This document shows, one piece after another, positions 1 through 64,000 of a DNA stretch of 64,000 nt (positions are counted from its first letter, which is position 1; every line of letters starts with the position of its first letter). The stretch is from a virus: positions 34,188 through 98,187 of the IMG/VR virus record IMGVR_UViG_3300029258_001506; one strand, given 5' to 3'. The notes under the pieces were generated by a model that was not told the DNA's origin, ran no database searches, and saw nothing but the letters and a program-made list of their open reading frames with translations. The translations under genes were made by a program, and so were the position numbers.

Positions 1-2
1 CG

Positions 3-1076
3 ACACTGATTTACGACGAGGTCCAGGAGCTGCGTCACACAGGGACTGCGAAGTACTCCGAGGCGTCGAAGTTGTCGTCGGCTGCCGACAACGTCTGGGG
101 CCTGAGCGGGACTCCGATCTTCGGGTACGGCTCAGAGATTTGGGCGGTACTCAACGCGATCGATTTTCATTGCCTTTCAGATTACGAGGCGTTCACCCGC
201 GAATGGTGCACCGGGTACGGGGAGAAGATCGTCAAGGAACCTAGCGTGCTGAACGATCACCTCCGCCGAGAGGGATTGATGATAAGGCGCAGGCTTCACG
301 AGGTCGAGGCCCAGATGCCGAAGTCCCTCCGGAAAGTCCAGCCGGTCGAGAAGGACGACGACGTGTACTCCGAGGCGATCGGCGTGGCGGTGGAGTTGGC
401 GAACCAGTACGACAGGACAAACGAATTTCACACGCGCGGAAAGATGGCGCGAGAGATTGAGCAAAGGACCAGGAGAGCAACGGGGGTTTCTAAGGCTGGA
501 TACGTCGCGCACTTTGTCCGTGCGCTGCTCGAGGCCGGCGAGAAGGTGATGCTGTTCGCTTGGCATCACGACGTTCACAACATCTTGACCGAGCACCTCT
601 CCGAGTTCGAACCAGCAGTGCTCACTGGACGGCAGACCACGAAACAGAAGGACGGAGCGCTGCGCAGGTTCGTCCGAGGAGAGACCAACCTGGCGCAGCT
701 GTCGCTCCGCTCAGCGGCCGGGCTCGACGGCCTGCAGCACCGGGCGACCTGCGGTGTGTTCGCCGAGCTGGACTGGTCTCCGGCGGTGCACACTCAATGT
801 GAAGCGCGGCTGGCGCGCATCGGATATAACCCGGACCTGACGGAGTTCCCGTTCTGGTACTGCGTCACCGACGCAGGGTTCGACGAGGTGATGCTAGACG
901 TGCTCGGGCTCAAGACTGCGCAGTTCGTCGGCATCATGGACGACGAGCCGGAGAGCGAGGAAGAACGCCAGCTCGCAGAGCAGGCCGCGGACAACCGAAT
1001 CAGGCGCATCGTTGAGAAGTTGAAACACGAGGAGCGTTCGAAGTGCCCACGGTGGTACTGCGGTATTGACAGATAG
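3..1076 (+). CDS. SNF2/DEAD-type helicase, C-terminal part (cut by window edge)
   Basis: The reading frame is open from base 3, so the true start lies upstream. A Walker B-like DEVQ sits at the first visible residues. It is followed by a SGTP motif (motif III of SF2/SNF2 ATPases) and, near the middle, a second RecA-like domain with LFAWHHDV, then LSLRSAAGLDGLQ and QCEARLARIGY, matching motifs IV-VI of SNF2 helicases including the arginine finger. Such phage proteins remodel or unwind DNA during replication or recombination. The end is charged, with many Glu and Arg residues. Walker A must lie outside the window. Family assignment is firm; the exact role is unknown. Confidence 0.85.
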   Translation, partial: TLIYDEVQELRHTGTAKYSEASKLSSAADNVWGLSGTPIFGYGSEIWAVLNAIDFHCLSDYEAFTREWCTGYGEKIVKEPSVLNDHLRREGLMIRRRLHEVEAQMPKSLRKVQPVEKDDDVYSEAIGVAVELANQYDRTNEFHTRGKMAREIEQRTRRATGVSKAGYVAHFVRALLEAGEKVMLFAWHHDVHNILTEHLSEFEPAVLTGRQTTKQKDGALRRFVRGETNLAQLSLRSAAGLDGLQHRATCGVFAELDWSPAVHTQCEARLARIGYNPDLTEFPFWYCVTDAGFDEVMLDVLGLKTAQFVGIMDDEPESEEERQLAEQAADNRIRRIVEKLKHEERSKCPRWYCGIDR

Positions 1077-1095
1077 TGTCTGAATGATCTATTCT
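1066..1095 (+). promoter_or_regulatory. Sigma70-like promoter before the ribbon-helix-helix gene
   Basis: TTGACA at 1066-1071 and TATTCT at 1090-1095 are separated by 18 bp. Expected transcript starts fall near 1102-1103, only about 4 nt before the ATG at 1107, giving a nearly leaderless message. It overlaps the end of the helicase gene. Assigned from the consensus match only. Confidence 0.5.
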
Positions 1096-1106
1096 GGTGA
1101 CTAGCG

Positions 1107-1325
1107 ATGGCGATGCAGAAACAAATGGTCTCGTTCTCCGGGCCGCAACTTGCGTTCCTTCGAAGTAGAGCGAGGAGACTTGGACTGTCTGTGTCGGAGC
1201 TAGTGAGAACAGCGGTGACTGAGTATTGGGAAAGTCATCCGCTGAACGGAGTTGATCATGATGACCACTACCACGGAAAGCAAGAAGGAGACCCGACGGG
1301 GGCCGGTGATCATCGAAGGAACTGA
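1107..1325 (+). CDS. Ribbon-helix-helix DNA-binding protein (putative)
   Basis: 72 aa. Residues 6-45 have the strand-helix-helix pattern of CopG/Arc proteins: a short beta strand (MVSFSG), then LRSRARRLGLSVSELVRTAV. Such dimers usually repress their own promoter, which fits the promoter immediately upstream at 1066-1095. The last 25 residues are His/Asp-rich and overlap the next gene in another frame, so the tail may be under little constraint. No good Shine-Dalgarno is seen before the ATG, consistent with near-leaderless translation. Confidence 0.55.
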   Translation: MAMQKQMVSFSGPQLAFLRSRARRLGLSVSELVRTAVTEYWESHPLNGVDHDDHYHGKQEGDPTGAGDHRRN

Positions 1326-1464
1326 CGAGCAGCTCCGCGAGTTGCTGCGTCTGCTTGCCGACGAGCGCCAGGACCATCGCCGAGTGCTCGAGCAGTACCA
1401 GCGAATGATCGAGAGGCAGGCCGCGGAGATCAATCGCTTGAAGGCTCGGAGGCTCGCGTCGTAA
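1258..1464 (+). CDS. Small coiled-coil protein, unknown function
   Basis: 68 aa. The ATG at 1258 is chosen because GGAG lies 6 nt upstream; a TTG at 1252 is the alternative. The protein has a Thr/Lys-rich start and then a charged amphipathic helix (residues 25-65) rich in Leu, Arg and Glu that looks like a coiled coil. It overlaps the ribbon-helix-helix gene by 68 bp, suggesting co-transcription. No family recognised. Confidence 0.6.
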   Translation: MMTTTTESKKETRRGPVIIEGTDEQLRELLRLLADERQDHRRVLEQYQRMIERQAAEINRLKARRLAS

Positions 1465-1485
1465 CAGAATCAACGAGGGGCGGAG

Positions 1486-1986
1486 ATGAAGGCGATCACA
1501 ATCTGGGGCGCGTGGGCGGCGGCGATCATGCACCTCGACAAGCGCGTCGAGAATAGAGTCTGGTCACCGTCGAGCACGGAACTGTCAGGAGCGTTCGCGC
1601 TTCACTCAGGAGTAAACCTCGGAGCCACCTCGAGCAGGAGCGCGGCCGACCGCGAGATCAACGGAGTGATCGACATGGCGTACCGGGCCGGCTGGCTGTG
1701 CCGGTGGGTCGCTCCCGGAGTGACCGTGTTCAAGCGCGGCAACGAGACGGCCGTGATCGAGTGGCCGAAGGTACCGCTCGGTCAGGTGTTCGCCGTGGCC
1801 CAGCTCGGCGGGATGCTGTACACTCCGGAGGGCGAGGATCCGCGGAGGCCGTGGTGCGTTCCCGGTCAACACCATTGGGTTCTGGCTAACGTCAAGATGC
1901 TCAAGAACCCGGTCGCGTGTCGAGGTCGACAGCGACTCTGGAACCTCCCGCCGCTCGTCGAGCGCGCGGTACGGGCCCAGCTGTGA
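1486..1986 (+). CDS. ASCH-domain protein
   Basis: 166 aa. The N-terminus MKAITIWGAWAA, followed by KRVENRVW, is the typical opening of ASCH/PUA-like phage proteins ('lTi..PWA..i..G.K.iEnR.w'). AFALHSGV and the C-terminal GQHHWVLANV and CRGRQRLWNLP are also typical of phage ASCH proteins. ASCH domains bind nucleic acid or modified nucleosides; the role here is not known. A GGGGCGGAG Shine-Dalgarno precedes the ATG. It is followed by a 48-bp gap before the next gene. Confidence 0.8.
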   Translation: MKAITIWGAWAAAIMHLDKRVENRVWSPSSTELSGAFALHSGVNLGATSSRSAADREINGVIDMAYRAGWLCRWVAPGVTVFKRGNETAVIEWPKVPLGQVFAVAQLGGMLYTPEGEDPRRPWCVPGQHHWVLANVKMLKNPVACRGRQRLWNLPPLVERAVRAQL

Positions 1987-2034
1987 CCAAGCAATCTCAC
2001 CGGAAGAAGCGCCGGCGGAAGGAGACCGAACAAC

Positions 2035-2313
2035 ATGGTCGAGTTTACCAGCGAACCAGCGCGCGAGCTGACACCGGAGGAGAGGATCGCCGAACTCGAG
2101 CAGGCGCTCGAGCAGGTGCGCGACCGATACCAGACGACGGTCCGGACGATCAAGGCCGCTCTCGGTGACGACCAGCGCTCGAAGGGCGGAGGCTACCCGG
2201 AGCAGGAGCTAGCCAAGGACATCGAGCGGATTCGCGCGGAGCGCGACAACCTGGCGCGCGAGTGCGAGCTGACACGAGAGGCACGCGACCGGGCCGAGGC
2301 GCTGGTCCGATGA
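2035..2313 (+). CDS. Coiled-coil protein, unknown function
   Basis: 92 aa, strongly charged. Two helical stretches (about 14-45 and 60-92) show heptad-like spacing, such as RIAELEQALEQVRDRYQ, split by a Gly-rich hinge. The stop overlaps the ATG of the next gene (ATGA), indicating translational coupling. No enzymatic motif is visible; it may be a dimerising adaptor. Confidence 0.65.
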   Translation: MVEFTSEPARELTPEERIAELEQALEQVRDRYQTTVRTIKAALGDDQRSKGGGYPEQELAKDIERIRAERDNLARECELTREARDRAEALVR

Positions 2314-2453
2314 CTGACGCGCTGATCGTGTTCGCGGTGGTTCTGCATCTGCTCACGCTGCTCGGCATCAACGCGAAGCTCAGCAGGATCAAGAAGCTGC
2401 TCGAGACACCGGCCGCGGTCAAGCGGCTCGAAGAAATGGAGGGCAACCGGTGA
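2310..2453 (+). CDS. Small single-span membrane protein
   Basis: 47 aa. Starts in an ATGA overlap with the previous gene. Residues 3-20 (ALIVFAVVLHLLTLLGI) form one predicted membrane helix, followed by a basic cytoplasmic tail (LSRIKKLL) and an acidic end. Small phage inner-membrane proteins of this form have various roles such as holin-like function or exclusion; none can be assigned here. Confidence 0.6.
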   Translation: MTDALIVFAVVLHLLTLLGINAKLSRIKKLLETPAAVKRLEEMEGNR

Positions 2454-2710
2454 GACGATTCTCGTGTCCAAACTGTAGAGACAAGATGTGCGTCACCAGA
2501 CAGGGCAACCTCGACGAGTCGACCTGGAAGAAGAAGCGCGGAGGCTGGGTCAAGAAGAAGGCGCCGAGCCGATACCTACTCGAGCTGACGTGCCGCGGCC
2601 GAAGCGGAACGTGCAGCAAGCCAGACAACCGGCTCACGATCCAGATCAAGGCTCCGAGCAAGGCGCTGGCGATCAGGCGTGCGCGCGTCGCAACCGCGAC
2701 CGGTCAATGA
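2450..2710 (+). CDS. Small zinc-ribbon protein
   Basis: 86 aa with a GTG start overlapping the previous stop. A CPNCRDKMC motif at residues 6-14 and a later CRGRSGTC suggest a four-cysteine zinc ribbon. The middle is very basic (WKKKRGGWVKKK). Probable nucleic-acid or protein binding; no family recognised. Its stop overlaps the next ATG. Confidence 0.6.
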   Translation: MRRFSCPNCRDKMCVTRQGNLDESTWKKKRGGWVKKKAPSRYLLELTCRGRSGTCSKPDNRLTIQIKAPSKALAIRRARVATATGQ

Positions 2711-2943
2711 CTCTCGCCTGGAAGCGAGAGGTCCGTCCGCTGATCTGGGATAGTCAGTACGACTCGACCGACGACAACGGCGATCGATTCCGGATCGTCC
2801 GCAACCGGCGGACGCGATCGATCAGTCTCACGATCTGGCGCGGTCGAGCTTTCGCCAGCGAGACATTCAAGCACATCCCATCGGTCAGGCTGGCCAAGAA
2901 GTTCGCCGAGACCAGGAGAGCTGGTTTCGGCCTGACTTGGTAG
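2707..2943 (+). CDS. Hypothetical protein
   Basis: 78 aa starting in an ATGA overlap. Arg/Trp-rich with alternating strands (FRIVRNRRTRSISLTIWRG) followed by a basic helix (VRLAKKFAETRRAG); this could be a small beta-sheet nucleic-acid binder. Last gene before promoter block P1. No family recognised. Confidence 0.55.
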   Translation: MTLAWKREVRPLIWDSQYDSTDDNGDRFRIVRNRRTRSISLTIWRGRAFASETFKHIPSVRLAKKFAETRRAGFGLTW

Positions 2944-2956
2944 CGAGACAGCGCTC

Positions 2957-3047
2957 GAAACCCTTGCGGCAGCAGGGCGAAAACTTTTTTAAAAAAAAGT
3001 AAAAAAAAGATGTTGACAGGCTCGGGATACCGTGTCACACTGTAACC
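2957..3047 (+). promoter_or_regulatory. Promoter block P1 (AT palindrome plus leaderless-type promoter)
   Basis: First of six related blocks. A CCCT...AGGG element precedes an A/T palindrome (about 2983-3000), then an A-rich tract resembling an UP element, TTGACA at 3013-3018, a 17-bp spacer, CACACT at 3036-3041, six bases and ATGATG at 3048. The predicted transcript start coincides with the ATG. The palindrome may end upstream transcription. Strong because the pattern is kept in six copies. Confidence 0.75.
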
Positions 3048-3089
3048 ATGATGAGGGACACACAAGACACCAACACCGCGGAGGAAAAG

Positions 3090-3389
3090 ATGTCCTACAG
3101 CAACACTCCGATCGTCGTCGAGTTCGAGACCACCAACTGTCGGACCAAGGCCGTCAAGGTCCAGACCTACCAGGGCATCGACTCCGGCCTGCTCAAGGTT
3201 CGGGAGGGTCACTACTGCGCGACCCGGCAGATGTTCCTCCGCGGGCCCCGCGGCGGTGACTACGCGCTGACCACGTACACTAATGGTTATTGGGCGCTCA
3301 TCAACCTGAACGGCGGCAAGCTGATCCGCGACGGGTACGTCGACGAGAGCTTCCCCCGGGTGATCAAGCTGGACGCGGTAGAGAACTAG
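3090..3389 (+). CDS. Hypothetical protein, first gene of the P1 cassette
   Basis: 99 aa from the ATG at 3090, which has a GGAGGA Shine-Dalgarno. The frame is open back to the ATGATG at 3048, so a leaderless 113-aa form with an extra MMRDTQDTN... N-terminus is possible. Mainly beta-strand pattern (PIVVEFETTNC, YWALINLNGGKL). Probably a small structural or regulatory domain; no family recognised. Followed 12 bp later by the PP-loop enzyme gene. Confidence 0.65.
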   Translation: MSYSNTPIVVEFETTNCRTKAVKVQTYQGIDSGLLKVREGHYCATRQMFLRGPRGGDYALTTYTNGYWALINLNGGKLIRDGYVDESFPRVIKLDAVEN

Positions 3390-3401
3390 GGAGAGTTGAC
3401 G

Positions 3402-4511
3402 ATGACCACCGACAAAATCGAAATCACGATCGACGGCAACTGCGGCAACCTCCCGGCTCCGCGCAACGTGAAGGCGCCGACCGCCGAGGAGCAGGACGCG
3501 ATCGACATGATCAAGGCCGGCGATGTCACCGGCTGGGAGCTGTTCGAGTCCGTGGTCGTCGCGTTCTCCGGTGGCAAGGATTCGCTGGCCGCGGTGTTGC
3601 AGCTCCTCGAGCTGGGGTGTCCGCGGGAGAAGCTCGAGCTGTGGCACCACGAGATCGACGGACGCGAGTCCGTGTCGGCCTTCATGGACTGGCCGATCAC
3701 TCCGGACTATTGCCAGCGAGTCGCCGACGCGCTCGAGCTGCCGCTCCGCTACTCCTGGAAGCAGCACGGGTTCCGCGGTGAGATGCTGCGCAACGACCGG
3801 CCGACCGCTCCGACCTCGTTCGAGTGCGGCGACGGCGAGACCAGGACCACCGGCGGCAAGGGCAAGAACGGAACGCGGATGAAGTTCCCGGCCGTGTCCG
3901 CCGACCTGCAGGCGCGCTGGTGCTCGAGCTACCTCAAGATCGACGTCGCTGCCACCGCTTACCGGAACGACCCGCGTTTCAAGCAGGGCGGCCGGTTCAT
4001 GATGATCACCGGCGAGCGTCGCGAGGAGAGCGCGAACCGCGCGAAGTACGCCGAGACCGAGCGTCACAAGTCGAGCAACTCGAAGCGGACCGTCATCCAG
4101 TGGCGGTCGGTGATCGACTGGACCGAGGCCGAGGTCTGGGAGATCATCGAGCGGCACGGCGTCACCCCTCACCCCTGTTATCGGGCCGGGTTCGGTCGCT
4201 GCTCCTGCGCGTTCTGCATCTTCGGTTCTCCGAACCAGATGGCCGCCGCGGCCGACCTGCTCCCGGAGCAGTTCGACGAGCTGGTCAAGGTCGAGAATGA
4301 GATCGGGTACACGATGCACAGCCGGAAGGTCAAGCGCCAGACGGTCGGCGTCGACCTGCTCGAGTACGTCGCCAGGGGCGAGAGCTTCGCGGCCGACGCT
4401 CCCGCCGAGGTCCGGGAGGCGTGCGGCTCGAGGGAGTACACCGGGCCCGTGCTGACCGACTCCTGGCAGCTCCCGGCCGGGGCGTTCGGCGAGTCGAACG
4501 GGCCCAGCTGA
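3402..4511 (+). CDS. PAPS-reductase / PP-loop ATPase family enzyme (copy 1)
   Basis: 369 aa from the ATG at 3402 (GGGAG upstream; TTG at 3396 is the alternative). AFSGGKDSLAA at residues 54-64 is the PP-loop that activates substrates by adenylation. FMMITGERREESANRA and a cysteine group (RWCSSYLK, then CYRAGFGRCSCAFCIFG) match phage PAPS-reductase/DndC-like sulfurtransferases, which often bind a metal or Fe-S cluster. Known relatives act on sulfur transfer or base modification; in a phage, DNA or tRNA modification is likely but unproven. A second, diverged copy lies at 9386. Last gene of the P1 cassette. Confidence 0.8.
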   Translation: MTTDKIEITIDGNCGNLPAPRNVKAPTAEEQDAIDMIKAGDVTGWELFESVVVAFSGGKDSLAAVLQLLELGCPREKLELWHHEIDGRESVSAFMDWPITPDYCQRVADALELPLRYSWKQHGFRGEMLRNDRPTAPTSFECGDGETRTTGGKGKNGTRMKFPAVSADLQARWCSSYLKIDVAATAYRNDPRFKQGGRFMMITGERREESANRAKYAETERHKSSNSKRTVIQWRSVIDWTEAEVWEIIERHGVTPHPCYRAGFGRCSCAFCIFGSPNQMAAAADLLPEQFDELVKVENEIGYTMHSRKVKRQTVGVDLLEYVARGESFAADAPAEVREACGSREYTGPVLTDSWQLPAGAFGESNGPS

Positions 4512-4513
4512 GC

Positions 4514-4606
4514 CGGAAACCCTTGCGGGAGTAGGGCGAAAACTTTTTTTAAAAAAAAGTGAAAAAAGTTGTTGACACCTCCCAGGGGCTATGTCACACT
4601 GTAACC
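4514..4606 (+). promoter_or_regulatory. Promoter block P2
   Basis: Same layout as P1: CCCTTGCGGGAGTAGGG, the A/T palindrome at 4542-4560, A tracts, TTGACA at 4572-4577, a 17-bp spacer, CACACT at 4595-4600, six bases and ATGATG at 4607. Nearly identical to P5, including the spacer, which points to recent duplication or gene conversion. Confidence 0.75.
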
Positions 4607-4642
4607 ATGATGAGGGACACAACAAACACCACGGAGGAGAAA

Positions 4643-4849
4643 ATGAGCCAGGTCGAAATCAATCACGAGGAGCTGCAGATGAAGGCCCGCAACATGACCG
4701 ACGACGAGCTGTTCTTCGTCCGCGACGACGCGAAGGCGGCCTGGCTGGCGATGCCCGACAATCCGAAGGGCCGCGTCTACCGCTGGGAGATGTGCTACGC
4801 ACTCAACGAGATCGCCCGCCGCGGCCTGGCCGTCGACGGCTGGAACTAG
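4643..4849 (+). CDS. Small hypothetical protein, first gene of the P2 cassette
   Basis: 68 aa from the ATG at 4643 (GGAGGAG Shine-Dalgarno). The frame is open from the ATGATG at 4607, so a leaderless longer form is possible. Helical and acidic, with MTDDELFFVRDDAKAAW and WEMCYALNEIARRGL. No motif recognised. A short gap separates it from the next gene. Confidence 0.6.
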   Translation: MSQVEINHEELQMKARNMTDDELFFVRDDAKAAWLAMPDNPKGRVYRWEMCYALNEIARRGLAVDGWN

Positions 4850-4859
4850 GGAGGGCACG

Positions 4860-5330
4860 ATGAACGACCGCGAGAAAATCGACAGGCTGCTCAACGACGA
4901 GTGGAACCACGCCGCGGCGGCCGGCGACGCCGGCCGGCTGGCCGAACTGCGGCTGGCCTTCGAGAACAACGAGCTGAGCATCGGAGACCAGCCGGTGCTC
5001 GTCCGGGGCCTGACCGACAACCAGACCGCGATCGCCTGCGACGTCTACCCGGAGAGCGACGACATCCTGGCGAGCGGCAAGACCTGGATCCTGTTCCGGA
5101 GCGTCGACCGGGTCCGCGACGTGATCTCCGAGCGCGACAACCTGATCGACGAGTGCGTCGACCGGGCTCTCGGAAATAACCTCGACATGACCGAGGCTCA
5201 AGAGGCGTTCACGATCCGCGCTGCGACCAAGTCGATCGCCAGCTTGTGTGAGAAGCTCTACAAGGCAATCTCACCGGCGATCAACCGGCCGACCACTACC
5301 GACACCGCCCGCCGACTGGGCCGGGCATAG
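4860..5330 (+). CDS. Hypothetical protein
   Basis: 156 aa, GGAGGG Shine-Dalgarno before the ATG. Helical N-terminus (KIDRLLNDEWNHAAAAGDA), a central beta-rich part (ACDVYPESDDILASGKTW) and a helical C-terminus. The pattern resembles small soluble phage proteins; no family recognised. Middle gene of the P2 cassette. Confidence 0.6.
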   Translation: MNDREKIDRLLNDEWNHAAAAGDAGRLAELRLAFENNELSIGDQPVLVRGLTDNQTAIACDVYPESDDILASGKTWILFRSVDRVRDVISERDNLIDECVDRALGNNLDMTEAQEAFTIRAATKSIASLCEKLYKAISPAINRPTTTDTARRLGRA

Positions 5331-5340
5331 GGGGCACACG

Positions 5341-5721
5341 ATGAACGTCAAGACGAAACGAGTTTACTTGCTAGCACAACTCGCCGCGGCCGGGTTCCAG
5401 AACGCGTCGAGGCGGCGAGAGTTGCAGGTCCGGACCATCTTCGATCAGGACGACGACGGGCAACGGTTCGAGCGGTTGCTCAAGGCCGGCGTCGAGGAGT
5501 GGACCGGCGATACGGTCAGCTGGTCCGAGGGGCTCAAGATGATCGAGCCAGGCCAGCGGGTCGACGTCGAGGTCGCCGAGCGTAACGAGATGCGCGAGCT
5601 GCTCGACATCGTGACCGTGACCTGTCCCACCGACGCCGAGCACAACGAGCGACTGTGCGAGGAGCACCGCGAGAAGGTACGCAAGTTCAACGCCAGCATA
5701 GATCGATTGTCGCGCTGCTAA
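5341..5721 (+). CDS. Hypothetical protein
   Basis: 126 aa from the ATG at 5341 (GGGGGCACACG upstream). Charged, helical at both ends, with an acidic centre; a CPTDAEHNERLCEEH stretch near the end could bind metal, but this is speculative. Last gene of the P2 cassette, followed by promoter block P3. Confidence 0.6.
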   Translation: MNVKTKRVYLLAQLAAAGFQNASRRRELQVRTIFDQDDDGQRFERLLKAGVEEWTGDTVSWSEGLKMIEPGQRVDVEVAERNEMRELLDIVTVTCPTDAEHNERLCEEHREKVRKFNASIDRLSRC

Positions 5722-5759
5722 CCAGTTCCCAGCCCCGCAAACGCCCGCCGCTGTAGGTC

Positions 5760-5827
5760 CAGAAAAAAAGTGAAAAAAGTTAAAAAAAGATGTTGACAGG
5801 TCCGCGGTCCCGTGTCACACTGTAACC
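5760..5827 (+). promoter_or_regulatory. Promoter block P3
   Basis: A-rich tracts (AGAAAAAAAGTGAAAAAAGT) replace the A/T palindrome seen in P1, P2, P4 and P5. TTGACA at 5793-5798, 17-bp spacer, CACACT at 5816-5821, ATGATG at 5828. Its spacer and first codons (ATGATGAACGAAACAAACAC) are identical to P6. Confidence 0.75.
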
Positions 5828-5847
5828 ATGATGAACGAAACAAACAC

Positions 5848-5933
5848 GGCGACGCGCAGCAAAAAGGGAGCCGGTAGCTCCGCCCGCCAGGGTGCTTGCG
5901 AGTCTAACGAGGGTTCGACTCCCTCCGTCGCCT
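5848..5933 (+). ncRNA. tRNA-like element in the P3 leader
   Basis: A perfect 7-bp acceptor-like stem (GGCGACG 5848-5854 with CGTCGCC 5926-5932) encloses a perfect 5-bp T-arm (GAGGG/CCCTC, 5909-5925) with the canonical loop TTCGACT. Total length is 85 nt plus an unpaired T, the size of a class II tRNA, with no encoded CCA. The middle does not fold into standard D and anticodon arms: GGAG/CTCC gives one hairpin, and CGCAGC with GCTTGCG gives another 6-bp stem. It may be a degenerate tRNA, a tRNA mimic or a host tRNA end carried as an attachment site. Confidence 0.45.
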
Positions 5934-5968
5934 CTCAGGGTCCGGACAGCAGCAACAAGGAGTGCACC

Positions 5969-6214
5969 ATGACGACGAACACGGTAGTCGAGACGGCCAA
6001 GAACTTCACCCGTACGATCCTCGACGACATGCTCGAGGCGGCCGAGTACTACGTCGACAACGCGGTCGAGCTGTACAAGCTCTGGAAGTCGATCGACGCG
6101 GCCTCCGACCTGGCCGGTGTGTACCGGCTGTACACCGAGGCGGCGACGCTGTACGGCGACCGCGTGCTCGACATCGACACCTTCGAGGAGCGCTGCTCCC
6201 GGATGGCGCGGTAG
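5969..6214 (+). CDS. Small hypothetical helical protein, P3 cassette
   Basis: 81 aa from the ATG at 5969, preceded by AAGGAG. The frame stays open back through the tRNA-like element to the ATGATG at 5828, but the Shine-Dalgarno start is preferred. Nearly all helical and acidic (LEAAEYYVDNAVELYKLW). No family recognised; possibly a small partner or inhibitor protein. Confidence 0.6.
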   Translation: MTTNTVVETAKNFTRTILDDMLEAAEYYVDNAVELYKLWKSIDAASDLAGVYRLYTEAATLYGDRVLDIDTFEERCSRMAR

Positions 6215-6223
6215 GGGGCGGAC

Positions 6224-6478
6224 GTGGAAACCGTCACGAAACAGATGATCGAGACCGTGAGTCGCCGAGCGGCGGCGATGGGAGAGGCCGGAGAGTTGGT
6301 CGAGAACGAGTTCGGCCTGGCCTACCTCTGGTCGCAGGAGTACGGCTGGAACTTCGACGGGATGACAGCTCGTCAGCAGTCGCGGGTCGCCAACGCAATC
6401 AAGCGCGCATGGAAAGAGGCCACTACAGCTCGCGTGATGGCGTTCTTTGCGAAGCGCGACAAGGAGCGGACACGATGA
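6224..6478 (+). CDS. Hypothetical protein
   Basis: 84 aa with a GTG start (6224) preceded by GGGGGCGG; ATG 6245 is an alternative. Helical, with a central aromatic segment (LAYLWSQEYGWNFDG) and a basic C-terminus. Overlaps the next gene by 4 bp, so translation is probably coupled. No family recognised. Confidence 0.55.
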   Translation: METVTKQMIETVSRRAAAMGEAGELVENEFGLAYLWSQEYGWNFDGMTARQQSRVANAIKRAWKEATTARVMAFFAKRDKERTR

Positions 6479-6990
6479 CGAACGACACACAGTATCACAA
6501 GTTCGAGGCGGCCGGGCTGGGCCGGGCCCCGTTCCGGTTCGTCGGTCACGAGCACCGGACCTATCAGGCTTGCCCCGGGGCGCCGATCCAGGTCGGCGGC
6601 TCGTGCGACTACTGCGGCACCGGGATCTCCGACTTCTACTGGATCCAGGACGCCGACGGCAAGCGGTTCAAGGTCGGCTGCGAGTGCGTAAAGAAGCTCG
6701 GCGACAAGGGGCTCGTCAAGCAGGTCGCCGAGGCGAAGCGCAAGGTCGACCGCGAGAAGCGACACGCGCGGGAGCGGGTCAGGCTGGACGAGCTGGACGC
6801 GCTGCTCGACGAGGGAGGGATCGAGGCCGAGCTGCTCGAGCACCCGCACCCGATGGCGGACAGCGGGGCCTTCTTCGCGTCGCTGACCCTGCTCGATTGG
6901 GTCGGGTATATGATGCAGAACGCCGGGACGTCCGGCCGGCTGCGCGTACTGACCAAGCTCCGGAAGGTCCGGAAAGCCGCGCGGCAGTAG
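6475..6990 (+). CDS. Zinc-binding protein with C-x2-C ... C-x-C module
   Basis: 171 aa. Residues about 41-75 contain CDYCGTGISDFYWI followed by KRFKVGCECVKKL, a treble-clef-like zinc module also seen in the first gene after P6 (11282). After it comes a long charged coiled coil (AKRKVDREKRHARERV) and a hydrophobic C-terminal helix. Its stop codon lies in the start of the P4 repeat block. Likely a protein- or nucleic-acid-binding adaptor; function unknown. Confidence 0.65.
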   Translation: MTNDTQYHKFEAAGLGRAPFRFVGHEHRTYQACPGAPIQVGGSCDYCGTGISDFYWIQDADGKRFKVGCECVKKLGDKGLVKQVAEAKRKVDREKRHARERVRLDELDALLDEGGIEAELLEHPHPMADSGAFFASLTLLDWVGYMMQNAGTSGRLRVLTKLRKVRKAARQ

Positions 6991-7061
6991 GGCGAAAACT
7001 TTTTTTAAAAAAAGTAAAAAAATAGTTTGACAGGGTCCGGGGTGTGTGTAACACTGTAACC
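6980..7061 (+). promoter_or_regulatory. Promoter block P4
   Basis: Starts inside the end of the previous gene. A/T palindrome (ACTTTTTTTAAAAAAAGT), TTGACA at 7027-7032, 17-bp spacer, AACACT at 7050-7055, six bases and ATGATG at 7062. It is the most diverged copy in the spacer and -10, yet keeps the spacing exactly. Confidence 0.7.
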
Positions 7062-7094
7062 ATGATGAGGGACACACAAACCAAGGAGAGCACG

Positions 7095-7511
7095 ATGAGC
7101 AACGAGAACGAGAACTTCTGGGCCGACGCCGATGTTATCAGCACCTACACCCGCGAGCAGGCGATCGACGACGGCGTGCTCGTCGACCTCTCCGAGCTGG
7201 GCCGCGAGGCTGGGTTCAAGTTCCCGGTCGCCGTGACCGCGCGCCTCTGGGCCGAGTACATCGCCAACGAGTCCGCGCTCGAGGCTCCCGGTCAGTCGGA
7301 GCAGGGCCGGGCCTGGGACGTGCTCTCGATGCTGATGTTCGCAGTCCGCCTCGGCCGCGCCAGCGGGTCGGAGACCTACTACAAGGTGATCTTCACGATG
7401 CCGAAGGCGCGCAAGGGTTACAAGCAGCAGACGGTCGTTCTCAAGTCGCTGGTCGGACCTGGCGACAACATGGAGCCGGTCATCACGATCATGCTCACGG
7501 ACGAGGACTAG
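7095..7511 (+). CDS. DUF6573 family protein
   Basis: 138 aa from the ATG at 7095 (AAGGAGAG upstream); the leader ATGATG at 7062 is in frame. REQAIDDGVLVDLSELGREA, FKFPVAVTARLWAEYI and the ending GPGDNMEPVITIMLTDED match the DUF6573 family found on phages, plasmids and other mobile elements. Function of the family is unknown. First gene of the P4 cassette. Confidence 0.75.
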   Translation: MSNENENFWADADVISTYTREQAIDDGVLVDLSELGREAGFKFPVAVTARLWAEYIANESALEAPGQSEQGRAWDVLSMLMFAVRLGRASGSETYYKVIFTMPKARKGYKQQTVVLKSLVGPGDNMEPVITIMLTDED

Positions 7512-7523
7512 ACACCAACGAGA

Positions 7524-7547
7524 CGCCGGCGGGCCGTCCCGCCGGCG
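7524..7547 (+). terminator. GC-only hairpin after the DUF6573 gene
   Basis: CGCCGGCGGG pairs perfectly with CCCGCCGGCG (10 bp, loop CCGT) in the 48-bp gap. There is no U tract, so it may be a pause or processing site or a U-less terminator. Confidence 0.45.
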
Positions 7548-7559
7548 ACGGAGGCCGAC

Positions 7560-7802
7560 ATGGTTATAGAGGTAGGACAGTTCAAGATCGAGACGCGGAC
7601 GGGAACGATCGAGGCGCCGGCGGAGTACATGAACGAGCAAGGGAACGCGAAGCTCGACCGGATCCTCGAGGGACGGGATCAGGTGTTCAACATGTCGAGC
7701 CACTTGTCGCCGAACCTGCACACGGCGATCCTCGTCGCGCTGCAGACGGACTTCGCGGCCTGGCGCGGGATGCGTCTCACGATGGCCGAGCTGAGAGCCT
7801 AG
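7560..7802 (+). CDS. Hypothetical protein
   Basis: 80 aa, GGAGGCC before the ATG. Beta-rich start (VIEVGQFKIETRTG), then helices (LHTAILVALQTDFAAW). No motif recognised. It sits just after the GC hairpin at 7524-7547 and before another small gene with a 3-bp gap. Confidence 0.55.
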   Translation: MVIEVGQFKIETRTGTIEAPAEYMNEQGNAKLDRILEGRDQVFNMSSHLSPNLHTAILVALQTDFAAWRGMRLTMAELRA

Positions 7803-7805
7803 CCG

Positions 7806-8108
7806 ATGCCAGCGCGAGCCATACTCACACCGGCCCAGCTCAGCGCCTGGGAGGTGTACGTGAGCGATCCTATCCACCTCGAGGCCGACGACCTCGACGA
7901 CGAGTACGGGCCGACGGCGGCCGAGTACCGGACCGCGGCGGGCTGCCTCCGCGGCCGACGGTTGGTCGTACCGCGCGACCAGTTCGAGCAGGTCGACAGA
8001 GTATTGACCGAGGCGTGCAACAGCGCGGACTCGGAAGGGACGAAGGCCGGGAACGGAGCAGCGCGCGCGCTGGTCAACCTGGCCGACAAGCTACGGAGGA
8101 GCGAGTGA
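7806..8108 (+). CDS. Hypothetical protein
   Basis: 100 aa, helical, acidic in the middle (LEADDLDDEYG). The end of the gene (LADKLRRSE) carries CAAGCTACGGAGGA, which is repeated at 8408. Overlaps the next gene by one base (TGATG). No family recognised. Confidence 0.55.
   Translation: MPARAILTPAQLSAWEVYVSDPIHLEADDLDDEYGPTAAEYRTAAGCLRGRRLVVPRDQFEQVDRVLTEACNSADSEGTKAGNGAARALVNLADKLRRSE
8087..8100 (+). repeat. 14-bp direct repeat, copy A
   Basis: CAAGCTACGGAGGA, identical to 8408-8421. Together the copies flank the small ORF at 8108 and the inverted fragment at 8265-8408. Confidence 0.7.
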
Positions 8109-8335
8109 TGCTGACGAAAGAACAGGCCGAGGAGATCGCCGAGCAGATCAGAGACGAGCTGTCGCAGGCAGCGCAGAACACGCTCGATGATTACAACCAG
8201 ACCGACGCGGACGCGATCGCCGATGCGTTGATCGAGTCGATCCGCGTGAACGGGCTCGACTGCTGTCGTACGAGACGTCGACCCCTGCCGCCAGCGCAGC
8301 GCGAACGATCCGTTCAAAGATCCGCGCCTTGCTGA
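8108..8335 (+). CDS. Small acidic protein, C-terminus replaced by an inserted fragment
   Basis: 75 aa. Residues 1-52 form a plausible helical protein (LTKEQAEEIAEQIRDEL). From base 8265 the frame runs into the inverted copy of a virion gene, so the last 23 residues (Arg/Pro/Cys-rich) are almost certainly not native. The original gene was probably longer. Best treated as a truncated gene. Confidence 0.5.
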   Translation: MLTKEQAEEIAEQIRDELSQAAQNTLDDYNQTDADAIADALIESIRVNGLDCCRTRRRPLPPAQRERSVQRSAPC

Positions 8336-8408
8336 CGTCCTTATTGTACGTGCTGTGCGCCTGCTTGAACCGCGAGAGCGCGTTCTTGATCCGGCCGACG
8401 TCGGCCGC
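8265..8408 (-). repeat. 144-nt inverted fragment of the virion gene at 37470
   Basis: Reverse complement of 37800-37907: 38 nt at one end and 70 nt at the other match exactly, but this copy holds 36 extra nt in the middle. Read on the minus strand, it encodes NKDVSKARIFERIVRAALAA where the large gene has NKGAALAA. This copy therefore looks like the undeleted version. Transcripts from P4 through here would be antisense to the virion mRNA. Confidence 0.9.
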
Positions 8409-8421
8409 AAGCTACGGAGGA
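8408..8421 (+). repeat. 14-bp direct repeat, copy B
   Basis: CAAGCTACGGAGGA, identical to 8087-8100, and supplies the Shine-Dalgarno of the HTH gene at 8426. A preceding GGCCG is shared too, suggesting a microhomology joint. Confidence 0.7.
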
Positions 8422-8425
8422 AGCT

Positions 8426-8665
8426 ATGCCGATCAGGGACGCAGTGATGACGGAGAAGGAGTTCGCCGAAAAGCAGGAGCTGCTCGGATTGAAGGATGCG
8501 GAACTTGCCGAGGAGCTGGGAGTGTCCCGGCCGCTGGTGACCATGATGAGATCCGGCGATCGCAAGGTGACGGCGACGGTCGGCCGGCTGCTCGACCTGC
8601 TGTGCAAGCGGCGCGAACGGCTCGACAGGCAGAAGGCAAAGCGGGAGGAGAAAAAGGCCAGCTAG
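8426..8665 (+). CDS. XRE/Cro-type HTH regulator
   Basis: 79 aa, GGAGGA before the ATG. Residues 17-50 form a helix-turn-helix (LKDAELAEELGVSRPLVTMM, then RSGDRKV). The basic tail (KAKREEKK) could assist DNA contact. Small size fits a phage Cro-like repressor or activator of nearby promoters. Last gene of the P4 cassette. Confidence 0.75.
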   Translation: MPIRDAVMTEKEFAEKQELLGLKDAELAEELGVSRPLVTMMRSGDRKVTATVGRLLDLLCKRRERLDRQKAKREEKKAS

Positions 8666-8684
8666 GCCAGGCGAAGGGGGCGGA

Positions 8685-8772
8685 AACCCTTGCGGGAGTA
8701 GGGCGAAAACTTTTTTTAAAAAAAGTGAAAAAAGTTGTTGACACCTCCCGGGGGCTGTGTCACACTGTAACC
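8685..8772 (+). promoter_or_regulatory. Promoter block P5
   Basis: CCCTTGCGGGAGTAGGG, A/T palindrome, A tract, TTGACA at 8738-8743, 17-bp spacer, CACACT at 8761-8766, six bases and ATGATG at 8773. Nearly identical to P2 over its whole length. Confidence 0.75.
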
Positions 8773-8814
8773 ATGATGAGGGACACACAAGACAGCAACC
8801 GCACGGAGGGCGCG

Positions 8815-9024
8815 ATGATCATCACCGAGGGAATGCAGATTCGGATCAACGGTCGGAAGTTCACGGTCACCAAGCACGGCGAGTGCGGGTTCGACCTCGT
8901 CGGTCCGCGCGGCGGCCAGGCCACCGCGATCCAGAACATTCACGACCGCCGGAACATGTGGCTGATTTACGGCGGGATGAACGTCAAGTCCGAGCCGATC
9001 ACCTCGATGATCGCTGGCTGGTAG
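8815..9024 (+). CDS. Small hypothetical protein, P5 cassette
   Basis: 69 aa from the ATG at 8815 (GGAGGG upstream); the ATGATG at 8773 is in frame. Beta-rich (MQIRINGRKFTVTKHGE), a small barrel-like pattern. No family recognised. Confidence 0.6.
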   Translation: MIITEGMQIRINGRKFTVTKHGECGFDLVGPRGGQATAIQNIHDRRNMWLIYGGMNVKSEPITSMIAGW

Positions 9025-9034
9025 GGAGGCGACA

Positions 9035-9370
9035 ATGACCAACGACAACACCACGCACACCGACACCGAGTTCGAGAAGGCGCTCACGGCCTGGCTGGCG
9101 ACGGCGCAGGAGATCATCGAGGTCAACCACGAGCGCGCCGGGTATCACTCCCCGGCCGCCACCCTGTCGACCATGTACGGCCGGCGCTACGTCCGGATCG
9201 TCCGGCACGACCTCGGCCCGAGCCGCTCGGCTCACTGCTTCATCGACCGCACGAACGGCGACGTCTTGAAGGCGGCCAGCTGGAAGGCGCCGGCCAAGAA
9301 CTTCGCGCGCGGCAACATCTACACCGGCAACGCTGGCGTCACCGAGTACGGCGCTCACACCTGTTACTAG
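9035..9370 (+). CDS. Conserved phage protein of unknown function
   Basis: 111 aa. The stretch SAHCFIDRTNGDVLKAASWK followed by APAKNFARGNI resembles a small protein that recurs in many phages and plasmids; its function is not known. The central GRRYVRIVRHDLG gives a beta strand. Middle gene of the P5 cassette. Confidence 0.65.
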   Translation: MTNDNTTHTDTEFEKALTAWLATAQEIIEVNHERAGYHSPAATLSTMYGRRYVRIVRHDLGPSRSAHCFIDRTNGDVLKAASWKAPAKNFARGNIYTGNAGVTEYGAHTCY

Positions 9371-9385
9371 GGAAGGGGGCCCACG

Positions 9386-10552
9386 ATGACCACGAACAAC
9401 GACAAGCCGGCGAAGGTGGTGCTCAGCTACGGTATGGGGGTTGACTCGACGGCGATCCTGGTTCGGTGGCTGACCGATCCCAGCTCGAGAGACTTCGACC
9501 TGTCCGACCTCGTCGTCATCACGGCGCAGGTCGGCGACGAGTTCCCGGACACGCAGCGACTCGTCGAGGAGTACATGCTGCCGTTGATGCGCGAGCACGG
9601 CGTCCGGTACGTCCAGCTCAGCCGCAAGGGGCCGCGGGAGGCCGACGGGATCGAGGTACACGACGACACGACCGAGCCGACCAGCTGCTTCACCGAGGGC
9701 GGGGAGTGGACACTGTATTCGGAGATGACCGAGGCCGGGACGGTGCCGCAGTTCCGGACCGGCGCGCGTCGCTGCTCGTTGCACTTCAAAGGCTGGCCGC
9801 TCGACACCTGGCTCCGGAACGAGTTCGGCGACAGGCCGTATCGTCACGTCATGGGGTTCAACGCGGAGGAGCAGAAGCGGATCGACCGCGACAACTCGTA
9901 CAGCACCGAGCAGCGTCAGAGCGAGTACCCGCTCCTCGACTGGAAATGGGGCCGGAAGGAGTGCGAGGACTACCTCGAGAGCTGGGCCGGCGAGCCGTGG
10001 AAAAAATCGTGCTGCACGTTCTGTCCGTTCGCCTGCAACAAGAAGGGGATCGAGGCGCACCTCGAGCGGCTGGCCGAGCACCCGGTCGAGGCCGCCGACG
10101 TCGCCATCATGGAGCGCGTATCGACGGCGCTCAACCCGCGTCAAACGCTGTACAGCGGTCACTCGATCGAGGTGCTGCTCGAGGGTAGCGGGGACCACGG
10201 CGAGGCGCTCAGAATCCGTGACGCGAAGCTCAGCGAGAACGACTGGACTCTGTACCGGATCCGGCGCGCGTTCGCGGCGAAGTGCAACGCAGCTCGAGAG
10301 GTCAAGATCATCACGACGGGCGAGCGCTTCGACGTCGAGGCGGAGCTGGCGATGGTCGCCGACGAGCACGGCCTGGACATCGAGGACGACGGCCGGAGCT
10401 ACCGCGTATGGCTCTCGCGGAAGGGCGAGGTGTTCCCGTGTCCGGAGGAAGTGTTCGTCGTCGCGCCGGCGCTGGCGCGCGAGAAAGTGCGCAAGGGATT
10501 CGACAAGCGGTGGGCCAAGGCACTTGCCGCGGCCGGGGGTTGCGCAGAATGA
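9386..10552 (+). CDS. PAPS-reductase-like PP-loop enzyme (copy 2)
   Basis: 388 aa. LSYGMGVDSTAIL at residues 13-25 is a variant PP-loop (SxGxxS/DST). Conserved features of phage PAPS-reductase-like proteins follow: a Cys/His segment (ARRCSLHFKGWPLD) and KKSCCTFCPFACNKKG, probably an Fe-S or zinc site. The C-terminal 100 residues are a separate mixed domain. It differs from the copy at 3402 in motif form and length, so they likely act on different substrates. Expected role: adenylation-dependent sulfur transfer or nucleobase modification. Last gene of the P5 cassette. Confidence 0.75.
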   Translation: MTTNNDKPAKVVLSYGMGVDSTAILVRWLTDPSSRDFDLSDLVVITAQVGDEFPDTQRLVEEYMLPLMREHGVRYVQLSRKGPREADGIEVHDDTTEPTSCFTEGGEWTLYSEMTEAGTVPQFRTGARRCSLHFKGWPLDTWLRNEFGDRPYRHVMGFNAEEQKRIDRDNSYSTEQRQSEYPLLDWKWGRKECEDYLESWAGEPWKKSCCTFCPFACNKKGIEAHLERLAEHPVEAADVAIMERVSTALNPRQTLYSGHSIEVLLEGSGDHGEALRIRDAKLSENDWTLYRIRRAFAAKCNAAREVKIITTGERFDVEAELAMVADEHGLDIEDDGRSYRVWLSRKGEVFPCPEEVFVVAPALAREKVRKGFDKRWAKALAAAGGCAE

Positions 10553-10566
10553 AGGCGTGTGATTCA

Positions 10567-10591
10567 ATCGAGACTCGGCAGCGGTCTCGAT
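10567..10591 (+). promoter_or_regulatory. Hairpin with loop complementary to terminator (attenuator-like)
   Basis: ATCGAGAC and GTCTCGAT form a perfect 8-bp stem with loop TCGGCAGCG. The loop contains most of the upstream arm of the terminator stem at 10576-10628, so the two structures compete or form a pseudoknot. Confidence 0.55.
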
Positions 10592-10635
10592 CCAAGATGC
10601 CCCCCCACATCCACCGGGTCCGCTGCCGTTTTTTT
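10576..10635 (+). terminator. Rho-independent terminator after the PP-loop gene
   Basis: CGGCAGCGG (10576-10584) pairs perfectly with CCGCTGCCG (10620-10628), followed directly by seven T. The 35-nt loop contains a C7 run. It ends the P5 transcript; the overlapping hairpin at 10567 could control it. Confidence 0.75.
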
Positions 10636-10658
10636 ATCCAGACAAGGAGAGAGCGACG

Positions 10659-10868
10659 ATGGGATACGTAGGCCCGAAGGTGGTCTGCTCGCGGTGCGGT
10701 TTGACGTACGAGCTGCCGGACTGTTGCGAGTGCGAGCAGTACAGCGACGAGGAACTCCGAGCGATGTTGTCGGGAGGCGACGACGAGGACTTCACCGACG
10801 ACGATCACCCGGACGACAGCGCGAGCGATCGCGCTCAGTCGAGCTGGGAAAAATGGAGGGGGATATGA
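10659..10868 (+). CDS. Small zinc-binding protein with acidic tail
   Basis: 69 aa, AAGGAGAG upstream. CSRCGLTYELPDCCECEQ near residues 10-27 is a compact cysteine site; the remainder is very acidic (DDEDFTDDDHPDDS). No promoter is obvious between the terminator and this gene, so it may rely on read-through. Overlaps the next gene. Confidence 0.6.
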   Translation: MGYVGPKVVCSRCGLTYELPDCCECEQYSDEELRAMLSGGDDEDFTDDDHPDDSASDRAQSSWEKWRGI

Positions 10869-11209
10869 GTCGGAGAAAAACGAAACTCGAACAGGCACTC
10901 GAGGCCGGGTACTGGATGCACTGCGACTGCTTCGCGTCGCACGGAGAGTCGGACGGCCTGCACGCGATCGGCGAGGTCGTCGACGTCCAGCTCCCGACCG
11001 GCGACTGGTGCCGCGGACACATCACGGAGATCCTCACCGGCGATTACGACGACGGACGCGACGCCTACTATTCGGTGATGATCACCAGGCACAAGAAATG
11101 GGAGATCAAGATCGAGGGACAGCGGCGGATCAAATCACGCGGCCGGCTGCTACCGCGTGATCAGTACGTCGGCTTGTGGCGAAAGCCGCGGAAACCCGCG
11201 CGGCTGTAG
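10865..11209 (+). CDS. Hypothetical protein
   Basis: 114 aa starting in an ATGA overlap. Contains HCDCFASHGE and an SH3-like beta region (GEVVDVQLPTGDWCRGHITE), reminiscent of chromatin-type or translation-type barrels, but no family is recognised. Its stop lies at the start of block P6. Confidence 0.55.
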   Translation: MSRRKTKLEQALEAGYWMHCDCFASHGESDGLHAIGEVVDVQLPTGDWCRGHITEILTGDYDDGRDAYYSVMITRHKKWEIKIEGQRRIKSRGRLLPRDQYVGLWRKPRKPARL

Positions 11210-11281
11210 GTCCAGAAAAAAAAGTGAAAAAAGTTCAAAAAAGATGTTGACAGGTCCGCGGTCCCGTGTCACACTGTAACC
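11210..11281 (+). promoter_or_regulatory. Promoter block P6
   Basis: A-rich tract as in P3, TTGACA at 11247-11252, 17-bp spacer, CACACT at 11270-11275, six bases and ATGATG at 11282. There is no Shine-Dalgarno before the ATG and no later usable start in the gene that follows, so this copy best supports leaderless initiation. Confidence 0.75.
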
Positions 11282-11665
11282 ATGATGAACGAAACAAACA
11301 CCAACACCGAGTACAAAATCCTGGGAGTCAGCGACGAGGTCGAGGCGTGCGAATTGTGCGGCAAGAAGAACCTCAAGCGGACGGTCGTTCTCACCTCCGA
11401 CGAGGGCGGCGAAATGTACGTCGGCACCTCGTGCGCTGGCAAGCTGCTCCACGGTAACAAGTCACGCAAGAACACGAAGCGCGTCGACACGATCGCCAAG
11501 ACGATCGCACTCGCCGAGCAGCTCCTCGCCGAGGGTCACGACGCGGACAAAGTAGCGAAGGCAGTTTGGAACCGGACAGGGTACGGAGTCGATCGCCGGC
11601 ACGGCCGGTTCGACATCTGCTTCTCCTGGCCGGACAACATTGTTTCGATCAACGTGGAGGGTTAG
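11282..11665 (+). CDS. Zinc-binding protein, leaderless start, P6 cassette
   Basis: 127 aa. CELCGKKNLKRTVVL followed by GGEMYVGTSCAGKLL gives the same C-x2-CG ... (F/Y)xVG..C..KL module as the protein at 6475. The C-terminal half is helical and then beta. The ATGATG of the promoter block is the only start that keeps the cysteines. Function unknown; perhaps a nucleic-acid-binding or adaptor protein. Confidence 0.7.
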   Translation: MMNETNTNTEYKILGVSDEVEACELCGKKNLKRTVVLTSDEGGEMYVGTSCAGKLLHGNKSRKNTKRVDTIAKTIALAEQLLAEGHDADKVAKAVWNRTGYGVDRRHGRFDICFSWPDNIVSINVEG

Positions 11666-11669
11666 ACAA

Positions 11670-11864
11670 ATGACCAACGACGAAATCTGGGACGCGATCA
11701 AGAAGTCCGACGAGGAGTACGGCCGGCAGCTGCTCGGCGACGAGGAGTACGAGGAGCGCGAGCAGGATCGCGCGGAGTCGGCGCTCGTGTATCCGTGGCA
11801 CCCGGAGCACGGGATGACCGCGCGGCTCGATCACAACGCACCGTCGCAGCGGCGGAACGACTAA
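11670..11864 (+). CDS. Small acidic hypothetical protein
   Basis: 64 aa from the ATG at 11670; GGAGG lies inside the end of the previous gene. Very acidic (DEEYGRQLLGDEEYEEREQD). No motif; could be a DNA mimic or partner protein, which is speculation. Confidence 0.55.
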   Translation: MTNDEIWDAIKKSDEEYGRQLLGDEEYEEREQDRAESALVYPWHPEHGMTARLDHNAPSQRRND

Positions 11865-11879
11865 AGGGAGGGCGAGACG

Positions 11880-12107
11880 ATGACCGACAAGAGAACAATC
11901 AAGACGGGTCGACTGGTCGCGGCCTGCTATTACGTCGAGTGTCCGTACTGCGGCGAGTCGATCGCCAACAACGACACCGGGTCGATCCGCTGGGAGTCGG
12001 CGGAGAGCTACACACTCTGGCAGGATCACGACTACATTCAATGTGCCGGCGAGGACGGGTGCGGCGGTTGCGGCGCCAAAGTCCGGATCCCGAAGGTGCT
12101 CCGGTGA
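11880..12107 (+). CDS. Zinc-ribbon protein
   Basis: 75 aa. CPYCGES (about residues 21-27) and CAGEDGCGGCGAKVRIP near the end form a clear zinc ribbon like those of transcription or recombination accessory proteins. Overlaps the next gene by 4 bp. Confidence 0.65.
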   Translation: MTDKRTIKTGRLVAACYYVECPYCGESIANNDTGSIRWESAESYTLWQDHDYIQCAGEDGCGGCGAKVRIPKVLR

Positions 12108-12382
12108 CGGACAAGCGCAAGACGAAGGCCGAGCGCTTCGCCGGCCTGGCCGGGTTCAAGGACGCCAGGCGGAACGCGTTGACGGGCGACTGGACGGCGG
12201 TCTACCTGTCCGCTGCTCAGGGGCTCGAGGCCGAGGACAAGTACGCTGTCGTGTGCGAGAAGCACGGGACGCTGGTCACGGTGCAGACGCTGCGCGACGC
12301 GGTGTACATCGCCGGCGACGCGACGGAGTTCTGCGACGACTGCCGGGAGCTGGACAAGGACAACAAGAAGGGAGGCGGCTAA
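12104..12382 (+). CDS. Hypothetical protein with C/H cluster
   Basis: 92 aa, GTG start in a GTGA overlap. KYAVVCEKHGTLV and, 40 residues later, FCDDCRELDK give a possible C-x2-H ... C-x2-C zinc site. The pattern resembles short phage proteins that bind zinc through C-x2-H...C-x2-C; function unknown. Confidence 0.6.
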   Translation: MTDKRKTKAERFAGLAGFKDARRNALTGDWTAVYLSAAQGLEAEDKYAVVCEKHGTLVTVQTLRDAVYIAGDATEFCDDCRELDKDNKKGGG

Positions 12383-12383
12383 C

Positions 12384-12629
12384 ATGGGTTGGGGAATGCT
12401 GAGCAAACCGGGGACGGAGTTCGGACCGTGCGTCGACGAGGACTGCGGACACACGGACTGCGCGGCGACGCGAGCGGACGCGGCGAAGGCGTGCGACATC
12501 TGCGGCAAGCCGATCGAGTACGGCGTCAAGTTCTACTACACCAAGCAGGGCACCGGCATCGAGCACGCGTTGTGCACCTGGCGCCAGGCCGACGCGGAGC
12601 GAGCAGCTCGAGGGGAGTCGTTGCGATGA
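12384..12629 (+). CDS. Small cysteine-rich protein
   Basis: 81 aa. GPCVDEDCGHTDCAATR and ACDICGKPIEYG ... HALC make two possible zinc sites. The second resembles the phage 'C-x2-CGKPI' proteins. Overlaps the next gene by 4 bp. Confidence 0.6.
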   Translation: MGWGMLSKPGTEFGPCVDEDCGHTDCAATRADAAKACDICGKPIEYGVKFYYTKQGTGIEHALCTWRQADAERAARGESLR

Positions 12630-13183
12630 TCAAGATCACCGAGTACGTGAGGACGGAGGAGTTGCGCGCGCGATGGGGCGACGACTGGCAGTCCCAGCTC
12701 GACCGGTACTCCGACGAGATGTGCGCGCGGTTGATGCGTAGCTCGTTGATGGCGTTCTACAAGAACGGCGTCGACCTGCTGTTCATCGCGGTACCGCGGA
12801 ACGGCGTCGCCGGCCTGTCGTTCACCTCCGACGACGAGGAGATCGACCAGGACGCGGTCAGGCTGGCGGGCTGGGACGAGCACACGCTGCGCGATCGGTT
12901 GAAGGGGTTCTTCGATCAGGTCCGCGACGAGCTGATCGACGAGATGTGCGGGGAGCCTTACATCCGCTATGACGAGGACGCGGGACAGACGATCGTTGAG
13001 GACGAGGAGCGCAACGTATGGTTCCGCCTCGGCTGGCTTGCGTCGAGGGAGCAGGTCGTCGAGGTCGTCGAGTTGCTCGAGCGGGAGATCGAGAGGGGCG
13101 AACGGTACGGGCGAATGAAGCTGGCCGATGACATCCGGCGCCTGCTCGGCGTCGACGCGGGGAGCGGAGCGAGAAATGTCTGA
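12626..13183 (+). CDS. Hypothetical protein
   Basis: 185 aa. Mixed alpha/beta with an acidic centre (TSDDEEIDQDAVRLAGWDE) and a long C-terminal helix (EVVELLEREIERGERYGR). No motif recognised. Overlaps the next gene by 8 bp. Confidence 0.6.
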   Translation: MIKITEYVRTEELRARWGDDWQSQLDRYSDEMCARLMRSSLMAFYKNGVDLLFIAVPRNGVAGLSFTSDDEEIDQDAVRLAGWDEHTLRDRLKGFFDQVRDELIDEMCGEPYIRYDEDAGQTIVEDEERNVWFRLGWLASREQVVEVVELLEREIERGERYGRMKLADDIRRLLGVDAGSGARNV

Positions 13184-13436
13184 TCAGACGTACGAACAGC
13201 CGTTACACAAGACGTGTCCGAAGTGCTGGGCCGCGCTCGAGTTCGGAGAGCGGGTCGAGGTGAAGAACCGCAACGGGAAGGTTGCGCTCGATGGCTGGTC
13301 GATGAAGTGTTCGGATCCCGAGTGCGACTACCAGGCGCGCGGGGCTCGGCCGCCGTACAGCTCGAGGGCAGTCGTCGAGGCGATGATCGCGCAGAAGGTC
13401 ACCGTCGACCACGCGAAGGCAGTCCGCGATGAGTAG
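13176..13436 (+). CDS. Zinc-ribbon protein
   Basis: 86 aa from the ATG at 13176 (GGAGCGAG upstream). HKTCPKCWAALEFGERV and MKCSDPECDYQARG form a CxxC...CxxxxC ribbon, followed by a helix. Unknown function. Overlaps the next gene by 8 bp. Confidence 0.6.
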   Translation: MSDQTYEQPLHKTCPKCWAALEFGERVEVKNRNGKVALDGWSMKCSDPECDYQARGARPPYSSRAVVEAMIAQKVTVDHAKAVRDE

Positions 13437-13767
13437 CAAGCAGTACAAGGGGCGGGTCGACGTGCTGATCATCGACGACGTACGGCACCCGGCGACGCAG
13501 AAGAAGTTTGACGCCGTGACGTATCCGGTCGAGAGGATGTCGCGGCCGGTGAACTACCTGGCCGACGCGGTGAAGGTCGCCGAGCAACTGACGTTTCGCG
13601 AGAAGGCGCGCGCGGTGATCGAGGCGGAGACGTACCAGACGATCGGCGAGCGCTTGATGATCGAGGCGTTCCTGGCCGGAGAAATGGCGCTGGTCTGGAA
13701 CTTGAAGGCGCTGATCGATGTGCGGTACGAGCAGGTCGACAAGCAACGGGGCAAATCAAATGTATAA
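13429..13767 (+). CDS. Hypothetical protein
   Basis: 112 aa. A beta strand (VDVLIIDDVRHP) followed by helices (AVKVAEQLTFREKARAVIE). No motif strong enough to name. Overlaps the next ATG by 8 bp. Confidence 0.55.
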   Translation: MSSKQYKGRVDVLIIDDVRHPATQKKFDAVTYPVERMSRPVNYLADAVKVAEQLTFREKARAVIEAETYQTIGERLMIEAFLAGEMALVWNLKALIDVRYEQVDKQRGKSNV

Positions 13768-13939
13768 GCTACGACAAGACGACGTCCAGCGCGACCCAAT
13801 CTTCTTACTCGAGGTCCGTCGGTGTATTCACTATCCCGATCCGCCTGATGAGGTCGAACACGGCGACGGTCACACGTACAAAGAGGTCCAGTTCGCGTCG
13901 AACGTGTTGAAGGAGCACGCGCGGAGGCTGGCGGGATGA
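13760..13939 (+). CDS. Small hypothetical protein
   Basis: 59 aa from the ATG at 13760. Short and charged (MYKLRQDDVQRDPIF), with a histidine-rich centre. It overlaps both neighbours by 4-8 bp, which supports it as a translated gene. Confidence 0.5.
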   Translation: MYKLRQDDVQRDPIFLLEVRRCIHYPDPPDEVEHGDGHTYKEVQFASNVLKEHARRLAG

Positions 13940-14445
13940 GCGACGACAATGTGCAGTTTGATGTCAACTACAGTGATCGTAAGTGGTTCTGCTCTGCGGA
14001 GCAACTCGAGCGGGCGCGCAAGTTCGTACGGGACGCACCGCCAGACGCGTCGCCGGCGAAGATTGCCTGGGTCAAGCGATTGATCGAGATCGCTGTCGTG
14101 ATCCCGACGATGCCGACCGAACTGGTCGAGGTTGGGGAGTCCCGGCCGGTTGACTTGACGACGGGGAGTCCGTTCGTCGCGGTGTGCCAGAATCCACCAG
14201 CCGAGCGGGCTGAGTCGATGGGGCCGCTCGAGGAACTCGGAGCCGAGATGCGCAATCATGTTGCGGGCGAGGTGACGAAGGCAGCTATCGCCGGCGATCC
14301 GTACGGCGAGCACGTATTCGAGATCGAGATCGAAGGGGAGCGGCACGAGGTGTCGTTCTGGGGCAAGCGGTCGGACGCGGAGAAGAAGGCGCGCGAGTGG
14401 GCCGCGAGCGAAGGCGTCCGTCTGATCGGACCGGTCGAGAAGTAG
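13936..14445 (+). CDS. Hypothetical protein
   Basis: 169 aa. Helical N-terminal half and a beta-rich C-terminal part (GEHVFEIEIEGERHEVSFWG) ending in a helix. The N-terminal segment (SAEQLERARKFVRDAPPDAS) resembles small protein-protein modules. Unknown function; precedes the Spo11-like gene. Confidence 0.6.
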   Translation: MSDDNVQFDVNYSDRKWFCSAEQLERARKFVRDAPPDASPAKIAWVKRLIEIAVVIPTMPTELVEVGESRPVDLTTGSPFVAVCQNPPAERAESMGPLEELGAEMRNHVAGEVTKAAIAGDPYGEHVFEIEIEGERHEVSFWGKRSDAEKKAREWAASEGVRLIGPVEK

Positions 14446-14462
14446 GGGCAAAGGAGAGAGCT

Positions 14463-15422
14463 GTGCGAGAGAGATTTATCAACAAGACGTTCAACGACGA
14501 AGCACTCGAGCTGATCGAGGAATGCGACGCGGTGATCGAGAAGTACGTCGAGGCCGGGTACGAGTTGACGGTGCGGCAGCTTTACTACCAGATGATCGCG
14601 CGCGACCTGTTCCCGGACAGCTGGATCGACTACGCATACAACCATCGGTACGGGCTCGACGGCGACACCAAGAACACGCAGAAGAACTACAAGCGATTCG
14701 CCGGTCTGGTGAGCGACGCGCGGCTGGCCGGGCTGCTCGATTGGGAAGCGATCGTCGACCGTGTCCGCGCGACGGTGACGAACCCGCATTACCGGGACGT
14801 CGATCACTTGCTCAAGGTCGCGGTGAACTGGTTCGAGATCGACAAGCGCTCCGACCAGCCGGTGCACCTCGAGGTGATGTGCGAGAAGGACGCGGTCGCC
14901 GGCATCCTCGAGCCCGTCGCGTCTCGCTGGGATCTGCCGTTCACTGCTTGCCGTGGGTACGCGTCGCAGTCGCTGTTCTACCGGATCGGCAAGCGGCTCG
15001 AGGCCGCGCTCGACGGAGGCCAGGCCGTTGCGATTCTGTACTTCGGCGATCACGACCCGAGCGGTCTCGATATGGACCGCGACATCCGGAAGCGGCTCGC
15101 GCAGTTCGCGCACTACACGCCGGACAGCCTGACGTTCATCCGGCTTGCGCTGACGGCCGAGCAGATCCGCGAGTACGCATCTCCGCCGAACCCGGCGAAG
15201 GTGACCGACAGCCGGGCGAAGGCGTACATCGAGTTACACGGCCGGGAGAGCTGGGAGCTTGACGCGCTCGACCCGGACGTGCTCGTCGGCCTGCTCGACC
15301 GCATGGTCAGGCGGATCCAGGACAACGGGCTCTGGCGTGCCGCGGTCGAACGGGAGAAGGAACTGGTCTCGGAGTTGAAGGAGCGCGTCGGGTACGACGC
15401 AATCGAAAGGGGCGACCGATGA
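14463..15422 (+). CDS. Spo11 / topoisomerase VI-A-like Toprim protein
   Basis: 319 aa from the GTG at 14463 (AAAGGAGAG upstream). TVRQLYYQM (residues 36-44) matches the winged-helix motif carrying the catalytic tyrosine of TopoVI-A/Spo11 (.R.iYY). A Toprim domain follows: Glu in MCEKDAVAGIL (about 139-149) and YFGDHDPSGLDM (193-204) with the DxD metal site. TopoVI-A/Spo11 proteins break DNA through a tyrosine link. No TopoVI-B (GHKL ATPase) partner is seen nearby, so this may be a stand-alone form for recombination, genome cutting or relaxation. Overlaps the next gene by 4 bp. Confidence 0.75.
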   Translation: MRERFINKTFNDEALELIEECDAVIEKYVEAGYELTVRQLYYQMIARDLFPDSWIDYAYNHRYGLDGDTKNTQKNYKRFAGLVSDARLAGLLDWEAIVDRVRATVTNPHYRDVDHLLKVAVNWFEIDKRSDQPVHLEVMCEKDAVAGILEPVASRWDLPFTACRGYASQSLFYRIGKRLEAALDGGQAVAILYFGDHDPSGLDMDRDIRKRLAQFAHYTPDSLTFIRLALTAEQIREYASPPNPAKVTDSRAKAYIELHGRESWELDALDPDVLVGLLDRMVRRIQDNGLWRAAVEREKELVSELKERVGYDAIERGDR

Positions 15423-15988
15423 AGATCGAAAAGTGGATAAGCATCGAGCGGGAGATCGAGGTCGAGATCACGGCCGAGGATCTGCGGACGCTGTACCTCG
15501 AGGACAAGGCCGAGACGCAGTCGCAGGTCGCGAGGCTGGCCGCGCGCGCTCACCAAGTACTCGAGGCGCTCGACGTCGATATGCTCTCGGAGAAACAGCG
15601 GGACGTGATCGCGGCGGCGATGCTCCGGCTGGCGGAGAAGTACGAAACCGGCATGGGGCCGTCGCGGTACCTGGCGCTCGACCTGAACGCGGCCGGGAAG
15701 GAGCAGCGCTCCGGCGGCCGGATGGTCGCGGGGACTCGGACGTTCGAGGAGACGCTCAACGACGACGGGCGCTGGCTCCTCCGGGAGCTGGCGCTAACGT
15801 CGAAGGTGGTAGATGATCTGCGCCAGGCGTTCAAGCATGAATTCCCGGAGTCGTTGACGTCCGAGCAGCGGGAGGAGCTGTTCACCGCGATCGCCAGCTG
15901 GAAACGCGGCAAAGGTTACGGACTGACGACCGAGGACATCAACGCGTTGAGCCGGGAGGCCGACAAGAAAGGGGCGGACGACCAATGA
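15419..15988 (+). CDS. Hypothetical helical protein, downstream partner of the Spo11-like gene
   Basis: 189 aa, coupled to the previous gene by an ATGA overlap. Starts with beta strands (IEREIEVEITAEDLRTLY) and continues as helices. No GHKL motifs, so it is not a TopoVI-B subunit. The tight coupling suggests a shared process. Confidence 0.6.
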   Translation: MKIEKWISIEREIEVEITAEDLRTLYLEDKAETQSQVARLAARAHQVLEALDVDMLSEKQRDVIAAAMLRLAEKYETGMGPSRYLALDLNAAGKEQRSGGRMVAGTRTFEETLNDDGRWLLRELALTSKVVDDLRQAFKHEFPESLTSEQREELFTAIASWKRGKGYGLTTEDINALSREADKKGADDQ

Positions 15989-15998
15989 AGGAGTACAA

Positions 15999-16514
15999 GT
16001 GACGAAGGCCGTTCGAGTACCAGGAGAGGTCGACGAGTCGCAGGCGCTGACACCGGAAGCGATGAAGGCGATCGTCGATCGGGCGTACGGTGACGACTTC
16101 ACGGTGATCACTCTCAAGGCCGCGGCCGACGAGTTCTATTTCCGGTACAAGGCCGCGCGGATCCTGTACGCCTGTTTCTGTTCGGCGAAGGACACCTGGC
16201 AGCTGGCGGAGACCAGGGTCGACGGCCAGGCGTGGGTCAACCCAGCTCGGCGCCTGTACGTCATAGCGTCGGTCGAAAAGCACACCGACGGCAACTTCTG
16301 GCTCCACCTCTCGATGAGTCACGCGAAGCGGATCCCGAACTACCAGGAGATGCAGCTGCTCAAGCGGTTGTGGGCCGGACGGGAGGCGAAGGCGGTCGAG
16401 GTCCATCCGCCGGAGGCGGAGCACGTCAACATCTGCGAGCGGGCCCGGCACTTGTGGGTCTGTCTGTCGGCGGAGCCGCTCCCGGACTTCACGCGCGGGA
16501 ACGGGTCGATCTAG
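15999..16514 (+). CDS. DUF7694-like phage protein
   Basis: 171 aa, GTG start at 15999. The C-terminal half has HLSMSHAKRIPNYQEMQLLK, AVEVHPPEAEHVNI and HLWVCLSAEPLPDF, the recognisable pattern of the DUF7694 domain ('H.S.s...P.w.e......f.pp...yvN.....lHLW'). Function unknown. It closes the long operon that began at P6. Confidence 0.65.
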   Translation: MTKAVRVPGEVDESQALTPEAMKAIVDRAYGDDFTVITLKAAADEFYFRYKAARILYACFCSAKDTWQLAETRVDGQAWVNPARRLYVIASVEKHTDGNFWLHLSMSHAKRIPNYQEMQLLKRLWAGREAKAVEVHPPEAEHVNICERARHLWVCLSAEPLPDFTRGNGSI

Positions 16515-16654
16515 GGGGCCAGCCTGTCCAGGACAGCGCAGGGCGGCCGGGTTCTCCCGGTCCGACTCCTGACACCCGGAAGGACTCGAGCCAATCTGGG
16601 GGCGTCTGGGGGGCTCTGGGGAGCGTGAGGTTTCCACCCCGAAACCTTACACAG

Positions 16655-16684
16655 TTGACGCCGGCCGGGGGGTTGGAGTACAAC
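16655..16684 (+). promoter_or_regulatory. Promoter overlapped by iterons
   Basis: TTGACG at 16655-16660 and TACAAC at 16679-16684 with an 18-bp spacer. The -10 lies within the first 11-bp repeat, so a protein bound to the repeats would block it. Confidence 0.45.
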
Positions 16685-16729
16685 GGGAGTACAACGGGAC
16701 GACAACGGGAGTACAACGGGAGTACAAAC
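16675..16729 (+). repeat. Five 11-bp iterons (GGAGTACAACG)
   Basis: Starts at 16675, 16686, 16697, 16708 and 16719, exactly 11 bp apart. Units 1, 2 and 4 read GGAGTACAACG, unit 3 reads GGACGACAACG, and unit 5 has one extra A. One helical turn spacing fits cooperative binding on one face of DNA, most likely by the ribbon-helix-helix protein encoded next. Confidence 0.75.
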
Positions 16730-16733
16730 GGCG

Positions 16734-16928
16734 ATGGCGGCCAAGGAGAAGCGCCTGCAGGTCCGCGTTACCGAGCGACAGTTCGATGACGTCCAGGAAG
16801 CGGCGCGGAAGTACGAGATGAACCCGGCCGAGTATTGCCGGATGGCGATATTCGATCGAATACGACGAGACAAGCGTGAGCGCTTCCAGGGGCTGCTAAG
16901 AGCGCGCTTGCCGGAGGACGACCAGTGA
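16734..16928 (+). CDS. Ribbon-helix-helix DNA-binding protein
   Basis: 64 aa. RLQVRVTERQFDDVQEAARK followed by YEMNPAEYCRMAIF gives the strand-helix-helix of CopG/Arc repressors. Placed right after the iterons, it probably binds them and controls its own operon. Overlaps the next gene by 4 bp. Confidence 0.7.
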   Translation: MAAKEKRLQVRVTERQFDDVQEAARKYEMNPAEYCRMAIFDRIRRDKRERFQGLLRARLPEDDQ

Positions 16929-17626
16929 CACCTCCAAAGGGAAAGAAGGGCACCAGCAAGGCGCAGGGGGGCGCCAGGAAGCCGAAGAAGAAGAACCCTA
17001 GACGCAAACCATCCAGCGGTGCCAAGAACCGGAAGCCGAAGAAGCGGGTCAACATCACGATCGCGCAGTACAACAAGCTGCAGGACGGGTACTTCGAGAA
17101 GCAGGACATCCGGCACGCAGCTCGAGTCGCTGGCGTGCACCACTCGACTGCCCGCCGGTACATCCTCGGCGAGGCGGCGCCGGAGCTGGGGATGCTCCCG
17201 ATCAACGAGCGCTGGCTGCACATCCAGGCCGAGGCGCAAGAGGAAGTCGAGTTCAGCTGGAAGGAGTACGCGACCGAGTCGCTGCGTCACTTGAAGGTCG
17301 TGTCGCAGATGCACTTCAAGGAGTTGGAGCTGCTCAAGGACGACCTCGTGCGGCGGCGGAAGAAGTACGACGACGAGATGTCAGCGTACCGGGAGAAGGT
17401 GGCGGAGGCGGAGGAGACAGGTTCACCGATCCCGGAGATGCCGATGAACTTGAAGCAGCTGGTCGAGTCGTACGACAGGCTGGCGCGGTTGATGTCGTTC
17501 CTCGCCGGCGGTCCGGACTCGAGGCCGGATGACGGGCGGGGAGAGTTCGCCGACTGGACGGTCGAGGAGCTGCGCGAGTACTGGAAGAAGGGGATCCAAC
17601 CGGAGAGGCTGCGAGTCTCGAAGTGA
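16925..17626 (+). CDS. Helix-turn-helix protein with basic N-terminus
   Basis: 233 aa, GTG start. Residues 1-40 are Lys/Arg/Gly-rich and disordered. Residues 55-80 form an HTH (DIRHAARVAGVHHSTARRYI). After that is a coiled coil (LKDDLVRRRKKYDDEMSAYR). Terminase small subunits have a comparable HTH plus coiled coil, but this gene lies 9 kb from the large subunit, so that role is only a possibility. Confidence 0.6.
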   Translation: MTPPKGKKGTSKAQGGARKPKKKNPRRKPSSGAKNRKPKKRVNITIAQYNKLQDGYFEKQDIRHAARVAGVHHSTARRYILGEAAPELGMLPINERWLHIQAEAQEEVEFSWKEYATESLRHLKVVSQMHFKELELLKDDLVRRRKKYDDEMSAYREKVAEAEETGSPIPEMPMNLKQLVESYDRLARLMSFLAGGPDSRPDDGRGEFADWTVEELREYWKKGIQPERLRVSK

Positions 17627-17642
17627 GAAAGAGAGGGGCGAA

Positions 17643-18059
17643 ATGATCGGAGTCGAGAGAGTGGAGTTCGAGGTCGAGCGCAACATCCGGAAGGGTACTG
17701 TCGACCTGTACGTGTTCGTTCGCCGGAGAGAGGTCCAGGGGAAAGCAGACGGGATGTTTTACTTGACGCAGTCGGGAGAGGTGAAGCTGCCGGAAGATCC
17801 CGGAGCGCGGGTCGAGGTTCCTCTCGAGCCGCTGCTGTCGATCCCGTACAGCAGTATCACCGGAGACCTCGGCTCGTTGATGGACGGACTCTGGCGTGCG
17901 GGGTTCAGGCCGAGCGACATGTCCGGCACGGCCTCGGAGACCGAAGCGATGCGCGCGCACATTGGCGACCTGCAAAAGGTGGCGTTCGGCGATCGGGTGC
18001 TGGCGGTCGAGGACGTTGCGAAGCTGGCCGACGCAGTCAAGCGGGAGCTGCCGAGGTAG
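17643..18059 (+). CDS. Hypothetical protein
   Basis: 138 aa from the ATG at 17643 (GAGAGGGGCG upstream). Beta-rich start (GVERVEFEVERNIRKGTVDL) and helical C-terminus. No family recognised. Co-directional with the HTH gene with a 16-bp gap. Confidence 0.55.
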   Translation: MIGVERVEFEVERNIRKGTVDLYVFVRRREVQGKADGMFYLTQSGEVKLPEDPGARVEVPLEPLLSIPYSSITGDLGSLMDGLWRAGFRPSDMSGTASETEAMRAHIGDLQKVAFGDRVLAVEDVAKLADAVKRELPR

Positions 18060-18073
18060 AAAGCGGGGCGAGT

Positions 18074-18967
18074 ATGAGTCCGAGTGACAAGGCGATGAAC
18101 GCGCGACTCGAGGCGGTGATCGGTGAGCTGGTCGCCGAGCGCGACGGGTTGGTCAAGCGGGCCCAGCTCGTCGACGATGCGATCGCAACGCTCGAGCAGG
18201 TGATCGGCCTGACCGACGACGGGAAGGCGGAGCCCAGCTCGGAGCCGGCCGAGGCGTTGCCACCGTCGCCGGTGCCAGGCACGACGAGGTCGGAGAAGCC
18301 GACACCGACGCCGAAGAAGAAGGTCGTCCGGCGGAAGCCGACGAAGGTCAAGCCGACGGGCAAGAAGCCGGTCGCCAAGACGTCGCTTCTCGAGGATCTG
18401 CTGGCGACGCTGGCCAGCTACCCGGAGCAGTGGCTCACCGCGAGACGGACGCGCAAGCGGGCCGGACTCGGCGACGATGGCGGGTACGCGAAGAAGGTGC
18501 TCGTCACGGCCGCGGAGAAGGGGCTGGTCAAGATGGATGTCGACGACGCCGGCGTCGCACGGTTTCAGCACAAGGGGGCCGACGGGCCGCCGGTAGTCAA
18601 GACCAAACCGAAGCCGAAGCCACCGGCCAAGGCGAAGCCAGCACCGCGGGCGCCGGCGAAGAAGAAGCGAGCAGCCAAGAAGCCGGCCGCCAAACCGACC
18701 CAGCTCCCGCCGCGGCCGACGGACAGCGAGGCCGAGCAGATCCTGTCGATGGCCTCCGACCACATGATGCCGGATCAGTGGTACACGGCCGAGGGAGTCA
18801 TCCGCTCAGCGCGCACGATACACGGCAAGGTTCCGCGGGAGCTGGTGCGCAAGGTCGAGGGGACGCTGTCACGGTCCGACGGGTTCGATATGGAGGACGA
18901 CGGCGGGCGGTTGCAGTTCCGTCTGCAGAAGGGGTTCAAGTACGTACCACCGGGAGGGGCGGAGTGA
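18074..18967 (+). CDS. Histone-H1-like Lys/Ala/Pro-rich DNA-binding protein
   Basis: 297 aa. Order: N-terminal coiled coil (1-45), a Pro/Lys linker, a winged-helix-like segment (LLEDLLATLASYPEQWLTAR, about 100-160), a long Lys/Ala/Pro linker (PKPKPPAKAKPAPRAPAKKK), then a second winged-helix-like segment (about 215-290). The linker is typical of H1-type nucleoid proteins of high-GC bacteria. Probably binds or condenses phage or host DNA. Overlaps the next gene by one base. Confidence 0.6.
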   Translation: MSPSDKAMNARLEAVIGELVAERDGLVKRAQLVDDAIATLEQVIGLTDDGKAEPSSEPAEALPPSPVPGTTRSEKPTPTPKKKVVRRKPTKVKPTGKKPVAKTSLLEDLLATLASYPEQWLTARRTRKRAGLGDDGGYAKKVLVTAAEKGLVKMDVDDAGVARFQHKGADGPPVVKTKPKPKPPAKAKPAPRAPAKKKRAAKKPAAKPTQLPPRPTDSEAEQILSMASDHMMPDQWYTAEGVIRSARTIHGKVPRELVRKVEGTLSRSDGFDMEDDGGRLQFRLQKGFKYVPPGGAE

Positions 18968-19380
18968 TGAATGTAAAAGGGTACGAGAATCTCGAGCAGC
19001 TGCGCAAGGCACTCGAGCCGTACGGCGACGAGCCGGAGTTCGCCGAGAACGTCGTCGACTCTGGCGACGCGCATCACTTTCTCGAGGTGCTGCTCGAACT
19101 GATCGGGAAGGCGGAGAAGGTCGAGGAACAGCTCGAGCACAGTCGCAAGCACATCCGCGAGAAGGTGTGGGTCGATGCAACACCTGACCGCGAACTGCCC
19201 GCGCGCATCTTGAAAGCGTACATCGACGAAACGCACGACACAGACAACCTGATCGGGCTTGATCCAACAAGCCCGCTGTGCATCGAAATGAACAAGGCAC
19301 GCGACGAACGAAACGCAATCATCCGAGAAGCAATCCGCGCCCTGGCCAGCACCGACAGCGGGAAGGAGGAGGGCGAGTGA
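18967..19380 (+). CDS. Hypothetical protein with shared C-terminal tail (1 of 5)
   Basis: 137 aa. Helical throughout ([20 protein letters not shown]). It ends in [13 protein letters not shown], the first of five adjacent genes ending in a related Ser/Thr-Asp-Ser-Gly/Ala-Glu tail. The C-terminal helix [15 protein letters not shown] precedes the tail. Unknown function; overlaps the next gene by 1 bp. Confidence 0.6.
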
Positions 19381-19997
19381 TGGCAGACAAGAAACAAGTA
19401 GAGCGGCTACGGTCGTCGGTGTCGCGGTGGAACGCATGGCGGGCGCGGTACGGCAAGCCGGTTGACCTGTACAGGGCCGACCTGTCCGGGGCCGACCTGT
19501 ACGGGGCCGACCTGCGCCGGGCCAACCTGACCGAGGCCGACCTGTACGGGGCCGACCTGCGAGGGGCCAACCTGCGCCGGGCCAACCTGTCCGGGGCCAA
19601 CCTGCGCGGGGCCGACCTGTGCGGGGCCGACCTGTCCGGGGCCAACCTGTACGGGGCCCACCTGCGCGAGGCCAACCTGCGCGGGGCGCGCGTCTCCCCG
19701 CCCGCCCTGCTGCTGGCCCGGTGGGGCGACGTGTCCGACGACCTATGCCGCGATCTGATGCGGTACGACGTGGTAAACCACCCTGGCGGCGAGGCAGCGT
19801 TCCAGCAATGGGCGGACGGTGGCGGCTGCCCGTACGGGTCGACGCATTGGTTGCGCGCTGCGAACTTCGCCGAGCGCCGCGAGTGCTGGTCGCCCGGCCC
19901 GTCGCCGTCAGCGCTGGAGCTTTGCGAGCGGCTGATCGCTGAGAAATGCAACCACACCGCCAGCACCGACAGCGGGGAGGGGGCGGGTGATGAATAA
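19380..19997 (+). CDS. Pentapeptide-repeat protein with shared tail (2 of 5)
   Basis: 205 aa. Residues about 28-104 are consecutive A(D/N)Lxx pentapeptides ([18 protein letters not shown]...), which fold as a right-handed quadrilateral beta helix. Such proteins can mimic DNA and inhibit gyrase or act as scaffolds. N-terminal [20 protein letters not shown] and a C-terminal cysteine-containing part surround it. It ends in [13 protein letters not shown]. The DNA is also internally repetitive, in GCC-GAC-CTG units. Confidence 0.8.
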
Positions 19998-20484
19998 GGA
20001 CATCGCGCACTACCGCGCACGCTGCGAGGAGCTAGAGGCCGAGGTCGCGCGGTTAGAACGAACCGTCAGCGAATATGAAGGCAGCGACCTAGCCAGCACC
20101 CGCCGCGCAATGATGGAGGCGCGCATCGAGCGAGACGACGCCATCACCCGCGCGGAGCAAGCCGAGGCACGCGCCGACGAAATCGAAGGGCAGCTAATAG
20201 CCGAGCACGAGTTGCGCGTGTCCATTTCGCGGAGGTTGGAGCAAGCCGAAGCCGAGCGTGACAAGTGGAAACGGGAGGCACTGATTTCACAACGGGGAGA
20301 GGCGCGCGAGGTGGAGAGGCGCGAGGAACTGGAAGCGCGCGCCGACAGCGCCGAACCACAACTGCCAAGGTGCCCGAAGCATCGAACGCTGTTGATCATC
20401 TCGGATGCCTATTGCGAGCAGTGCCAAGAAGAACACAACGAAACGCCGCGCACCGACAGCGCCGAGGGGGATGACGATGAATGA
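19990..20484 (+). CDS. Coiled-coil protein with C-terminal zinc site and shared tail (3 of 5)
   Basis: 164 aa; ATG 19990 preferred, GTG 19987 alternative. A long coiled coil covers about 5-125 ([20 protein letters not shown]). [18 protein letters not shown] near the end is a zinc-type site. It ends in [11 protein letters not shown]. Overlaps the previous gene by 8 bp. Confidence 0.65.
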
Positions 20485-20680
20485 GCACATGAGGTACTTG
20501 GGGTGTCTGAAATTGTTGGAGGAATGTTCCCCGTACGTCGATGAAGATATGCGCGAGTGTATCGAGTGTGCTTTTGATGATGCGGTGGAAGCATCGGGCG
20601 GAACACTGCGGTGGCGACGCATTCTTGATCGATGTGAGATCGAAGCCTGCACACCCAGCGCCGAGGGGGAGGGGGAATGA
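20477..20680 (+). CDS. Small hypothetical protein with shared tail (4 of 5)
   Basis: 67 aa from the ATG at 20477 (GAGGGGG upstream; ATG 20471 possible). Helical with three acidic cysteine-containing stretches (DEDMRECIECAFDDAVEA). Ends in TPSAEGEGE. Confidence 0.55.
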   Translation: MNEHMRYLGCLKLLEECSPYVDEDMRECIECAFDDAVEASGGTLRWRRILDRCEIEACTPSAEGEGE

Positions 20681-20901
20681 TGAGTGCATACGCAACAGCA
20701 CTATTAGAGTCGCCACACGGGGAGGTCGTGGACGAGTGTCTACGCCAGCGAGACAGGGCGATCGCCGCAGAGTCGCGGCTGGAGGCGGTGCAAGCGGTCT
20801 TAAACAAGTGGGAACTATACCCGACATTTGCCGATGCACGAACAGACCTCAACCGCGCCCTGGCCAGCACCGCCAGCGGGGAGCAGGATGACGATGAATG
20901 A
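20677..20901 (+). CDS. Small hypothetical protein with shared tail (5 of 5)
   Basis: 74 aa. Helical (DECLRQRDRAIAAESRLEAV) and ends in RALASTASGEQDDDE. Overlaps the next gene by 8 bp, and the joint carries GATGACGATGAATGA as at the end of gene 3 of the set. Confidence 0.55.
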   Translation: MMSAYATALLESPHGEVVDECLRQRDRAIAAESRLEAVQAVLNKWELYPTFADARTDLNRALASTASGEQDDDE

Positions 20902-21208
20902 CATCAAACCGGAGATGGTGGACGGGGAGGCGGTGTGTTGTGAGGATGAGGACCGGTGCGTGTCATACGCTTACTATGACGGGCCGCGCTGCGCCAAGAT
21001 CTGCGGCGGTGAGGTGATGTGGCTGGATGACAACGATCCCAATAAGCACTATCCCTGCTGGCCATACTACCCCGCCCGCGTGTCCGAGCTAGAGGCCGAG
21101 AACGACCAGTTGCGCGGGCACCGCGATCGGCTGCTCGCCATCCTCGACGCCGGGCACACCTCGGCCGAGGATCTGCGCGACGACATCCGCGTCGAGCTGG
21201 GCGAGTGA
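20894..21208 (+). CDS. Hypothetical protein
   Basis: 104 aa from the ATG at 20894 (GGAGCAGG upstream; ATG 20888 also possible). Cysteine-rich first half (VCCEDEDRCVSYAYYDGPRC) and a C-terminal coiled coil (RVSELEAENDQLRGHRDRLL). It lacks the shared tail of the preceding five. Unknown function. Confidence 0.6.
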   Translation: MNDIKPEMVDGEAVCCEDEDRCVSYAYYDGPRCAKICGGEVMWLDDNDPNKHYPCWPYYPARVSELEAENDQLRGHRDRLLAILDAGHTSAEDLRDDIRVELGE

Positions 21209-21453
21209 TGGGGTGGGCCGGCAAGCACGGAGGCCCGGCGAACTTTCGCTGCTCGAGCTGCTCGAGGAGTCGAGCGCGCTGGCCGCGGGGTGCACACTCG
21301 CACGTCGAGCTAACCGGCCGGTCGCGCGCACTGCCGAGGAAGCAGCACCCGGGGTCGAGCGACCGACTCAGGGAGTACCGTTGCAACGACTGCGGACACA
21401 TCGGCTGGTCGAGGCACGTTGACCTCGAGGTGAAGGAGAAGCACGGACGATGA
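21208..21453 (+). CDS. Zinc-ribbon protein
   Basis: 81 aa, starting in a TGATG overlap. FRCSSCSRSRARW and YRCNDCGHIGWSRHV form a four-cysteine ribbon with a basic centre. Overlaps the next gene by 4 bp. Unknown function. Confidence 0.6.
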   Translation: MGWAGKHGGPANFRCSSCSRSRARWPRGAHSHVELTGRSRALPRKQHPGSSDRLREYRCNDCGHIGWSRHVDLEVKEKHGR

Positions 21454-21650
21454 ACGACGACACGAACACTCTCAGCTCGAGGCGCGCGGTTGTCGGTGGT
21501 GAGTACTGCGAGTGCAAGCACTGCGGATTCGTCGGCAACGCTCACGGTATGCCGACGGCGAGCGGTAACCGGCTGCCGTGGTGTCCGTGGTGCGGGAGCA
21601 GCTCCGGGCTCACGGTGTACCCGGAGGAGAACGATCGAAAGGAGAGGTGA
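21450..21650 (+). CDS. Zinc-ribbon protein
   Basis: 66 aa. CECKHCGFVG and WCPWCGSSSGL are typical zinc-ribbon knuckles. A second such gene in a row; role unknown. Confidence 0.6.
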   Translation: MNDDTNTLSSRRAVVGGEYCECKHCGFVGNAHGMPTASGNRLPWCPWCGSSSGLTVYPEENDRKER

Positions 21651-21656
21651 GGGGCG

Positions 21657-21905
21657 ATGCTGGACGACAAAGTGATCACGATCAGGACGAACGGACTCGA
21701 AGCTCAGGACGTGCTCGAGAAGCTCGGCGGCATCGGCCGCGACAAGCCAGTGCGCGCGATCTCGATCGGGACCGACTTGTTCGCCAAGGAGACCGCGGTC
21801 CAGAAGTGGCTCGATCAGGTGTTCGTCAAGGGGCACGCCGACGACGGCGACCTCGAGAAACTGCAACGGATAGTCGACAGCGACGACGGAGGGGCGGATG
21901 TGTGA
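21657..21905 (+). CDS. Hypothetical protein
   Basis: 82 aa, GGAGAGG upstream. Alternating strands and helices (VITIRTNGLEAQDVLEKLGG); acidic end. The stop region overlaps the next small gene. Confidence 0.5.
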   Translation: MLDDKVITIRTNGLEAQDVLEKLGGIGRDKPVRAISIGTDLFAKETAVQKWLDQVFVKGHADDGDLEKLQRIVDSDDGGADV

Positions 21906-22044
21906 ACCAATGATCGAGCCGGAGGTCACCGAGGCCGGCGAGCGAGTGTGCCGCGAGTGGTTCAAGGAACACCGCAAGGGAGAGATCAGGCCGAGCGACT
22001 ACGACGAGCAAATAGACGCGGTCGAGATCGGAGGGCGACGATGA
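21898..22044 (+). CDS. Small hypothetical protein
   Basis: 48 aa, below usual cutoffs. ATG at 21898 overlaps the previous gene by 8 bp (GGAGGGG upstream) and the stop overlaps the next ATG (22041). Sequence starts MCEPMIEPEVTEAGERVCRE and is plausible as a helix. Overlap on both sides is the main support. Confidence 0.5.
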   Translation: MCEPMIEPEVTEAGERVCREWFKEHRKGEIRPSDYDEQIDAVEIGGRR

Positions 22045-22406
22045 TCGGTGACGAGCTAGAGTTCGAGGCCGAGGGAGGCGGGCCGCTCCGCGTCCGTGTC
22101 GAGCGCGACGGTGTGCGGTACGAGATACGGGTCGCCGTTGTGGTGATGGCCGTCACCGACGACGGAGTGTCCGAGGACGGCAAGGCGCGGTTCGATGTAC
22201 AGGCGAACCTGGCGATCGACACGCGACGGCTCAGATACCCGGCCTGGATACCGTGCGACAACTGCGAGGAGTACTGGTGTACCATTCACGAGAAGCACGC
22301 GTTCGAGTGCGACTGTCCGCCGATCGAGGAGTGGACGGTCGACCCATACAACGAAGGCGGAACCCATCACGGACTCGAACTTGAGCCGTTGCGGTTAACA
22401 GGATGA
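22041..22406 (+). CDS. Conserved phage protein with Cys/His cluster
   Basis: 121 aa. Beta-rich N-terminus, then CDNCEEYWCTIHEKHAFECD and CPPIEEWTVDPY, a pattern seen in many phage proteins ('CdnCe.hwC.iH..H...C.CPPIeeW...PY'). Zinc binding is likely; function unknown. Overlaps the next gene by 4 bp. Confidence 0.65.
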   Translation: MIGDELEFEAEGGGPLRVRVERDGVRYEIRVAVVVMAVTDDGVSEDGKARFDVQANLAIDTRRLRYPAWIPCDNCEEYWCTIHEKHAFECDCPPIEEWTVDPYNEGGTHHGLELEPLRLTG

Positions 22407-22636
22407 GATCAATGCAAGACTACATCAACAAGCTGACGCTTCGATTGCAGCCGGGATTGGTCTTTGGCCCGAACAACAGCGAGACAGCGTGTTTGGACCG
22501 TGGACGGTCGCCAGGCGAATGGATGCTGAAACATGCCGGTCGTGTGCGTTGGGGCAACTCGACCGAAATTCAACAGGACATCGATCACTTTGAGACGTTC
22601 GGGAGTCTCCCCGAGCGGCGCACGGGAGGATTCTAG
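22403..22636 (+). CDS. Hypothetical protein, first gene of the lower-GC island
   Basis: 77 aa. Codon use is visibly less GC-biased than its neighbours from here to about 24222. Contains RSPGEWMLKHAGRVRWGNST. ATG 22403 chosen for the overlap; ATG 22412 is possible. No family recognised. Confidence 0.55.
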   Translation: MRSMQDYINKLTLRLQPGLVFGPNNSETACLDRGRSPGEWMLKHAGRVRWGNSTEIQQDIDHFETFGSLPERRTGGF

Positions 22637-22638
22637 CC

Positions 22639-23037
22639 ATGGATAAGCGGTTTTCAGAAATGACCTTTCCTGAACAACTGTCTGCGTATGAATCGGCTTT
22701 GGCAGAGGTGTCACGGCTGAAGGCGCAGCTAGGAGAATACAGCTCTCAGCCAATCGCTGACCCACCGGAGGCCACAGGTAAGTACGTGGATGTCATGGGT
22801 GAGATGACCATAGCTTTCACGGCAAAGCTTCCGGTGGAGCTTTGCCACGAGCCGATAGCGTGCGACGACCCCGCAGTTGAGGCTGCGCTACAGGCCGTTT
22901 CGGGGCATATCTGCACCTATATTTGGGGCGAGGACAGGAAGCCCGCCGTTGTCTATTGCGACGTTGGCGACCAGAATGTCGAGATCGAAAGCGACGACAG
23001 AAAGTGCTTGGAAAAGATTCAAGGGAAGCGGGTCTAG
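22639..23037 (+). CDS. Hypothetical protein
   Basis: 132 aa. Helical N-terminus (EQLSAYESALAEVSRLKAQL), then alternating beta strands ending CDVGDQNVEIESDDRK. Lower-GC island. No family recognised. Confidence 0.55.
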   Translation: MDKRFSEMTFPEQLSAYESALAEVSRLKAQLGEYSSQPIADPPEATGKYVDVMGEMTIAFTAKLPVELCHEPIACDDPAVEAALQAVSGHICTYIWGEDRKPAVVYCDVGDQNVEIESDDRKCLEKIQGKRV

Positions 23038-23073
23038 GAAAGTGACCGGTGCGTTTAACAAGGAGAGATCAAA

Positions 23074-23238
23074 GTGAGCGTTTCGGTGTCAATCGTTTGC
23101 GACATATGCGGAAAAAGTGAGTCGTGCGGTGCGGGAGTTGAGCGGGCCAAAGTTCATGCTGTTCGATCACGACTAAAGCTGATTGGCTGGATCCATCGCG
23201 GAAGCTGTGACCTATGCCCACAGTGTAAGGACAGGTGA
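23074..23238 (+). CDS. Small zinc-binding protein
   Basis: 54 aa, GTG start with AAGGAG upstream. VCDICGKSESC and CDLCPQCKDR are clear zinc knuckles. Its stop overlaps the ATG of the methyltransferase gene, so the two are translationally coupled. Too short for standard ORF cutoffs. Confidence 0.6.
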   Translation: MSVSVSIVCDICGKSESCGAGVERAKVHAVRSRLKLIGWIHRGSCDLCPQCKDR

Positions 23239-24161
23239 TGCGTGAGCTGGCACTTTTTGCAGGGGCAGGAGGCGGCTTGCTGGCCTCACGCTTGCTTGGA
23301 TGGCGCACCGTATGTGCTGTCGAAATTGATTCCTACTGTCAGCAACGGCTGCTTGACAGACAGCGGGATGGGTGTTTGCCGCGATTCCCAGTGTGGGACG
23401 ACGTTTGCACATTCGACGGGCGCCCCTGGCGCGGACACATTGATGTCATCAGCGGAGGATTTCCATGCCAGGACATCAGTGCAGCGGGTCAAGGTGCAGG
23501 AATTACCGGATCACGTTCTGGCCTTATCTTTGAAATGCTCAGAATTGTTGATGAAGCTCGGCCTACGTTTGTGTTCGCGGAAAACAGTCCGCAGCTTCGT
23601 ACCAAGGGGCTGGCCACAATCATCGAGAGATTTATCCGCATGGGGTATGTGGGACGAGTCGGGGTATTGGGAGCTGGGGACATCGGTGCAAACCACGAGC
23701 GAAAGCGAATGTGGATCGTTGCCGTCTCCAAGAGCCTCAGATGCGGACAGGGGAGGGAGGGGCGACTTGCTACAGGCACTCAGAGGCAACAGCAACTCCC
23801 ATTTCTCGGTGAAGGTGCCGACGCCAAGAGCAAACAAGTGGGGGCTGTCCTCCAGATCGGGCAATGGTTTGGCTGCAGTACTGAACAAATTACCGACACC
23901 GAAAGTGTGCGAAGGGGCCGATTGTCCTGCAGAGAGGAGGAGAAACACCCCCAATCTCGGAACAACGATCAACATGCGGACAGGATCGAGATTACTGACT
24001 GGTGGTGTCTACCCCGCTTTGCGGGAGTGGATGATGGGATGGCCGATAGGATGGACCGCGTCAAGGCCACTGGCAACGGACAGGTTCCAGGAGTGGCTGC
24101 GCTCGTTTGGAGCGTGCTCACAAGTGATCTCACGGCTGTTAACCCGGACGCAACCGTTTAA
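23238..24161 (+). CDS. DNA C5-cytosine methyltransferase
   Basis: 307 aa. Motif I ALFAGAGGG (residues 5-13), motif IV GGFPCQDIS with catalytic Cys77, motif VI AENSPQL (114-120), motif VIII NHERKRMWIV, motif X ATGNGQVPGVAAL near the C-terminus. Transfers methyl from SAM to C5 of cytosine; phages use this against host restriction. Target unknown. Lower GC than neighbours, so probably acquired. A second frame (see findings) also reads like a methyltransferase C-terminus. Confidence 0.9.
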   Translation: MRELALFAGAGGGLLASRLLGWRTVCAVEIDSYCQQRLLDRQRDGCLPRFPVWDDVCTFDGRPWRGHIDVISGGFPCQDISAAGQGAGITGSRSGLIFEMLRIVDEARPTFVFAENSPQLRTKGLATIIERFIRMGYVGRVGVLGAGDIGANHERKRMWIVAVSKSLRCGQGREGRLATGTQRQQQLPFLGEGADAKSKQVGAVLQIGQWFGCSTEQITDTESVRRGRLSCREEEKHPQSRNNDQHADRIEITDWWCLPRFAGVDDGMADRMDRVKATGNGQVPGVAALVWSVLTSDLTAVNPDATV

Positions 24162-24172
24162 CAGCCGTGAGA
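24128..24172 (+). terminator. Perfect 15-bp hairpin at the methyltransferase stop
   Basis: TCTCACGGCTGTTAA pairs perfectly with TTAACAGCCGTGAGA around a 15-nt loop, overlapping the stop codon (24159-24161). No U tract follows. It could be a terminator, an RNA-stability element or an operator. Confidence 0.5.
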
Positions 24173-24255
24173 CGGTTAACACTGACATCAACAACGACGG
24201 CAACTTAGAGGAAGGTTGAGAGATGGGTTGCGACCATGATTTTGGGAAGGAGAAC

Positions 24256-24591
24256 ATGATGCGAGAACGAACGAGCGGAAAAGAGTTAGCGAAGGCGATC
24301 GGCCTGGCGTTGCTGCCGTGGGTCGTGCTGCTCGCGGTGGCACTCGACAGCGGCTGCGTCGACGACGGGTGCAAGTCCGGGTCGACGAGGTGTCGGAACA
24401 ACCGCGTCGAACAGTGCGATTACGAGGACAACGACGGCGACGCCACCGACGGCGATTGGGGGATGGTCATCAACTGCGACGAGTACGGCTGGATCTGTTG
24501 CGACGGGTTTCCGTACGGCGGCGAGGACGAGCACAACTGCGTCCCGGCGCCGACCTGCGAGGCGTGGTACGCCGACGGGGGGCTGTCATGA
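24256..24591 (+). CDS. Cysteine-rich exported protein (possible lipoprotein)
   Basis: 111 aa from the ATG at 24256 (GAAGGAGAA upstream; ATG 24223 is less likely). Residues 13-36 are a hydrophobic signal segment (LALLPWVVLLAVALDSGC), with Cys placed like a lipobox although the -3 residue is not ideal. After it comes a cysteine-rich domain (CKSGSTRCRNNRVEQC ... WICCDGFP). The motif 'C..G.TRC..N.VE.C' is known from Myxococcota lipoproteins. Could be a surface protein made in the infected cell, or a host gene carried by the phage. Confidence 0.55.
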   Translation: MMRERTSGKELAKAIGLALLPWVVLLAVALDSGCVDDGCKSGSTRCRNNRVEQCDYEDNDGDATDGDWGMVINCDEYGWICCDGFPYGGEDEHNCVPAPTCEAWYADGGLS

Positions 24592-24833
24592 TCGCGCCGC
24601 TCCTCGCTCCGATCGTTCACTGGTTCATGCGGCTGGTCGGGAAAGAGGTCGAGAAGAAGCTCGACAAGCCGAAGAAGAAAAAGAAGAAGCCCGCCGACCC
24701 GGTACCGAAGCGCAGGCACAAGACGATCGACGAAGTGTCCGCCGAGTCGCGTGAGCGGATGAAGAACGTCAAGCGCGACGTCGGTCCACCGGTGGCGCTC
24801 GACAACAACCCGTACGACGAGGGAGGCGAGTAG
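24588..24833 (+). CDS. Small membrane-associated basic protein
   Basis: 81 aa, ATGA overlap with the previous gene. Residues 2-18 are hydrophobic (IAPLLAPIVHWFMRLVG), followed by a strongly basic run (KKLDKPKKKKKK). Together with the upstream exported protein it might serve a cell-envelope role; no lysis family is recognised. Confidence 0.5.
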   Translation: MIAPLLAPIVHWFMRLVGKEVEKKLDKPKKKKKKPADPVPKRRHKTIDEVSAESRERMKNVKRDVGPPVALDNNPYDEGGE

Positions 24834-24834
24834 C

Positions 24835-25446
24835 ATGTTCAAGGCGAGACCATCTGACGTCCGCGCGCTGGTGCGGCACCTCGAGAAGAAGCACGACGCG
24901 AAGGTCGTCACCAAGAATGACACCGCGGAGATCAAGGCGGTCGCCGACGACCTCCGCCTCTTGGGGATCAAGAATCCGGCCTGGTTCCTCGACAACTTCT
25001 CGTTCACTCTCGGCCGGTACGTTGTGCTCTCGTTCGAACCTGGCGAGACGGGCAAGGGAGCGATCCCGCTGTACGTCCAGATCGCGGTCATCTGTCACGA
25101 GTTCCATCACATCCGGCAGTATCACACCGATTCCGACTTCATACTGCTGTACGTCGGCAGCTCGGCGAAGCGGGCCCGGTACGAGGCGCGAGCCGACCAC
25201 GTCTACATGGAAATGTACTACTGGCAGCGAGAGCGGCTCGTGAGTCCGACCGCGCTGGCGGCGAAGCTCCCGGCCTATAAGGTCACCAAGGGCGACACCA
25301 AGTACTTCGTCAAGCACCTTCGGATCTGCGCGGCGGTGGTCAGGCAGGGAGAGGTCAGGCACAACCTGATCAGCCGACAGGCGCAGGACTTCTTGAAGCG
25401 TCGCGCTCGGCGGCGGTCTCGGCGGCGCACGCTCAAAGCGGCCTAG
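24835..25446 (+). CDS. HExxH putative metallopeptidase
   Basis: 203 aa. HEFHH at residues 88-92 is a classical zinc HExxH motif within a helix (IAVICHEFHHIRQY), and YEARADHVYMEMYYW (about 116-130) supplies a plausible third ligand (Glu) as in gluzincins. N- and C-termini are basic. May process a protein, or may be a fold relic; no substrate can be assigned. It ends 3 bp before the ParB-like gene. Confidence 0.6.
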   Translation: MFKARPSDVRALVRHLEKKHDAKVVTKNDTAEIKAVADDLRLLGIKNPAWFLDNFSFTLGRYVVLSFEPGETGKGAIPLYVQIAVICHEFHHIRQYHTDSDFILLYVGSSAKRARYEARADHVYMEMYYWQRERLVSPTALAAKLPAYKVTKGDTKYFVKHLRICAAVVRQGEVRHNLISRQAQDFLKRRARRRSRRRTLKAA

Positions 25447-25448
25447 CG

Positions 25449-26207
25449 ATGGCGACGGCGAAGAAGAAGGTCGGCAAGCGGACCGCGGCGACGGTGAAGC
25501 GCGGACGAGGCAAGAACGCCAAGCCGGTCGAGCAGGAAGTCGACCTCACCATCGCCGACGGGATCGCGGTACACTGTGCGTGCGACTCCGTCGTCGACGT
25601 GACCCAGCTCGTACCGCACCCGCGCAACCCGAACAAACACCCGGAGAAGCAGATCCTGCTCCTGGCGAAGCTGATCTTGAACCAGGGCTGGCGTGCGCCG
25701 ATCACGGTGTCGAGGCGGTCCGGGTTCGTGATCCGCGGGCACGGCCGGCTCGAGGCTGCGATCAAGCTCGGCGTCGCCGAGGTGCCGGTCGATTACCAGG
25801 ACTATCCGGACGAGGCGAGCGAGTGGGCCGACCTGATCGCTGACAACCGGATCGCCGAGCTGTCGAACGTCGACTTCGGCACGCTCAAGGATCTAGTCGT
25901 CGAACTGGACACCGGCGCGTTCGATATGGACCTCACCGGGTTCGACGCGGACGCTCGGGAGGATCTGCTGACCTACGTCCCGACGGGGAGCGGCAAGGAC
26001 GGCGACGACGACGGGCCCGGCGACCCGGATAAGTGGTCCGACTTCGACAAGGACAACGACGGGATGGCTGGGCTCGAGGAAGTCGACATCGTGATCGTCG
26101 TGCCGAAGAAGCACGTCGAGGCCGTGCGCGCCTGGCTGGCCGACGGAGAGCAGGACACCGGGCCCGGTATGGGTAAGGGTGTGATGAAGCGATGCGGATT
26201 GCTCTAG
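25449..26207 (+). CDS. ParB/Srx-fold nuclease-like protein next to terminase
   Basis: 252 aa. A basic, Lys-rich N-terminus, then VTQLVPHPRNPNKHPEKQIL and GFVIRGHGRLEAAIKLG, the core of ParB-like domains (P.NPN.h...q...l; G...i.GH.R..A...LG). Members bind DNA and can cut it or hydrolyse nucleotides; those next to terminases may help packaging or DNA modification. An acidic linker and a C-terminal alpha/beta part follow. Overlaps the terminase gene by 16 bp. Confidence 0.75.
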   Translation: MATAKKKVGKRTAATVKRGRGKNAKPVEQEVDLTIADGIAVHCACDSVVDVTQLVPHPRNPNKHPEKQILLLAKLILNQGWRAPITVSRRSGFVIRGHGRLEAAIKLGVAEVPVDYQDYPDEASEWADLIADNRIAELSNVDFGTLKDLVVELDTGAFDMDLTGFDADAREDLLTYVPTGSGKDGDDDGPGDPDKWSDFDKDNDGMAGLEEVDIVIVVPKKHVEAVRAWLADGEQDTGPGMGKGVMKRCGLL

Positions 26208-27931
26208 TCGACAGCCAGCGCAAAGCGAGCCCAGCTCCGACACGACCGCGCGAAAGTGAACGCCAAGTGATGCAGGCCGCGGTCGCAGTCGGGGCGCTTC
26301 ACGAGCGGTATAGGCCGCCTGTAGGCTACCTCGAGAAGTGCGACCCTGACAACGCGATCTCTCCGGCCAGTTCGCTCGAGGCGGCGGCACGCACCGCGGC
26401 GCTCGACAAGCTCCGGATCCAGCAGGCGCGCGAGTCCTTCCAGCACTTCGTCGAGTACGCGATCACCGACGACCAGATCGGTGAGCCGCTGGTTGTGCAG
26501 TGGTATCAGGACGAGTGGTCGGCGGCGATGGACAACGAGAAGCGTCTGCTCGTCATCGCTCCGCGGTACCACGGCAAGACATCGATCATCGTGGCGCGCG
26601 CCGTCTGGGAGCTGGGGCGAAACCCGAACCTCCGGATCAAGATCGTCTGCTCGTCGGACGGTAAGGCGATGGACCGGCTGTTCGAGGTCAAGCAGCTGAT
26701 CGAGGACAACGACCGAGTCCGGAAGGTGTTCCCGAATCTGGTTCCCGCGGACGAGGGGAGCTGGACGAAGCACAAGCTGATCGTCAGGCGTACGGCGCTA
26801 TCTCGAGACGCCAGCATCGAGGCGCTCGGCATCACCTCGACGGCCACCGGCGGCCGGGCCGACCTGCTGATCGCCGACGACGTCGTCGACCGGCGGAACG
26901 CGCTCACGATGCCGGCGCTCCGCGAGCAGATCAAGCAGGCTTGGAAATCTGACTGGACCCAGCTCCTCGATCCCGAGTCTCGGATCTGGTACATCTGCAC
27001 GCTCTGGCACAAGGACGACCTGTCGCACGAGCTGATCGAGAACGAGGCGTACGCGGTGGTCTCCTACTCCGTCGACGAGAACTTCGGTTCGCTCTGGCCG
27101 GCGAAGTGGTCCGAGGCCGCGCTGCGCGAGCGCTTCGTCGAGATCCAATCCATCGAGTTCAACCGCGCTTTCCGGAACATCGCGCAGGACGAGTCGATCA
27201 CTCCGGTCAAGCAACACTGGTTGCAGTTCAAGCCGGTGTCTGAGTTCCCGCCGATCGAGCAGCTGCACTTCCTCACCAGCTACGACACCGCGAAGGGGCT
27301 CAAGGAGTCGAACGACTTCACGGCCGAGGTCGTGATCGCGGTGCACCGGGAGAGCAAATCTATCTACGTCGTCGACGCGTCGCACGACCGACAGACGCTG
27401 GCGCAGCAGGCGAGCTGGGTATTCAACTCGTACACCAGATACAACCCGTTCAAGATCCGGATCGAGGACGTCGGTCTCGCTGGCTTGTACTCCTGGGTCG
27501 TCGAGCAGTACCCGGACCTCGAGGGGATCACCGATCCGGTCGTGCCCGGGTCGAACAAGTACCAGCGACTCGTCGACGTGACGCCGTACCTCGAGCGGGG
27601 CCAGGTCGTGTTCGCCTCTCACCTCAACCCTCACGGCTCGGACTACATACCCGGCCGGGGGAACCTGATCGGAGAGCTGACCGACTTCCCGATCGGCAAG
27701 CACGACGACATGGTCGACGCGTTCAGTCAGGCGCTCGACGGCGCGCGGAGATACCTGCTTGACCGCTGGGCCGAAGCGGGAGAAGATAAGAACCAGATCA
27801 AGGTCGAGGCGATACGTAGCAAGGGGCCGAAGATTTACGAGGAGTCGCCGGACGAGGACACCGAGGGACAGGGCCCGGTCTACTACACGTCGGGCGGCCG
27901 ACCGCGACGAAGGCCGCCGTCAACGAAATAG
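26192..27931 (+). CDS. terL: Large terminase subunit (TerL)
   Basis: 579 aa. Walker A APRYHGKT (123-130), Walker B LLIADD (225-230), a Q/coupling motif region (CTLWHKDD) and an RNase H-fold nuclease with SYDTAKG (Asp365) and HDDMVDA (504-510). It drives DNA packaging into the procapsid with ATP and cuts the concatemer. A small disordered N-terminus of about 75 residues precedes the ATPase. Starts inside the ParB-like gene, so both are coupled. Confidence 0.93.
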   Translation: MRIALVDSQRKASPAPTRPRESERQVMQAAVAVGALHERYRPPVGYLEKCDPDNAISPASSLEAAARTAALDKLRIQQARESFQHFVEYAITDDQIGEPLVVQWYQDEWSAAMDNEKRLLVIAPRYHGKTSIIVARAVWELGRNPNLRIKIVCSSDGKAMDRLFEVKQLIEDNDRVRKVFPNLVPADEGSWTKHKLIVRRTALSRDASIEALGITSTATGGRADLLIADDVVDRRNALTMPALREQIKQAWKSDWTQLLDPESRIWYICTLWHKDDLSHELIENEAYAVVSYSVDENFGSLWPAKWSEAALRERFVEIQSIEFNRAFRNIAQDESITPVKQHWLQFKPVSEFPPIEQLHFLTSYDTAKGLKESNDFTAEVVIAVHRESKSIYVVDASHDRQTLAQQASWVFNSYTRYNPFKIRIEDVGLAGLYSWVVEQYPDLEGITDPVVPGSNKYQRLVDVTPYLERGQVVFASHLNPHGSDYIPGRGNLIGELTDFPIGKHDDMVDAFSQALDGARRYLLDRWAEAGEDKNQIKVEAIRSKGPKIYEESPDEDTEGQGPVYYTSGGRPRRRPPSTK

Positions 27932-27940
27932 GGAGGAACG

Positions 27941-28735
27941 ATGTTCACCAACTTGACCGTAGACTGGCCGAGGGACGGTGCAGGTGACATCGCGGTCGGC
28001 GACAGCTACGCTTCGTCGAACCGCGACGCCGACACCGCACTCAACAACACGACAACGGCTGTCGGCCAGTCGTTCACGGGCAACGGACAGCAGCTCGACG
28101 CGGTCCAGTTCGTGCTCTCGAAGTCGAACAGTCCGACGGGGAACGCAGTAGCGAAAATCTACGCGCACACCGGGTCGTTCGGCACCACCGGAAAGCCTAC
28201 CGGCGACGCGCTGGCGACCTCGAAGGCGGTCGACGTGTCGACCCTCACGGGGACGCCGACGCTGACGACGTTCTCCTTCCCATCGGACGAGGTGATCACG
28301 CTCGCCAACGGGACGAGGTACTTCGCGGTGATCGAGTACTCCGACGGCGATGCGTCGAACACGGTGGACGTCGGACACGACGCCTCGAGCCCGTCGCACG
28401 GCGGGAACCTGGCAACGTACGCGGCGGCGGCCTGGTCGGCGGACGCGACGAAGGACGGCTGCTTCGTCATCGCCTCCGCGGGAGTTCCGCTCGACGTCTC
28501 CGGCCTGGACCGGCTGACCTTCGACGTCGACATCAACGGCAACACGATCACCGGCCAGCTTCAAGGGTGTTACTCGACGAGCGACGGCACGACCTGGACC
28601 GACATCAACTCCGTCGGCGCCGACGCCGGCGGGGACATCTCCGCACACTACGCACGAGTTCGGATCCGACTGACCGCGTTCACGGCCGGGACCGGCGGCG
28701 AGCCGCGCTGCGAGGTCAACGGGAATCGCATCTAG
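27941..28735 (+). CDS. Beta-rich virion protein with inserted jelly-roll domain
   Basis: 264 aa. Residues 1-15 and about 185-264 align with the next protein (MFTNLTV ... DVSGLDRLTFDVDINGNTITG ... HYARVRIR). Between them is an insert of about 150 residues (VGQSFTGNGQQLDAVQFVL ... RYFAVIEYSDGD) resembling choice-of-anchor/jelly-roll domains found in surface proteins. Probably a head- or portal-associated decoration or fibre. Confidence 0.6.
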   Translation: MFTNLTVDWPRDGAGDIAVGDSYASSNRDADTALNNTTTAVGQSFTGNGQQLDAVQFVLSKSNSPTGNAVAKIYAHTGSFGTTGKPTGDALATSKAVDVSTLTGTPTLTTFSFPSDEVITLANGTRYFAVIEYSDGDASNTVDVGHDASSPSHGGNLATYAAAAWSADATKDGCFVIASAGVPLDVSGLDRLTFDVDINGNTITGQLQGCYSTSDGTTWTDINSVGADAGGDISAHYARVRIRLTAFTAGTGGEPRCEVNGNRI

Positions 28736-28749
28736 CAGGGGAGAGCAGG

Positions 28750-29055
28750 ATGTTCATCAACTTGACCGTCCCGATGCCAGTGAGCACCGACGGCACCGGT
28801 GAAGGGGAAGCCGTCGACGTGGGAGGGATGGAAAATCTCACGTACGACATGAAGCTCGACGGGGCCGTGCTGACGGGCAACCTCGAGGGCAGCTACAGTT
28901 CCGGCGGACAGCCGAACGATCCGAACTGGACAACCATCGCGGCGATCGCCGACGGCGGTGGAGATGTGACCGCGGCGTACGCGCGGGTCCGCCTCAACGT
29001 CTCGGCCTACACCTCCGGGACACCGCGCGTCGAGTTCAACGGGGTTCGGCGATGA
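28750..29055 (+). CDS. Short paralogue of the previous beta-rich protein
   Basis: 101 aa from the ATG at 28750 (GAGAGCAGG upstream). Starts MFINLTV and ends in AAYARVRLNVSAYTSG, aligning with the ends of the 264-aa protein without its insert. Probably the ancestral form. Overlaps the portal gene by 4 bp. Confidence 0.6.
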   Translation: MFINLTVPMPVSTDGTGEGEAVDVGGMENLTYDMKLDGAVLTGNLEGSYSSGGQPNDPNWTTIAAIADGGGDVTAAYARVRLNVSAYTSGTPRVEFNGVRR

Positions 29056-30968
29056 CGGGAAAGCCGAGCAAGCGACAGCGGAGACAGGCGCGGACAAGGG
29101 AGGCGCTCAAGGGTGACCGCTCGGCGCGCGTCGCGCTGGTCAAGGCCCGCGTAATCTCCGGCGCGTCGGTCGACGAGGTTGCGGCCATCCAGTCGATCAC
29201 CGACGCCGAGCGGTTCTACAACGAGCACGACGCGATCATTCCGCCGTACGACCCGGTCGGGTTGATGTCCGCGTACGAGTTCTCGAACGCGCTGCGCCAG
29301 AACATCGACGCGTATGTCCAGAACATCGAGGGGTTCGGGCATCACTTCAAGGCACGGATCGACCTCGACGCCGATGGCGCGCTCGAGCGGGTCCGTGAGG
29401 CGATGATCGTCGAGCAGTATCACGACCAGCTCGCCGAGCAGGACGCGGCAGCAGACGAGGCCAGGGCGCGCGGAGAGGAACCTCCGGACGAGGACGAGGA
29501 TCAGCCGGACAACGAGACACAGATCGCCGTCCCGACCGACGAGGAAGTCAAGAAGCGGATCGAGGAGCTGCGCGGGGAGATCCGTCTGCAAAAGATGGTG
29601 GCGCAGGCGTGGTTCGAGAACGCCGGCGCGGACGGGGTCTCGTTCTCCGAGCTGCGCAAGCGCAAGCGCGCCGAGCAGGAGATCATCGGACACGGATGCT
29701 GGGAGGCCGTGCGCGACAACCGCGGCCGGCTGCGGCGCTTCGCTCACGTCCCGGCCTTCACCGTCTACCCGGTCAAGGACGACGGGGAGCGGGTCGAGTC
29801 CGAGGAAGTCGAGCGGATCTCTCCGATCGCCACGCGGACGTTTACGGTGCAGCGCTTCTTCCGGAAGTACGTCCAGCGGGTGTCGGACAAGGCGGTGTTT
29901 TTCAAGGGGCTGGGAGATCCGCGGATCGTCAGCCGCAAGACGGGCAAGACGTACGAGTCGACCAACGACCTCGAGAAGGCGGAAGGCAAGAAGGCCCAGC
30001 TCGCTCACGAGATGAAGTACTTCGACGTGTTCAGCCCGCGCACGCCGGCCGGTGTGCCGAGGTGGATCGGGAACCTGCTCGCGGTGCTCGGGAGCCGCGC
30101 GGCCGACGAGGTCAACTACCTGCTATTCGATCACAAGTCTGTCCCGCCGGGGATCTTCTTCGTCCGCGGTGGCAAGTTGGGAGACCAGACGAAAAACCAG
30201 CTGCAGGAGTTCATCGAGGATGACCTGCAGGGGCGCGACGCGTTTCACAAGATCCTGATCTGCGAGGTGCCAGCGATCACCGGGCGGCCGGGGGATACGC
30301 CGGTGATCCCGGACATCCAGTGGCAGTCGTTGATGGCCGACCAGATCAAGGACTCGACGTTCAGCGCGTACGACCAGGACAACCGGAACAAGCTCGGCGG
30401 TTCGTTCCGGAATCACCCGATGGTCCGCGGCGAGACGGTCGAATCGATGAACCGCGCGATCGCGTGGGCCGTACTCGACTTCTCCGATCAGCAGGTCTAC
30501 GCACCGGAGCGCAGGCCGTTCGACTGGTTCATCAATCGAGAGGTGATGCCGGAGATCGGGTGCACGCTGATCGAGTTCATGAGCAACGGCCCGTCGACGA
30601 CCAACCTCGAGCAGGTCTCGAAGGCGACCGACATCTTCGCCAAGCACGGCGCGTTCGTGCCGAACGAGGTCCGAGCGATCGCCTCCGAGGCTCTCGACCG
30701 CGACCTCGATCCGATCGACGCCGAGTGGGCCAGCCAGCAGCCGATGACGATGACGCTGGTCGGCATTGTGCCGAACGCGAACCCGAACGACGAGGACGAG
30801 CTACCGGAGGAGATGAAGGCGAAGTATGCCGCGCTCGAGGCGAAGCTGCGCGACTACGGGTTCAAGCTCGCTGGGTACAAGTCCGTCGGACTCGACGACG
30901 TCAAGCCGGGGTCTCCGGCCGAGGATGTCGGCGACGTGGTGATCGATGAAGAAGCGGCCGACAGCTGA
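29052..30968 (+). CDS. Portal protein
   Basis: 638 aa. Located directly after terminase, with the domain order of phage portals: basic N-terminus, mixed wing domain (KYVQRVSDKAVFFKGLGD), a stem/crown region, and the late-occurring motif YDQDNRNKLGGSF seen in PBSX-like portals. The dodecamer forms the DNA channel and docks terminase and connector. The C-terminus is acidic and overlaps the next gene. Confidence 0.85.
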   Translation: MTGKPSKRQRRQARTREALKGDRSARVALVKARVISGASVDEVAAIQSITDAERFYNEHDAIIPPYDPVGLMSAYEFSNALRQNIDAYVQNIEGFGHHFKARIDLDADGALERVREAMIVEQYHDQLAEQDAAADEARARGEEPPDEDEDQPDNETQIAVPTDEEVKKRIEELRGEIRLQKMVAQAWFENAGADGVSFSELRKRKRAEQEIIGHGCWEAVRDNRGRLRRFAHVPAFTVYPVKDDGERVESEEVERISPIATRTFTVQRFFRKYVQRVSDKAVFFKGLGDPRIVSRKTGKTYESTNDLEKAEGKKAQLAHEMKYFDVFSPRTPAGVPRWIGNLLAVLGSRAADEVNYLLFDHKSVPPGIFFVRGGKLGDQTKNQLQEFIEDDLQGRDAFHKILICEVPAITGRPGDTPVIPDIQWQSLMADQIKDSTFSAYDQDNRNKLGGSFRNHPMVRGETVESMNRAIAWAVLDFSDQQVYAPERRPFDWFINREVMPEIGCTLIEFMSNGPSTTNLEQVSKATDIFAKHGAFVPNEVRAIASEALDRDLDPIDAEWASQQPMTMTLVGIVPNANPNDEDELPEEMKAKYAALEAKLRDYGFKLAGYKSVGLDDVKPGSPAEDVGDVVIDEEAADS

Positions 30969-31341
30969 GCCGATCATCGAGGGCCCGTTCGTGCTGCTGC
31001 CGAGGCCGGGCAGACTCCGGAAGATCAGCCCGCGGCCTGGTGAGATCCTGCGACACCTCGACGAGAGCGGCAACCCGTCGGGCTCGTTCATCATGTTGTG
31101 TCCGTACTGCGGGGTGTGGATTCGGTTCGTCAACGTTGCGCAGGGACCGAACGAGAAGCCGACGATGCGCGACAAGATAACCTGCACCTGTCGGACGCGG
31201 TGCGCGCGCACGTTCCGGATCCGATCGGGGACGGTGCAACAGGACTGGCCGGATCCGCGGATGCAGGTGGAGCTACCGCCAGAACTCAGACAGGCAAAGG
31301 GTGTCTTTGCAGCGCCCGTGCTGAACGTAAAGGGAGGATAG
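30946..31341 (+). CDS. Zinc-binding protein
   Basis: 131 aa, overlapping the portal gene by 23 bp. MLCPYCGVWIRFVN and TCTCRTRCARTFRI form a zinc site. A Pro/Arg-rich start precedes it. Possibly a head-assembly accessory; no family recognised. Confidence 0.6.
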   Translation: MKKRPTAEPIIEGPFVLLPRPGRLRKISPRPGEILRHLDESGNPSGSFIMLCPYCGVWIRFVNVAQGPNEKPTMRDKITCTCRTRCARTFRIRSGTVQQDWPDPRMQVELPPELRQAKGVFAAPVLNVKGG

Positions 31342-31342
31342 G

Positions 31343-31789
31343 ATGCCGAAGAAGGCCATCAACCAGACCACCGACGAGCAGATCGCCAAGGCCGACGAGA
31401 AGGCGGCGGCGGAGAAGGCCGACACCGAGAAGCGAGAGGCGGCGAAGCCGAAGCCGAAGCCGGAGCCGAAGAAGGCGGCGCCGAAGCCGAAGCCGATCGT
31501 CAAGGCGGCGCTCACCGCCGAGGAAGCTGGGAACCTGCTCGGGTTCCAGGAGAACACGATGCTCGAGCTGTTCGCCGAGGGGCGGCTGCCGGCGGTCCGC
31601 ACCGAGGACGGCTGGCAGATCAGCGAGGAGCTGGTGAAGCGCGCGGCGTCCGGTGAGTTCAAGCAGAAGAACGAGAAGTTCCCGGCGATCTTCGTTCCCG
31701 GTATGGGACTCCGGCTCAAGCAGTACCACGGGCGCCGGATGTGGATCGGGCCGAAGAAAACCGCGCGCTGCCCGTCGTTCCTGCAGTAG
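31343..31789 (+). CDS. MerR/excisionase-type HTH protein with Lys/Ala-rich N-terminus
   Basis: 148 aa. Residues 10-55 are Lys/Glu/Ala/Pro-rich (KPKPKPEPKKAAPKPKP); about 57-95 form a winged helix (LTAEEAGNLLGFQENTMLEL ... GWQISEE) as in excisionase/DNA-binding domains. The C-terminus is beta-rich. May bind DNA during packaging or regulate late genes. Confidence 0.6.
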   Translation: MPKKAINQTTDEQIAKADEKAAAEKADTEKREAAKPKPKPEPKKAAPKPKPIVKAALTAEEAGNLLGFQENTMLELFAEGRLPAVRTEDGWQISEELVKRAASGEFKQKNEKFPAIFVPGMGLRLKQYHGRRMWIGPKKTARCPSFLQ

Positions 31790-31791
31790 CG

Positions 31792-32061
31792 ATGCCACCG
31801 GCCGCGGCGTTCTTCTTTGGCTTTGCAGCCGCGCTGATCATCGTCGGCGCGGTGCAGCTGTTCCGCTGGATCCGATGGCGGAGCAAGCGCGACGACGTGC
31901 TCGACTCGATGGCGCGCGTCCGCGTCGAGTTGTGGAACCTGCACAGCCTGTTCCGCCTCGGAGTCAAGGTCGACCGTCGGGCGCGATCGCAGATGACCGA
32001 ACTCGAGCGCGCAGCTCACGCGGTCAAGGTGGTTTGGCGGAGGCTGTCAAGCCGGAGGTGA
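31792..32061 (+). CDS. Single-span membrane protein
   Basis: 89 aa from the ATG at 31792. An N-terminal membrane helix (AAFFFGFAAALIIVGAVQLF) is followed by a long basic helix (ARVRVELWNLHSLFRLG). The topology would suit an i-spanin or a regulator of lysis, but no lysin is nearby to confirm it. Confidence 0.55.
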   Translation: MPPAAAFFFGFAAALIIVGAVQLFRWIRWRSKRDDVLDSMARVRVELWNLHSLFRLGVKVDRRARSQMTELERAAHAVKVVWRRLSSRR

Positions 32062-32065
32062 TGCG

Positions 32066-32443
32066 ATGACGATACCCGCGCAGGTACCACCGGGGGTCGA
32101 CCCGGTACAGTGGCACTCCGTCGTCCCAAACGACCTGAGCTGGCAGATGCTCGCCGGGCTGTTCGTGGCGATGGCCGCGCTGCTTACGTACGGGATGCTC
32201 GCCGTGATCCGTCGCTGGCGTACTGCCGGCTGGATCAAGACGCGGGCCGCGCTCCTGCTCGAGGTGTTCGTGTACGGCTCAGCTCCGGCGTTCGGGATGC
32301 TCGGCGGCTGGTTGTTCTGGCATTGGGGGGCCGGGCTCTGCTTCGCAACCGTCGGGAGCTGGGCGTCGCCGTGGTTCATGAAGTTCATCAACCGTTACGC
32401 CGAGCGCCGGCTGGCGAGGAAGTCGCAGATCGGCGATGAGTAA
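32066..32443 (+). CDS. Possible holin (multi-span membrane protein)
   Basis: 125 aa. Two to three hydrophobic segments (LAGLFVAMAALLTYGMLAVI, FVYGSAPAFGMLGGWLFWH, CFATVGSWASPWFM) with charged ends. Size and topology fit class I/II holins. Placement among head genes is unusual and no endolysin is seen, so this is a guess from topology. Confidence 0.45.
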   Translation: MTIPAQVPPGVDPVQWHSVVPNDLSWQMLAGLFVAMAALLTYGMLAVIRRWRTAGWIKTRAALLLEVFVYGSAPAFGMLGGWLFWHWGAGLCFATVGSWASPWFMKFINRYAERRLARKSQIGDE

Positions 32444-32636
32444 CGCGCCGAGCTTCCTGGCGATGCAGGCCGACTGCCCGTACTGCGACGAGGTGCTCGA
32501 CCTCGACGGTGACGACTACCACTGCGCGGCGTGCGGGAGGAGCTGGTCGTTCGACGACCTGTTCAGCCACCGGTACAAGTCGTTCGAGGACGGCCGGCTC
32601 GCCGGGTTCTCCGTGGAACTGCTCGAGCATGATTAG
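32436..32636 (+). CDS. Small zinc-ribbon protein
   Basis: 66 aa. CPYCDEVLDLDGDDYHCAAC is a complete zinc ribbon, followed by an acidic tail. It overlaps the previous gene by 8 bp and the next gene by 8 bp. Confidence 0.6.
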   Translation: MSNAPSFLAMQADCPYCDEVLDLDGDDYHCAACGRSWSFDDLFSHRYKSFEDGRLAGFSVELLEHD

Positions 32637-32931
32637 GGAACGACAGAAGCTGATCGAGCGAGTCCGATCTCTGCTCCGCCTCGCAGACCCAGCTCGTAAC
32701 CCGGAGGAGAACGAGCGGACCTCCGCGCGGACCGAGGCCCAGCGGCTGATCACCAAGCACCAGCTCACGCGGGCCGAGGTGCTCGGACAACCGCGGCCGA
32801 TGCCGCGGCCGATGCCGTGGCCGGTGAACATCTACCGCGGCCCAATGTGGTACCCGATGGCGAGCACCGCGACGACGTCGACCACCTCGAACACCGTCGG
32901 GACGGTGTTCGTCAGGGTCACGATCGGGTGA
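32629..32931 (+). CDS. DUF2786-domain protein
   Basis: 100 aa. RVRSLLRLADPARNPEENER followed by EAQRLITKHQL matches the DUF2786 helix pair. The C-terminus is Pro/Thr-rich (QPRPMPRPMPWPVN). Function of the domain unknown. Overlaps the MuF-like gene. Confidence 0.65.
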   Translation: MIRERQKLIERVRSLLRLADPARNPEENERTSARTEAQRLITKHQLTRAEVLGQPRPMPRPMPWPVNIYRGPMWYPMASTATTSTTSNTVGTVFVRVTIG

Positions 32932-34271
32932 TGCACTCCCACGAACACACATACTCTGTGCCGGCCGAGGGGTTCGCAACCCTTTGGCCGAAGTGCGCGG
33001 CCGGCGACGATCTGCGCACGGCCTGGGCTGTGGCCGAGGTCGATCCGCGGTACCCGCGCGCGGCGTTCGGGTTCGCACTCGAGCAGGGGGACACGAGGAT
33101 CCGGCTCGAGGCCCAGCGCGTCGACCGGGCTCGGATGGTCGCGCTCTCGATGCTCGACTCCGGTCCGGTGACGCTGTACGAGGCGATCGCGGCCGGGCAC
33201 GGTGACCAGCTCCTATACAGGCGACTCGAGCAGCTGGACAAGTACGAACCGTCAGAAGCGCCAGGAGCCGCTCTCCCGGTCTCCTCGGCTGGCGTGATAC
33301 TCGCCAAGGGGGCGGCCGCTCCGTCGGTTCTGGAAGCGGCTGCGCAGTCTCTCGCGGGGAATCTGTCGAAGCTCGACGCGCGCTGGTCAAAACCGCTGCT
33401 CAAGAAGTTCCTGGCCCAGCTCGACATCGATTGGGGCAACGCGACCGGCGAGCAGATCGACCAGGCGTTCGTCAAGGCCGACCGCGTGATTCGGAAGGCG
33501 CAGTTCGAACCGCTGATCGCTCCCTGGATCAAGCGGACGACCGTCGAGCTGTGGCGGACGGCGACGGGAACGCGCGACTACATCCGGCAGACGTTCCTCC
33601 CGCGGGTCGGACCGACGTTCTCGATGCCGGACCGGCGCGCGATCCAGCAGATCGCAACCCAGCAGGGATGGTTCCTCCGCGGGCAGATGGGTCTCCGCTC
33701 CGACAGGATCACGGCCCGCGGCCGGGAGATTGTGCAGTCCGGTCTCGCACAGGGGCTCGGCCGCGGGCAGATCGGGCGCGACTTGAAGCTGGCGCTCCCG
33801 GATCTCTGGAACCGGTACGGCAACAATTACGCCAGGGTCGTCGCGTCTGTCGCGGTCAACCGCGCGCGATCCTGGGGCGAGGTGCTGAGCTACCGCGACG
33901 CGGGGATCGAGTACCTCGAGCTGCAGGCCGTGCTAGATGAAGCGACGACGGTGTTCTGTCGGTTCATCGACGGACAGATCATCTCCGTCGACAACTGCTT
34001 CGACCTGCTCGAGAAGGGCGCCGCGGTGCAGAAGCCGGAGGACATCAAGCGGGTCAACCCGTTCATGGTCCAGCGGCGCGACCAGGAGACAGGGCAGCGG
34101 TACATCGCAACGGCCAACGGGACCAGGCTCGCCGACATCGTCCGCTCTGGTGTTGGCATCTCGAGCCCGCCGTCATCGATGACCGACGCTCGCGGGACGT
34201 TCAACGCTCGCATGATGGGGAACCAGCTCCCGAACGCGTTGATCGGTGCTCCTCCGTATCACCACTTGTGA
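32931..34271 (+). CDS. MuF-like head morphogenesis protein
   Basis: 446 aa; ATG 32931 (GTG 32928 alternative). The C-terminal region contains AVLDEATTVFCRFIDGQIIS (about 334-353), the D..T..vC...DG signature of Mu gpF/SPP1 gp7 proteins, which are minor capsid proteins packaged with the portal and needed for DNA ejection or head assembly. The N-terminal half is helical. Position after portal and before scaffold supports this. Confidence 0.75.
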   Translation: MHSHEHTYSVPAEGFATLWPKCAAGDDLRTAWAVAEVDPRYPRAAFGFALEQGDTRIRLEAQRVDRARMVALSMLDSGPVTLYEAIAAGHGDQLLYRRLEQLDKYEPSEAPGAALPVSSAGVILAKGAAAPSVLEAAAQSLAGNLSKLDARWSKPLLKKFLAQLDIDWGNATGEQIDQAFVKADRVIRKAQFEPLIAPWIKRTTVELWRTATGTRDYIRQTFLPRVGPTFSMPDRRAIQQIATQQGWFLRGQMGLRSDRITARGREIVQSGLAQGLGRGQIGRDLKLALPDLWNRYGNNYARVVASVAVNRARSWGEVLSYRDAGIEYLELQAVLDEATTVFCRFIDGQIISVDNCFDLLEKGAAVQKPEDIKRVNPFMVQRRDQETGQRYIATANGTRLADIVRSGVGISSPPSSMTDARGTFNARMMGNQLPNALIGAPPYHHL

Positions 34272-34289
34272 AGGACAATCACTGTTCCG

Positions 34290-35015
34290 GTGGAACAGAT
34301 TTTTCGAGTCCCGGCCGGATACCAGGCAAGGTCGCTGGCCGGTGCAATACCGTCGGCCAAGACACCCCAGCTTCCGCCGCGGCCGACGACGGTGGCCGGG
34401 CTGCCGGCGGCGATGTTCGCGGCGCCGGCGGTCGCGTCTCGCGCGTTCACTCCTGAGCAGATCCAACGACCGGCGCTGCTCGTTCCGGAGCCGACACCGG
34501 ACTTCCCGACGATGACCGGAGAGCTACCGCCGGACGTCGACGATCCGTTCGAACAGTACGGTCTCATTGAGAACGTGTCCATCCGGCGACAGGCGATCCG
34601 GCGGATGCAAGACGAGGCCAAGCGGATCAACGAGCGGCTGTCACAGGCGGTCGACAAGAACGGGGGACAGGCGCTCACGATCAAGCGCAAGGGAGAGATC
34701 ATCCGCGACGGGTTCAAGGGCAAGGAGAAGCCACCGACACCGGAGAGGGAGAAGGCCCGCGGCATGACGGACGAGGCGCTCGCGGCGGCGCAACGGATGT
34801 TCGCGTTCGACGGGGATCCGTTCGTCGACAACGGTGTCGAACTGCTCCTCGGTCGCTGGGGCGACATCTCCTGCGGCGGGGAGCCACGCCAGCTCGAGGC
34901 CGTCGTCCAGGCCGCGCTCGAGCCGGGCCGGGAGGCGACGCTGGCGATGCTCTGGGATGTCAACCCGGAACACGTCGGGATCGTCGCCGCCGCGGCGAAG
35001 GGGGCGTTCCGGTGA
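34290..35015 (+). CDS. Hypothetical virion or assembly protein
   Basis: 241 aa, GTG start. Long Pro-rich N-terminus (AKTPQLPPRPTTVAGLP), acidic middle (DDPFEQYGLIENVS), then a basic coiled coil (RRMQDEAKRINERL) and an acidic C-terminus. It overlaps the next gene by 4 bp. No family recognised. Confidence 0.5.
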   Translation: MEQIFRVPAGYQARSLAGAIPSAKTPQLPPRPTTVAGLPAAMFAAPAVASRAFTPEQIQRPALLVPEPTPDFPTMTGELPPDVDDPFEQYGLIENVSIRRQAIRRMQDEAKRINERLSQAVDKNGGQALTIKRKGEIIRDGFKGKEKPPTPEREKARGMTDEALAAAQRMFAFDGDPFVDNGVELLLGRWGDISCGGEPRQLEAVVQAALEPGREATLAMLWDVNPEHVGIVAAAAKGAFR

Positions 35016-35329
35016 AGATGAAGATCCCGATCCGTCTGGTGCGGACGAAGAAGCGCGTCGCGACGATGCACTTCAAGGGCGGCCGGAGGCAAGGTGTCGG
35101 CCGAGTGATCGCCGAGCAGGGACACCGGGAGGACGCTCAGAAAATCCGCGGGATCATCGCTGCGCGGCGCGACCTGCTCCGCGCTGAGTTTGTGTCCGAG
35201 GACAAGCGCGTCAGGGGCTGGCGCGGGTTCGACGGGACGCTCAACGCGCTGGTGATTTCTCTCGGTGCGATCGGAATGGAAGTAGAACCGGCCGCGATTG
35301 TGTGGCCTAGCAAAAGGGGCGAACGATGA
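35012..35329 (+). CDS. Hypothetical protein
   Basis: 105 aa, GTG start at 35012 (ATG 35018 alternative). Basic N-terminus (IPIRLVRTKKRVATMHFKGG), a helical middle and a beta C-terminus. No motif recognised; overlaps the next ATG. Confidence 0.5.
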   Translation: MKMKIPIRLVRTKKRVATMHFKGGRRQGVGRVIAEQGHREDAQKIRGIIAARRDLLRAEFVSEDKRVRGWRGFDGTLNALVISLGAIGMEVEPAAIVWPSKRGER

Positions 35330-35700
35330 CGGACTTCATCACCAGGCCGAGCGGGATCATGGTCCCGGCCAGATTCAACGGGAGCTGGGCAGACGGATTG
35401 ATGCTTGACAACGACCAGAAGAAGCGTGTTATCTTTGGTTGCATCAAGGTCGTCAGGGACTCATTCGACGACGATCCGAAACTCACGGGGGCGGTCCGAG
35501 AGGGTTCGGTTGCTGAGTCGGTCATCAAAGAGCGGTTCAAAATCTGCGAGAAATGGGTACGGACCCTGCGCGGAGAACTACACTGGCCGCTCCGAAAAAT
35601 TCTGGACATGCTGCCGCGCGCACTTCGCGCGGAGTTGGACGGCGAGACATTCGTGCCAACCGATCGTCACGGCTGGCGCCCGAACGCAGAAGTGAGGTAA
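35326..35700 (+). CDS. Hypothetical protein
   Basis: 124 aa. Basic and aromatic (ERFKICEKWVRTLRGELHWP). Between the MuF-like and scaffold-like genes, so probably involved in head assembly. No family recognised. Confidence 0.5.
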   Translation: MTDFITRPSGIMVPARFNGSWADGLMLDNDQKKRVIFGCIKVVRDSFDDDPKLTGAVREGSVAESVIKERFKICEKWVRTLRGELHWPLRKILDMLPRALRAELDGETFVPTDRHGWRPNAEVR

Positions 35701-35703
35701 ACG

Positions 35704-36705
35704 ATGGACATCAACGAACTGGTTCAGCGTCAGCAGGCACTGCTCGCAAAGGCCGACCGCGACGACGACGAGGAGAAGCAGCTCGCGGAAATCAACAAGA
35801 CCCTGTCCGAGCTGACCGCCACGAAAAAGGGCGGCGAGTTCGAGACCCTGGTCAAGACGATGAAGCTCTCCGAGGCGCTCGACATCGTCGACCGTGAGGC
35901 CGCCGCGATCACCGCGAACCCGGACCCGAAGCGGGCCGCGTTGCTGCGCAAGAACCTCGACTCGCTCGAGGCGCAGGAGCACAACGACGACCCGGACGCG
36001 GTCGTCGCGTTCGAGGTGGCAAAGGAGAAGGACAGCTCAGCGGAGATCGCCGGGCTGCGCGCCGAACTGGCCGAGCTGCGCAAGGCCGTCGAGACGCTCA
36101 GCAAGGGCGGCGAGGAGCCCGAGGCCGAGACCGAGAAGGCCGAGAAGATCACGATCATGCTCGCCAAGGAGATGATCGACGGGTTCGTCGCGCAGATCGC
36201 AGCGCTCAAGGCCCGCCTCGACTCCGGCGACAAGACGCTGACCAGGGAGGACGTGTACAAGGCGTTCGACAACTCCTGGGATGTCCAGTCCGCCGTCAAG
36301 TCGGCCATCACCGCGCTGGTCGCCAAGGCCGCCGAGACCGACGAGAAGCTCGAGGAGTCGGACTTCGAGAAGGCCGCCGAGTTGCTCACCAAGGCCGACG
36401 ACGAGGGCAAGGACGACGAGGAGAAGGACGCCAAGGCCGACGACGAGAAAAAGAAGGACGGCAAGGCCGACGACAAGGCCGACGTCCCGACGACCTGCGA
36501 GGCGTGCAACGCCCCGATGCTCGGGAAGTCCGTCTGCCCGAAGTGCGGCTGGAAGGTCGGCGAGGCGGTCCCGTCCGACAAGAAGAAGTCCTACGACGAC
36601 CTCGAGAAGGAGTCCGGCGAGGGTCTCTGGGACGGTGACTTGGCTCCCGAACTCGACGACGTCGAGGTCGCCGGCAACGAGCCCAACGACCTCGAGGATC
36701 TGTAG
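35704..36705 (+). CDS. Scaffold-like protein with zinc ribbon
   Basis: 333 aa. Mostly charged coiled coil (1-240), with an Asp/Lys-rich linker (KADDEGKDDEEKDAKADDEK), then CEACNAPMLGKSVCPKCGW, a full zinc ribbon. Long acidic coiled coils before the protease and capsid genes are typical of scaffolds, which guide capsid assembly and are then removed or digested. The zinc ribbon is unusual for a scaffold. Confidence 0.6.
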   Translation: MDINELVQRQQALLAKADRDDDEEKQLAEINKTLSELTATKKGGEFETLVKTMKLSEALDIVDREAAAITANPDPKRAALLRKNLDSLEAQEHNDDPDAVVAFEVAKEKDSSAEIAGLRAELAELRKAVETLSKGGEEPEAETEKAEKITIMLAKEMIDGFVAQIAALKARLDSGDKTLTREDVYKAFDNSWDVQSAVKSAITALVAKAAETDEKLEESDFEKAAELLTKADDEGKDDEEKDAKADDEKKKDGKADDKADVPTTCEACNAPMLGKSVCPKCGWKVGEAVPSDKKKSYDDLEKESGEGLWDGDLAPELDDVEVAGNEPNDLEDL

Positions 36706-36707
36706 TC

Positions 36708-37469
36708 GTGAGCGAGCACCTGACACTACTCCGCGGGATCGGAAAAGACGGCGAGACCGTCGTCTTTTTCGATGGCGGCATCTCCGGCGACACGCTCGTC
36801 GTGATGGCCGAGGAGTGGTCCGGGGACAAGGTCGGCGAGCCCGCGGTCGGCACGTTCGCCACGCCGATCGCCGAGCTGGGAACGGCGCTGACCTTCAAGG
36901 CGATCGACGACGGCGAGATGCTGTTCGTCGAGGCCAGCGATGACCAGCTCGAGCAGGACGCCGACGGCCCGGAGGACACCGAGGTCGATCCCGAGATCGC
37001 AAAGGTGCAGAAGCTGTTCGACGAGCAGCCGGCGACCTTCTTGTTCAAGGCGGAGGCCGGCGACGAGGGGATCGCGATCGGCATCGTGCTCGAGCCGAAC
37101 GACGGTAAGGACGGTGCACCGTTCGAACCGGACACGCAGAACGACGTTTACAACAAGGCCGACGTCGAGAAGGCCGCGTACGTCTGGATGCTGAACGGCG
37201 GAGCGGTCGATCTCCTGCACTCCTGGCAGAAGCTGGGGAAAGAGGAGATCATCGGTGTCGTCGGGTCGGACGTGACGCACGGAGACGTCGAGTTCGAGAA
37301 GCCGGACGGCACCAAGCAGAAGGTCCGCCAGGGAACCTGGCTGGTGACGACGCTCTGGAACACCAAGGGCAAGGTCTGGCCGCTGATCAAGTCCGGCAAG
37401 CTCGGCGCGTACTCGATCGGAGGGACGGCGACGGAGCAGCCGATCGAGCAGCCGTCCGCGGAGGGTTAG
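36708..37469 (+). CDS. Prohead protease-like protein (XkdF type)
   Basis: 253 aa. IAIGIVLEPND ... DVYNKADVEKAAYVWML, then GSDVTHGDVEFEK and WLVTTLWN ... KSGKLGAYSIGGTA follow the XkdF/U35-like putative serine protease pattern (conserved His, and a Ser within the 'ysiGG' segment). These proteases mature the capsid by cleaving scaffold and coat. Placed directly before the linked DUF6582-like gene and the coat gene. Confidence 0.7.
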   Translation: MSEHLTLLRGIGKDGETVVFFDGGISGDTLVVMAEEWSGDKVGEPAVGTFATPIAELGTALTFKAIDDGEMLFVEASDDQLEQDADGPEDTEVDPEIAKVQKLFDEQPATFLFKAEAGDEGIAIGIVLEPNDGKDGAPFEPDTQNDVYNKADVEKAAYVWMLNGGAVDLLHSWQKLGKEEIIGVVGSDVTHGDVEFEKPDGTKQKVRQGTWLVTTLWNTKGKVWPLIKSGKLGAYSIGGTATEQPIEQPSAEG

Positions 37470-38444
37470 ATGGTACTCAAGGCGAAGCCGCAGGAGCCGG
37501 ATCACTCGAAGCTGACGCAGCTCTCGAACATCAAGCCGTCGTTCGTGTCGGTCGTGCCGAAGGGCGCGAACCGACAGGACTCCTGGCTCGTCGTGAAGAA
37601 CGACGACACGGAGAAGGCGGTGCCGGCGGCCGACGCCGACGACGAGACCAAGCGCGACGCGCTCGAGGGCCGGGCGAAGTCGTACGGCATCGAGATCCGC
37701 GACGACGCCAGCCTCACCTATCCGAAGGGTGACCCGACGACCGAGAAGCTGTACGGCGACCCGGTCAACCTGGCGTACCCGCTCGGCGACGATGGCAACG
37801 CGGCCGACGTCGGCCGGATCAAGAACGCGCTCTCGCGGTTCAAGCAGGCGCACAGCACGTACAATAAGGGCGCTGCGCTGGCGGCAGGGGTCGACGTCTC
37901 GTACGACCCAGAAGATGCGATCGACTCCCTACTGCCGGCCGATCTCAAGACGCGGCTGGCCAAGGACGAGCCGACCAACACGGACGACAACGGAACAGAC
38001 GGAGAGCAGACCCGAGCGAAAGGTGCTGACCTCAAAGCTCGGATCGCCAAGGCACGGACAGCGGCGCGCATCGCCGCGGCGAAGTCCGCGACCTCGGCCG
38101 CCGTCGAACCGGTCGTGCCTGCGGTACCGGCCGCCGAGGAGAGGATCGAGAAGGGGGCAGGCGACGAGGTCAGCACGAGGAAGCTGGACGAAGCGCTCGC
38201 GCGCATCGAGAAGCTGGACGCCGAAGTCACCAGCTTGCGCGTCGAGAACGAGCGACTCGCGAAGGCTTACAAGAAGGAGCGCCAGAAGGCGGCGAACCTG
38301 AACACCCGGATCGGGTCGACGGTTCACGTCACGCCGGCCGACCACGAAACGGTCGACAGCGACTCCCGGAAGGAGAAGCTGTTCGCCGGAGAGGTCGGCG
38401 ACGGAGACCTGGCGCCACCGCTCCCTGAAGATCCCTTGCAGTAG
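37470..38444 (+). CDS. Scaffold/protease-linked protein with internal deletion
   Basis: 324 aa. FVSVVPKGANRQDSWLVVK (about 25-43) follows the pattern of genes coupled to XkdF proteases. LAYPLGDDGNAADVGRIKNA ... HSTYNKGAALAAGVDVSYDP (about 100-150) is a DUF6582-like segment; compared with the inverted copy at 8265, 12 residues are missing in frame. The rest is coiled coil (RIEKLDAEVTSLRVENERLA) and an acidic end. Probably a scaffold part or assembly chaperone. Confidence 0.6.
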   Translation: MVLKAKPQEPDHSKLTQLSNIKPSFVSVVPKGANRQDSWLVVKNDDTEKAVPAADADDETKRDALEGRAKSYGIEIRDDASLTYPKGDPTTEKLYGDPVNLAYPLGDDGNAADVGRIKNALSRFKQAHSTYNKGAALAAGVDVSYDPEDAIDSLLPADLKTRLAKDEPTNTDDNGTDGEQTRAKGADLKARIAKARTAARIAAAKSATSAAVEPVVPAVPAAEERIEKGAGDEVSTRKLDEALARIEKLDAEVTSLRVENERLAKAYKKERQKAANLNTRIGSTVHVTPADHETVDSDSRKEKLFAGEVGDGDLAPPLPEDPLQ

Positions 38445-38460
38445 ACGAAGGAGAAGGAAA

Positions 38461-39399
38461 ATGACGACGCTCGAAAACGACAGACTGCTCGAGAAGGCCG
38501 ACACCGCGCTCTCGGCGTTCACCACCGACGACGGCCTGCTGCAGCCCGACAAGGCCAACAAGTTCATTCAGGAAGCCGTGGTCAGCTCGAAGCTGCTCTC
38601 GCTCCTGCGCGTCGACGGCATGAAGAAGCCGGAGATGATTCTGCCGAAGCTCGGCATCTCCGGCCGGGTCGCGCACGCGGCCGAACACGGCGTCGCGCTC
38701 ACGGCGGCCCAGCGCGCGTCGCTGGTCCCGTCCGGCGTGAACATGACGACCAAGGAGTTCGTCGCGGAGATCGATCTCAACGACGGGATCATGGAGGACA
38801 ACATCGAGCGGCAGTCCCTCTGGACCACCGTCAAGACCATGATGTCCAAGCGCATCGGACGCGACATCCAGGAGAACGTGATCGAGGGCGACACCACGTC
38901 GAGCGACGTCGACCTCAAGGCGTTCGACGGGATGCTCGCGCTGGCGACCTCGCACACGCACGACGCCAGCACCACCGCGTTCTCGCTCGATCACGGCGAG
39001 TCCATGATGGAGCTGGTCCCGGAGGAGTATGCCGAGGACGAGAGCAAGCTGCGCTTCCTCACGACTCCGACCCTCGAGCGGAAGTACCGCAAGGCGCTGG
39101 CCGCCCGCATGGGAGCGCTCGGCGACGCGCTGCTCACGAGCAAGCGACCGATCGCCGTGATGGGCGTCCCGATCGTCGGCATCGGCGGCTGGCCGAAAGA
39201 CCTGCACGCCGGCTCCTCGACCGACGTGATCCTGATGCCGCCGAAGCTGGCGCGCGTCGGGTTCTGGCGCCAGATCCGGATGGAGATGGACCGCGACAAG
39301 CGCGCGCGCACGACCTATCACATCTGGTCGTACCGCGTCGGGTTCATGTACGAGGAGGAGGACGCCGTCGCCAAGGGGTACGACTTCCTGGTGAGCTAG
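38461..39399 (+). CDS. Major capsid protein (HK97-type)
   Basis: 312 aa, with a strong GAAGGAGAAGG before the ATG. N-terminal helix rich in acidic residues, then KPEMILPKLGISGRVAHAAE and an extended beta region; TGFRVGFMYEEEDA-like end (YRVGFMYEEEDAVA) matches HK97-fold coats. Position directly after scaffold and protease supports it. No decoration domain is visible inside it. Confidence 0.8.
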   Translation: MTTLENDRLLEKADTALSAFTTDDGLLQPDKANKFIQEAVVSSKLLSLLRVDGMKKPEMILPKLGISGRVAHAAEHGVALTAAQRASLVPSGVNMTTKEFVAEIDLNDGIMEDNIERQSLWTTVKTMMSKRIGRDIQENVIEGDTTSSDVDLKAFDGMLALATSHTHDASTTAFSLDHGESMMELVPEEYAEDESKLRFLTTPTLERKYRKALAARMGALGDALLTSKRPIAVMGVPIVGIGGWPKDLHAGSSTDVILMPPKLARVGFWRQIRMEMDRDKRARTTYHIWSYRVGFMYEEEDAVAKGYDFLVS

Positions 39400-39464
39400 G
39401 AATGCGGTGACGGGGGAGAGTCGGTAAACGAGAACGACGCGATGACGCGTTAGGGAGGTAGCAA

Positions 39465-40091
39465 ATGACCATCGGAACGATCACCATCGGCGAGCAGACC
39501 GGGTACAACCCGAATCTGCCCCTGTTCGCGGACAAGCTCGAGTTCGCCGGCGACGGCGAGTACCCGGACGACGGCACCACCGGGATCGAGGCGAGCGTCG
39601 CGTCGGCGCTGGGCAAGAGCGGGATCAACCTGATCGCCTGCATCAAGTGCGGCGGGTCGCCGACCTACCGGCCGGAGATCGTGATGACCCCGGGCAGCCT
39701 GAGCGACACCACGACCTATCCGTGCGACGACCAGGACGGCCTGACGTTCAAGTTCAAGGTCGACGGCGGGTCGGAGCAGACCGTGACGATCAGCGGCGCG
39801 ACCACGACCGCGACGGCGATCGCCTCGGCGATCAACAGCGGGCTCACCGGGGCCAGCTCGTTCGTCGTCGACTCGCAGGTCTACGTCCGGTCGGACTCGC
39901 ACGGCCCGAACTCGAGCATCGAGTACACGGGCGGCACCAACGGCTGCACGTTCGCGACCGGCGTCAACAGCGGCACCACGGCCAAGAAGCTGCGGATGCT
40001 CAAGACGGCGGACGGCGCGGACGCGCAGAGCGGCGCCGGGACGACGGACCTGTCCGGGCACAAGGTCGAGGCGGTGTTCCTGTACCAGTAG
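39465..40091 (+). CDS. Probable head decoration protein
   Basis: 208 aa, AGGGAGG upstream. Short gene right after the coat gene, as usual for decoration or stabilisation proteins. Residues about 91-170 carry a beta domain (FKFKVDGGSEQTVTISG ... AIASAINSGLTG) that also occurs in the stopper-like, sheath and adhesin-like proteins of this phage. Followed by a long terminator hairpin. Confidence 0.6.
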   Translation: MTIGTITIGEQTGYNPNLPLFADKLEFAGDGEYPDDGTTGIEASVASALGKSGINLIACIKCGGSPTYRPEIVMTPGSLSDTTTYPCDDQDGLTFKFKVDGGSEQTVTISGATTTATAIASAINSGLTGASSFVVDSQVYVRSDSHGPNSSIEYTGGTNGCTFATGVNSGTTAKKLRMLKTADGADAQSGAGTTDLSGHKVEAVFLYQ

Positions 40092-40097
40092 GTCTCA

Positions 40098-40198
40098 AGG
40101 AGCGCGTCACGGTGGCCGCGATGTCCAGGGTCGTCGGTCCGCACAGCCGGCTTCCCTCCGCCCCCCATCGTGGCCGCCGTGTCGCGCTCCTCTTTTTT
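40098..40198 (+). terminator. Very long terminator hairpin after the capsid genes
   Basis: A 25-position stem (40098-40123 with 40166-40191): AGGAGCGCG/CGCGCTCCT, one T-T mismatch, CACGG/CCGTG, a G-T pair, GGCC/GGCC, another G-T pair and CGATG/CATCG, followed by CTTTTTT. Loop of 42 nt. It ends the head operon and may also protect or separate the very abundant coat mRNA. Confidence 0.85.
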
Positions 40199-40248
40199 CC
40201 TCGGGGGCGGAACTCCGGGGGCAACTAGCGGGGCGGCAGGAGTCAACG

Positions 40249-41001
40249 ATGTTCTACGCAGTCAGGATGAAGGAGCACAACCCGGCAAGGGGTTGTCGCG
40301 CTCGTAACTTCTCCGGCCCGAACGGCCGGAAGTGGGCGGCCGGCGAGGCCGAGGTCGGGAAGCCGTTCCGACCGTCGAGGCTGGTCATCATGCAGGAGTC
40401 GGACCTCGAGGAGATCAACTACCTGCGCACCGTCAGGCAGCCACGATCGAACGAGACGATGTTCGAGGTGTTCGCGGTCAACGACAAGCGGGAGCTGGCG
40501 GAGTTCGTGCAAGCGGAGATGGAACGGAGGTCCGGCGACGGCCATCCGCCGATCCGCGCGCAGGTCGTCGAGCTGGGTCCACTGCCGCTGGCCGCACAGC
40601 CGGAGTTCGTGCCGGCGACGAAGCAGCCGAGCGCGCCGTCCGGGAACGAGCCGATCAACGTCGAGGACATCCTCGCCGGCAAGAACCCGCTCGAGCAGGA
40701 CGAGAAGGTCGAGGCGCCGGTCAAGAAGGTGTCCGACATGCTCCCGGCCGACCTTCGGCCGGACATGAAGGGCAAGGAACCGGAAGTCGCTGAGAGCGAC
40801 GAGAAGGCCCCTCCCACGGCCGACGATCCGACCAAGGCCGACAGCCTGGCCGGAGCGTCCGCGGAGAAGGACGGGCGGCTGTGCGCGTTCCCTGGCTGCG
40901 AGAAGCGGCGGTACCCGCGGGGCGAGGGTTTCTGCGGCCCGCACTACAAGCAGTCGGTCGAGGGAAAGATCGAGCCGGCGGCCTACTACCGCGGCAAGTA
41001 G
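40249..41001 (+). CDS. Hypothetical virion protein with C-terminal zinc finger
   Basis: 250 aa. The N-terminus carries MFYAVRMKEHNPARGC, the middle is Pro/Lys/Glu-rich and disordered, and CAFPGCEKRRYPRGEGFCGP near the end is a zinc site. Unknown function. Confidence 0.55.
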   Translation: MFYAVRMKEHNPARGCRARNFSGPNGRKWAAGEAEVGKPFRPSRLVIMQESDLEEINYLRTVRQPRSNETMFEVFAVNDKRELAEFVQAEMERRSGDGHPPIRAQVVELGPLPLAAQPEFVPATKQPSAPSGNEPINVEDILAGKNPLEQDEKVEAPVKKVSDMLPADLRPDMKGKEPEVAESDEKAPPTADDPTKADSLAGASAEKDGRLCAFPGCEKRRYPRGEGFCGPHYKQSVEGKIEPAAYYRGK

Positions 41002-41019
41002 GCCCGGCGCGAGAAATGG

Positions 41020-41322
41020 ATGCCGAACGTACAAGCACAGTTCTCGATTCCGGTGCTGCCGAACAGGCGGTTCGAGCGGCGCGGCGAGTGCAAGCGCTGC
41101 GGCTGGTGCTGCGCTCAAGAGGACTGCGCTAACTTCTCGATGACCGACGGCGTCGCCGACTGCGCGATCCATCCAACCAAGACGGGAGGAGTCGACACAC
41201 GAGAGCCGAAGTGTCGACGCTTCCCGCAGTCGGTGCCGATCATCCATCGAGGGTGCGGGTACTGGTTCGTCGATCGCTGGAATGACGACCGGCCGGTACG
41301 CGCGTTTGAGGTGCCCCGATGA
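41020..41322 (+). CDS. YkgJ-like cysteine-cluster protein
   Basis: 100 aa. CKRCGWCCAQEDCANFS, then C..H and KCRRFPQSVPI, follow the 'C..CG.CC' cluster of YkgJ proteins, which hold zinc or an Fe-S centre. Common in phages at head-tail junctions; role unclear. Overlaps the next gene by 4 bp. Confidence 0.6.
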   Translation: MPNVQAQFSIPVLPNRRFERRGECKRCGWCCAQEDCANFSMTDGVADCAIHPTKTGGVDTREPKCRRFPQSVPIIHRGCGYWFVDRWNDDRPVRAFEVPR

Positions 41323-42344
41323 CCATCACCTCAAGCGTGTCCGGGTACTCCCTGCTCGACGACTGCTCGGACTACACGACCTGGAACGGCGAGTCGCCGG
41401 CGACCGTGACCGACTTCTACATCACCGGGACCAGCTGCGTCGGGTTCACCGTCCGCGGCGACGGCGCGAACGACATCTACGTCGACACAGGGACTTACGA
41501 CCTGAGCGGGTCGCCGTGTCACGTCAGGTTCTGGATGATGACGACGGCGCTCAAGGAGCTGCTCTCGGAGGCCAGCGACGGCATCCAGTTCTATTGCACC
41601 GACGGCAGCAACACCGCGTACTGGACCATCGGAGGCTCCGACACTTACCCGGGCGGATGGTGGAACCTCGTCGTCGACGTCTCGCAGTCACCGACGAGCG
41701 GCACCAAGCCGACGGACATGTCCGTCTGTACGAGCTTTGGTATTCGGTTCAACCATACGGGGACCGCCAAGAACAGCCAGAACACCTGGATCGATCACTT
41801 CTTTATCGGCGACGGGTCGCTCGGGTTCTCGAATTTCTCCGGCCTGATCACCGTCGGGAACATCACCGACGCCGGCAGCCAGTTCGCGTTGACAGGGTAC
41901 TACTTGTTGACGCTGCTCGACAGCTGCACCGCGGGGCTCGCACTGGTCGCCGGGATCGGCATCTTCAACGAGCCGGCCGGGGGGATCACGCTCATCAATC
42001 GCACGCTGCCTGGTGCGGTCTGGGAGGACGCGTCAGCGGTGCGGCCGATGCACATCTCACTCGTCGAGACGACGACGGAGATCATCGCTGGCGCGTGGAT
42101 CGAGGAAGCCGACACGCCGGCGACGGACATCGACAGCGTCACCGCGAAGGTGCACGACCTGGACGGGGCCGAGGTGATCGACCTCGAAGCTGGGAGCGGC
42201 GGCGGTGCGGCCGAGCTGGGCGTCTGGAAGTGGACCGGGGACGCGTCGCTGCTCGAGGCGCGGACGGCGTACGTGCTCCGCGTCACGGCGACACGGGGAA
42301 CTGATACGTGGTATCGTAACAAGGGATTCAGCAAGGCGGGGTGA
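41319..42344 (+). CDS. Beta-rich adhesin-like virion protein
   Basis: 341 aa. An N-terminal carbohydrate-binding-like sandwich (LLDDCSDYTTWNGESPATVT) and a C-terminal Ig/beta part (DSVTAKVHDLDGAEVIDLEA). The N-terminal form is common in concanavalin-like phage proteins. Probably displayed on the head or tail. Overlaps the next gene by 1 bp. Confidence 0.55.
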   Translation: MTITSSVSGYSLLDDCSDYTTWNGESPATVTDFYITGTSCVGFTVRGDGANDIYVDTGTYDLSGSPCHVRFWMMTTALKELLSEASDGIQFYCTDGSNTAYWTIGGSDTYPGGWWNLVVDVSQSPTSGTKPTDMSVCTSFGIRFNHTGTAKNSQNTWIDHFFIGDGSLGFSNFSGLITVGNITDAGSQFALTGYYLLTLLDSCTAGLALVAGIGIFNEPAGGITLINRTLPGAVWEDASAVRPMHISLVETTTEIIAGAWIEEADTPATDIDSVTAKVHDLDGAEVIDLEAGSGGGAAELGVWKWTGDASLLEARTAYVLRVTATRGTDTWYRNKGFSKAG

Positions 42345-42625
42345 TGCTGGTAGCGGCTGACATCTGGTTGATCGGGCAGATCGGGACCGGGACCGGCGGC
42401 GGAGTCCCGGAGGCGGGAGTAGCACCGATCGTGCACGCGGCGGTCGAGATGCGGCCGGACGCCTCGGCAGCGGTCGAGATGCGGCCGACGATGGGAGCGG
42501 TCACGCCACCGTCACCGCCGGAGCAGAACCTGCGGCCGGAGATGACCGGGGCGACCGACCTCCGGCCTGACGCCAGCTCGGCGCCGGTGCTGCGTCCGGT
42601 GGTCACGTCGGTCGACGAGGAGTAG
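42344..42625 (+). CDS. Low-complexity protein with LRP/MRP repeats
   Basis: 93 aa (GTG 42341 alternative). Hydrophobic start (MLVAADIWLIGQIG), then repeated x(M/L)RPxxS/TxA units: VEMRPDASAA, VEMRPTMGA, NLRPEMTGA, DLRPDASSA and VLRPVV. Short direct DNA repeats underlie them. Function unknown. Confidence 0.5.
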   Translation: MLVAADIWLIGQIGTGTGGGVPEAGVAPIVHAAVEMRPDASAAVEMRPTMGAVTPPSPPEQNLRPEMTGATDLRPDASSAPVLRPVVTSVDEE

Positions 42626-42630
42626 ATACG

Positions 42631-43644
42631 ATGTCCGTAATCAAGGTTCGCTGGTCCGTCCCGTACCTCGACAACGTGATGACGCTGTTCGATCAGGTCC
42701 AGGTCTGGCGATCGACGACCACGTACGACGGCGTGTACACGGAGATCACCGACGCCGGGACGCGGGTCGACCTCGTCGCCGGCGTCACCGACTACCTGTT
42801 CGACGACGACACCGGGGACTCGTCGTACTGGTACGCTACGCGGTACTACAACTCGACGACGCTGGCGTTCTCCGACCTCTCGAACCCGGTACAGGGAGAC
42901 CTCTCCGGGTACACGACGATCCAGGATGTGCGCGACGAGGGATACAGCGAGACGCTCGTCTCGGACACCGCGGTCGCCAACGGTATCGCCAGGGCGCGAG
43001 CGTTCATCGAGCGCTTCACGCGGCGCTGGTTCGAGCCGCGGGTCCGGACGTTCAAGCTCGACGGAAACGGCAAGCGGAGGCTCCGGTTCGAGAACCCGCT
43101 GATCGCGCTGACCTCGGTCAGCATCGACGACACCGACATCGACGTCGACAGCTTCAAGGTCTACAACCGGCACCTGACGCAGGGCCTGCTCAACCCGGAC
43201 GACCGGGCGAACTCGAAGCTCGAGTGGAACCTCGTCGAGCCGACCACCGGCAGACACACCGGCTGGTTTGCCGAGGGGCTGTTCACCAAGGGCCAGCAGA
43301 ACGTCGTCATCGAGGGGATCTGGGGGTACACGGAGTTGACTCCGGACGACCCGGTCGGAGAGACCGATGACGGGAGCCAGGTTCCGCTCGACTACGGAGA
43401 AGCACCGGAGCTGGTGAAGCTGGCGTCGCTACTGCTGACGATCCGGTACATGTTCCCGTACGCCTCCGACGAGTCCGAGGCCATCGAGCTGCAGAACAGG
43501 ATCATCAAGCGCAAGACCTGGGATCAGGAAGTCCAGTTTGCCGACCCGACCGGGGCCAACGCCTCCGGCGGGGCCATCGGTGACGAGACGATCCAGAACC
43601 TGCTCGACGCGTACGTCGCGCAGCCGAGCTGGGGGGCTGTGTAG
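42631..43644 (+). CDS. Head-tail connector with N-terminal FnIII-like domain
   Basis: 337 aa. N-terminal part (residues 5-88; LFDQVQVWRSTTTYDGVYTE ... SSYWYATRYYNS) is FnIII-like. The later region includes VANGIARARAFIERFTRRWF, the helix pattern of gp6-like connectors/adaptors that bind under the portal. C-terminus Ala/Gly-rich. Followed by the stopper-like and tail-completion genes, the usual order. Confidence 0.65.
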   Translation: MSVIKVRWSVPYLDNVMTLFDQVQVWRSTTTYDGVYTEITDAGTRVDLVAGVTDYLFDDDTGDSSYWYATRYYNSTTLAFSDLSNPVQGDLSGYTTIQDVRDEGYSETLVSDTAVANGIARARAFIERFTRRWFEPRVRTFKLDGNGKRRLRFENPLIALTSVSIDDTDIDVDSFKVYNRHLTQGLLNPDDRANSKLEWNLVEPTTGRHTGWFAEGLFTKGQQNVVIEGIWGYTELTPDDPVGETDDGSQVPLDYGEAPELVKLASLLLTIRYMFPYASDESEAIELQNRIIKRKTWDQEVQFADPTGANASGGAIGDETIQNLLDAYVAQPSWGAV

Positions 43645-43646
43645 CG

Positions 43647-44459
43647 ATGAGAGGGTCCGGCCTGATCTTCCGTTTCAACGTCGTTCTCCGGCTGCTCGAC
43701 ACGACCAGGACGGCGGCCAGCTCGATCGCCACCTCGAACGCCGGGCCGTTCGACTTTTCCGCCGGCGACACGGTGCTCGACGTGAAGGTCGACGGCGGGG
43801 CGACCCAGAACATCGACATTCTCGAGGCGTACTTCGCCGACTCGAGCGCGGGGACCGCGGCCGAGGTGGCCGCGCAGATCGACGCGGCGCTGTCCGGCGG
43901 GGAGTCGTACCCAGACGCCGAGAGCCGGGTCGTCATCGGCTCCGACACCGAGGGCGACGGATCGATCGTGGAGGTCACAGGGGGCACGGCAAACGCCGTT
44001 CTCGGCTTTCCCGTGGTCGAGGTAGCGGGGGGCGGATACAACGACCTGGCTGGCGGTTACGTGCCGATAGACGACGGTTCGCAGTCCGGGCAGTCGCCGC
44101 GGCGAGAGGGCGAGGAAGTGACGCTTCCGTGCCAGCTCCGCCGGCCTCGCGATTGGGGGTCGCAGTTCGCCGGGCCGGGCGGCAGCGAGGAGCGCGCCGA
44201 CGTGATGATCGGGCTCTACCGGCCGGACCTCGAGGAGATTGGGCTGATCGACGCGAACGGGCGGCCGGCGATCCAGCTCGGCGACCGGGTCGTCCGGATC
44301 GAGAACCTGGACGACGACACGGAGGAAGCATTTCCAAATCCTCCGGGAATGTGGGTCTACGAAGTCGAGCGCGGCGGGTTCGGCCTGTCGTTCACCGGGA
44401 CGTCACGGTTCAATCTGGTGACGCTCCACTGCCGGAAGGATCGGATGGTCGGACCGTGA
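43647..44459 (+). CDS. Head-closure (stopper)-like protein with inserted beta domain
   Basis: 270 aa. Residues about 32-130 hold the repeated domain (LDVKVDGGATQNIDI ... AAEVAAQIDAALSGG). Before and after it is a beta barrel (PCQLRRPRDWGSQF ... VYEVERGGFGLS) with the length and position of neck stopper proteins. Inferred from synteny. Confidence 0.5.
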   Translation: MRGSGLIFRFNVVLRLLDTTRTAASSIATSNAGPFDFSAGDTVLDVKVDGGATQNIDILEAYFADSSAGTAAEVAAQIDAALSGGESYPDAESRVVIGSDTEGDGSIVEVTGGTANAVLGFPVVEVAGGGYNDLAGGYVPIDDGSQSGQSPRREGEEVTLPCQLRRPRDWGSQFAGPGGSEERADVMIGLYRPDLEEIGLIDANGRPAIQLGDRVVRIENLDDDTEEAFPNPPGMWVYEVERGGFGLSFTGTSRFNLVTLHCRKDRMVGP

Positions 44460-45055
44460 TCAGGGTGCTCAAGCACGGGGAGTCGCAGATGCTGGCCGAC
44501 ATGCGAAGCCAGCCGGCGAGGATCCGTCGCGCGATGTCCTACACCGTCGGCCAGGAAGCGCACCTTCTTCGAAAGATCATGGTCCGCGGCATCCGAGACC
44601 AGGCGCCGGGAGGGCGGCCAATTCTCCCGCTGGCCGACATGACGATCAAGCTCCGGCGGCTGCGCGGGATGCGTGGGAGGAAGGCGCTGATCGCGCGCTC
44701 GGACCTGCTCAAATCGATTACGGCGCAGAAGCAGGGAGAGCTGAGCTGGACGGTCGGAGTCCACCGGGGAGCGCGGACGCGCGACGGGCGCGATCTGGTC
44801 AACCTGGCGCTGGTGCATGAAGAAGGGACACGCTGGTACAGCGTGACGGTCACTCCGCGGATGCACCGGTTCTCGCTGTTCCTGATGTCGCAGGGGATCC
44901 TCGGCGCTCCTTGGAAAGTGGGAACGCGGATCCGGCGGAAGGTACCGGCGCGGCCGTTTCTCCGCCCGGCCTGGAACGAGTGGATCAAGGACTCGCAGAA
45001 GCGGTTCCACGATCGGCTGGTCGTCATGATGTCGGCCGAAAGGATGGTGGGTTGA
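44456..45055 (+). CDS. Tail completion / HK97 gp10-like protein
   Basis: 199 aa from the GTG at 44456, overlapping the previous stop. Basic, with RRAMSYTVGQEAHLLRKIMV and the ending KVPARPFLRPAWNEWIKDSQ, typical of gp10/GpG-like neck or tail-completion proteins ('aRPFl.pa'). Confidence 0.7.
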   Translation: MIRVLKHGESQMLADMRSQPARIRRAMSYTVGQEAHLLRKIMVRGIRDQAPGGRPILPLADMTIKLRRLRGMRGRKALIARSDLLKSITAQKQGELSWTVGVHRGARTRDGRDLVNLALVHEEGTRWYSVTVTPRMHRFSLFLMSQGILGAPWKVGTRIRRKVPARPFLRPAWNEWIKDSQKRFHDRLVVMMSAERMVG

Positions 45056-45056
45056 G

Positions 45057-46028
45057 ATGACTGTACCGACGATCACCAGCATCGACCCGGCCTCCGGCCT
45101 GACGCGCGGCGGGAACATGGTCACGATCACCGGGACCGGGTTCCGCGAACCACCCGATCCGCCAAGTGGGCCGACGTCTGATCTCGGGATGGTGAGCACG
45201 GTCAGCGTTCAGTTCGGCGGGGTCGAGTCGCCATACGCGCACGTCATCACGACGACCGAGGTGATCGCTCGCGTTCCGGCCTGGGACGGCTCGTACAAGT
45301 CGAGCTTCCCGGTCGCGCTCAACGTCCGGCTCGCCAACCTCGACGACGACGGGAACGAGATCGCCGGCGAGAACGTCACCGAGGCGGCCGGGTACTCCGT
45401 CGACAGGCCGAGCTTCGTCGGGAAGAACGTCGTCCAGCTCGTGCTCGAGCGGTTCGTCGAGCTGCTTCGACAGCACGTCCACCCGAACGTACACTTCACC
45501 ACCGAGCGCGAGTACTACGATTACTCCGAGGGGATCCCGGACCGGGTCAAGGAAGCGACGCTACCGCTGATCCACATCAACGGGATTGACACGCCGGAGA
45601 ACGACCTCGCCAGGCAGATCGGGCACGACCCGGTCTGGAACGCCGGCGACTCCGACCTCGTCGACGTGTACGAGCGGCCGACCACGGTCGACCTCGAGTT
45701 CATGTCGATCGACGTCTGGTCGAACGCCAAGCACCTCAACGAGATATTTGGGCTGGCGATGGCGATGGTCAACTTCTTCCGCGACTTCACGCTGGTCACC
45801 ATCACCGCGGACGCGAGCGACACGGAGAACACGGAGCACGAACACCCGCTCCGAGTCCCGGCCGGGGGGATGCCGACGTACGAAATGGGGCCGACGCTCG
45901 AGGGGCTCAAGACGTTCAGAATGCAGGCTGTGATCGAGAGCGTAGACATGATCGAGCGCGGCGGGACGCTGGTCGACGTGAGCGCGAAGGTCGACAGTAC
46001 GGAGATCATAGAGGAAAAATCCGAGTGA
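45057..46028 (+). CDS. Tail-terminator-like protein with IPT/TIG domain
   Basis: 323 aa. Residues 3-112 are an IPT/TIG Ig-like domain (PTITSIDPASGLTRGGNMVT ITG...), an unusual addition. The rest is alpha/beta with long helices, as in tail terminators joining the tail to the neck. Placement before the sheath gene supports it. Confidence 0.55.
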   Translation: MTVPTITSIDPASGLTRGGNMVTITGTGFREPPDPPSGPTSDLGMVSTVSVQFGGVESPYAHVITTTEVIARVPAWDGSYKSSFPVALNVRLANLDDDGNEIAGENVTEAAGYSVDRPSFVGKNVVQLVLERFVELLRQHVHPNVHFTTEREYYDYSEGIPDRVKEATLPLIHINGIDTPENDLARQIGHDPVWNAGDSDLVDVYERPTTVDLEFMSIDVWSNAKHLNEIFGLAMAMVNFFRDFTLVTITADASDTENTEHEHPLRVPAGGMPTYEMGPTLEGLKTFRMQAVIESVDMIERGGTLVDVSAKVDSTEIIEEKSE

Positions 46029-46036
46029 TTCGGCGC

Positions 46037-46066
46037 TTGACCGCGTCTGGATCTGAATGGTAGATT
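46037..46066 (+). promoter_or_regulatory. Promoter upstream of the tail sheath
   Basis: TTGACC at 46037-46042, 18-bp spacer and TAGATT at 46061-46066. Expected start near 46073, leaving a leader of about 50 nt with a GGGAGG Shine-Dalgarno before ATG 46122. Confidence 0.5.
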
Positions 46067-46121
46067 TGAACCACGGCGTTCGGGGGCGACCGCCAACAGA
46101 CAAAACAGGGAGGTTTCCCCG

Positions 46122-48302
46122 ATGCCTACCGGCCGATCAAGAATCGATGTCAAGTACGTTCAGGGGCAGCGCAACGTCAACACGGTGCCGACGGCGAAGG
46201 CCGCGGTCACCGGCATCACCGAGCGCGGGCCGTGGACCAAGCAGACCATCACGTCGCCGGAGGAGTACTCCGAGGTGTACGGCGGCCTGCTCTCGAACTC
46301 CGCCGCGGAGATCCCGCAGAACATCAAGCAGTTCTTCGACAACGGCGGGACGCAGCTCGTCATCCAGCGGATCTGTCACTACACCGATCTCACCGACCCG
46401 GACAGCTACACGGCGGTCAAGGGTTCGGTGATGCTGCAGAACGCCGGCACCGCGGCGACCGCGGCGTCGATCACCAGCACGGGGACGCAGAACTTCGAGC
46501 TGGTGCCGGGCGACGACCTCGACATCACCGACGACATCGGCGGGCTCGTCACGGTGACGATCGACGCGGCGCCGGCCGAAGAAGAAGATGCGGTGTCGTA
46601 TCCGATCGGCGCGCTCTCCGGCGGCGAGACCCTGACCGTCAAGATCGACCGCGGCACCGTTCAGACCGTGACCGCGGCCGGCGGCGAGACCACCGCGGAC
46701 GACATCGCGGCGCTGATCAACGGCCAGCTCTCCGGGAGCAAGACGTACGTCAACGGCGGCCAGGTCCGAATCGAGTCGGACCGATCCGGGACGGGAAGCT
46801 ACGTCGAGATCACCGGCGGCACGCTGAACGCGATCCTGCTGTTCCCGACGTCCGAGGTCCAGGGGACCGGCGACGTGTCCGACATCACCGCGGTCACCGG
46901 CGCCGAGCTGAAAACCGTGATCGAGGCGGACTGCACGCCGAACATCGCGGTCACCGTCAACGCCGACGACACGATCACGATTGCCACCGCGACCACCGGC
47001 TCGAGCAGGTCGTTGACCATCGGCGGTTCGGCCCGGACGAAGATCGGGCTGGCGACCGGGCCGGTCTCCGGCACCGACGACTCGCCGGAGGACACGCTCG
47101 AGGTCGAGGGCAAGACCGAGGGCGCGTACGCGAACAGCCTGTCGATCATGATCACCGCGGCGAGCAACGGTGACTCCGACTTCTTCAACCTGTACGTGTA
47201 CAAGGGCGGCGTCGCGCAGGAATCCTGGGAAAACCTGATCATGACGACGACACACGCCAGATACGTCGAGGCGATCATCAACAACACGACCACCGGGAGC
47301 AACCTGATTGCCGTGACGGACCAGCTGCTCGGGTACGCGGCGGCCGACGCCAAGCCGGACACCGGGACGTTCGGCCCGATGACCAGCGGCGACGACGGGC
47401 TGTCCGGCCTGGTCGACGCCGACTTCATCGGCCAGGAAGCCGGGCTCACCGGCCTGTACGCCTTCGACTCCGACCTCGACATCCGGCTCGTTGGGATCCC
47501 GGGGCGCTCCTCGGCGACCGTGCACTCGGCGCTCAACAGCTACGTTTTGCACCGGGATAAGGCCGTGTACGCCGTCCATCCGACGCCGAAGCTCGCCGAC
47601 GTCGCCAGCGCGACCGCGATGGAAACGTTCGCGAAGGCGAACCTCGAGGGGACGACCGAGTTCGGGTGCTGCGCGTGGCCGCGGATCGCCATCGCCAACC
47701 CGAGCACCACGATCTTCGGGAGCGGCGACACGATCTATGTCGAAAGCTCCTTGTCGAAGATGGGAGCGTTCGCCCGGAACGATCACCACCATCCGGACGG
47801 AGTGTTCACGTCGACCGCCGGCGTCGAGGAAGGGATCATCGTCGGCTGCCTGGGAGTCGAGTCCGACGAGATCCTCGACCCGGGCAAGCGCGATCTCATC
47901 ATGGACGTGAACATCGAGCCGGTGATGAAGATCGAGGGCTATAACTGGCATTGGGACGGCGGTCGCAACCTCAAGAACGACGGCGACTGGCCGCGTCAGT
48001 GGCACGCTCGCGGCGTGATCTACATCGTGCAGAGCCTCAAGAACTCGAGCACCTGGATCCGCCACAAGAAGAACACCGAAAAGGCGCGCGGAGATTGGGA
48101 GGACCAGGGGACCGACTTCCTGTCGACGCTCCCGGAGGAAGCGTTCGACCCGGATCGACTCACGTTCTTCGAGGTGTCCGACGCGCTCAACAAGCCGGCC
48201 ATCAAGGCGCAGATGCTGGTCCGCGGGAAGCTCGGTCTCGGGTTCAGCGACGACGCGGAGTACGCAGAGATCATCGTCACGCGCACCGTCGCGGCGGCCT
48301 AG
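46122..48302 (+). CDS. Tail sheath protein
   Basis: 726 aa. GVAAVTGITERGPWTKQ-like opening (AAVTGITERGPWTKQ, about 27-41), IKQFFDNGGTQLVIQR (69-84) and the C-terminal WIRHKKNTEKARGDWEDQ match phage contractile sheath subunits. The region about 122-250 carries the repeated beta domain as an insertion. Contracts to drive the tube through the envelope. Confidence 0.9.
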   Translation: MPTGRSRIDVKYVQGQRNVNTVPTAKAAVTGITERGPWTKQTITSPEEYSEVYGGLLSNSAAEIPQNIKQFFDNGGTQLVIQRICHYTDLTDPDSYTAVKGSVMLQNAGTAATAASITSTGTQNFELVPGDDLDITDDIGGLVTVTIDAAPAEEEDAVSYPIGALSGGETLTVKIDRGTVQTVTAAGGETTADDIAALINGQLSGSKTYVNGGQVRIESDRSGTGSYVEITGGTLNAILLFPTSEVQGTGDVSDITAVTGAELKTVIEADCTPNIAVTVNADDTITIATATTGSSRSLTIGGSARTKIGLATGPVSGTDDSPEDTLEVEGKTEGAYANSLSIMITAASNGDSDFFNLYVYKGGVAQESWENLIMTTTHARYVEAIINNTTTGSNLIAVTDQLLGYAAADAKPDTGTFGPMTSGDDGLSGLVDADFIGQEAGLTGLYAFDSDLDIRLVGIPGRSSATVHSALNSYVLHRDKAVYAVHPTPKLADVASATAMETFAKANLEGTTEFGCCAWPRIAIANPSTTIFGSGDTIYVESSLSKMGAFARNDHHHPDGVFTSTAGVEEGIIVGCLGVESDEILDPGKRDLIMDVNIEPVMKIEGYNWHWDGGRNLKNDGDWPRQWHARGVIYIVQSLKNSSTWIRHKKNTEKARGDWEDQGTDFLSTLPEEAFDPDRLTFFEVSDALNKPAIKAQMLVRGKLGLGFSDDAEYAEIIVTRTVAAA

Positions 48303-48317
48303 TAAAGGGAGGATTCG

Positions 48318-48776
48318 ATGGGAAAGCCTCGCAACTTCCATATGCAGCAGAACTTCCTGCTGCTGATCGGTGGCGTCGAGCGCGCGCGTTTCAGCAGCGT
48401 CGACGGGCTCGACCAGCAGGTACCGGATGTCGTCATTCGCCAGGGCGCGGAGACATTTCCGAACCGGCAGCCGGGAGAGTACCAGCCGGTCGACGTCACC
48501 GTCGAGGGGCCGGCGTTCACCGACACTTCGATCGAGGATATGTTCTACAAGACCATCGACCTGATCAACGGCGGCGGAGCGATCGGTGAGGATCTGTACT
48601 TCACCGCGACGCTGCAACAGGTCGACCGGGACAAGTCGACGGTGCTCAAGAAGTGGAAGCTCGAGCGCTGCTACTGCGGCGGGTACAACGCCGGGACGTT
48701 CGACGCCGAAGGAGACGCCGTCCGCAAGGAGTCGTTCATCCTGCGGCCTCGGAGGGTGATACCGCAAACGGTGTGA
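48318..48776 (+). CDS. Tail tube protein
   Basis: 152 aa, AAGGGAGG upstream. NFLLLIGGVERARFSSVDGL follows the gp19/FI-like tube opening, and the whole length fits T4-type tubes. Located directly after the sheath, as usual. Confidence 0.85.
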   Translation: MGKPRNFHMQQNFLLLIGGVERARFSSVDGLDQQVPDVVIRQGAETFPNRQPGEYQPVDVTVEGPAFTDTSIEDMFYKTIDLINGGGAIGEDLYFTATLQQVDRDKSTVLKKWKLERCYCGGYNAGTFDAEGDAVRKESFILRPRRVIPQTV

Positions 48777-48815
48777 CCAACCAGACACCCACAACTGACG
48801 TAAGGAGGGCACGTC

Positions 48816-49628
48816 ATGGGTAACCAAACCTTTAAATTTCCGTCGGGAATGGTGGCCGAGCTGAGAGCCAGGTCGATCGCCGAGATGAAGTCTACTCTGC
48901 AGGCGATGGTCGCCAGCCAGCACGAGGGCATCGAGAAGGCGCTCACGGACGCGACAGTGCGTCTTGTCGACCCGGGGCCATACCCGGACGGCATCGAGAA
49001 GAACGGCGCTGTGGACTGGTCTCAGACGCTCGAGGGGGACCGTATCGCTGGGATGGTCAACATGCGAATCGCGGCCTACCGTCCAAAGGGGCACGAGTAC
49101 CCGATGCAGTTGCAGTGCAAGCACTGCCCGGAGTCGTTCATCTGGGATGTCGACCTGCGGCCGGAGCCCGACGGAGATGTGCTCGTGTACGACCTGGCGC
49201 CCGACGCGGCCGAGCGGTTCCAGAACGGAGAGCCGAGCGAGTACACGATCGACGGGAAGCTGGTGAAGTTCTTGCCGTTGATGGCGAAGCACTCGCTGCT
49301 CCTCGAGAAGATGTCGAAGGGGAAGGCACTCCCGGACGTCGACGAGCTGTCGATGGTGCTGCGGATCATCGAGGTCGAGGGCGTCGAGAAGGACATGATC
49401 AGGCGCTGGATCGACAGCCTCGGACTCCTACAGCAGAAGCTGTCGCTGGCGATGGCGGAGGCCGACTGCGGCATCGAGACGACCATCGAGGTCTACTGTC
49501 CGAAGTGCATGAAGCGTTACGAGACCGAACTCCCTTTCGGTGCGGATTTCTGGGTTCCGCAATCACTGGCGCGGTCCCGGAGGGAGAAGAAATTGGCGGA
49601 GGTGAGGCGCGGCCAATCTACGGACTGA
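48816..49628 (+). CDS. T4-type baseplate hub assembly protein (tail chaperone, first frame)
   Basis: 270 aa, strong AAGGAGG before the ATG. FKFPSGMVAELRARS (about 6-20), DPGPYPDG ... GDRIAGMVNMRIAAYRP, LQCKHCPESFIWDVDL and YCPKCMKRYETELPFGADF match the T4_baseplate family, with zinc-type CxxC pairs. It helps assemble the hub or tape measure. A slippery site near the end (49532) may let ribosomes enter the -1 frame. Confidence 0.75.
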   Translation: MGNQTFKFPSGMVAELRARSIAEMKSTLQAMVASQHEGIEKALTDATVRLVDPGPYPDGIEKNGAVDWSQTLEGDRIAGMVNMRIAAYRPKGHEYPMQLQCKHCPESFIWDVDLRPEPDGDVLVYDLAPDAAERFQNGEPSEYTIDGKLVKFLPLMAKHSLLLEKMSKGKALPDVDELSMVLRIIEVEGVEKDMIRRWIDSLGLLQQKLSLAMAEADCGIETTIEVYCPKCMKRYETELPFGADFWVPQSLARSRREKKLAEVRRGQSTD

Positions 49629-49903
49629 TTCTTCCGGTCGACACGGCGGGAGTCCGAGAGCGGCTGGCGTGGGTCAAAGATTGTCCGCCGTTACTCGGGG
49701 GTTGGAGCAGGAAGGATTTGATGCGGCTCCAAACCAAGCTCATGTACCGCTCCCCTAACATCGGAGGTCTAGGTCTCAGCCTGGCCGAAACGGAGTCGAT
49801 GCGAATCGACGAGGCGCTCGATTGGGTACGGCTGCTCGCCAAGGAGCAGCGGCGAGAGGCCGCCGCGGTTCGTGACGCGTTCGACGGGAAGGGGGCGAGC
49901 TAG
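49538..49903 (+). CDS. -1 frame extension of the hub assembly protein
   Basis: 121 aa, listed from the first codon after the possible slip site C CCT TTC (49532-49538). No ATG/GTG start is seen until ATG 49721 (AGGAAGG upstream), but the sequence upstream (YGLILPVDTAGVRERLAWV) already looks coding. The extension ends exactly at the tape-measure GTG. Classic tail chaperone pairs use such a shift. Confidence 0.6.
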   Translation, partial: RCGFLGSAITGAVPEGEEIGGGEARPIYGLILPVDTAGVRERLAWVKDCPPLLGGWSRKDLMRLQTKLMYRSPNIGGLGLSLAETESMRIDEALDWVRLLAKEQRREAAAVRDAFDGKGAS

Positions 49904-52371
49904 TGGCGACCCGGACCGTCAAGACCGTGTACGAGATCCTCGGCCGGGACAACGCCTCGGCCGCAATCAACCGCACGTCCACCGCGTTCAAGGGTCTACA
50001 GGCCACCGCGGGCAACGCGTTTAAGACGATGGCGATCGGCGGCGGGTTCATGGCCGCCGGCGGCGGGTTGCTCAACTTCATGGGGTCGGCCGTCGGAGGA
50101 GCGCGCGAACTCGAGTACGCGCTCGCCGAGTTGAAGGGCGTATCGCAGGCGACTACATCCCAGATGGAGGCACTCACCGCACAGGCTCGGCAGCTCGGCA
50201 TCGAGACGCAGTTCACGCCGACGCAGGCGGTCGAAGGTCTGACCGCGCTAGCTCAGCAGGGGTTCACCGCGGCACAGCAGCTCAAGTCGATCCGGTCGGT
50301 GCTTTACCTCGCCGGCGCGTCCGGCGGGAAGGTGCCGCTCGCCGAGGCCGCGAAGCTCACCGCACAGACGCTCAAGGCGTTTCAGCTCGACGCCGAGGAC
50401 ACCGAGATCACGATCGATCAGCTGGTCAAAACGACGACGATGTCCGGCCTGGCGATCGACGAACTGGCTCTCGCGTTGCAGAACGCCTCCGCCGGCGCGA
50501 TCGCGATGGGGCTCGGCGTCGGCGAGTCGATGACCGCACTCGGCCTGATCAAGAACATCATTCCGAGCGCGCAGATGGCCGGCTCGGCGTTCCAGATCCT
50601 GACCCAGCGGCTCAGCGACCCGCGGGTCCAGGGGTTGATGAAAAAGAATCTCGGCGTCGACATCGTCGACGAGGCAACCGGGAAGTATCGCGACTTCGGG
50701 AACGTGCTCGTCGAGCTGTCGTCTGGAATGATGGATCTCACCGAGTCGCAGCGCGGCGCGCTGATCGGCGAGGCGTTCGGGGCCAGGGCGAAGAAGGGCA
50801 TCCTCGCTATCATGGCCCAGCTCGAGAAGGGGATCACGACGACGACCGGAGAGGTGCTCAAGGGGCAGGCGGCCTGGGACTACTGGCAGAAGAACCTCGA
50901 CCCGAAAAACGTGAAGGGGTTTGCCGAGTCGCTCAACGACCTCAAGCTCGACACGTTGCACGGCCAGCTCGAGCTGGTCAACGGCTCGTTCGATACGTTC
51001 ATGCAGGAGTTGGGCAAGGGTCTGGCGATGTTCCAGAAGGGCGCGATCAAGGCGTTTCTCGGCGTGTTCAACAGCCTGCTCGAGATATTCTCAGGGTTGC
51101 CCGCTCCGGTGAAGGCGGCGATCTCTGCGTTCATCACTTTCGGCGGTGTGTTGCTCAAGGTGACCGGCGCCTTTATCGTGATGAAGGGCGTGATGTCGCT
51201 ACTCGGGATCTCGTTAGGGGCGATCATCTCATCGCTCGGACGGATACTCCTGTTCGCCGGTCCGCTTGCGCTGCTGTTCGGCGCGATCGGGATCGGTGTC
51301 TACGGCGTCGCGCGAGCGATGAAGAAGAACATCGGCGGCGTCGGCTCGAGCTGGGGCGACCTCTGGTCGAAGGTGAAGCTCGGCTGGCAGGGAGTGATCG
51401 ACGTCATCACCACCGGGGGGTTCTCCGAGGCGGTGATGGGGGAGCTGAACAAGGTCGAGAACAAGGGGTTCAAGTCGATCATGGTGACGATCATGCGCTG
51501 GATCGGGAACGCGAAGGCGTTCTTCAAGGGGATCGTCGCCGGGTTCGACGCCGGCCTCGAGCGCCTGGCCGGGCCGCTCGACCGCTTGAAGCAAACCGTC
51601 GGCGAGGTGTTCGGCGTCTGGTTCGACGGCGCGAAGCAGGGCACCGCGGCCACGGAGGAGTGGGCCGGGCGCGGCCGGTCGTTTGGGGACATGCTGTCTC
51701 GGTTCTCGCAGGCGCTGATCATGCTCGTCGACAACACGATCAAGTTCGGCGACCAGCTAATGACCGCGATGTCGGCCGCGGACGTGACGATCCCGGATGT
51801 GATCGAGGGTGTGAAGGGCCTGTTCACCGTGCTCGAGAAAACGTTCTCGCTGCTCGTCAAGATCATCGAGTCGGTCGATCGGTTGATGGATGCGCGGACG
51901 GTGTTCGGTACGTTCGGGAAAGACCTCGGCGAACTGACCCAGCGGGAGATGCTGGCCCGGGTCAATTTGCAATTCGGCAACGACGCGCGGGCCCGGCTGC
52001 AGAAGCAGCTCAACGACCTCAACGAGGCGCAACAGCTGGGAGCGCCGGTTTTCCAGGGGATCGAGGGGAAGGCCAAGCACCGCAAGATGGTCGAGCAGGC
52101 GTTCCAGCGGGAGGTGGTGATGACCGCGGCGGGAGGGGCGAACCCGAAGCGGATTAAGGACCAGGAGCGCTTCGTCCGGGAGAATCACGAGTTCATGCAG
52201 CAGATGCTGTCCGAGCTGCGGAAGCGGAAGGACAAGCAGAAGATCGAGGTCGCGCTGCAGCTCGACCGGCGAGAGCTGGCGCGGCAGATGGTCGCGGTCT
52301 CCGACGAGAACGAAGAAGAAGATTTCAACGTCCCGACGATGCCGATGTCGATCCCGGAGGGTAGCCAATGA
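49903..52371 (+). CDS. Tape measure protein
   Basis: 822 aa, GTG start overlapping the previous TAG. TP901-type domain (ARELEYALAELKGVSQAT ... ASAGAIAMGLGVGES) near residues 65-260, Gly-rich hydrophobic segments (about 395-465; FITFGGVLLKVTGAFIVMKG), and a helical C-terminus. Sets tail length; 822 aa suggests a tail of about 120 nm using 0.15 nm per residue. Confidence 0.85.
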   Translation: MATRTVKTVYEILGRDNASAAINRTSTAFKGLQATAGNAFKTMAIGGGFMAAGGGLLNFMGSAVGGARELEYALAELKGVSQATTSQMEALTAQARQLGIETQFTPTQAVEGLTALAQQGFTAAQQLKSIRSVLYLAGASGGKVPLAEAAKLTAQTLKAFQLDAEDTEITIDQLVKTTTMSGLAIDELALALQNASAGAIAMGLGVGESMTALGLIKNIIPSAQMAGSAFQILTQRLSDPRVQGLMKKNLGVDIVDEATGKYRDFGNVLVELSSGMMDLTESQRGALIGEAFGARAKKGILAIMAQLEKGITTTTGEVLKGQAAWDYWQKNLDPKNVKGFAESLNDLKLDTLHGQLELVNGSFDTFMQELGKGLAMFQKGAIKAFLGVFNSLLEIFSGLPAPVKAAISAFITFGGVLLKVTGAFIVMKGVMSLLGISLGAIISSLGRILLFAGPLALLFGAIGIGVYGVARAMKKNIGGVGSSWGDLWSKVKLGWQGVIDVITTGGFSEAVMGELNKVENKGFKSIMVTIMRWIGNAKAFFKGIVAGFDAGLERLAGPLDRLKQTVGEVFGVWFDGAKQGTAATEEWAGRGRSFGDMLSRFSQALIMLVDNTIKFGDQLMTAMSAADVTIPDVIEGVKGLFTVLEKTFSLLVKIIESVDRLMDARTVFGTFGKDLGELTQREMLARVNLQFGNDARARLQKQLNDLNEAQQLGAPVFQGIEGKAKHRKMVEQAFQREVVMTAAGGANPKRIKDQERFVRENHEFMQQMLSELRKRKDKQKIEVALQLDRRELARQMVAVSDENEEEDFNVPTMPMSIPEGSQ

Positions 52372-52901
52372 GCGAGCCGTCATCAACGCGTTCCAGTCTC
52401 GCCAACATGGAGACGATGCAGGGGATCATTTTCCCGTTCGAGCCGGAGGTGTGGCGCGGCAACGTGAAGGTCAACTACAACGAGGTAGCACCGATCGGCG
52501 GGGCTCACGCGTACCTCGACTTTCAACACACAAGCAACGAGCGGTTCTCCGCCGAGTTCCGCTGGGAGAGGTTGCTGCTCGCGTTCGCCGGCGCGCAGCG
52601 TCAGTCGATGGACGACGCGGCGGACAAGATAGACAAGCACCGCGCGTTCCTGAAATCGTGCACGGTGCCGGGAGAGTTGCCTGACGGCAGCGTCACTGGT
52701 GAGACTCCGCTGCTGTTCCTCGATGTGCCGGGAGTGCTCGCGGTCTACTGCGTGATGGAGTCGCTCGATTGGGAGATCCCGCGGCGGGCCGAACGCGACC
52801 GGCGGATCATGACGTACCGCGCACGGGTGACGTTCATCGAGAAGCCGCAGTACAGGTACACGACGCAGAGCCTGCTCGAGGCAGGGTACAATCGGTATTA
52901 G
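52368..52901 (+). CDS. Tail protein between tape measure and LysM protein
   Basis: 177 aa, ATGA overlap. Beta-rich with a helix in the middle (AGAQRQSMDDAADKIDKH) and a C-terminal segment RYRTTQSLLEAGYNR-like (YRYTTQSLLEAGYNRY). Proteins here often connect tube and baseplate. Not otherwise recognised. Confidence 0.55.
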   Translation: MSEPSSTRSSLANMETMQGIIFPFEPEVWRGNVKVNYNEVAPIGGAHAYLDFQHTSNERFSAEFRWERLLLAFAGAQRQSMDDAADKIDKHRAFLKSCTVPGELPDGSVTGETPLLFLDVPGVLAVYCVMESLDWEIPRRAERDRRIMTYRARVTFIEKPQYRYTTQSLLEAGYNRY

Positions 52902-52902
52902 G

Positions 52903-53274
52903 ATGGCAACGCTCAACAAGTACAGCCCGTATCGGTTCTGTGTCGAGACCGCCGACAGCGACGGCCGGCGCTTCATGACCGAGCGCGAGCCGTTCGGGTA
53001 CGTCGACCTGGCGGACAACGTGCCTCACCTCGTCGCCGAGGGCGACACCTGGCACGGTCTGGCGTACCACTACTTTCGCCCGCTCAAGCTCCGCGACAAG
53101 AACGGCGTCGAGGTGGAGGTCTCCTCGCTGCTCGGACATGTGATCCGCGACTTCCAGCCGGTGCCGATCCTGGATCCGTTCATTCCGCCGACGCCGGGCT
53201 CGTACCTGTACGTCCCGTCGCGGCGAACGCTGCTGAACAAGATTTACAGCCCGGACCGGAGGCGGTTCTCGTAA
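52903..53274 (+). CDS. LysM-like baseplate protein
   Basis: 123 aa. LVAEGDTWHGLAYHYF (about 43-58) and PPTPGSYLYVPSRRTLL give a LysM-like fold as in P2 gpX and related hub proteins, which cap the tube or bind peptidoglycan. Ends one base into the hub gene. Confidence 0.7.
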   Translation: MATLNKYSPYRFCVETADSDGRRFMTEREPFGYVDLADNVPHLVAEGDTWHGLAYHYFRPLKLRDKNGVEVEVSSLLGHVIRDFQPVPILDPFIPPTPGSYLYVPSRRTLLNKIYSPDRRRFS

Positions 53275-54623
53275 TGTCTCTCGGTGGCATCGGTGTCTGG
53301 ATCGACACCTACCAGTCGGACGAGGGAGACGGCCCGCTCGAGCTGTTGCTGCGTGACGACTCCAACCCGGACGGCCGGCTGCTGTCGTTCGAGTTCGACG
53401 ACCGCGACGTGAAGGTCGACAAGGCGACGCTGTTCCTCCGGAACTCCGACATGCTGCTACACGACGAGCCGGCGTTCGCCCGCGGGCAGAAGCTCCTCGT
53501 CACCTGGGGCAGGCGACAGTTCATGGGAAAGCCTCGCCGGATGGTCGTCAAGAAAACCGAGGGGACCGACCCGCTCAAGGTGGTTCTTCTCGACGAGGCT
53601 GTGCTGCTCGACAAGGCACCGAAGAAGCGCATCTGGTACAACTGCACGGACTCCGACGTCGCGCGGGAGATCGCCGAGGAGAACGGATACACGAGCTTCC
53701 TACAGGACATCGTCGACACCAAGGCCGTCCGGCGGAGCATCACGCAGCGCGGCAGCGACGCGCGGATGCTCCGGATGCTGGCGCACCGAAACGGTTTCGT
53801 GTTCTTCGTCGGTGCCGACGGCCTGCATTTTCACCCGCGGAACATGGAGCAGGAGCCGACGCGCTGGTACACCTGGCGCGGCACCGCACAGGACAACGGG
53901 GAGATCCTGTCGATGCCGCAGATCACCGCGAACCTGGCGGCCGACATCGCCAAGGTCAGCGTCCGCGCGCGCGACCCGCTCACGCACGAACTGGTCGAGG
54001 CCGAGTACGGTGTCGCCAGCGGCGTCGAGACGCTCGGCGACTACCTGGCCAGCCTCGGCAACGACGAGGAGATCGGAGACCCTGACTCGCTCGAGGGGCG
54101 TCGCCAGGCCAGGGTCACCAGGACCACCGAGATCAACGCCGGGTACGCCACGCAGGCCGAGGTCGAAGCACAGGCCGAGGCGCTCTACCGGACCACCGCG
54201 CAGGGGCGGTACAAGATGACCGTCACCATCCGCGGCAACCCGGAGGTCGGCGCGAAGCAGCTCCTCGGATTCAACCTCCCGACCGAGACGTTCTCCGGGT
54301 TGTGGTACGTGCCGCACGCGGTCACCAAGATCGCGGCCGGGAACTACACGATCGAACTCGAGTGCATGAAGGACGCGCTCGGCAAGCTGTTCACCAAGAA
54401 GCTCCGGCCGGTGAGCAAGAAGAAGAACCAGAAGAACGACGACGGAGGAGACAGCGCACCGGACGAGAGCAGCCTTCACAAGGTAGCGACGATCATCCTC
54501 GGCCAGGACGACCAACCGACGGAGGGCTGGGCCTTCGTCGACCCGAACGGAAAGACGCAGCGAGTGCAGGAGATGACGTCGGCTGAGCGCGCTCAGCACG
54601 CGGACCTGCTGCCGGCGGACTAG
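53274..54623 (+). CDS. Baseplate hub protein (gpD/T4 gp27-like)
   Basis: 449 aa. Beta-rich N-terminus (PDGRLLSFEFDDRDVKVD), RNGFVFFVGADGLHFHPR, and long beta repeats follow gpD/late-control-type hubs, which hold the spike and the tube end. A Lys-rich hinge (SKKKNQKNDDGG) precedes a C-terminal tail. Confidence 0.75.
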   Translation: MSLGGIGVWIDTYQSDEGDGPLELLLRDDSNPDGRLLSFEFDDRDVKVDKATLFLRNSDMLLHDEPAFARGQKLLVTWGRRQFMGKPRRMVVKKTEGTDPLKVVLLDEAVLLDKAPKKRIWYNCTDSDVAREIAEENGYTSFLQDIVDTKAVRRSITQRGSDARMLRMLAHRNGFVFFVGADGLHFHPRNMEQEPTRWYTWRGTAQDNGEILSMPQITANLAADIAKVSVRARDPLTHELVEAEYGVASGVETLGDYLASLGNDEEIGDPDSLEGRRQARVTRTTEINAGYATQAEVEAQAEALYRTTAQGRYKMTVTIRGNPEVGAKQLLGFNLPTETFSGLWYVPHAVTKIAAGNYTIELECMKDALGKLFTKKLRPVSKKKNQKNDDGGDSAPDESSLHKVATIILGQDDQPTEGWAFVDPNGKTQRVQEMTSAERAQHADLLPAD

Positions 54624-54625
54624 CG

Positions 54626-55189
54626 ATGAAACTCGAGGGACTCTACAGCGGGACGGTTCTACAGCGGGAGGATCCGGACAACGCGATCCCGGACGGCGAG
54701 GTGCTCGGCCGGGTCACGGTGAACATACCGGGAGAGATCGAGGAGACTGCGTGGGCCTGGCCGCGCGGAGCTGGCGGCGCGGAGAAGTTCGGGCGCAACT
54801 TCTCACCGCCGGTCGGAGCGGCCGTGCTCGTGCAGTTCGTGAACGGAGACTCGGACCACCCGGTCTGGGAGCTGGATCACCACGCGATCGGGCAGACGTT
54901 CCCGGAGTTCGTGCACCCGGACGTGATGGTGATGGGGACCGAGCACTTCCGGTTCGTGCACGACACGCGGGAGGGGCAGCGGTACGCGGCGCTGAGAGCG
55001 CTCAAGCAGGTCGGCGACAACGAGGAGACGCTGATCGAGATTCGGTTCGACATCGAGAGGAACATGCTCCTCGTGCACGGCGAGACCGGGCTGGCGCTGA
55101 ACACCCGCGGCCAGCTCGAGGTGCTCTCCCGCGGCGGAGACGTGGAGATCCAGCGGCGGAAGGTCATCAAGACCAAGAGGACGATCTGA
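54626..55189 (+). CDS. Spike/hub OB-fold protein (gpV/gp5-like)
   Basis: 187 aa. GRVTVNIPGEIEETAWAWPR ... NFSPPVGAAVLVQFVNGD (about 30-75) is the OB-fold of gp5/gpV proteins, which sits under the hub and carries the membrane-puncturing spike. The C-terminal half ends in a beta pattern (GDVEIQRRKVIKTKRTI). No lysozyme domain is present. Confidence 0.8.
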   Translation: MKLEGLYSGTVLQREDPDNAIPDGEVLGRVTVNIPGEIEETAWAWPRGAGGAEKFGRNFSPPVGAAVLVQFVNGDSDHPVWELDHHAIGQTFPEFVHPDVMVMGTEHFRFVHDTREGQRYAALRALKQVGDNEETLIEIRFDIERNMLLVHGETGLALNTRGQLEVLSRGGDVEIQRRKVIKTKRTI

Positions 55190-55190
55190 A

Positions 55191-55988
55191 ATGGCAACGT
55201 TGCCCGTAGGGTGGAATCCGGCCGACGACTTCCTGTGCTCTCTCCTCGAGGGCTGGGAGCCGATGGACGACGTGTGCTTCCCGGGCGGGTTCTGCCTCTC
55301 GCAGATCGTCGACGGGATGAACCAGATTCCGAGTCCGGCCCAGCTCGCGATGCAGTACTTCGAGCAACTCGGGCCGTTGATGTCACCGCTCAAGCCGATC
55401 TTCGACATCATTGACGCGGTGCTCGCCGTTTACAAGTGCGTGAAGGCCACCGGTGACGCGATCAGCGAACTCGATCCGACCAAGCTGTTCGAGTGCATTC
55501 CGGAGCTGGTCGAGATCATCAACAAGCTGCTCAACATGGTCCCGCAACTCGCGCTCCCGCGGATGATACAGGCGATCCTCCGGAACATGGCGCGGCTGCT
55601 CGACGGGATCGCCGACGACCTCGACTACCTGCTCGAGCAGCTCGAGGAGACCGCCGACGCGATCGACCGCGCGGCCGACCTCGACGATGTCACGCTGACC
55701 GGGTTCTTGAGCTGCGCGCAGTCGTCGATCGAGGAGCAGGCGTTCTCGATGGCCGACGTGCTGCAGGGCATCGGCCGGATCATCCTGCTGATCAATATCA
55801 TGATGGGGCTGTTCGGCGGGCCGGAGATCCCGTGCTTCGGACAGCTGATCCGCGAGAACCTACCGGGGCCGCTCGGTCCGATTATCGATTTGCTGCGAGC
55901 ACTCGCCGACCTGCTCGAGTACATCGCGAACCTGATCCCGGATCCGCAGCTGGCGCTTACGCTGGCGCTGGGGGAGCAGAGGTGCTGA
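55191..55988 (+). CDS. Helical baseplate protein
   Basis: 265 aa. Leucine-rich amphipathic helices (ELVEIINKLLNMVPQLALPR, MARLLDGIADDLDYLLEQLE) with a few cysteines. Located between spike and gp25; no family recognised, possibly a baseplate wedge part or a chaperone. Confidence 0.5.
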   Translation: MATLPVGWNPADDFLCSLLEGWEPMDDVCFPGGFCLSQIVDGMNQIPSPAQLAMQYFEQLGPLMSPLKPIFDIIDAVLAVYKCVKATGDAISELDPTKLFECIPELVEIINKLLNMVPQLALPRMIQAILRNMARLLDGIADDLDYLLEQLEETADAIDRAADLDDVTLTGFLSCAQSSIEEQAFSMADVLQGIGRIILLINIMMGLFGGPEIPCFGQLIRENLPGPLGPIIDLLRALADLLEYIANLIPDPQLALTLALGEQRC

Positions 55989-55989
55989 G

Positions 55990-56373
55990 ATGACCGACGA
56001 CCGGTACGGCAAGGGGATCCGGATACCGATCCAGCTCGACGGCAAGAGCGACCTGGCGAACGTCTCAGGCGACGAGCTGTTGCAGGCGAACGTCGAGTTG
56101 CTGCTCGGCATCGAGCGCGGCGAGTTGGAGTGGGATCCGGAGCAGGGGACGCGCTTCCGGGAGATGCTGCACAAGAAGGTCCAGACGCTGATCGCCAACG
56201 CTGTCGCAAACCGCGAGACGACCGACCAGATCAACCGGTACGACCCGAACGTCCAGGCGCTCGAGGCCATCGTCGAGAAGAACGGCAGCCAGTTGAAGGT
56301 CTATGTCCGATACCGGCGGCGTGGTAGTATCGAGGCAGGGGGCGAACAAACAGCAGTGATCGAGGTGTCGTAA
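55990..56373 (+). CDS. Baseplate wedge protein gp25-like
   Basis: 127 aa. GIRIPIQLDGKSDLANVSG, LLLGIERGELEWDPEQGTRF and a central helix match the gp25/W family, which joins the sheath to the baseplate. Overlaps the J-like gene by one base. Confidence 0.8.
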   Translation: MTDDRYGKGIRIPIQLDGKSDLANVSGDELLQANVELLLGIERGELEWDPEQGTRFREMLHKKVQTLIANAVANRETTDQINRYDPNVQALEAIVEKNGSQLKVYVRYRRRGSIEAGGEQTAVIEVS

Positions 56374-57941
56374 TGAGTCTTGACCCCTACAATTTCGATT
56401 TCACCGAGCGCGACTTCTCCGCGGTAGACCTGCGGTTGAAAGACCTGGCGTCGTCGGTATTCGAGGATCTGACGGACCAGGACACGATCAACTTCATCAA
56501 CCTGATGCGGAAGAAGTTCGCGTTCGTGCTCTCGTTGAACGACTACTACATCCACAAGGCGGCGCGCGAAGCGTTCGTCGGCACGATGACGCAGCGCAAG
56601 TCGGCGATCAACCACGGCCAGCGGCAAGGGTACACGCTGTCCGGCGCGAGCGCGGCGACGGTCGACCTCGTCGCCACGCTGACGAACGCTCCGCTCCCTG
56701 GTACCGTGACGATCGCCGAGGGCGACGTCGTCAGGACGCTCGAGGTCACCGACCCGGTACGCGGGGAGATCCAGGCCGAGGTACAGTTCGCTCCGGGGGA
56801 CACGACCAAAACCCTGAGCTGGAAGCATTCGATCTCGAGGTCCGCGTCGTTCACCGCGGACGGATCGGCGAATCAATCGTTCTTCCTCTCGGATGCACCG
56901 TACCTCGACGACAGCCTGGCATTCTCCACCGCGGCCGGGGCCTGGACGCAGGTCGACAACTTCCTGCTCAGCGAGTCGACGAGCAGGCACTTCGTCGTCA
57001 AGGTCGACCAGAACGACCGAGCGACGTTCTACACGGGGGACGGGGTCAACGGTGCCAAGCCAGACGGTACGTTCACCGCATATTACGAGACCGGCGGCGG
57101 CAGCGATGGGAACGTCGAGCCGAACTCCCTCGTCCGGTTCGAGACGGAGTACACGGACTCGCTCGGAAACAAGGCGTTCTTGACGGTGACGAACGCGGTC
57201 AAGGCCGAGGACGGCACCGACCGCGAGACCGTCGACCAGGCGCGCGTCAACATTCCGGCGGACCGGACGCTTCCGCCGGGGACTACCACGCGGGAGGACT
57301 TCGAGATCCGCGCCGACGCGGTGAGCGGCGTCGGCCGCTCCTTGATGCTGACCTCGGACCTCGACGCGACCGTGCCGGAGAACGAGGGGCGGCTGTACAT
57401 CATTCCGACCGGCGGCGGTACGCCGTCGAGCGCGCTGATCGCAGCCGTCGAGGCGACCTTCGTCACCTATCCAGCACCGCCGACGTTCACGCTCACGGTG
57501 TCCGGTGCGACGTACCTCACTATCGACGTCGACGCGACCATCTGGATCGCGCAGGGCTACAGCGCGACCACGGTCAAGGCGGCGATCACCTCGGCGCTGA
57601 CACACTTCTTCGAGCCGATCATCACCACGGGGAGCGCGCTGATCGGCCAGTACCAGGAGACCGCGTCCGGCGTGATGGTGCCGCTCTCGGCCGGGATGAA
57701 GAACCCGCTCGTCGACTTCGGGTACTACTACCAGGACGAGAACGGGGATCCGGTCGGAGAGATCGCCTGGTCCGACGTGTTCAACATCGTGAGAGACACC
57801 GCCGGCGTCCGGAAGCTCGGAGCCGGTGCTGACGAATTCCTGCTGAACGAGCAGCGGGACGACGTGGCGATCGACAACTTCAAGTTCCCGGCCTTCGGGA
57901 CGCTGACGCTACGCAACGGAGCAACGGGCAACGTGATCTAG
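56373..57941 (+). CDS. Baseplate J-like protein
   Basis: 522 aa. Opening with the gp6/J-type helical start (FTERDFSAVDLRLKDLASS), then beta domains and, near the centre, RDRTPPGTTTREDFE-like (LPPGTTTREDFEIRADAV), as in Mu gp47/gpJ proteins. Forms the baseplate ring. Position after gp25 confirms the order. Confidence 0.85.
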   Translation: MSLDPYNFDFTERDFSAVDLRLKDLASSVFEDLTDQDTINFINLMRKKFAFVLSLNDYYIHKAAREAFVGTMTQRKSAINHGQRQGYTLSGASAATVDLVATLTNAPLPGTVTIAEGDVVRTLEVTDPVRGEIQAEVQFAPGDTTKTLSWKHSISRSASFTADGSANQSFFLSDAPYLDDSLAFSTAAGAWTQVDNFLLSESTSRHFVVKVDQNDRATFYTGDGVNGAKPDGTFTAYYETGGGSDGNVEPNSLVRFETEYTDSLGNKAFLTVTNAVKAEDGTDRETVDQARVNIPADRTLPPGTTTREDFEIRADAVSGVGRSLMLTSDLDATVPENEGRLYIIPTGGGTPSSALIAAVEATFVTYPAPPTFTLTVSGATYLTIDVDATIWIAQGYSATTVKAAITSALTHFFEPIITTGSALIGQYQETASGVMVPLSAGMKNPLVDFGYYYQDENGDPVGEIAWSDVFNIVRDTAGVRKLGAGADEFLLNEQRDDVAIDNFKFPAFGTLTLRNGATGNVI

Positions 57942-60900
57942 ATGGCACGACCGATCATAGATTGGGATCCGCGAGCTAACGCGGAACTGGTCACCGAGCC
58001 GGGAGCCGGCGGCGTGACGCTCAACTCCGACGACCTCGAGAAGTACGACCTCGCCGTCGGGGTGTCCGCGTTTCCGCGACAGACGGCGAGCACGGTGCTC
58101 TACACGCGGCGAGCTGTCGCCGAAAGAGGGACGGCACCGGAGGACGGGCTGCGTCACCGAGCGTACGACGTCAACCCGACCGGGATCACGTTCTGGGTTG
58201 CGAACCCGGCGACCGGGGAGCCGTACCCGCTCGACATCGACGACGCGATCAGCACCGCGCTCGGGATCGACGCGCGGTACATCCAGCTCGGCCAGCGGCT
58301 GCCGCTCCGCGGCTGGCTCGGCGGGGCGACCGCCGGGCTCGACGGCCAGGTCGAGGTCACCTGGGGAGACGGCACGACGCGAGCCGCGGCGGACACGACC
58401 CGCGGTCCGTTCACCGGCCTGGTCGTCTCGGCCTACGACCTCGACGCGCTCGACTGTCATCATTTGATGTACGCCGTGCACGGCAAGCGCAAGGCCGACA
58501 CGAACTGGCTGTACCGCGGCGGGTACATCCTTGACCCGTTCACCGGCAGCTCGTCGACCGGGGAGAGCACCGCGACGAAGAACGCGGTCGACACGGGCAA
58601 GGTCCGGATCGGCATCACCGGGACGGGCCCCTGGAACATCGTGACGCAGTATTGGGACGGGGCGGCCTGGCAGACGCTCGACTCGAGGTCCGTCACGCTG
58701 ACCTCCGGGGCGTTGCTGTCGTCCGAGGTGGCGATGCGCGGCTGGCTGTTCGCCGGCCAGGGAGGGCTCGCGCCGGCGGGCTCTCCGTGGGGCACGCTGA
58801 CCGACGTCTGGTTCCCGGAGGTCGTGCTCGAGAAGTTCGAACCGTGGGTCGTCAACCTTGTCGCGTGGGATGCGCGCGACCTCGACGACCTGCTGTTCCC
58901 GTTCATGGGAGCGCCGTCCAAGATCCAGGACGTCGTCTCCGACCTGGCGCTGCCGGACTTGATGCACCATCCGTTCGGGTCGCTACACGAGCCGGTCAGC
59001 CTCCGAAAGGCCGATTCGGATCTCGGCCTCGCCGTCGAGGTCGACCAGCTCTCCGGGTTCGTCGCGGTTGGAACCTGGGATCTGGACGGCATCGGCCTCG
59101 ACACGTACCCGAAGCAGCGACCACTCCTGACCACCGATACCGAGTGGGCCGGGATCGATGCTCCGTTCTCCGCAGTGGTCCAGCTCAAGCTGATCGGCGA
59201 CCAGAACCCGAGCAAGTGGTACGTCATCGCCTTCGGTGACACGGCCCGGACGCCGAGCGCGACGGACAACGGGGTCGCGCTCTACTGGCAGGACGGCACG
59301 CTGCGCGGGAAAATCTACGACGATCTGTCCGGCGATTACGTGATCGTCGAGGCGGAATTCGACGTCGACCATCACTCGGACATCCCGCTCGAGCTGGGGA
59401 TCGCCTGGTCCGGGGCGCGCGGTGTCGACTGCGGATACGAGGATTACACGCTCCGGATCCTGGTCAACGGCGAGGCGGTCGCGGTCTCGGGCGCGCTCCC
59501 AGATGCACTGGTAGCGACCACCGACATCGCGAACGTCGGGTTTCACGACTCGTTCAGCGGCTGGGCCGGGCTGCTCGGACGGTGCCGGGTCTACCCGAAC
59601 GCGCTCACCGACGACGAGATCCGGAGGGCCTTCGAGGAGCCGACGAGCGACGACCTCGACTTCGATGTCGCCGACACCGACGCGGAGCCGGGACAGGCCG
59701 AGGGCTGGGAGTGGAAAGCCGGCATGATCTCCGGCGGCCGGGCGCTGTTCCGTCAGAGCCCCTGGACGGGCCCGCAGGAATCGTTCGATTGGTTCGGGCT
59801 GTATCCCTCGGTCGTCAACGGAACGGCCGAGACGTTCGACCTGAGCGCGCTCACGACGGGAGCAGTCGCCGCCGTCAACCCGGCGACCGACCAGATCACC
59901 GTGAACGGGGTCGACTGGCGCGAGCTTCTCCCGGCCGGGTCGAACATCCGGATCACCGGCTCGACCGGGCTCGACGCGTACTGGACCGTCTCGACGGTGG
60001 CCTACTCGGCTGGTAACTCCGTGATCACCGTCGACGAGGACGTGCTCAGCTCGACCGCCGACGGCCAGGTCGAGGTACCGCCGATCCTCACCGTCGAGGT
60101 GAACCAGTACGACGAGCAGTTCACGCAGCTCTGGGATGTCTACTTCGAGGACGCGGCCGCGGCGACCGCCGACGAGGTGGCCGCGGTTCTGAACTCCTAC
60201 ATCCAGCACAGCGTCACCCGTGCTCGAGCTGGGCTGCTCACGATCCGCTCCGAGACTCAGGGATTCTACGCCAGGATCCAGGTCACCGGGGGCGACGCGA
60301 ACACCGTGCTCTCCTTCCCGACCTCCGAGGTCTGGGGCGTCGACGACGTCGGCTGGTTCGATACCTGGGACGACGTGACCGCGATCACCGCGCTGTTCGG
60401 CGACGGGACTCCGGCCGCGGCCAGCTCCGAGGGGTTCGAGTGGACCGACTGGTACGACACGCTCGAGGAAGCCGGGGCGCTCACCGCCGGCAACCGTTCG
60501 TGGTACGGCCAGCTCCATACTCACGACATCACCGACGTCGACACCGGGACCGACGACTTCACCGTCGCCGGCGACGTTCGGAGCGCCTTCCCGTCGGGGA
60601 CGACGATCCAGATCACCGGGTCCACCGCGAACGACGGGCAGTACGTCGTCCTTCTCACTTTCCTCGACGGTCCGGACACGGTGATCAGGATCTCCGGCAG
60701 CATTCCGGACGCGACGGTCGACGGCCAGCTCGGCCCGATCGTCTGGTCGTCGGCTGTCGAATCGTTCGACGAGGGGTGGGACTTCGACCCGATCTCGTCC
60801 GACTTCGAAGCGCCGAGCGTCAACGGGCGGCTGTACAGCGACGAGCTGACGTTCCCGCTCACGATCCGGACGGACAAGAACAGGTTGTTCGTGTACAGCA

Positions 60901-61541
60901 GCATCGACGGCGCGGTGCACGAGTTCCAGCTGACCGGCCAGGAGTACGCCGACGCGGCCGCGCTGTCCGCCGAGCTGTCGACGAAGTGGTCGACCGCGCT
61001 TCCGACCTCGAAGTTCTCCTGGCGATACAGCGGGAACCGAATCTGGTTCGGCTGGGATGGTTCCTCGACGATGACCTCGAACGAGGTGGCGTACTTCCTG
61101 TTCGGTCCGGGGACGGACGCCGACCGGGACGTTCGCTCTATAATCGGCTTGTACGGCCTCTCACCGTCCGGAGAGCCGGGCCGGGTAGTCATGCCGGCCG
61201 GGTACTACGACGGCGACGACGCGGCCGACTGGACGCTCGAGGGGGCATACCAGGCCGACCCGTGGAGCTACCTCGAGGTCCGGACCGAGACCGACCTGCA
61301 GGACGCCTTCGAGGAGCCGGTCGCCGCCGACCGGGAGTTGGCGGTGTTCGACGTGGCCGAGGCCGACGACGACTACCGGGAGCGCTTCAAGCCGGACACC
61401 TGGGGCGGCGCGGCCTGGATCGGGCCGGCGACCCACGGCGGGACACCAGACGAGACCTTGACCAGCGGATTCACCGCTGCGATATTTGATACAGACGGAA
61501 CGCCGGAAAGCGTCGAGGACTTCGAGGACGGCTGGCCGTAA
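57942..61541 (+). CDS. Large multi-domain tail/adhesin protein
   Basis: 1199 aa. N-terminal baseplate-attaching part; a LamG/concanavalin-like segment near 440-565 (LLGRCRVYPNALTDDEI); two tandem ITGSTxxDxxY domains (about 640-705 and 865-930); the repeated VDGG-type beta domain at about 712-800 (ILTVEVNQYDEQF ... ADEVAAVLNSYI). Probably a peripheral baseplate or fibre protein involved in surface binding. Confidence 0.65.
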   Translation: MARPIIDWDPRANAELVTEPGAGGVTLNSDDLEKYDLAVGVSAFPRQTASTVLYTRRAVAERGTAPEDGLRHRAYDVNPTGITFWVANPATGEPYPLDIDDAISTALGIDARYIQLGQRLPLRGWLGGATAGLDGQVEVTWGDGTTRAAADTTRGPFTGLVVSAYDLDALDCHHLMYAVHGKRKADTNWLYRGGYILDPFTGSSSTGESTATKNAVDTGKVRIGITGTGPWNIVTQYWDGAAWQTLDSRSVTLTSGALLSSEVAMRGWLFAGQGGLAPAGSPWGTLTDVWFPEVVLEKFEPWVVNLVAWDARDLDDLLFPFMGAPSKIQDVVSDLALPDLMHHPFGSLHEPVSLRKADSDLGLAVEVDQLSGFVAVGTWDLDGIGLDTYPKQRPLLTTDTEWAGIDAPFSAVVQLKLIGDQNPSKWYVIAFGDTARTPSATDNGVALYWQDGTLRGKIYDDLSGDYVIVEAEFDVDHHSDIPLELGIAWSGARGVDCGYEDYTLRILVNGEAVAVSGALPDALVATTDIANVGFHDSFSGWAGLLGRCRVYPNALTDDEIRRAFEEPTSDDLDFDVADTDAEPGQAEGWEWKAGMISGGRALFRQSPWTGPQESFDWFGLYPSVVNGTAETFDLSALTTGAVAAVNPATDQITVNGVDWRELLPAGSNIRITGSTGLDAYWTVSTVAYSAGNSVITVDEDVLSSTADGQVEVPPILTVEVNQYDEQFTQLWDVYFEDAAAATADEVAAVLNSYIQHSVTRARAGLLTIRSETQGFYARIQVTGGDANTVLSFPTSEVWGVDDVGWFDTWDDVTAITALFGDGTPAAASSEGFEWTDWYDTLEEAGALTAGNRSWYGQLHTHDITDVDTGTDDFTVAGDVRSAFPSGTTIQITGSTANDGQYVVLLTFLDGPDTVIRISGSIPDATVDGQLGPIVWSSAVESFDEGWDFDPISSDFEAPSVNGRLYSDELTFPLTIRTDKNRLFVYSSIDGAVHEFQLTGQEYADAAALSAELSTKWSTALPTSKFSWRYSGNRIWFGWDGSSTMTSNEVAYFLFGPGTDADRDVRSIIGLYGLSPSGEPGRVVMPAGYYDGDDAADWTLEGAYQADPWSYLEVRTETDLQDAFEEPVAADRELAVFDVAEADDDYRERFKPDTWGGAAWIGPATHGGTPDETLTSGFTAAIFDTDGTPESVEDFEDGWP

Positions 61542-61551
61542 GGAGTGACCA

Positions 61552-62268
61552 ATGAGTAGCGCAGATTGGGCAGAACTGGACAACGTGCTCGCGGCCGGGA
61601 CGGTGCTCCGCGGCGCCACCGGGGGCATCACTCCGCCGAGCGGCGGCGGCTCGGCAGTCTACGTGATGAACAGCGTCGACGGGACCGTGACCGGGGCCGT
61701 CGGCCTGTACTGCTTGATCGCGGACTTCTCTCCGCTCGCCAAGGGCGGGTCGATCAGCGGGTGCATCAAGAAGCTGAGCAGCTCCGGCAACACCGGGTTC
61801 TCGCCGTTCCTGTTCATCGGGGCCAGCGGACACGACGTTTCGGACACCGCGTACCTGCTCGGCCTCGAGAACGCGGATCCGTATCGGGTCGTTCTCCGCA
61901 AGACGGGCACGGCCGGGATCCTCGGCGGGATCCCGGAGGCGGCCAGCGGCGAGTACCTGCGGCGCTCGTCCGGCCAGGAGCAGATCAGCGACGACGAGTA
62001 CCGGCACTTGAAGGTCGACATGATCCTCGAGCCGACGAACGACATCGTGCTTCAAGTGTTCGAGAACGACCTGTCGGCCAACCCGCTCGGGAGCGCTCCC
62101 GACTGGCAGCCGATCGCCGGGATGACGCAGTTCGTCGACGACGTCGCCGGCATCAACTCCGGGAGCGCGCCGTACCTGAGCGGGTACGCCGGGTTCGCGT
62201 GTTCGTGGGCCGAGGCGATCGGCCGGCGCTGCGCGTTCGACCATGTCGTGATCGAGAGGCAGACCTAG
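61552..62268 (+). CDS. Beta-rich tail-associated protein
   Basis: 238 aa. Lectin-like features (GAVGLYCLIADFSPLAKGGS, YLSGYAGFACSWAEAIGR) suggest a surface-binding sandwich. Overlaps the next gene by one base. Part of the adhesin cluster at the end. Confidence 0.55.
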   Translation: MSSADWAELDNVLAAGTVLRGATGGITPPSGGGSAVYVMNSVDGTVTGAVGLYCLIADFSPLAKGGSISGCIKKLSSSGNTGFSPFLFIGASGHDVSDTAYLLGLENADPYRVVLRKTGTAGILGGIPEAASGEYLRRSSGQEQISDDEYRHLKVDMILEPTNDIVLQVFENDLSANPLGSAPDWQPIAGMTQFVDDVAGINSGSAPYLSGYAGFACSWAEAIGRRCAFDHVVIERQT

Positions 62269-62705
62269 TGTCAACCGAGCCCACACTGCCGGACGCTCCC
62301 AGCGGAGCGCGCACCGTCTACCGCGGGAAGGGATCGCGGATGCGGCTCGACCGCGGCGCGGATACCGGCCGGGTTGTGGACTCGGACGGGACGATCACGT
62401 TCGTTCTCGGGAACAGCAACCGGCTCGAGCAGCTCGAGCTGGTCACCGGGGAGTACGTCGAGGCGTCGAAGATCGTCGACCTCACCGACTACGATCTGAT
62501 CAGCATCGACGCGGAAGCCGTCGCCGACCTGACGGCGTCGGCCAGTGCGGAATGGCGCGCGCAGATCCTGCTCGACGACGTGCTCCTCGGCGAGTTGAAA
62601 ATCTCAGCAGATTCGGAAAGGGGGCTTACCGATCTAAGGGTGCCGGTCAGGCGGTACGACCGCGAACATGCGGTGTCGTTCCGTCTGGCGCTTGTGGAGG
62701 TATAG
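62268..62705 (+). CDS. Hypothetical tail protein
   Basis: 145 aa from the GTG at 62268. Beta-rich (VVDSDGTITFVLGNSNRLEQ ... DLRVPVRRYDREHA). Lies between two adhesin-like genes. Could be an adaptor or fibre-base protein. Confidence 0.5.
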   Translation: MSTEPTLPDAPSGARTVYRGKGSRMRLDRGADTGRVVDSDGTITFVLGNSNRLEQLELVTGEYVEASKIVDLTDYDLISIDAEAVADLTASASAEWRAQILLDDVLLGELKISADSERGLTDLRVPVRRYDREHAVSFRLALVEV

Positions 62706-62708
62706 TCG

Positions 62709-64000
62709 ATGGACACTCCGGACCTGGCGATCCCGTACCCGGACGAGTACACGGACCCGTACTTCTCCGACATACAGGGGACGTTCAACGAGACGGACGC
62801 CTGGATCCTGTCCAACGTCGAGGATAAGTCCCTCGTCGTGACCGGCGGCGGGACGATGTCTCTCGTCGGCGATACCTTCACCTGGACCGCTCCGTTGTAC
62901 GTGCACGTTCCCTGGTCTGGGGTCACGATCACGATCAACGCCAGCAACATCACCGTCACCGACGGCGAGTCCCTGTACGTCTCCACCGCGACGCGCCCGA
63001 TCACAACCCAGACGCTTTCGCTCAACGCCGGGACACCGAGCCTCCGGAACCACGTCGTGATCGGCTTCCGGGTCGGCTCGACCGTGTTCCTCGGCGACGC
63101 GCAGAACGGGACGCTCGACGACGCGTACGACGCCAGCGGCGGCCCGGCCACGATCGAGGTCGACGCCGGCGACGTCACCTGGGATTTCGCCGGGGCCTAC
63201 TCGTTCAACGTCGACCTCGAGAACACCACCGGGACCGCCGACGGGTTCCAAGTGTACGACACCGTCGACGAGTACTGGCGGATCGTCAGGAAGGCCGACG
63301 CGGCGCTCGACCTCGAGGCCCAGCTCCAAAACGTCGACTACGATCTGTCGGGCTCGTTCACCATCGACGGCGTCGACCAGTCGACCGACCTGCTCTCGGT
63401 GACCCAGACTCCGGTCACACCGGGGACCGTGAACACGGTAGCGAAGTTCGAGGCCGTGAGCACGAATTGGGATACCGGGTCGAAGGTCGTGCACGTCGTC
63501 ACAGCTGACGGCGACGCGGTGCCGTTCACCGTCACCAACAACACGAACAACCGGTTCGATGTGCAATACGACGGGGTCGTCCATTGGGGGCAGGACATCA
63601 CGACACCGACGAACGCCGGGTTCCTGAGCTGGGATACCGGTCGAGCAATTGTAGGTGGCATGACTGGCATAGAACTCGCGTTGTATGCCAGCGGCGAGAA
63701 AGTTCGCATCGACACGTCTGGCAACATGGGTGTTGGCATCTTCACCGGGATCGGTGCGCGGGTCGACATCAAGTCGAGCGGCACCAGTTCGAACGCATTC
63801 AGGATCGAGAATAGCGCCGACACGGACGCGCTGTTGCTGGTGCAAGAGGACAGCGGTGGGGACGCGCGGTTGTACCTGTACGACGACGGTGCGAACGTCG
63901 GCGTTCGGCTTGGCGCGGCGGTTGACTCATACTTTATGGGTGGGAAGGTCGGGATTGGTATCGATACTCCCGATACCCTATTGCATGTTGAAAGCGGTAC
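62709..64000 (+). CDS. Tail fibre protein (cut by window edge)
   Basis: Open from ATG 62709 to the end; 430 residues visible. N-terminal beta repeats, then SGNMGVGIFTGIGARVDIK and GGKVGIGIDTPDTLLHVES, the repeated 'vGIGt..P...L.V.' motif found in phage tail fibres and tailspikes, often just before an intramolecular chaperone. GC falls after about 63630. Probably the receptor-binding protein. Confidence 0.75.
   Translation, partial: MDTPDLAIPYPDEYTDPYFSDIQGTFNETDAWILSNVEDKSLVVTGGGTMSLVGDTFTWTAPLYVHVPWSGVTITINASNITVTDGESLYVSTATRPITTQTLSLNAGTPSLRNHVVIGFRVGSTVFLGDAQNGTLDDAYDASGGPATIEVDAGDVTWDFAGAYSFNVDLENTTGTADGFQVYDTVDEYWRIVRKADAALDLEAQLQNVDYDLSGSFTIDGVDQSTDLLSVTQTPVTPGTVNTVAKFEAVSTNWDTGSKVVHVVTADGDAVPFTVTNNTNNRFDVQYDGVVHWGQDITTPTNAGFLSWDTGRAIVGGMTGIELALYASGEKVRIDTSGNMGVGIFTGIGARVDIKSSGTSSNAFRIENSADTDALLLVQEDSGGDARLYLYDDGANVGVRLGAAVDSYFMGGKVGIGIDTPDTLLHVESG

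Follow-up and report, generated by a model that had tools for sequence, protein, structure and literature searches.

Within the window, the 64,000-nucleotide stretch of viral DNA analysed here, we observed that an early gene cassette carries an inverted duplicate of part of a virion gene some 29 kb downstream. The features that define this arrangement are as follows.

6997-7081, plus strand: repeated promoter-like element of family D3, upstream of the cassette
8108-8264, plus strand: small early ORF, 52 codons followed by TAA without the insert, open to 8335 with it
8265-8408, minus strand: early copy, duplicating a virion-gene segment in inverted orientation over 144 nt and in its full-length version (exact alignment and match to sister contig L004)
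8303-8338, minus strand: 36 nt, or 12 codons, that the early copy shares with the sister virion gene and that the virion gene of the window lacks
8409-8425, plus strand: right flank, AAGCTACGGAGGAAGCT, with the ribosome-binding site ahead of ATG 8426
8426-8665, plus strand: next early gene, encoding an HTH protein (Pfam HTH_3, E = 1.5e-4, slightly below the curated cut-off)
37470-38444, plus strand: virion gene V, flanked by the genes of an XkdF-like head maturation protease and of the major head protein; in this record its DUF6582-like domain is broken
37800-37869, plus strand: donor block 1, 70 nt (exact alignment)
37870-37907, plus strand: donor block 2, 38 nt (exact alignment)

The window's right end coincides with the end of the 98,187-bp IMG/VR record, a metagenome assembly, from which it is taken. 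The termini of that record are identical over 144 nt (1-144 and 98044-98187, the latter at window 63857-64000) and the overlap is spanned by an open frame some 2,200 codons long, so we regard the record as a circularly closing phage contig. The terminal overlap equals the insert in length, and the sister contig L004 stops at the same base. Because the genome encodes terminase, portal, tape measure and sheath-like proteins, the phage is likely to be myovirus-like. A protein search against phage records returned no match.

Exact alignment showed that 8265-8408 is the reverse complement of 37800-37907 in blocks of 38 and 70 nt, separated by a 36-nt gap, with 0 mismatches. This agrees with the first-pass annotation, which had described a 144-nt antisense copy with 38 and 70 identical nt and 36 nt present only at the early site. 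The annotation was also correct that the copy is in frame with the virion protein: the reverse reading, GRIKNALSRFKQAHSTYNKDVSKARIFERIVRAALAAGVDVSYD, shares the frame of the ORF at 37470-38444. The 70-nt block is the longest inverted repeat of the whole 98,187-bp record, followed by the 38-nt block of the same pair and then by a repeat of 22 nt. An exact inverted repeat of 70 nt lies far beyond what chance would be expected to produce. The point at which the 36 nt are missing from V falls between 37869 and 37870. As in a templated insertion, the source is kept elsewhere in the same genome and is near-identical to the copy.

The insert sits directly after codon 52 of the small early ORF, which has a coding-like G+C content by codon position. 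When the insert is removed and 8264 is joined to 8409, the sequence reads TGC|TAA, followed by a ribosome site (GGAGG) and ATG 8426. A stop codon would occupy this first position by accident with a probability of about 5%. The restored join looks as an untouched operon junction would be expected to look. The first 13 nt of the right flank recur upstream near 8085. Comparing the flanks by eye, we found no obvious microhomology at 8264/8265, 8408/8409 or 37869/37870. A mobile element or insertion sequence was considered and rejected: the insert consists purely of virion-gene sequence, has no target duplication at its edges and carries no element features such as terminal inverted repeats or a transposase gene. 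Searches of IMG/VR and genome collections with the early flanks retrieved neither an uninterrupted nor a second inserted allele. No homologues of the 8108-8264 protein were found, the search with the 8426 protein gave only 26-residue HTH matches, and the contigs of relatives held no homologues of the flanking early proteins.

The element at 6997-7081 is probably the one called P4 in the first-pass annotation. It belongs to a set of promoter-like elements, TTGACA...GTGTCACACTGTAACCATGATGA with an A/T-rich upstream stretch, found at 2983, 4542, 5763, 6997, 8708 and 11217, and outside the window at record positions 26038 and 27499. These elements are identical over up to 67 nt and take in ATGATG and the first codons, so they perhaps include a shared leader.

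To place the missing residues, we gathered V homologues from MCP-anchored relatives. Both neighbours of V are readily assigned, the XkdF-like protease to Pfam Peptidase_S78_2 (E = 9.8e-15) and the head protein to phrog_1623 (E = 1.5e-73). The 12 residues are present and ungapped in all homologues with the same middle domain (L123, L124, L126, L127, L136 and L137), and only the V of the window is without them. We count these as five distinct relatives (L123, L124, L126, L127 and L137), L136 and L124 looking identical in the middle domain. The annotation had stated that the virion protein lacks the 12 residues and had proposed this alignment of relatives; the alignment confirms the lack and gives it a direction, in that the early copy holds no addition and V has lost sequence relative to its relatives. 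On this alignment the 36 nt are the ancestral state. Since both the relatives and the sister contig carry the 12 residues, the V of the window appears to have lost the 36 nt and the early copy to keep the older version. The shortened V would be either derived or wrongly assembled. Across V homologues in general (L109, L117-L137), the N- and C-terminus are conserved and the middle domain is exchangeable, being DUF6582-like, of another type (G003, L130) or absent.

The DUF6582 profile (PF20223) scored 20.5 bits against the full-length domain (E = 6e-4, profile positions 17-82 of 83), below the curated cut-off of 27.3 bits, and 17.9 bits against the 47-aa early copy alone; it gave no score against the deleted version of the domain. 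The copied domain is thus likely to be a remote relative of DUF6582, and we do not claim membership of the family. The fold predicted for the domain of L126 assigns the deleted residues to helix 84-100, which is modelled with moderate confidence (pLDDT about 71-85).

Two contigs from metagenome 3300017989 cover much of the window, L005 corresponding to 24245-37848 and L004 to 37821-64000. Compared with window 24245-64000 (39.7 kb), they show 0 substitutions, and the sole difference is the 36 nt carried by the sister V. By this measure, they are the same strain as the window phage. The two contigs overlap by 28 nt and both stop within the repeat: L004 begins exactly 123 nt from the repeat's right edge, its positions 1-123 matching window 8387-8265 with no mismatch, and L005 finishes 49 nt from the left edge. 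JGI papers give k values up to 123 for MEGAHIT and up to 127 for metaSPAdes, and contig ends at repeats carry the maximum k. The 123 nt thus equal the last k in the MEGAHIT setting used by JGI, although the assembler used for sample 3300017989 itself is not documented. We sought to calibrate the k of the sister assembly from neighbouring contigs, of which IMG/VR held none, and from circular ends, where G003-G005 showed no end overlap.

A plain-unitig model predicted no break in V when the early copy was absent. Full-length copies at both places fitted the L004 end at k = 123, and a full-length V with a shortened early copy fitted both sister ends, at k = 49 only. We also simulated assembly at the read level with the MEGAHIT k-list (with 60 runs for each condition and toy reads free of errors). 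With a full V and a full early copy, 8-10% of runs gave a V-right end at K and a shorter V-left end inside the repeat. With the early copy absent or shortened, V was mostly unbroken and 0 ends fell at K. Because simulated breaks of the observed kind need a full-length early copy, the insertion is probably real in the second assembly. These data support, and do not prove, that the insertion exists there alongside a V of full length.

We favour, with modest confidence, the reading that a 144-nt segment of V was inserted by templated synthesis at an early gene junction and persists as a young passenger copy that keeps the ancestral form. The V segment would have been copied, in inverted orientation, into the junction by illegitimate template-switch-like synthesis or repair, and a template-switch-like insertion would be the simplest mechanism. 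As the copies are identical, with no substitution separating them, the event would be recent. The copy would be a passenger, adding 23 codons to the upstream small ORF and leaving the downstream ribosome site intact, and the inverted duplication is probably neutral. The early copy would retain the segment's full-length ancestral form, and the 36-nt lack of the donor may represent a deletion allele in the sample, or the assembler may have followed a minor or wrong route through the repeat. Both copies, the ancestral 36 nt, the clean join and the full-length donor of the second assembly are seen in the sequences, and from these we infer the mechanism, the neutrality and why the donor lacks 36 nt. 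The insertion itself is read from one assembled sequence and from indirect contig-end evidence in a second assembly; that evidence favours a real early insertion, and the deletion in V is uncertain. By chance, the donor deletion would fall inside the duplicated segment at about 0.1% of positions. This improbable coincidence suggests that the deletion is linked to the duplication through an assembly effect, ascertainment or exchange between the copies. Ascertainment could act because two identical 144-nt copies break assemblies, so that a record that is long and unbroken would tend to stem from a sample, an allele or a path with unequal copies.

The same coincidence could arise if the true genome had a full-length V and an uninterrupted early junction, a V fragment having been misplaced and V closed without its 36 nt. 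What the donor lacks lies exactly within the duplicated piece, relatives conserve the 12 residues, the early site is perfect once the insert is removed, the insert junctions are blunt, and the insert and the terminal overlap of the record share their length of 144 nt. However, without an early copy the sister V contig should neither break in the repeat nor start 123 nt from its edge, and graph assemblers do not normally make junction k-mers that are absent from the reads, so we consider such an artefact unlikely. That the window assembly was simply mis-phased at k of at least 49 was rejected by reasoning: the junction k-mers of the deleted V would not exist. We judge it more doubtful still that both states are real, with the inverted copies recombining so that the 36-nt piece moves between V and the early copy, either by two inversions through different blocks or by gene conversion; one inversion alone would split V. 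A full V together with an early copy lacking the 36 nt, the reciprocal of the window, does reproduce both sister ends at k = 49, and every other compared position is identical between window and sister. However, none of the JGI settings that we found uses k = 49, and k up to 123 is better fitted by a full-length early copy.

The first-pass annotation had offered two interpretations, a recombination remnant from before the deletion or an antisense element that pairs with late mRNA. The former is largely right, given the 12 residues in the relatives and in the sister V and the clean early junction without the insert. For the latter, only the geometry speaks in favour. RNA reading through from the early promoter would pair with the virion mRNA and delay its expression; the orientation is right, the complementarity is perfect over 70 + 38 nt here and over 144 nt against a full-length V, and an early promoter-like repeat stands upstream of the copy. 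However, the target would be the interior of V rather than its start, and a scan of the relatives' records G015 and G003 found no second V copy in either. The transcript fold of the copy was no better than that of shuffles (z = -0.35), so an unusual RNA fold was rejected. The stretch had no Rfam match and no promoter-like site of its own, by a consensus scan that also misses the repeated early elements. We therefore consider a functional antisense RNA very unlikely. Least credible of all is a working pair, in which the early RNA would silence V until the early promoter shuts and recombination would toggle a 12-residue helix of the head protein.

Templated insertions and template-switch inverted duplications have been described for yeast and cancer genomes, for example in PMC11724301 and PMC8421209. 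As in such cases, a short segment would here have been copied to a new site with its source kept, in inverted form. Those events are typically very short or microhomology-primed, whereas the present one is 144 nt long, comes from ~29 kb away, shows no visible microhomology and lies in a phage. The early copy also resembles the silent cassettes of gene conversion systems such as pilS/pilE, where a partial, non-expressed copy differs by one block from the expressed gene. Unlike those, it is a single copy with one indel only, and it is the expressed gene that has lost sequence. Phages and plasmids also have trans-encoded antisense RNAs with perfect complementarity to an mRNA from elsewhere in the genome, as the early copy has to that of a distant gene; here, however, we found no dedicated promoter or terminator and no counterpart in the two relatives scanned, and the gene interior would be targeted.

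The observation is real and its cause most likely ordinary. A phage duplication would then have been caught with both copies still identical. The pair of same-strain assemblies offers a small case study and a caution, in that one assembly is broken, and the other perhaps distorted, by a short inverted duplicate. If the antisense or the exchange reading were true, the locus would be an unusual device for early-to-late control or protein variation; the evidence points elsewhere.

The window holds two further features of note. The early region encodes two PAPS-reductase-like genes at 3396-4508 and 9386-10552 (PF01507, E = 3e-12; phrog_424, E = 8e-21), and a 15-nt repeat array at 19278-19997 encodes a pentapeptide-repeat-like protein built of GADL/GANL units.
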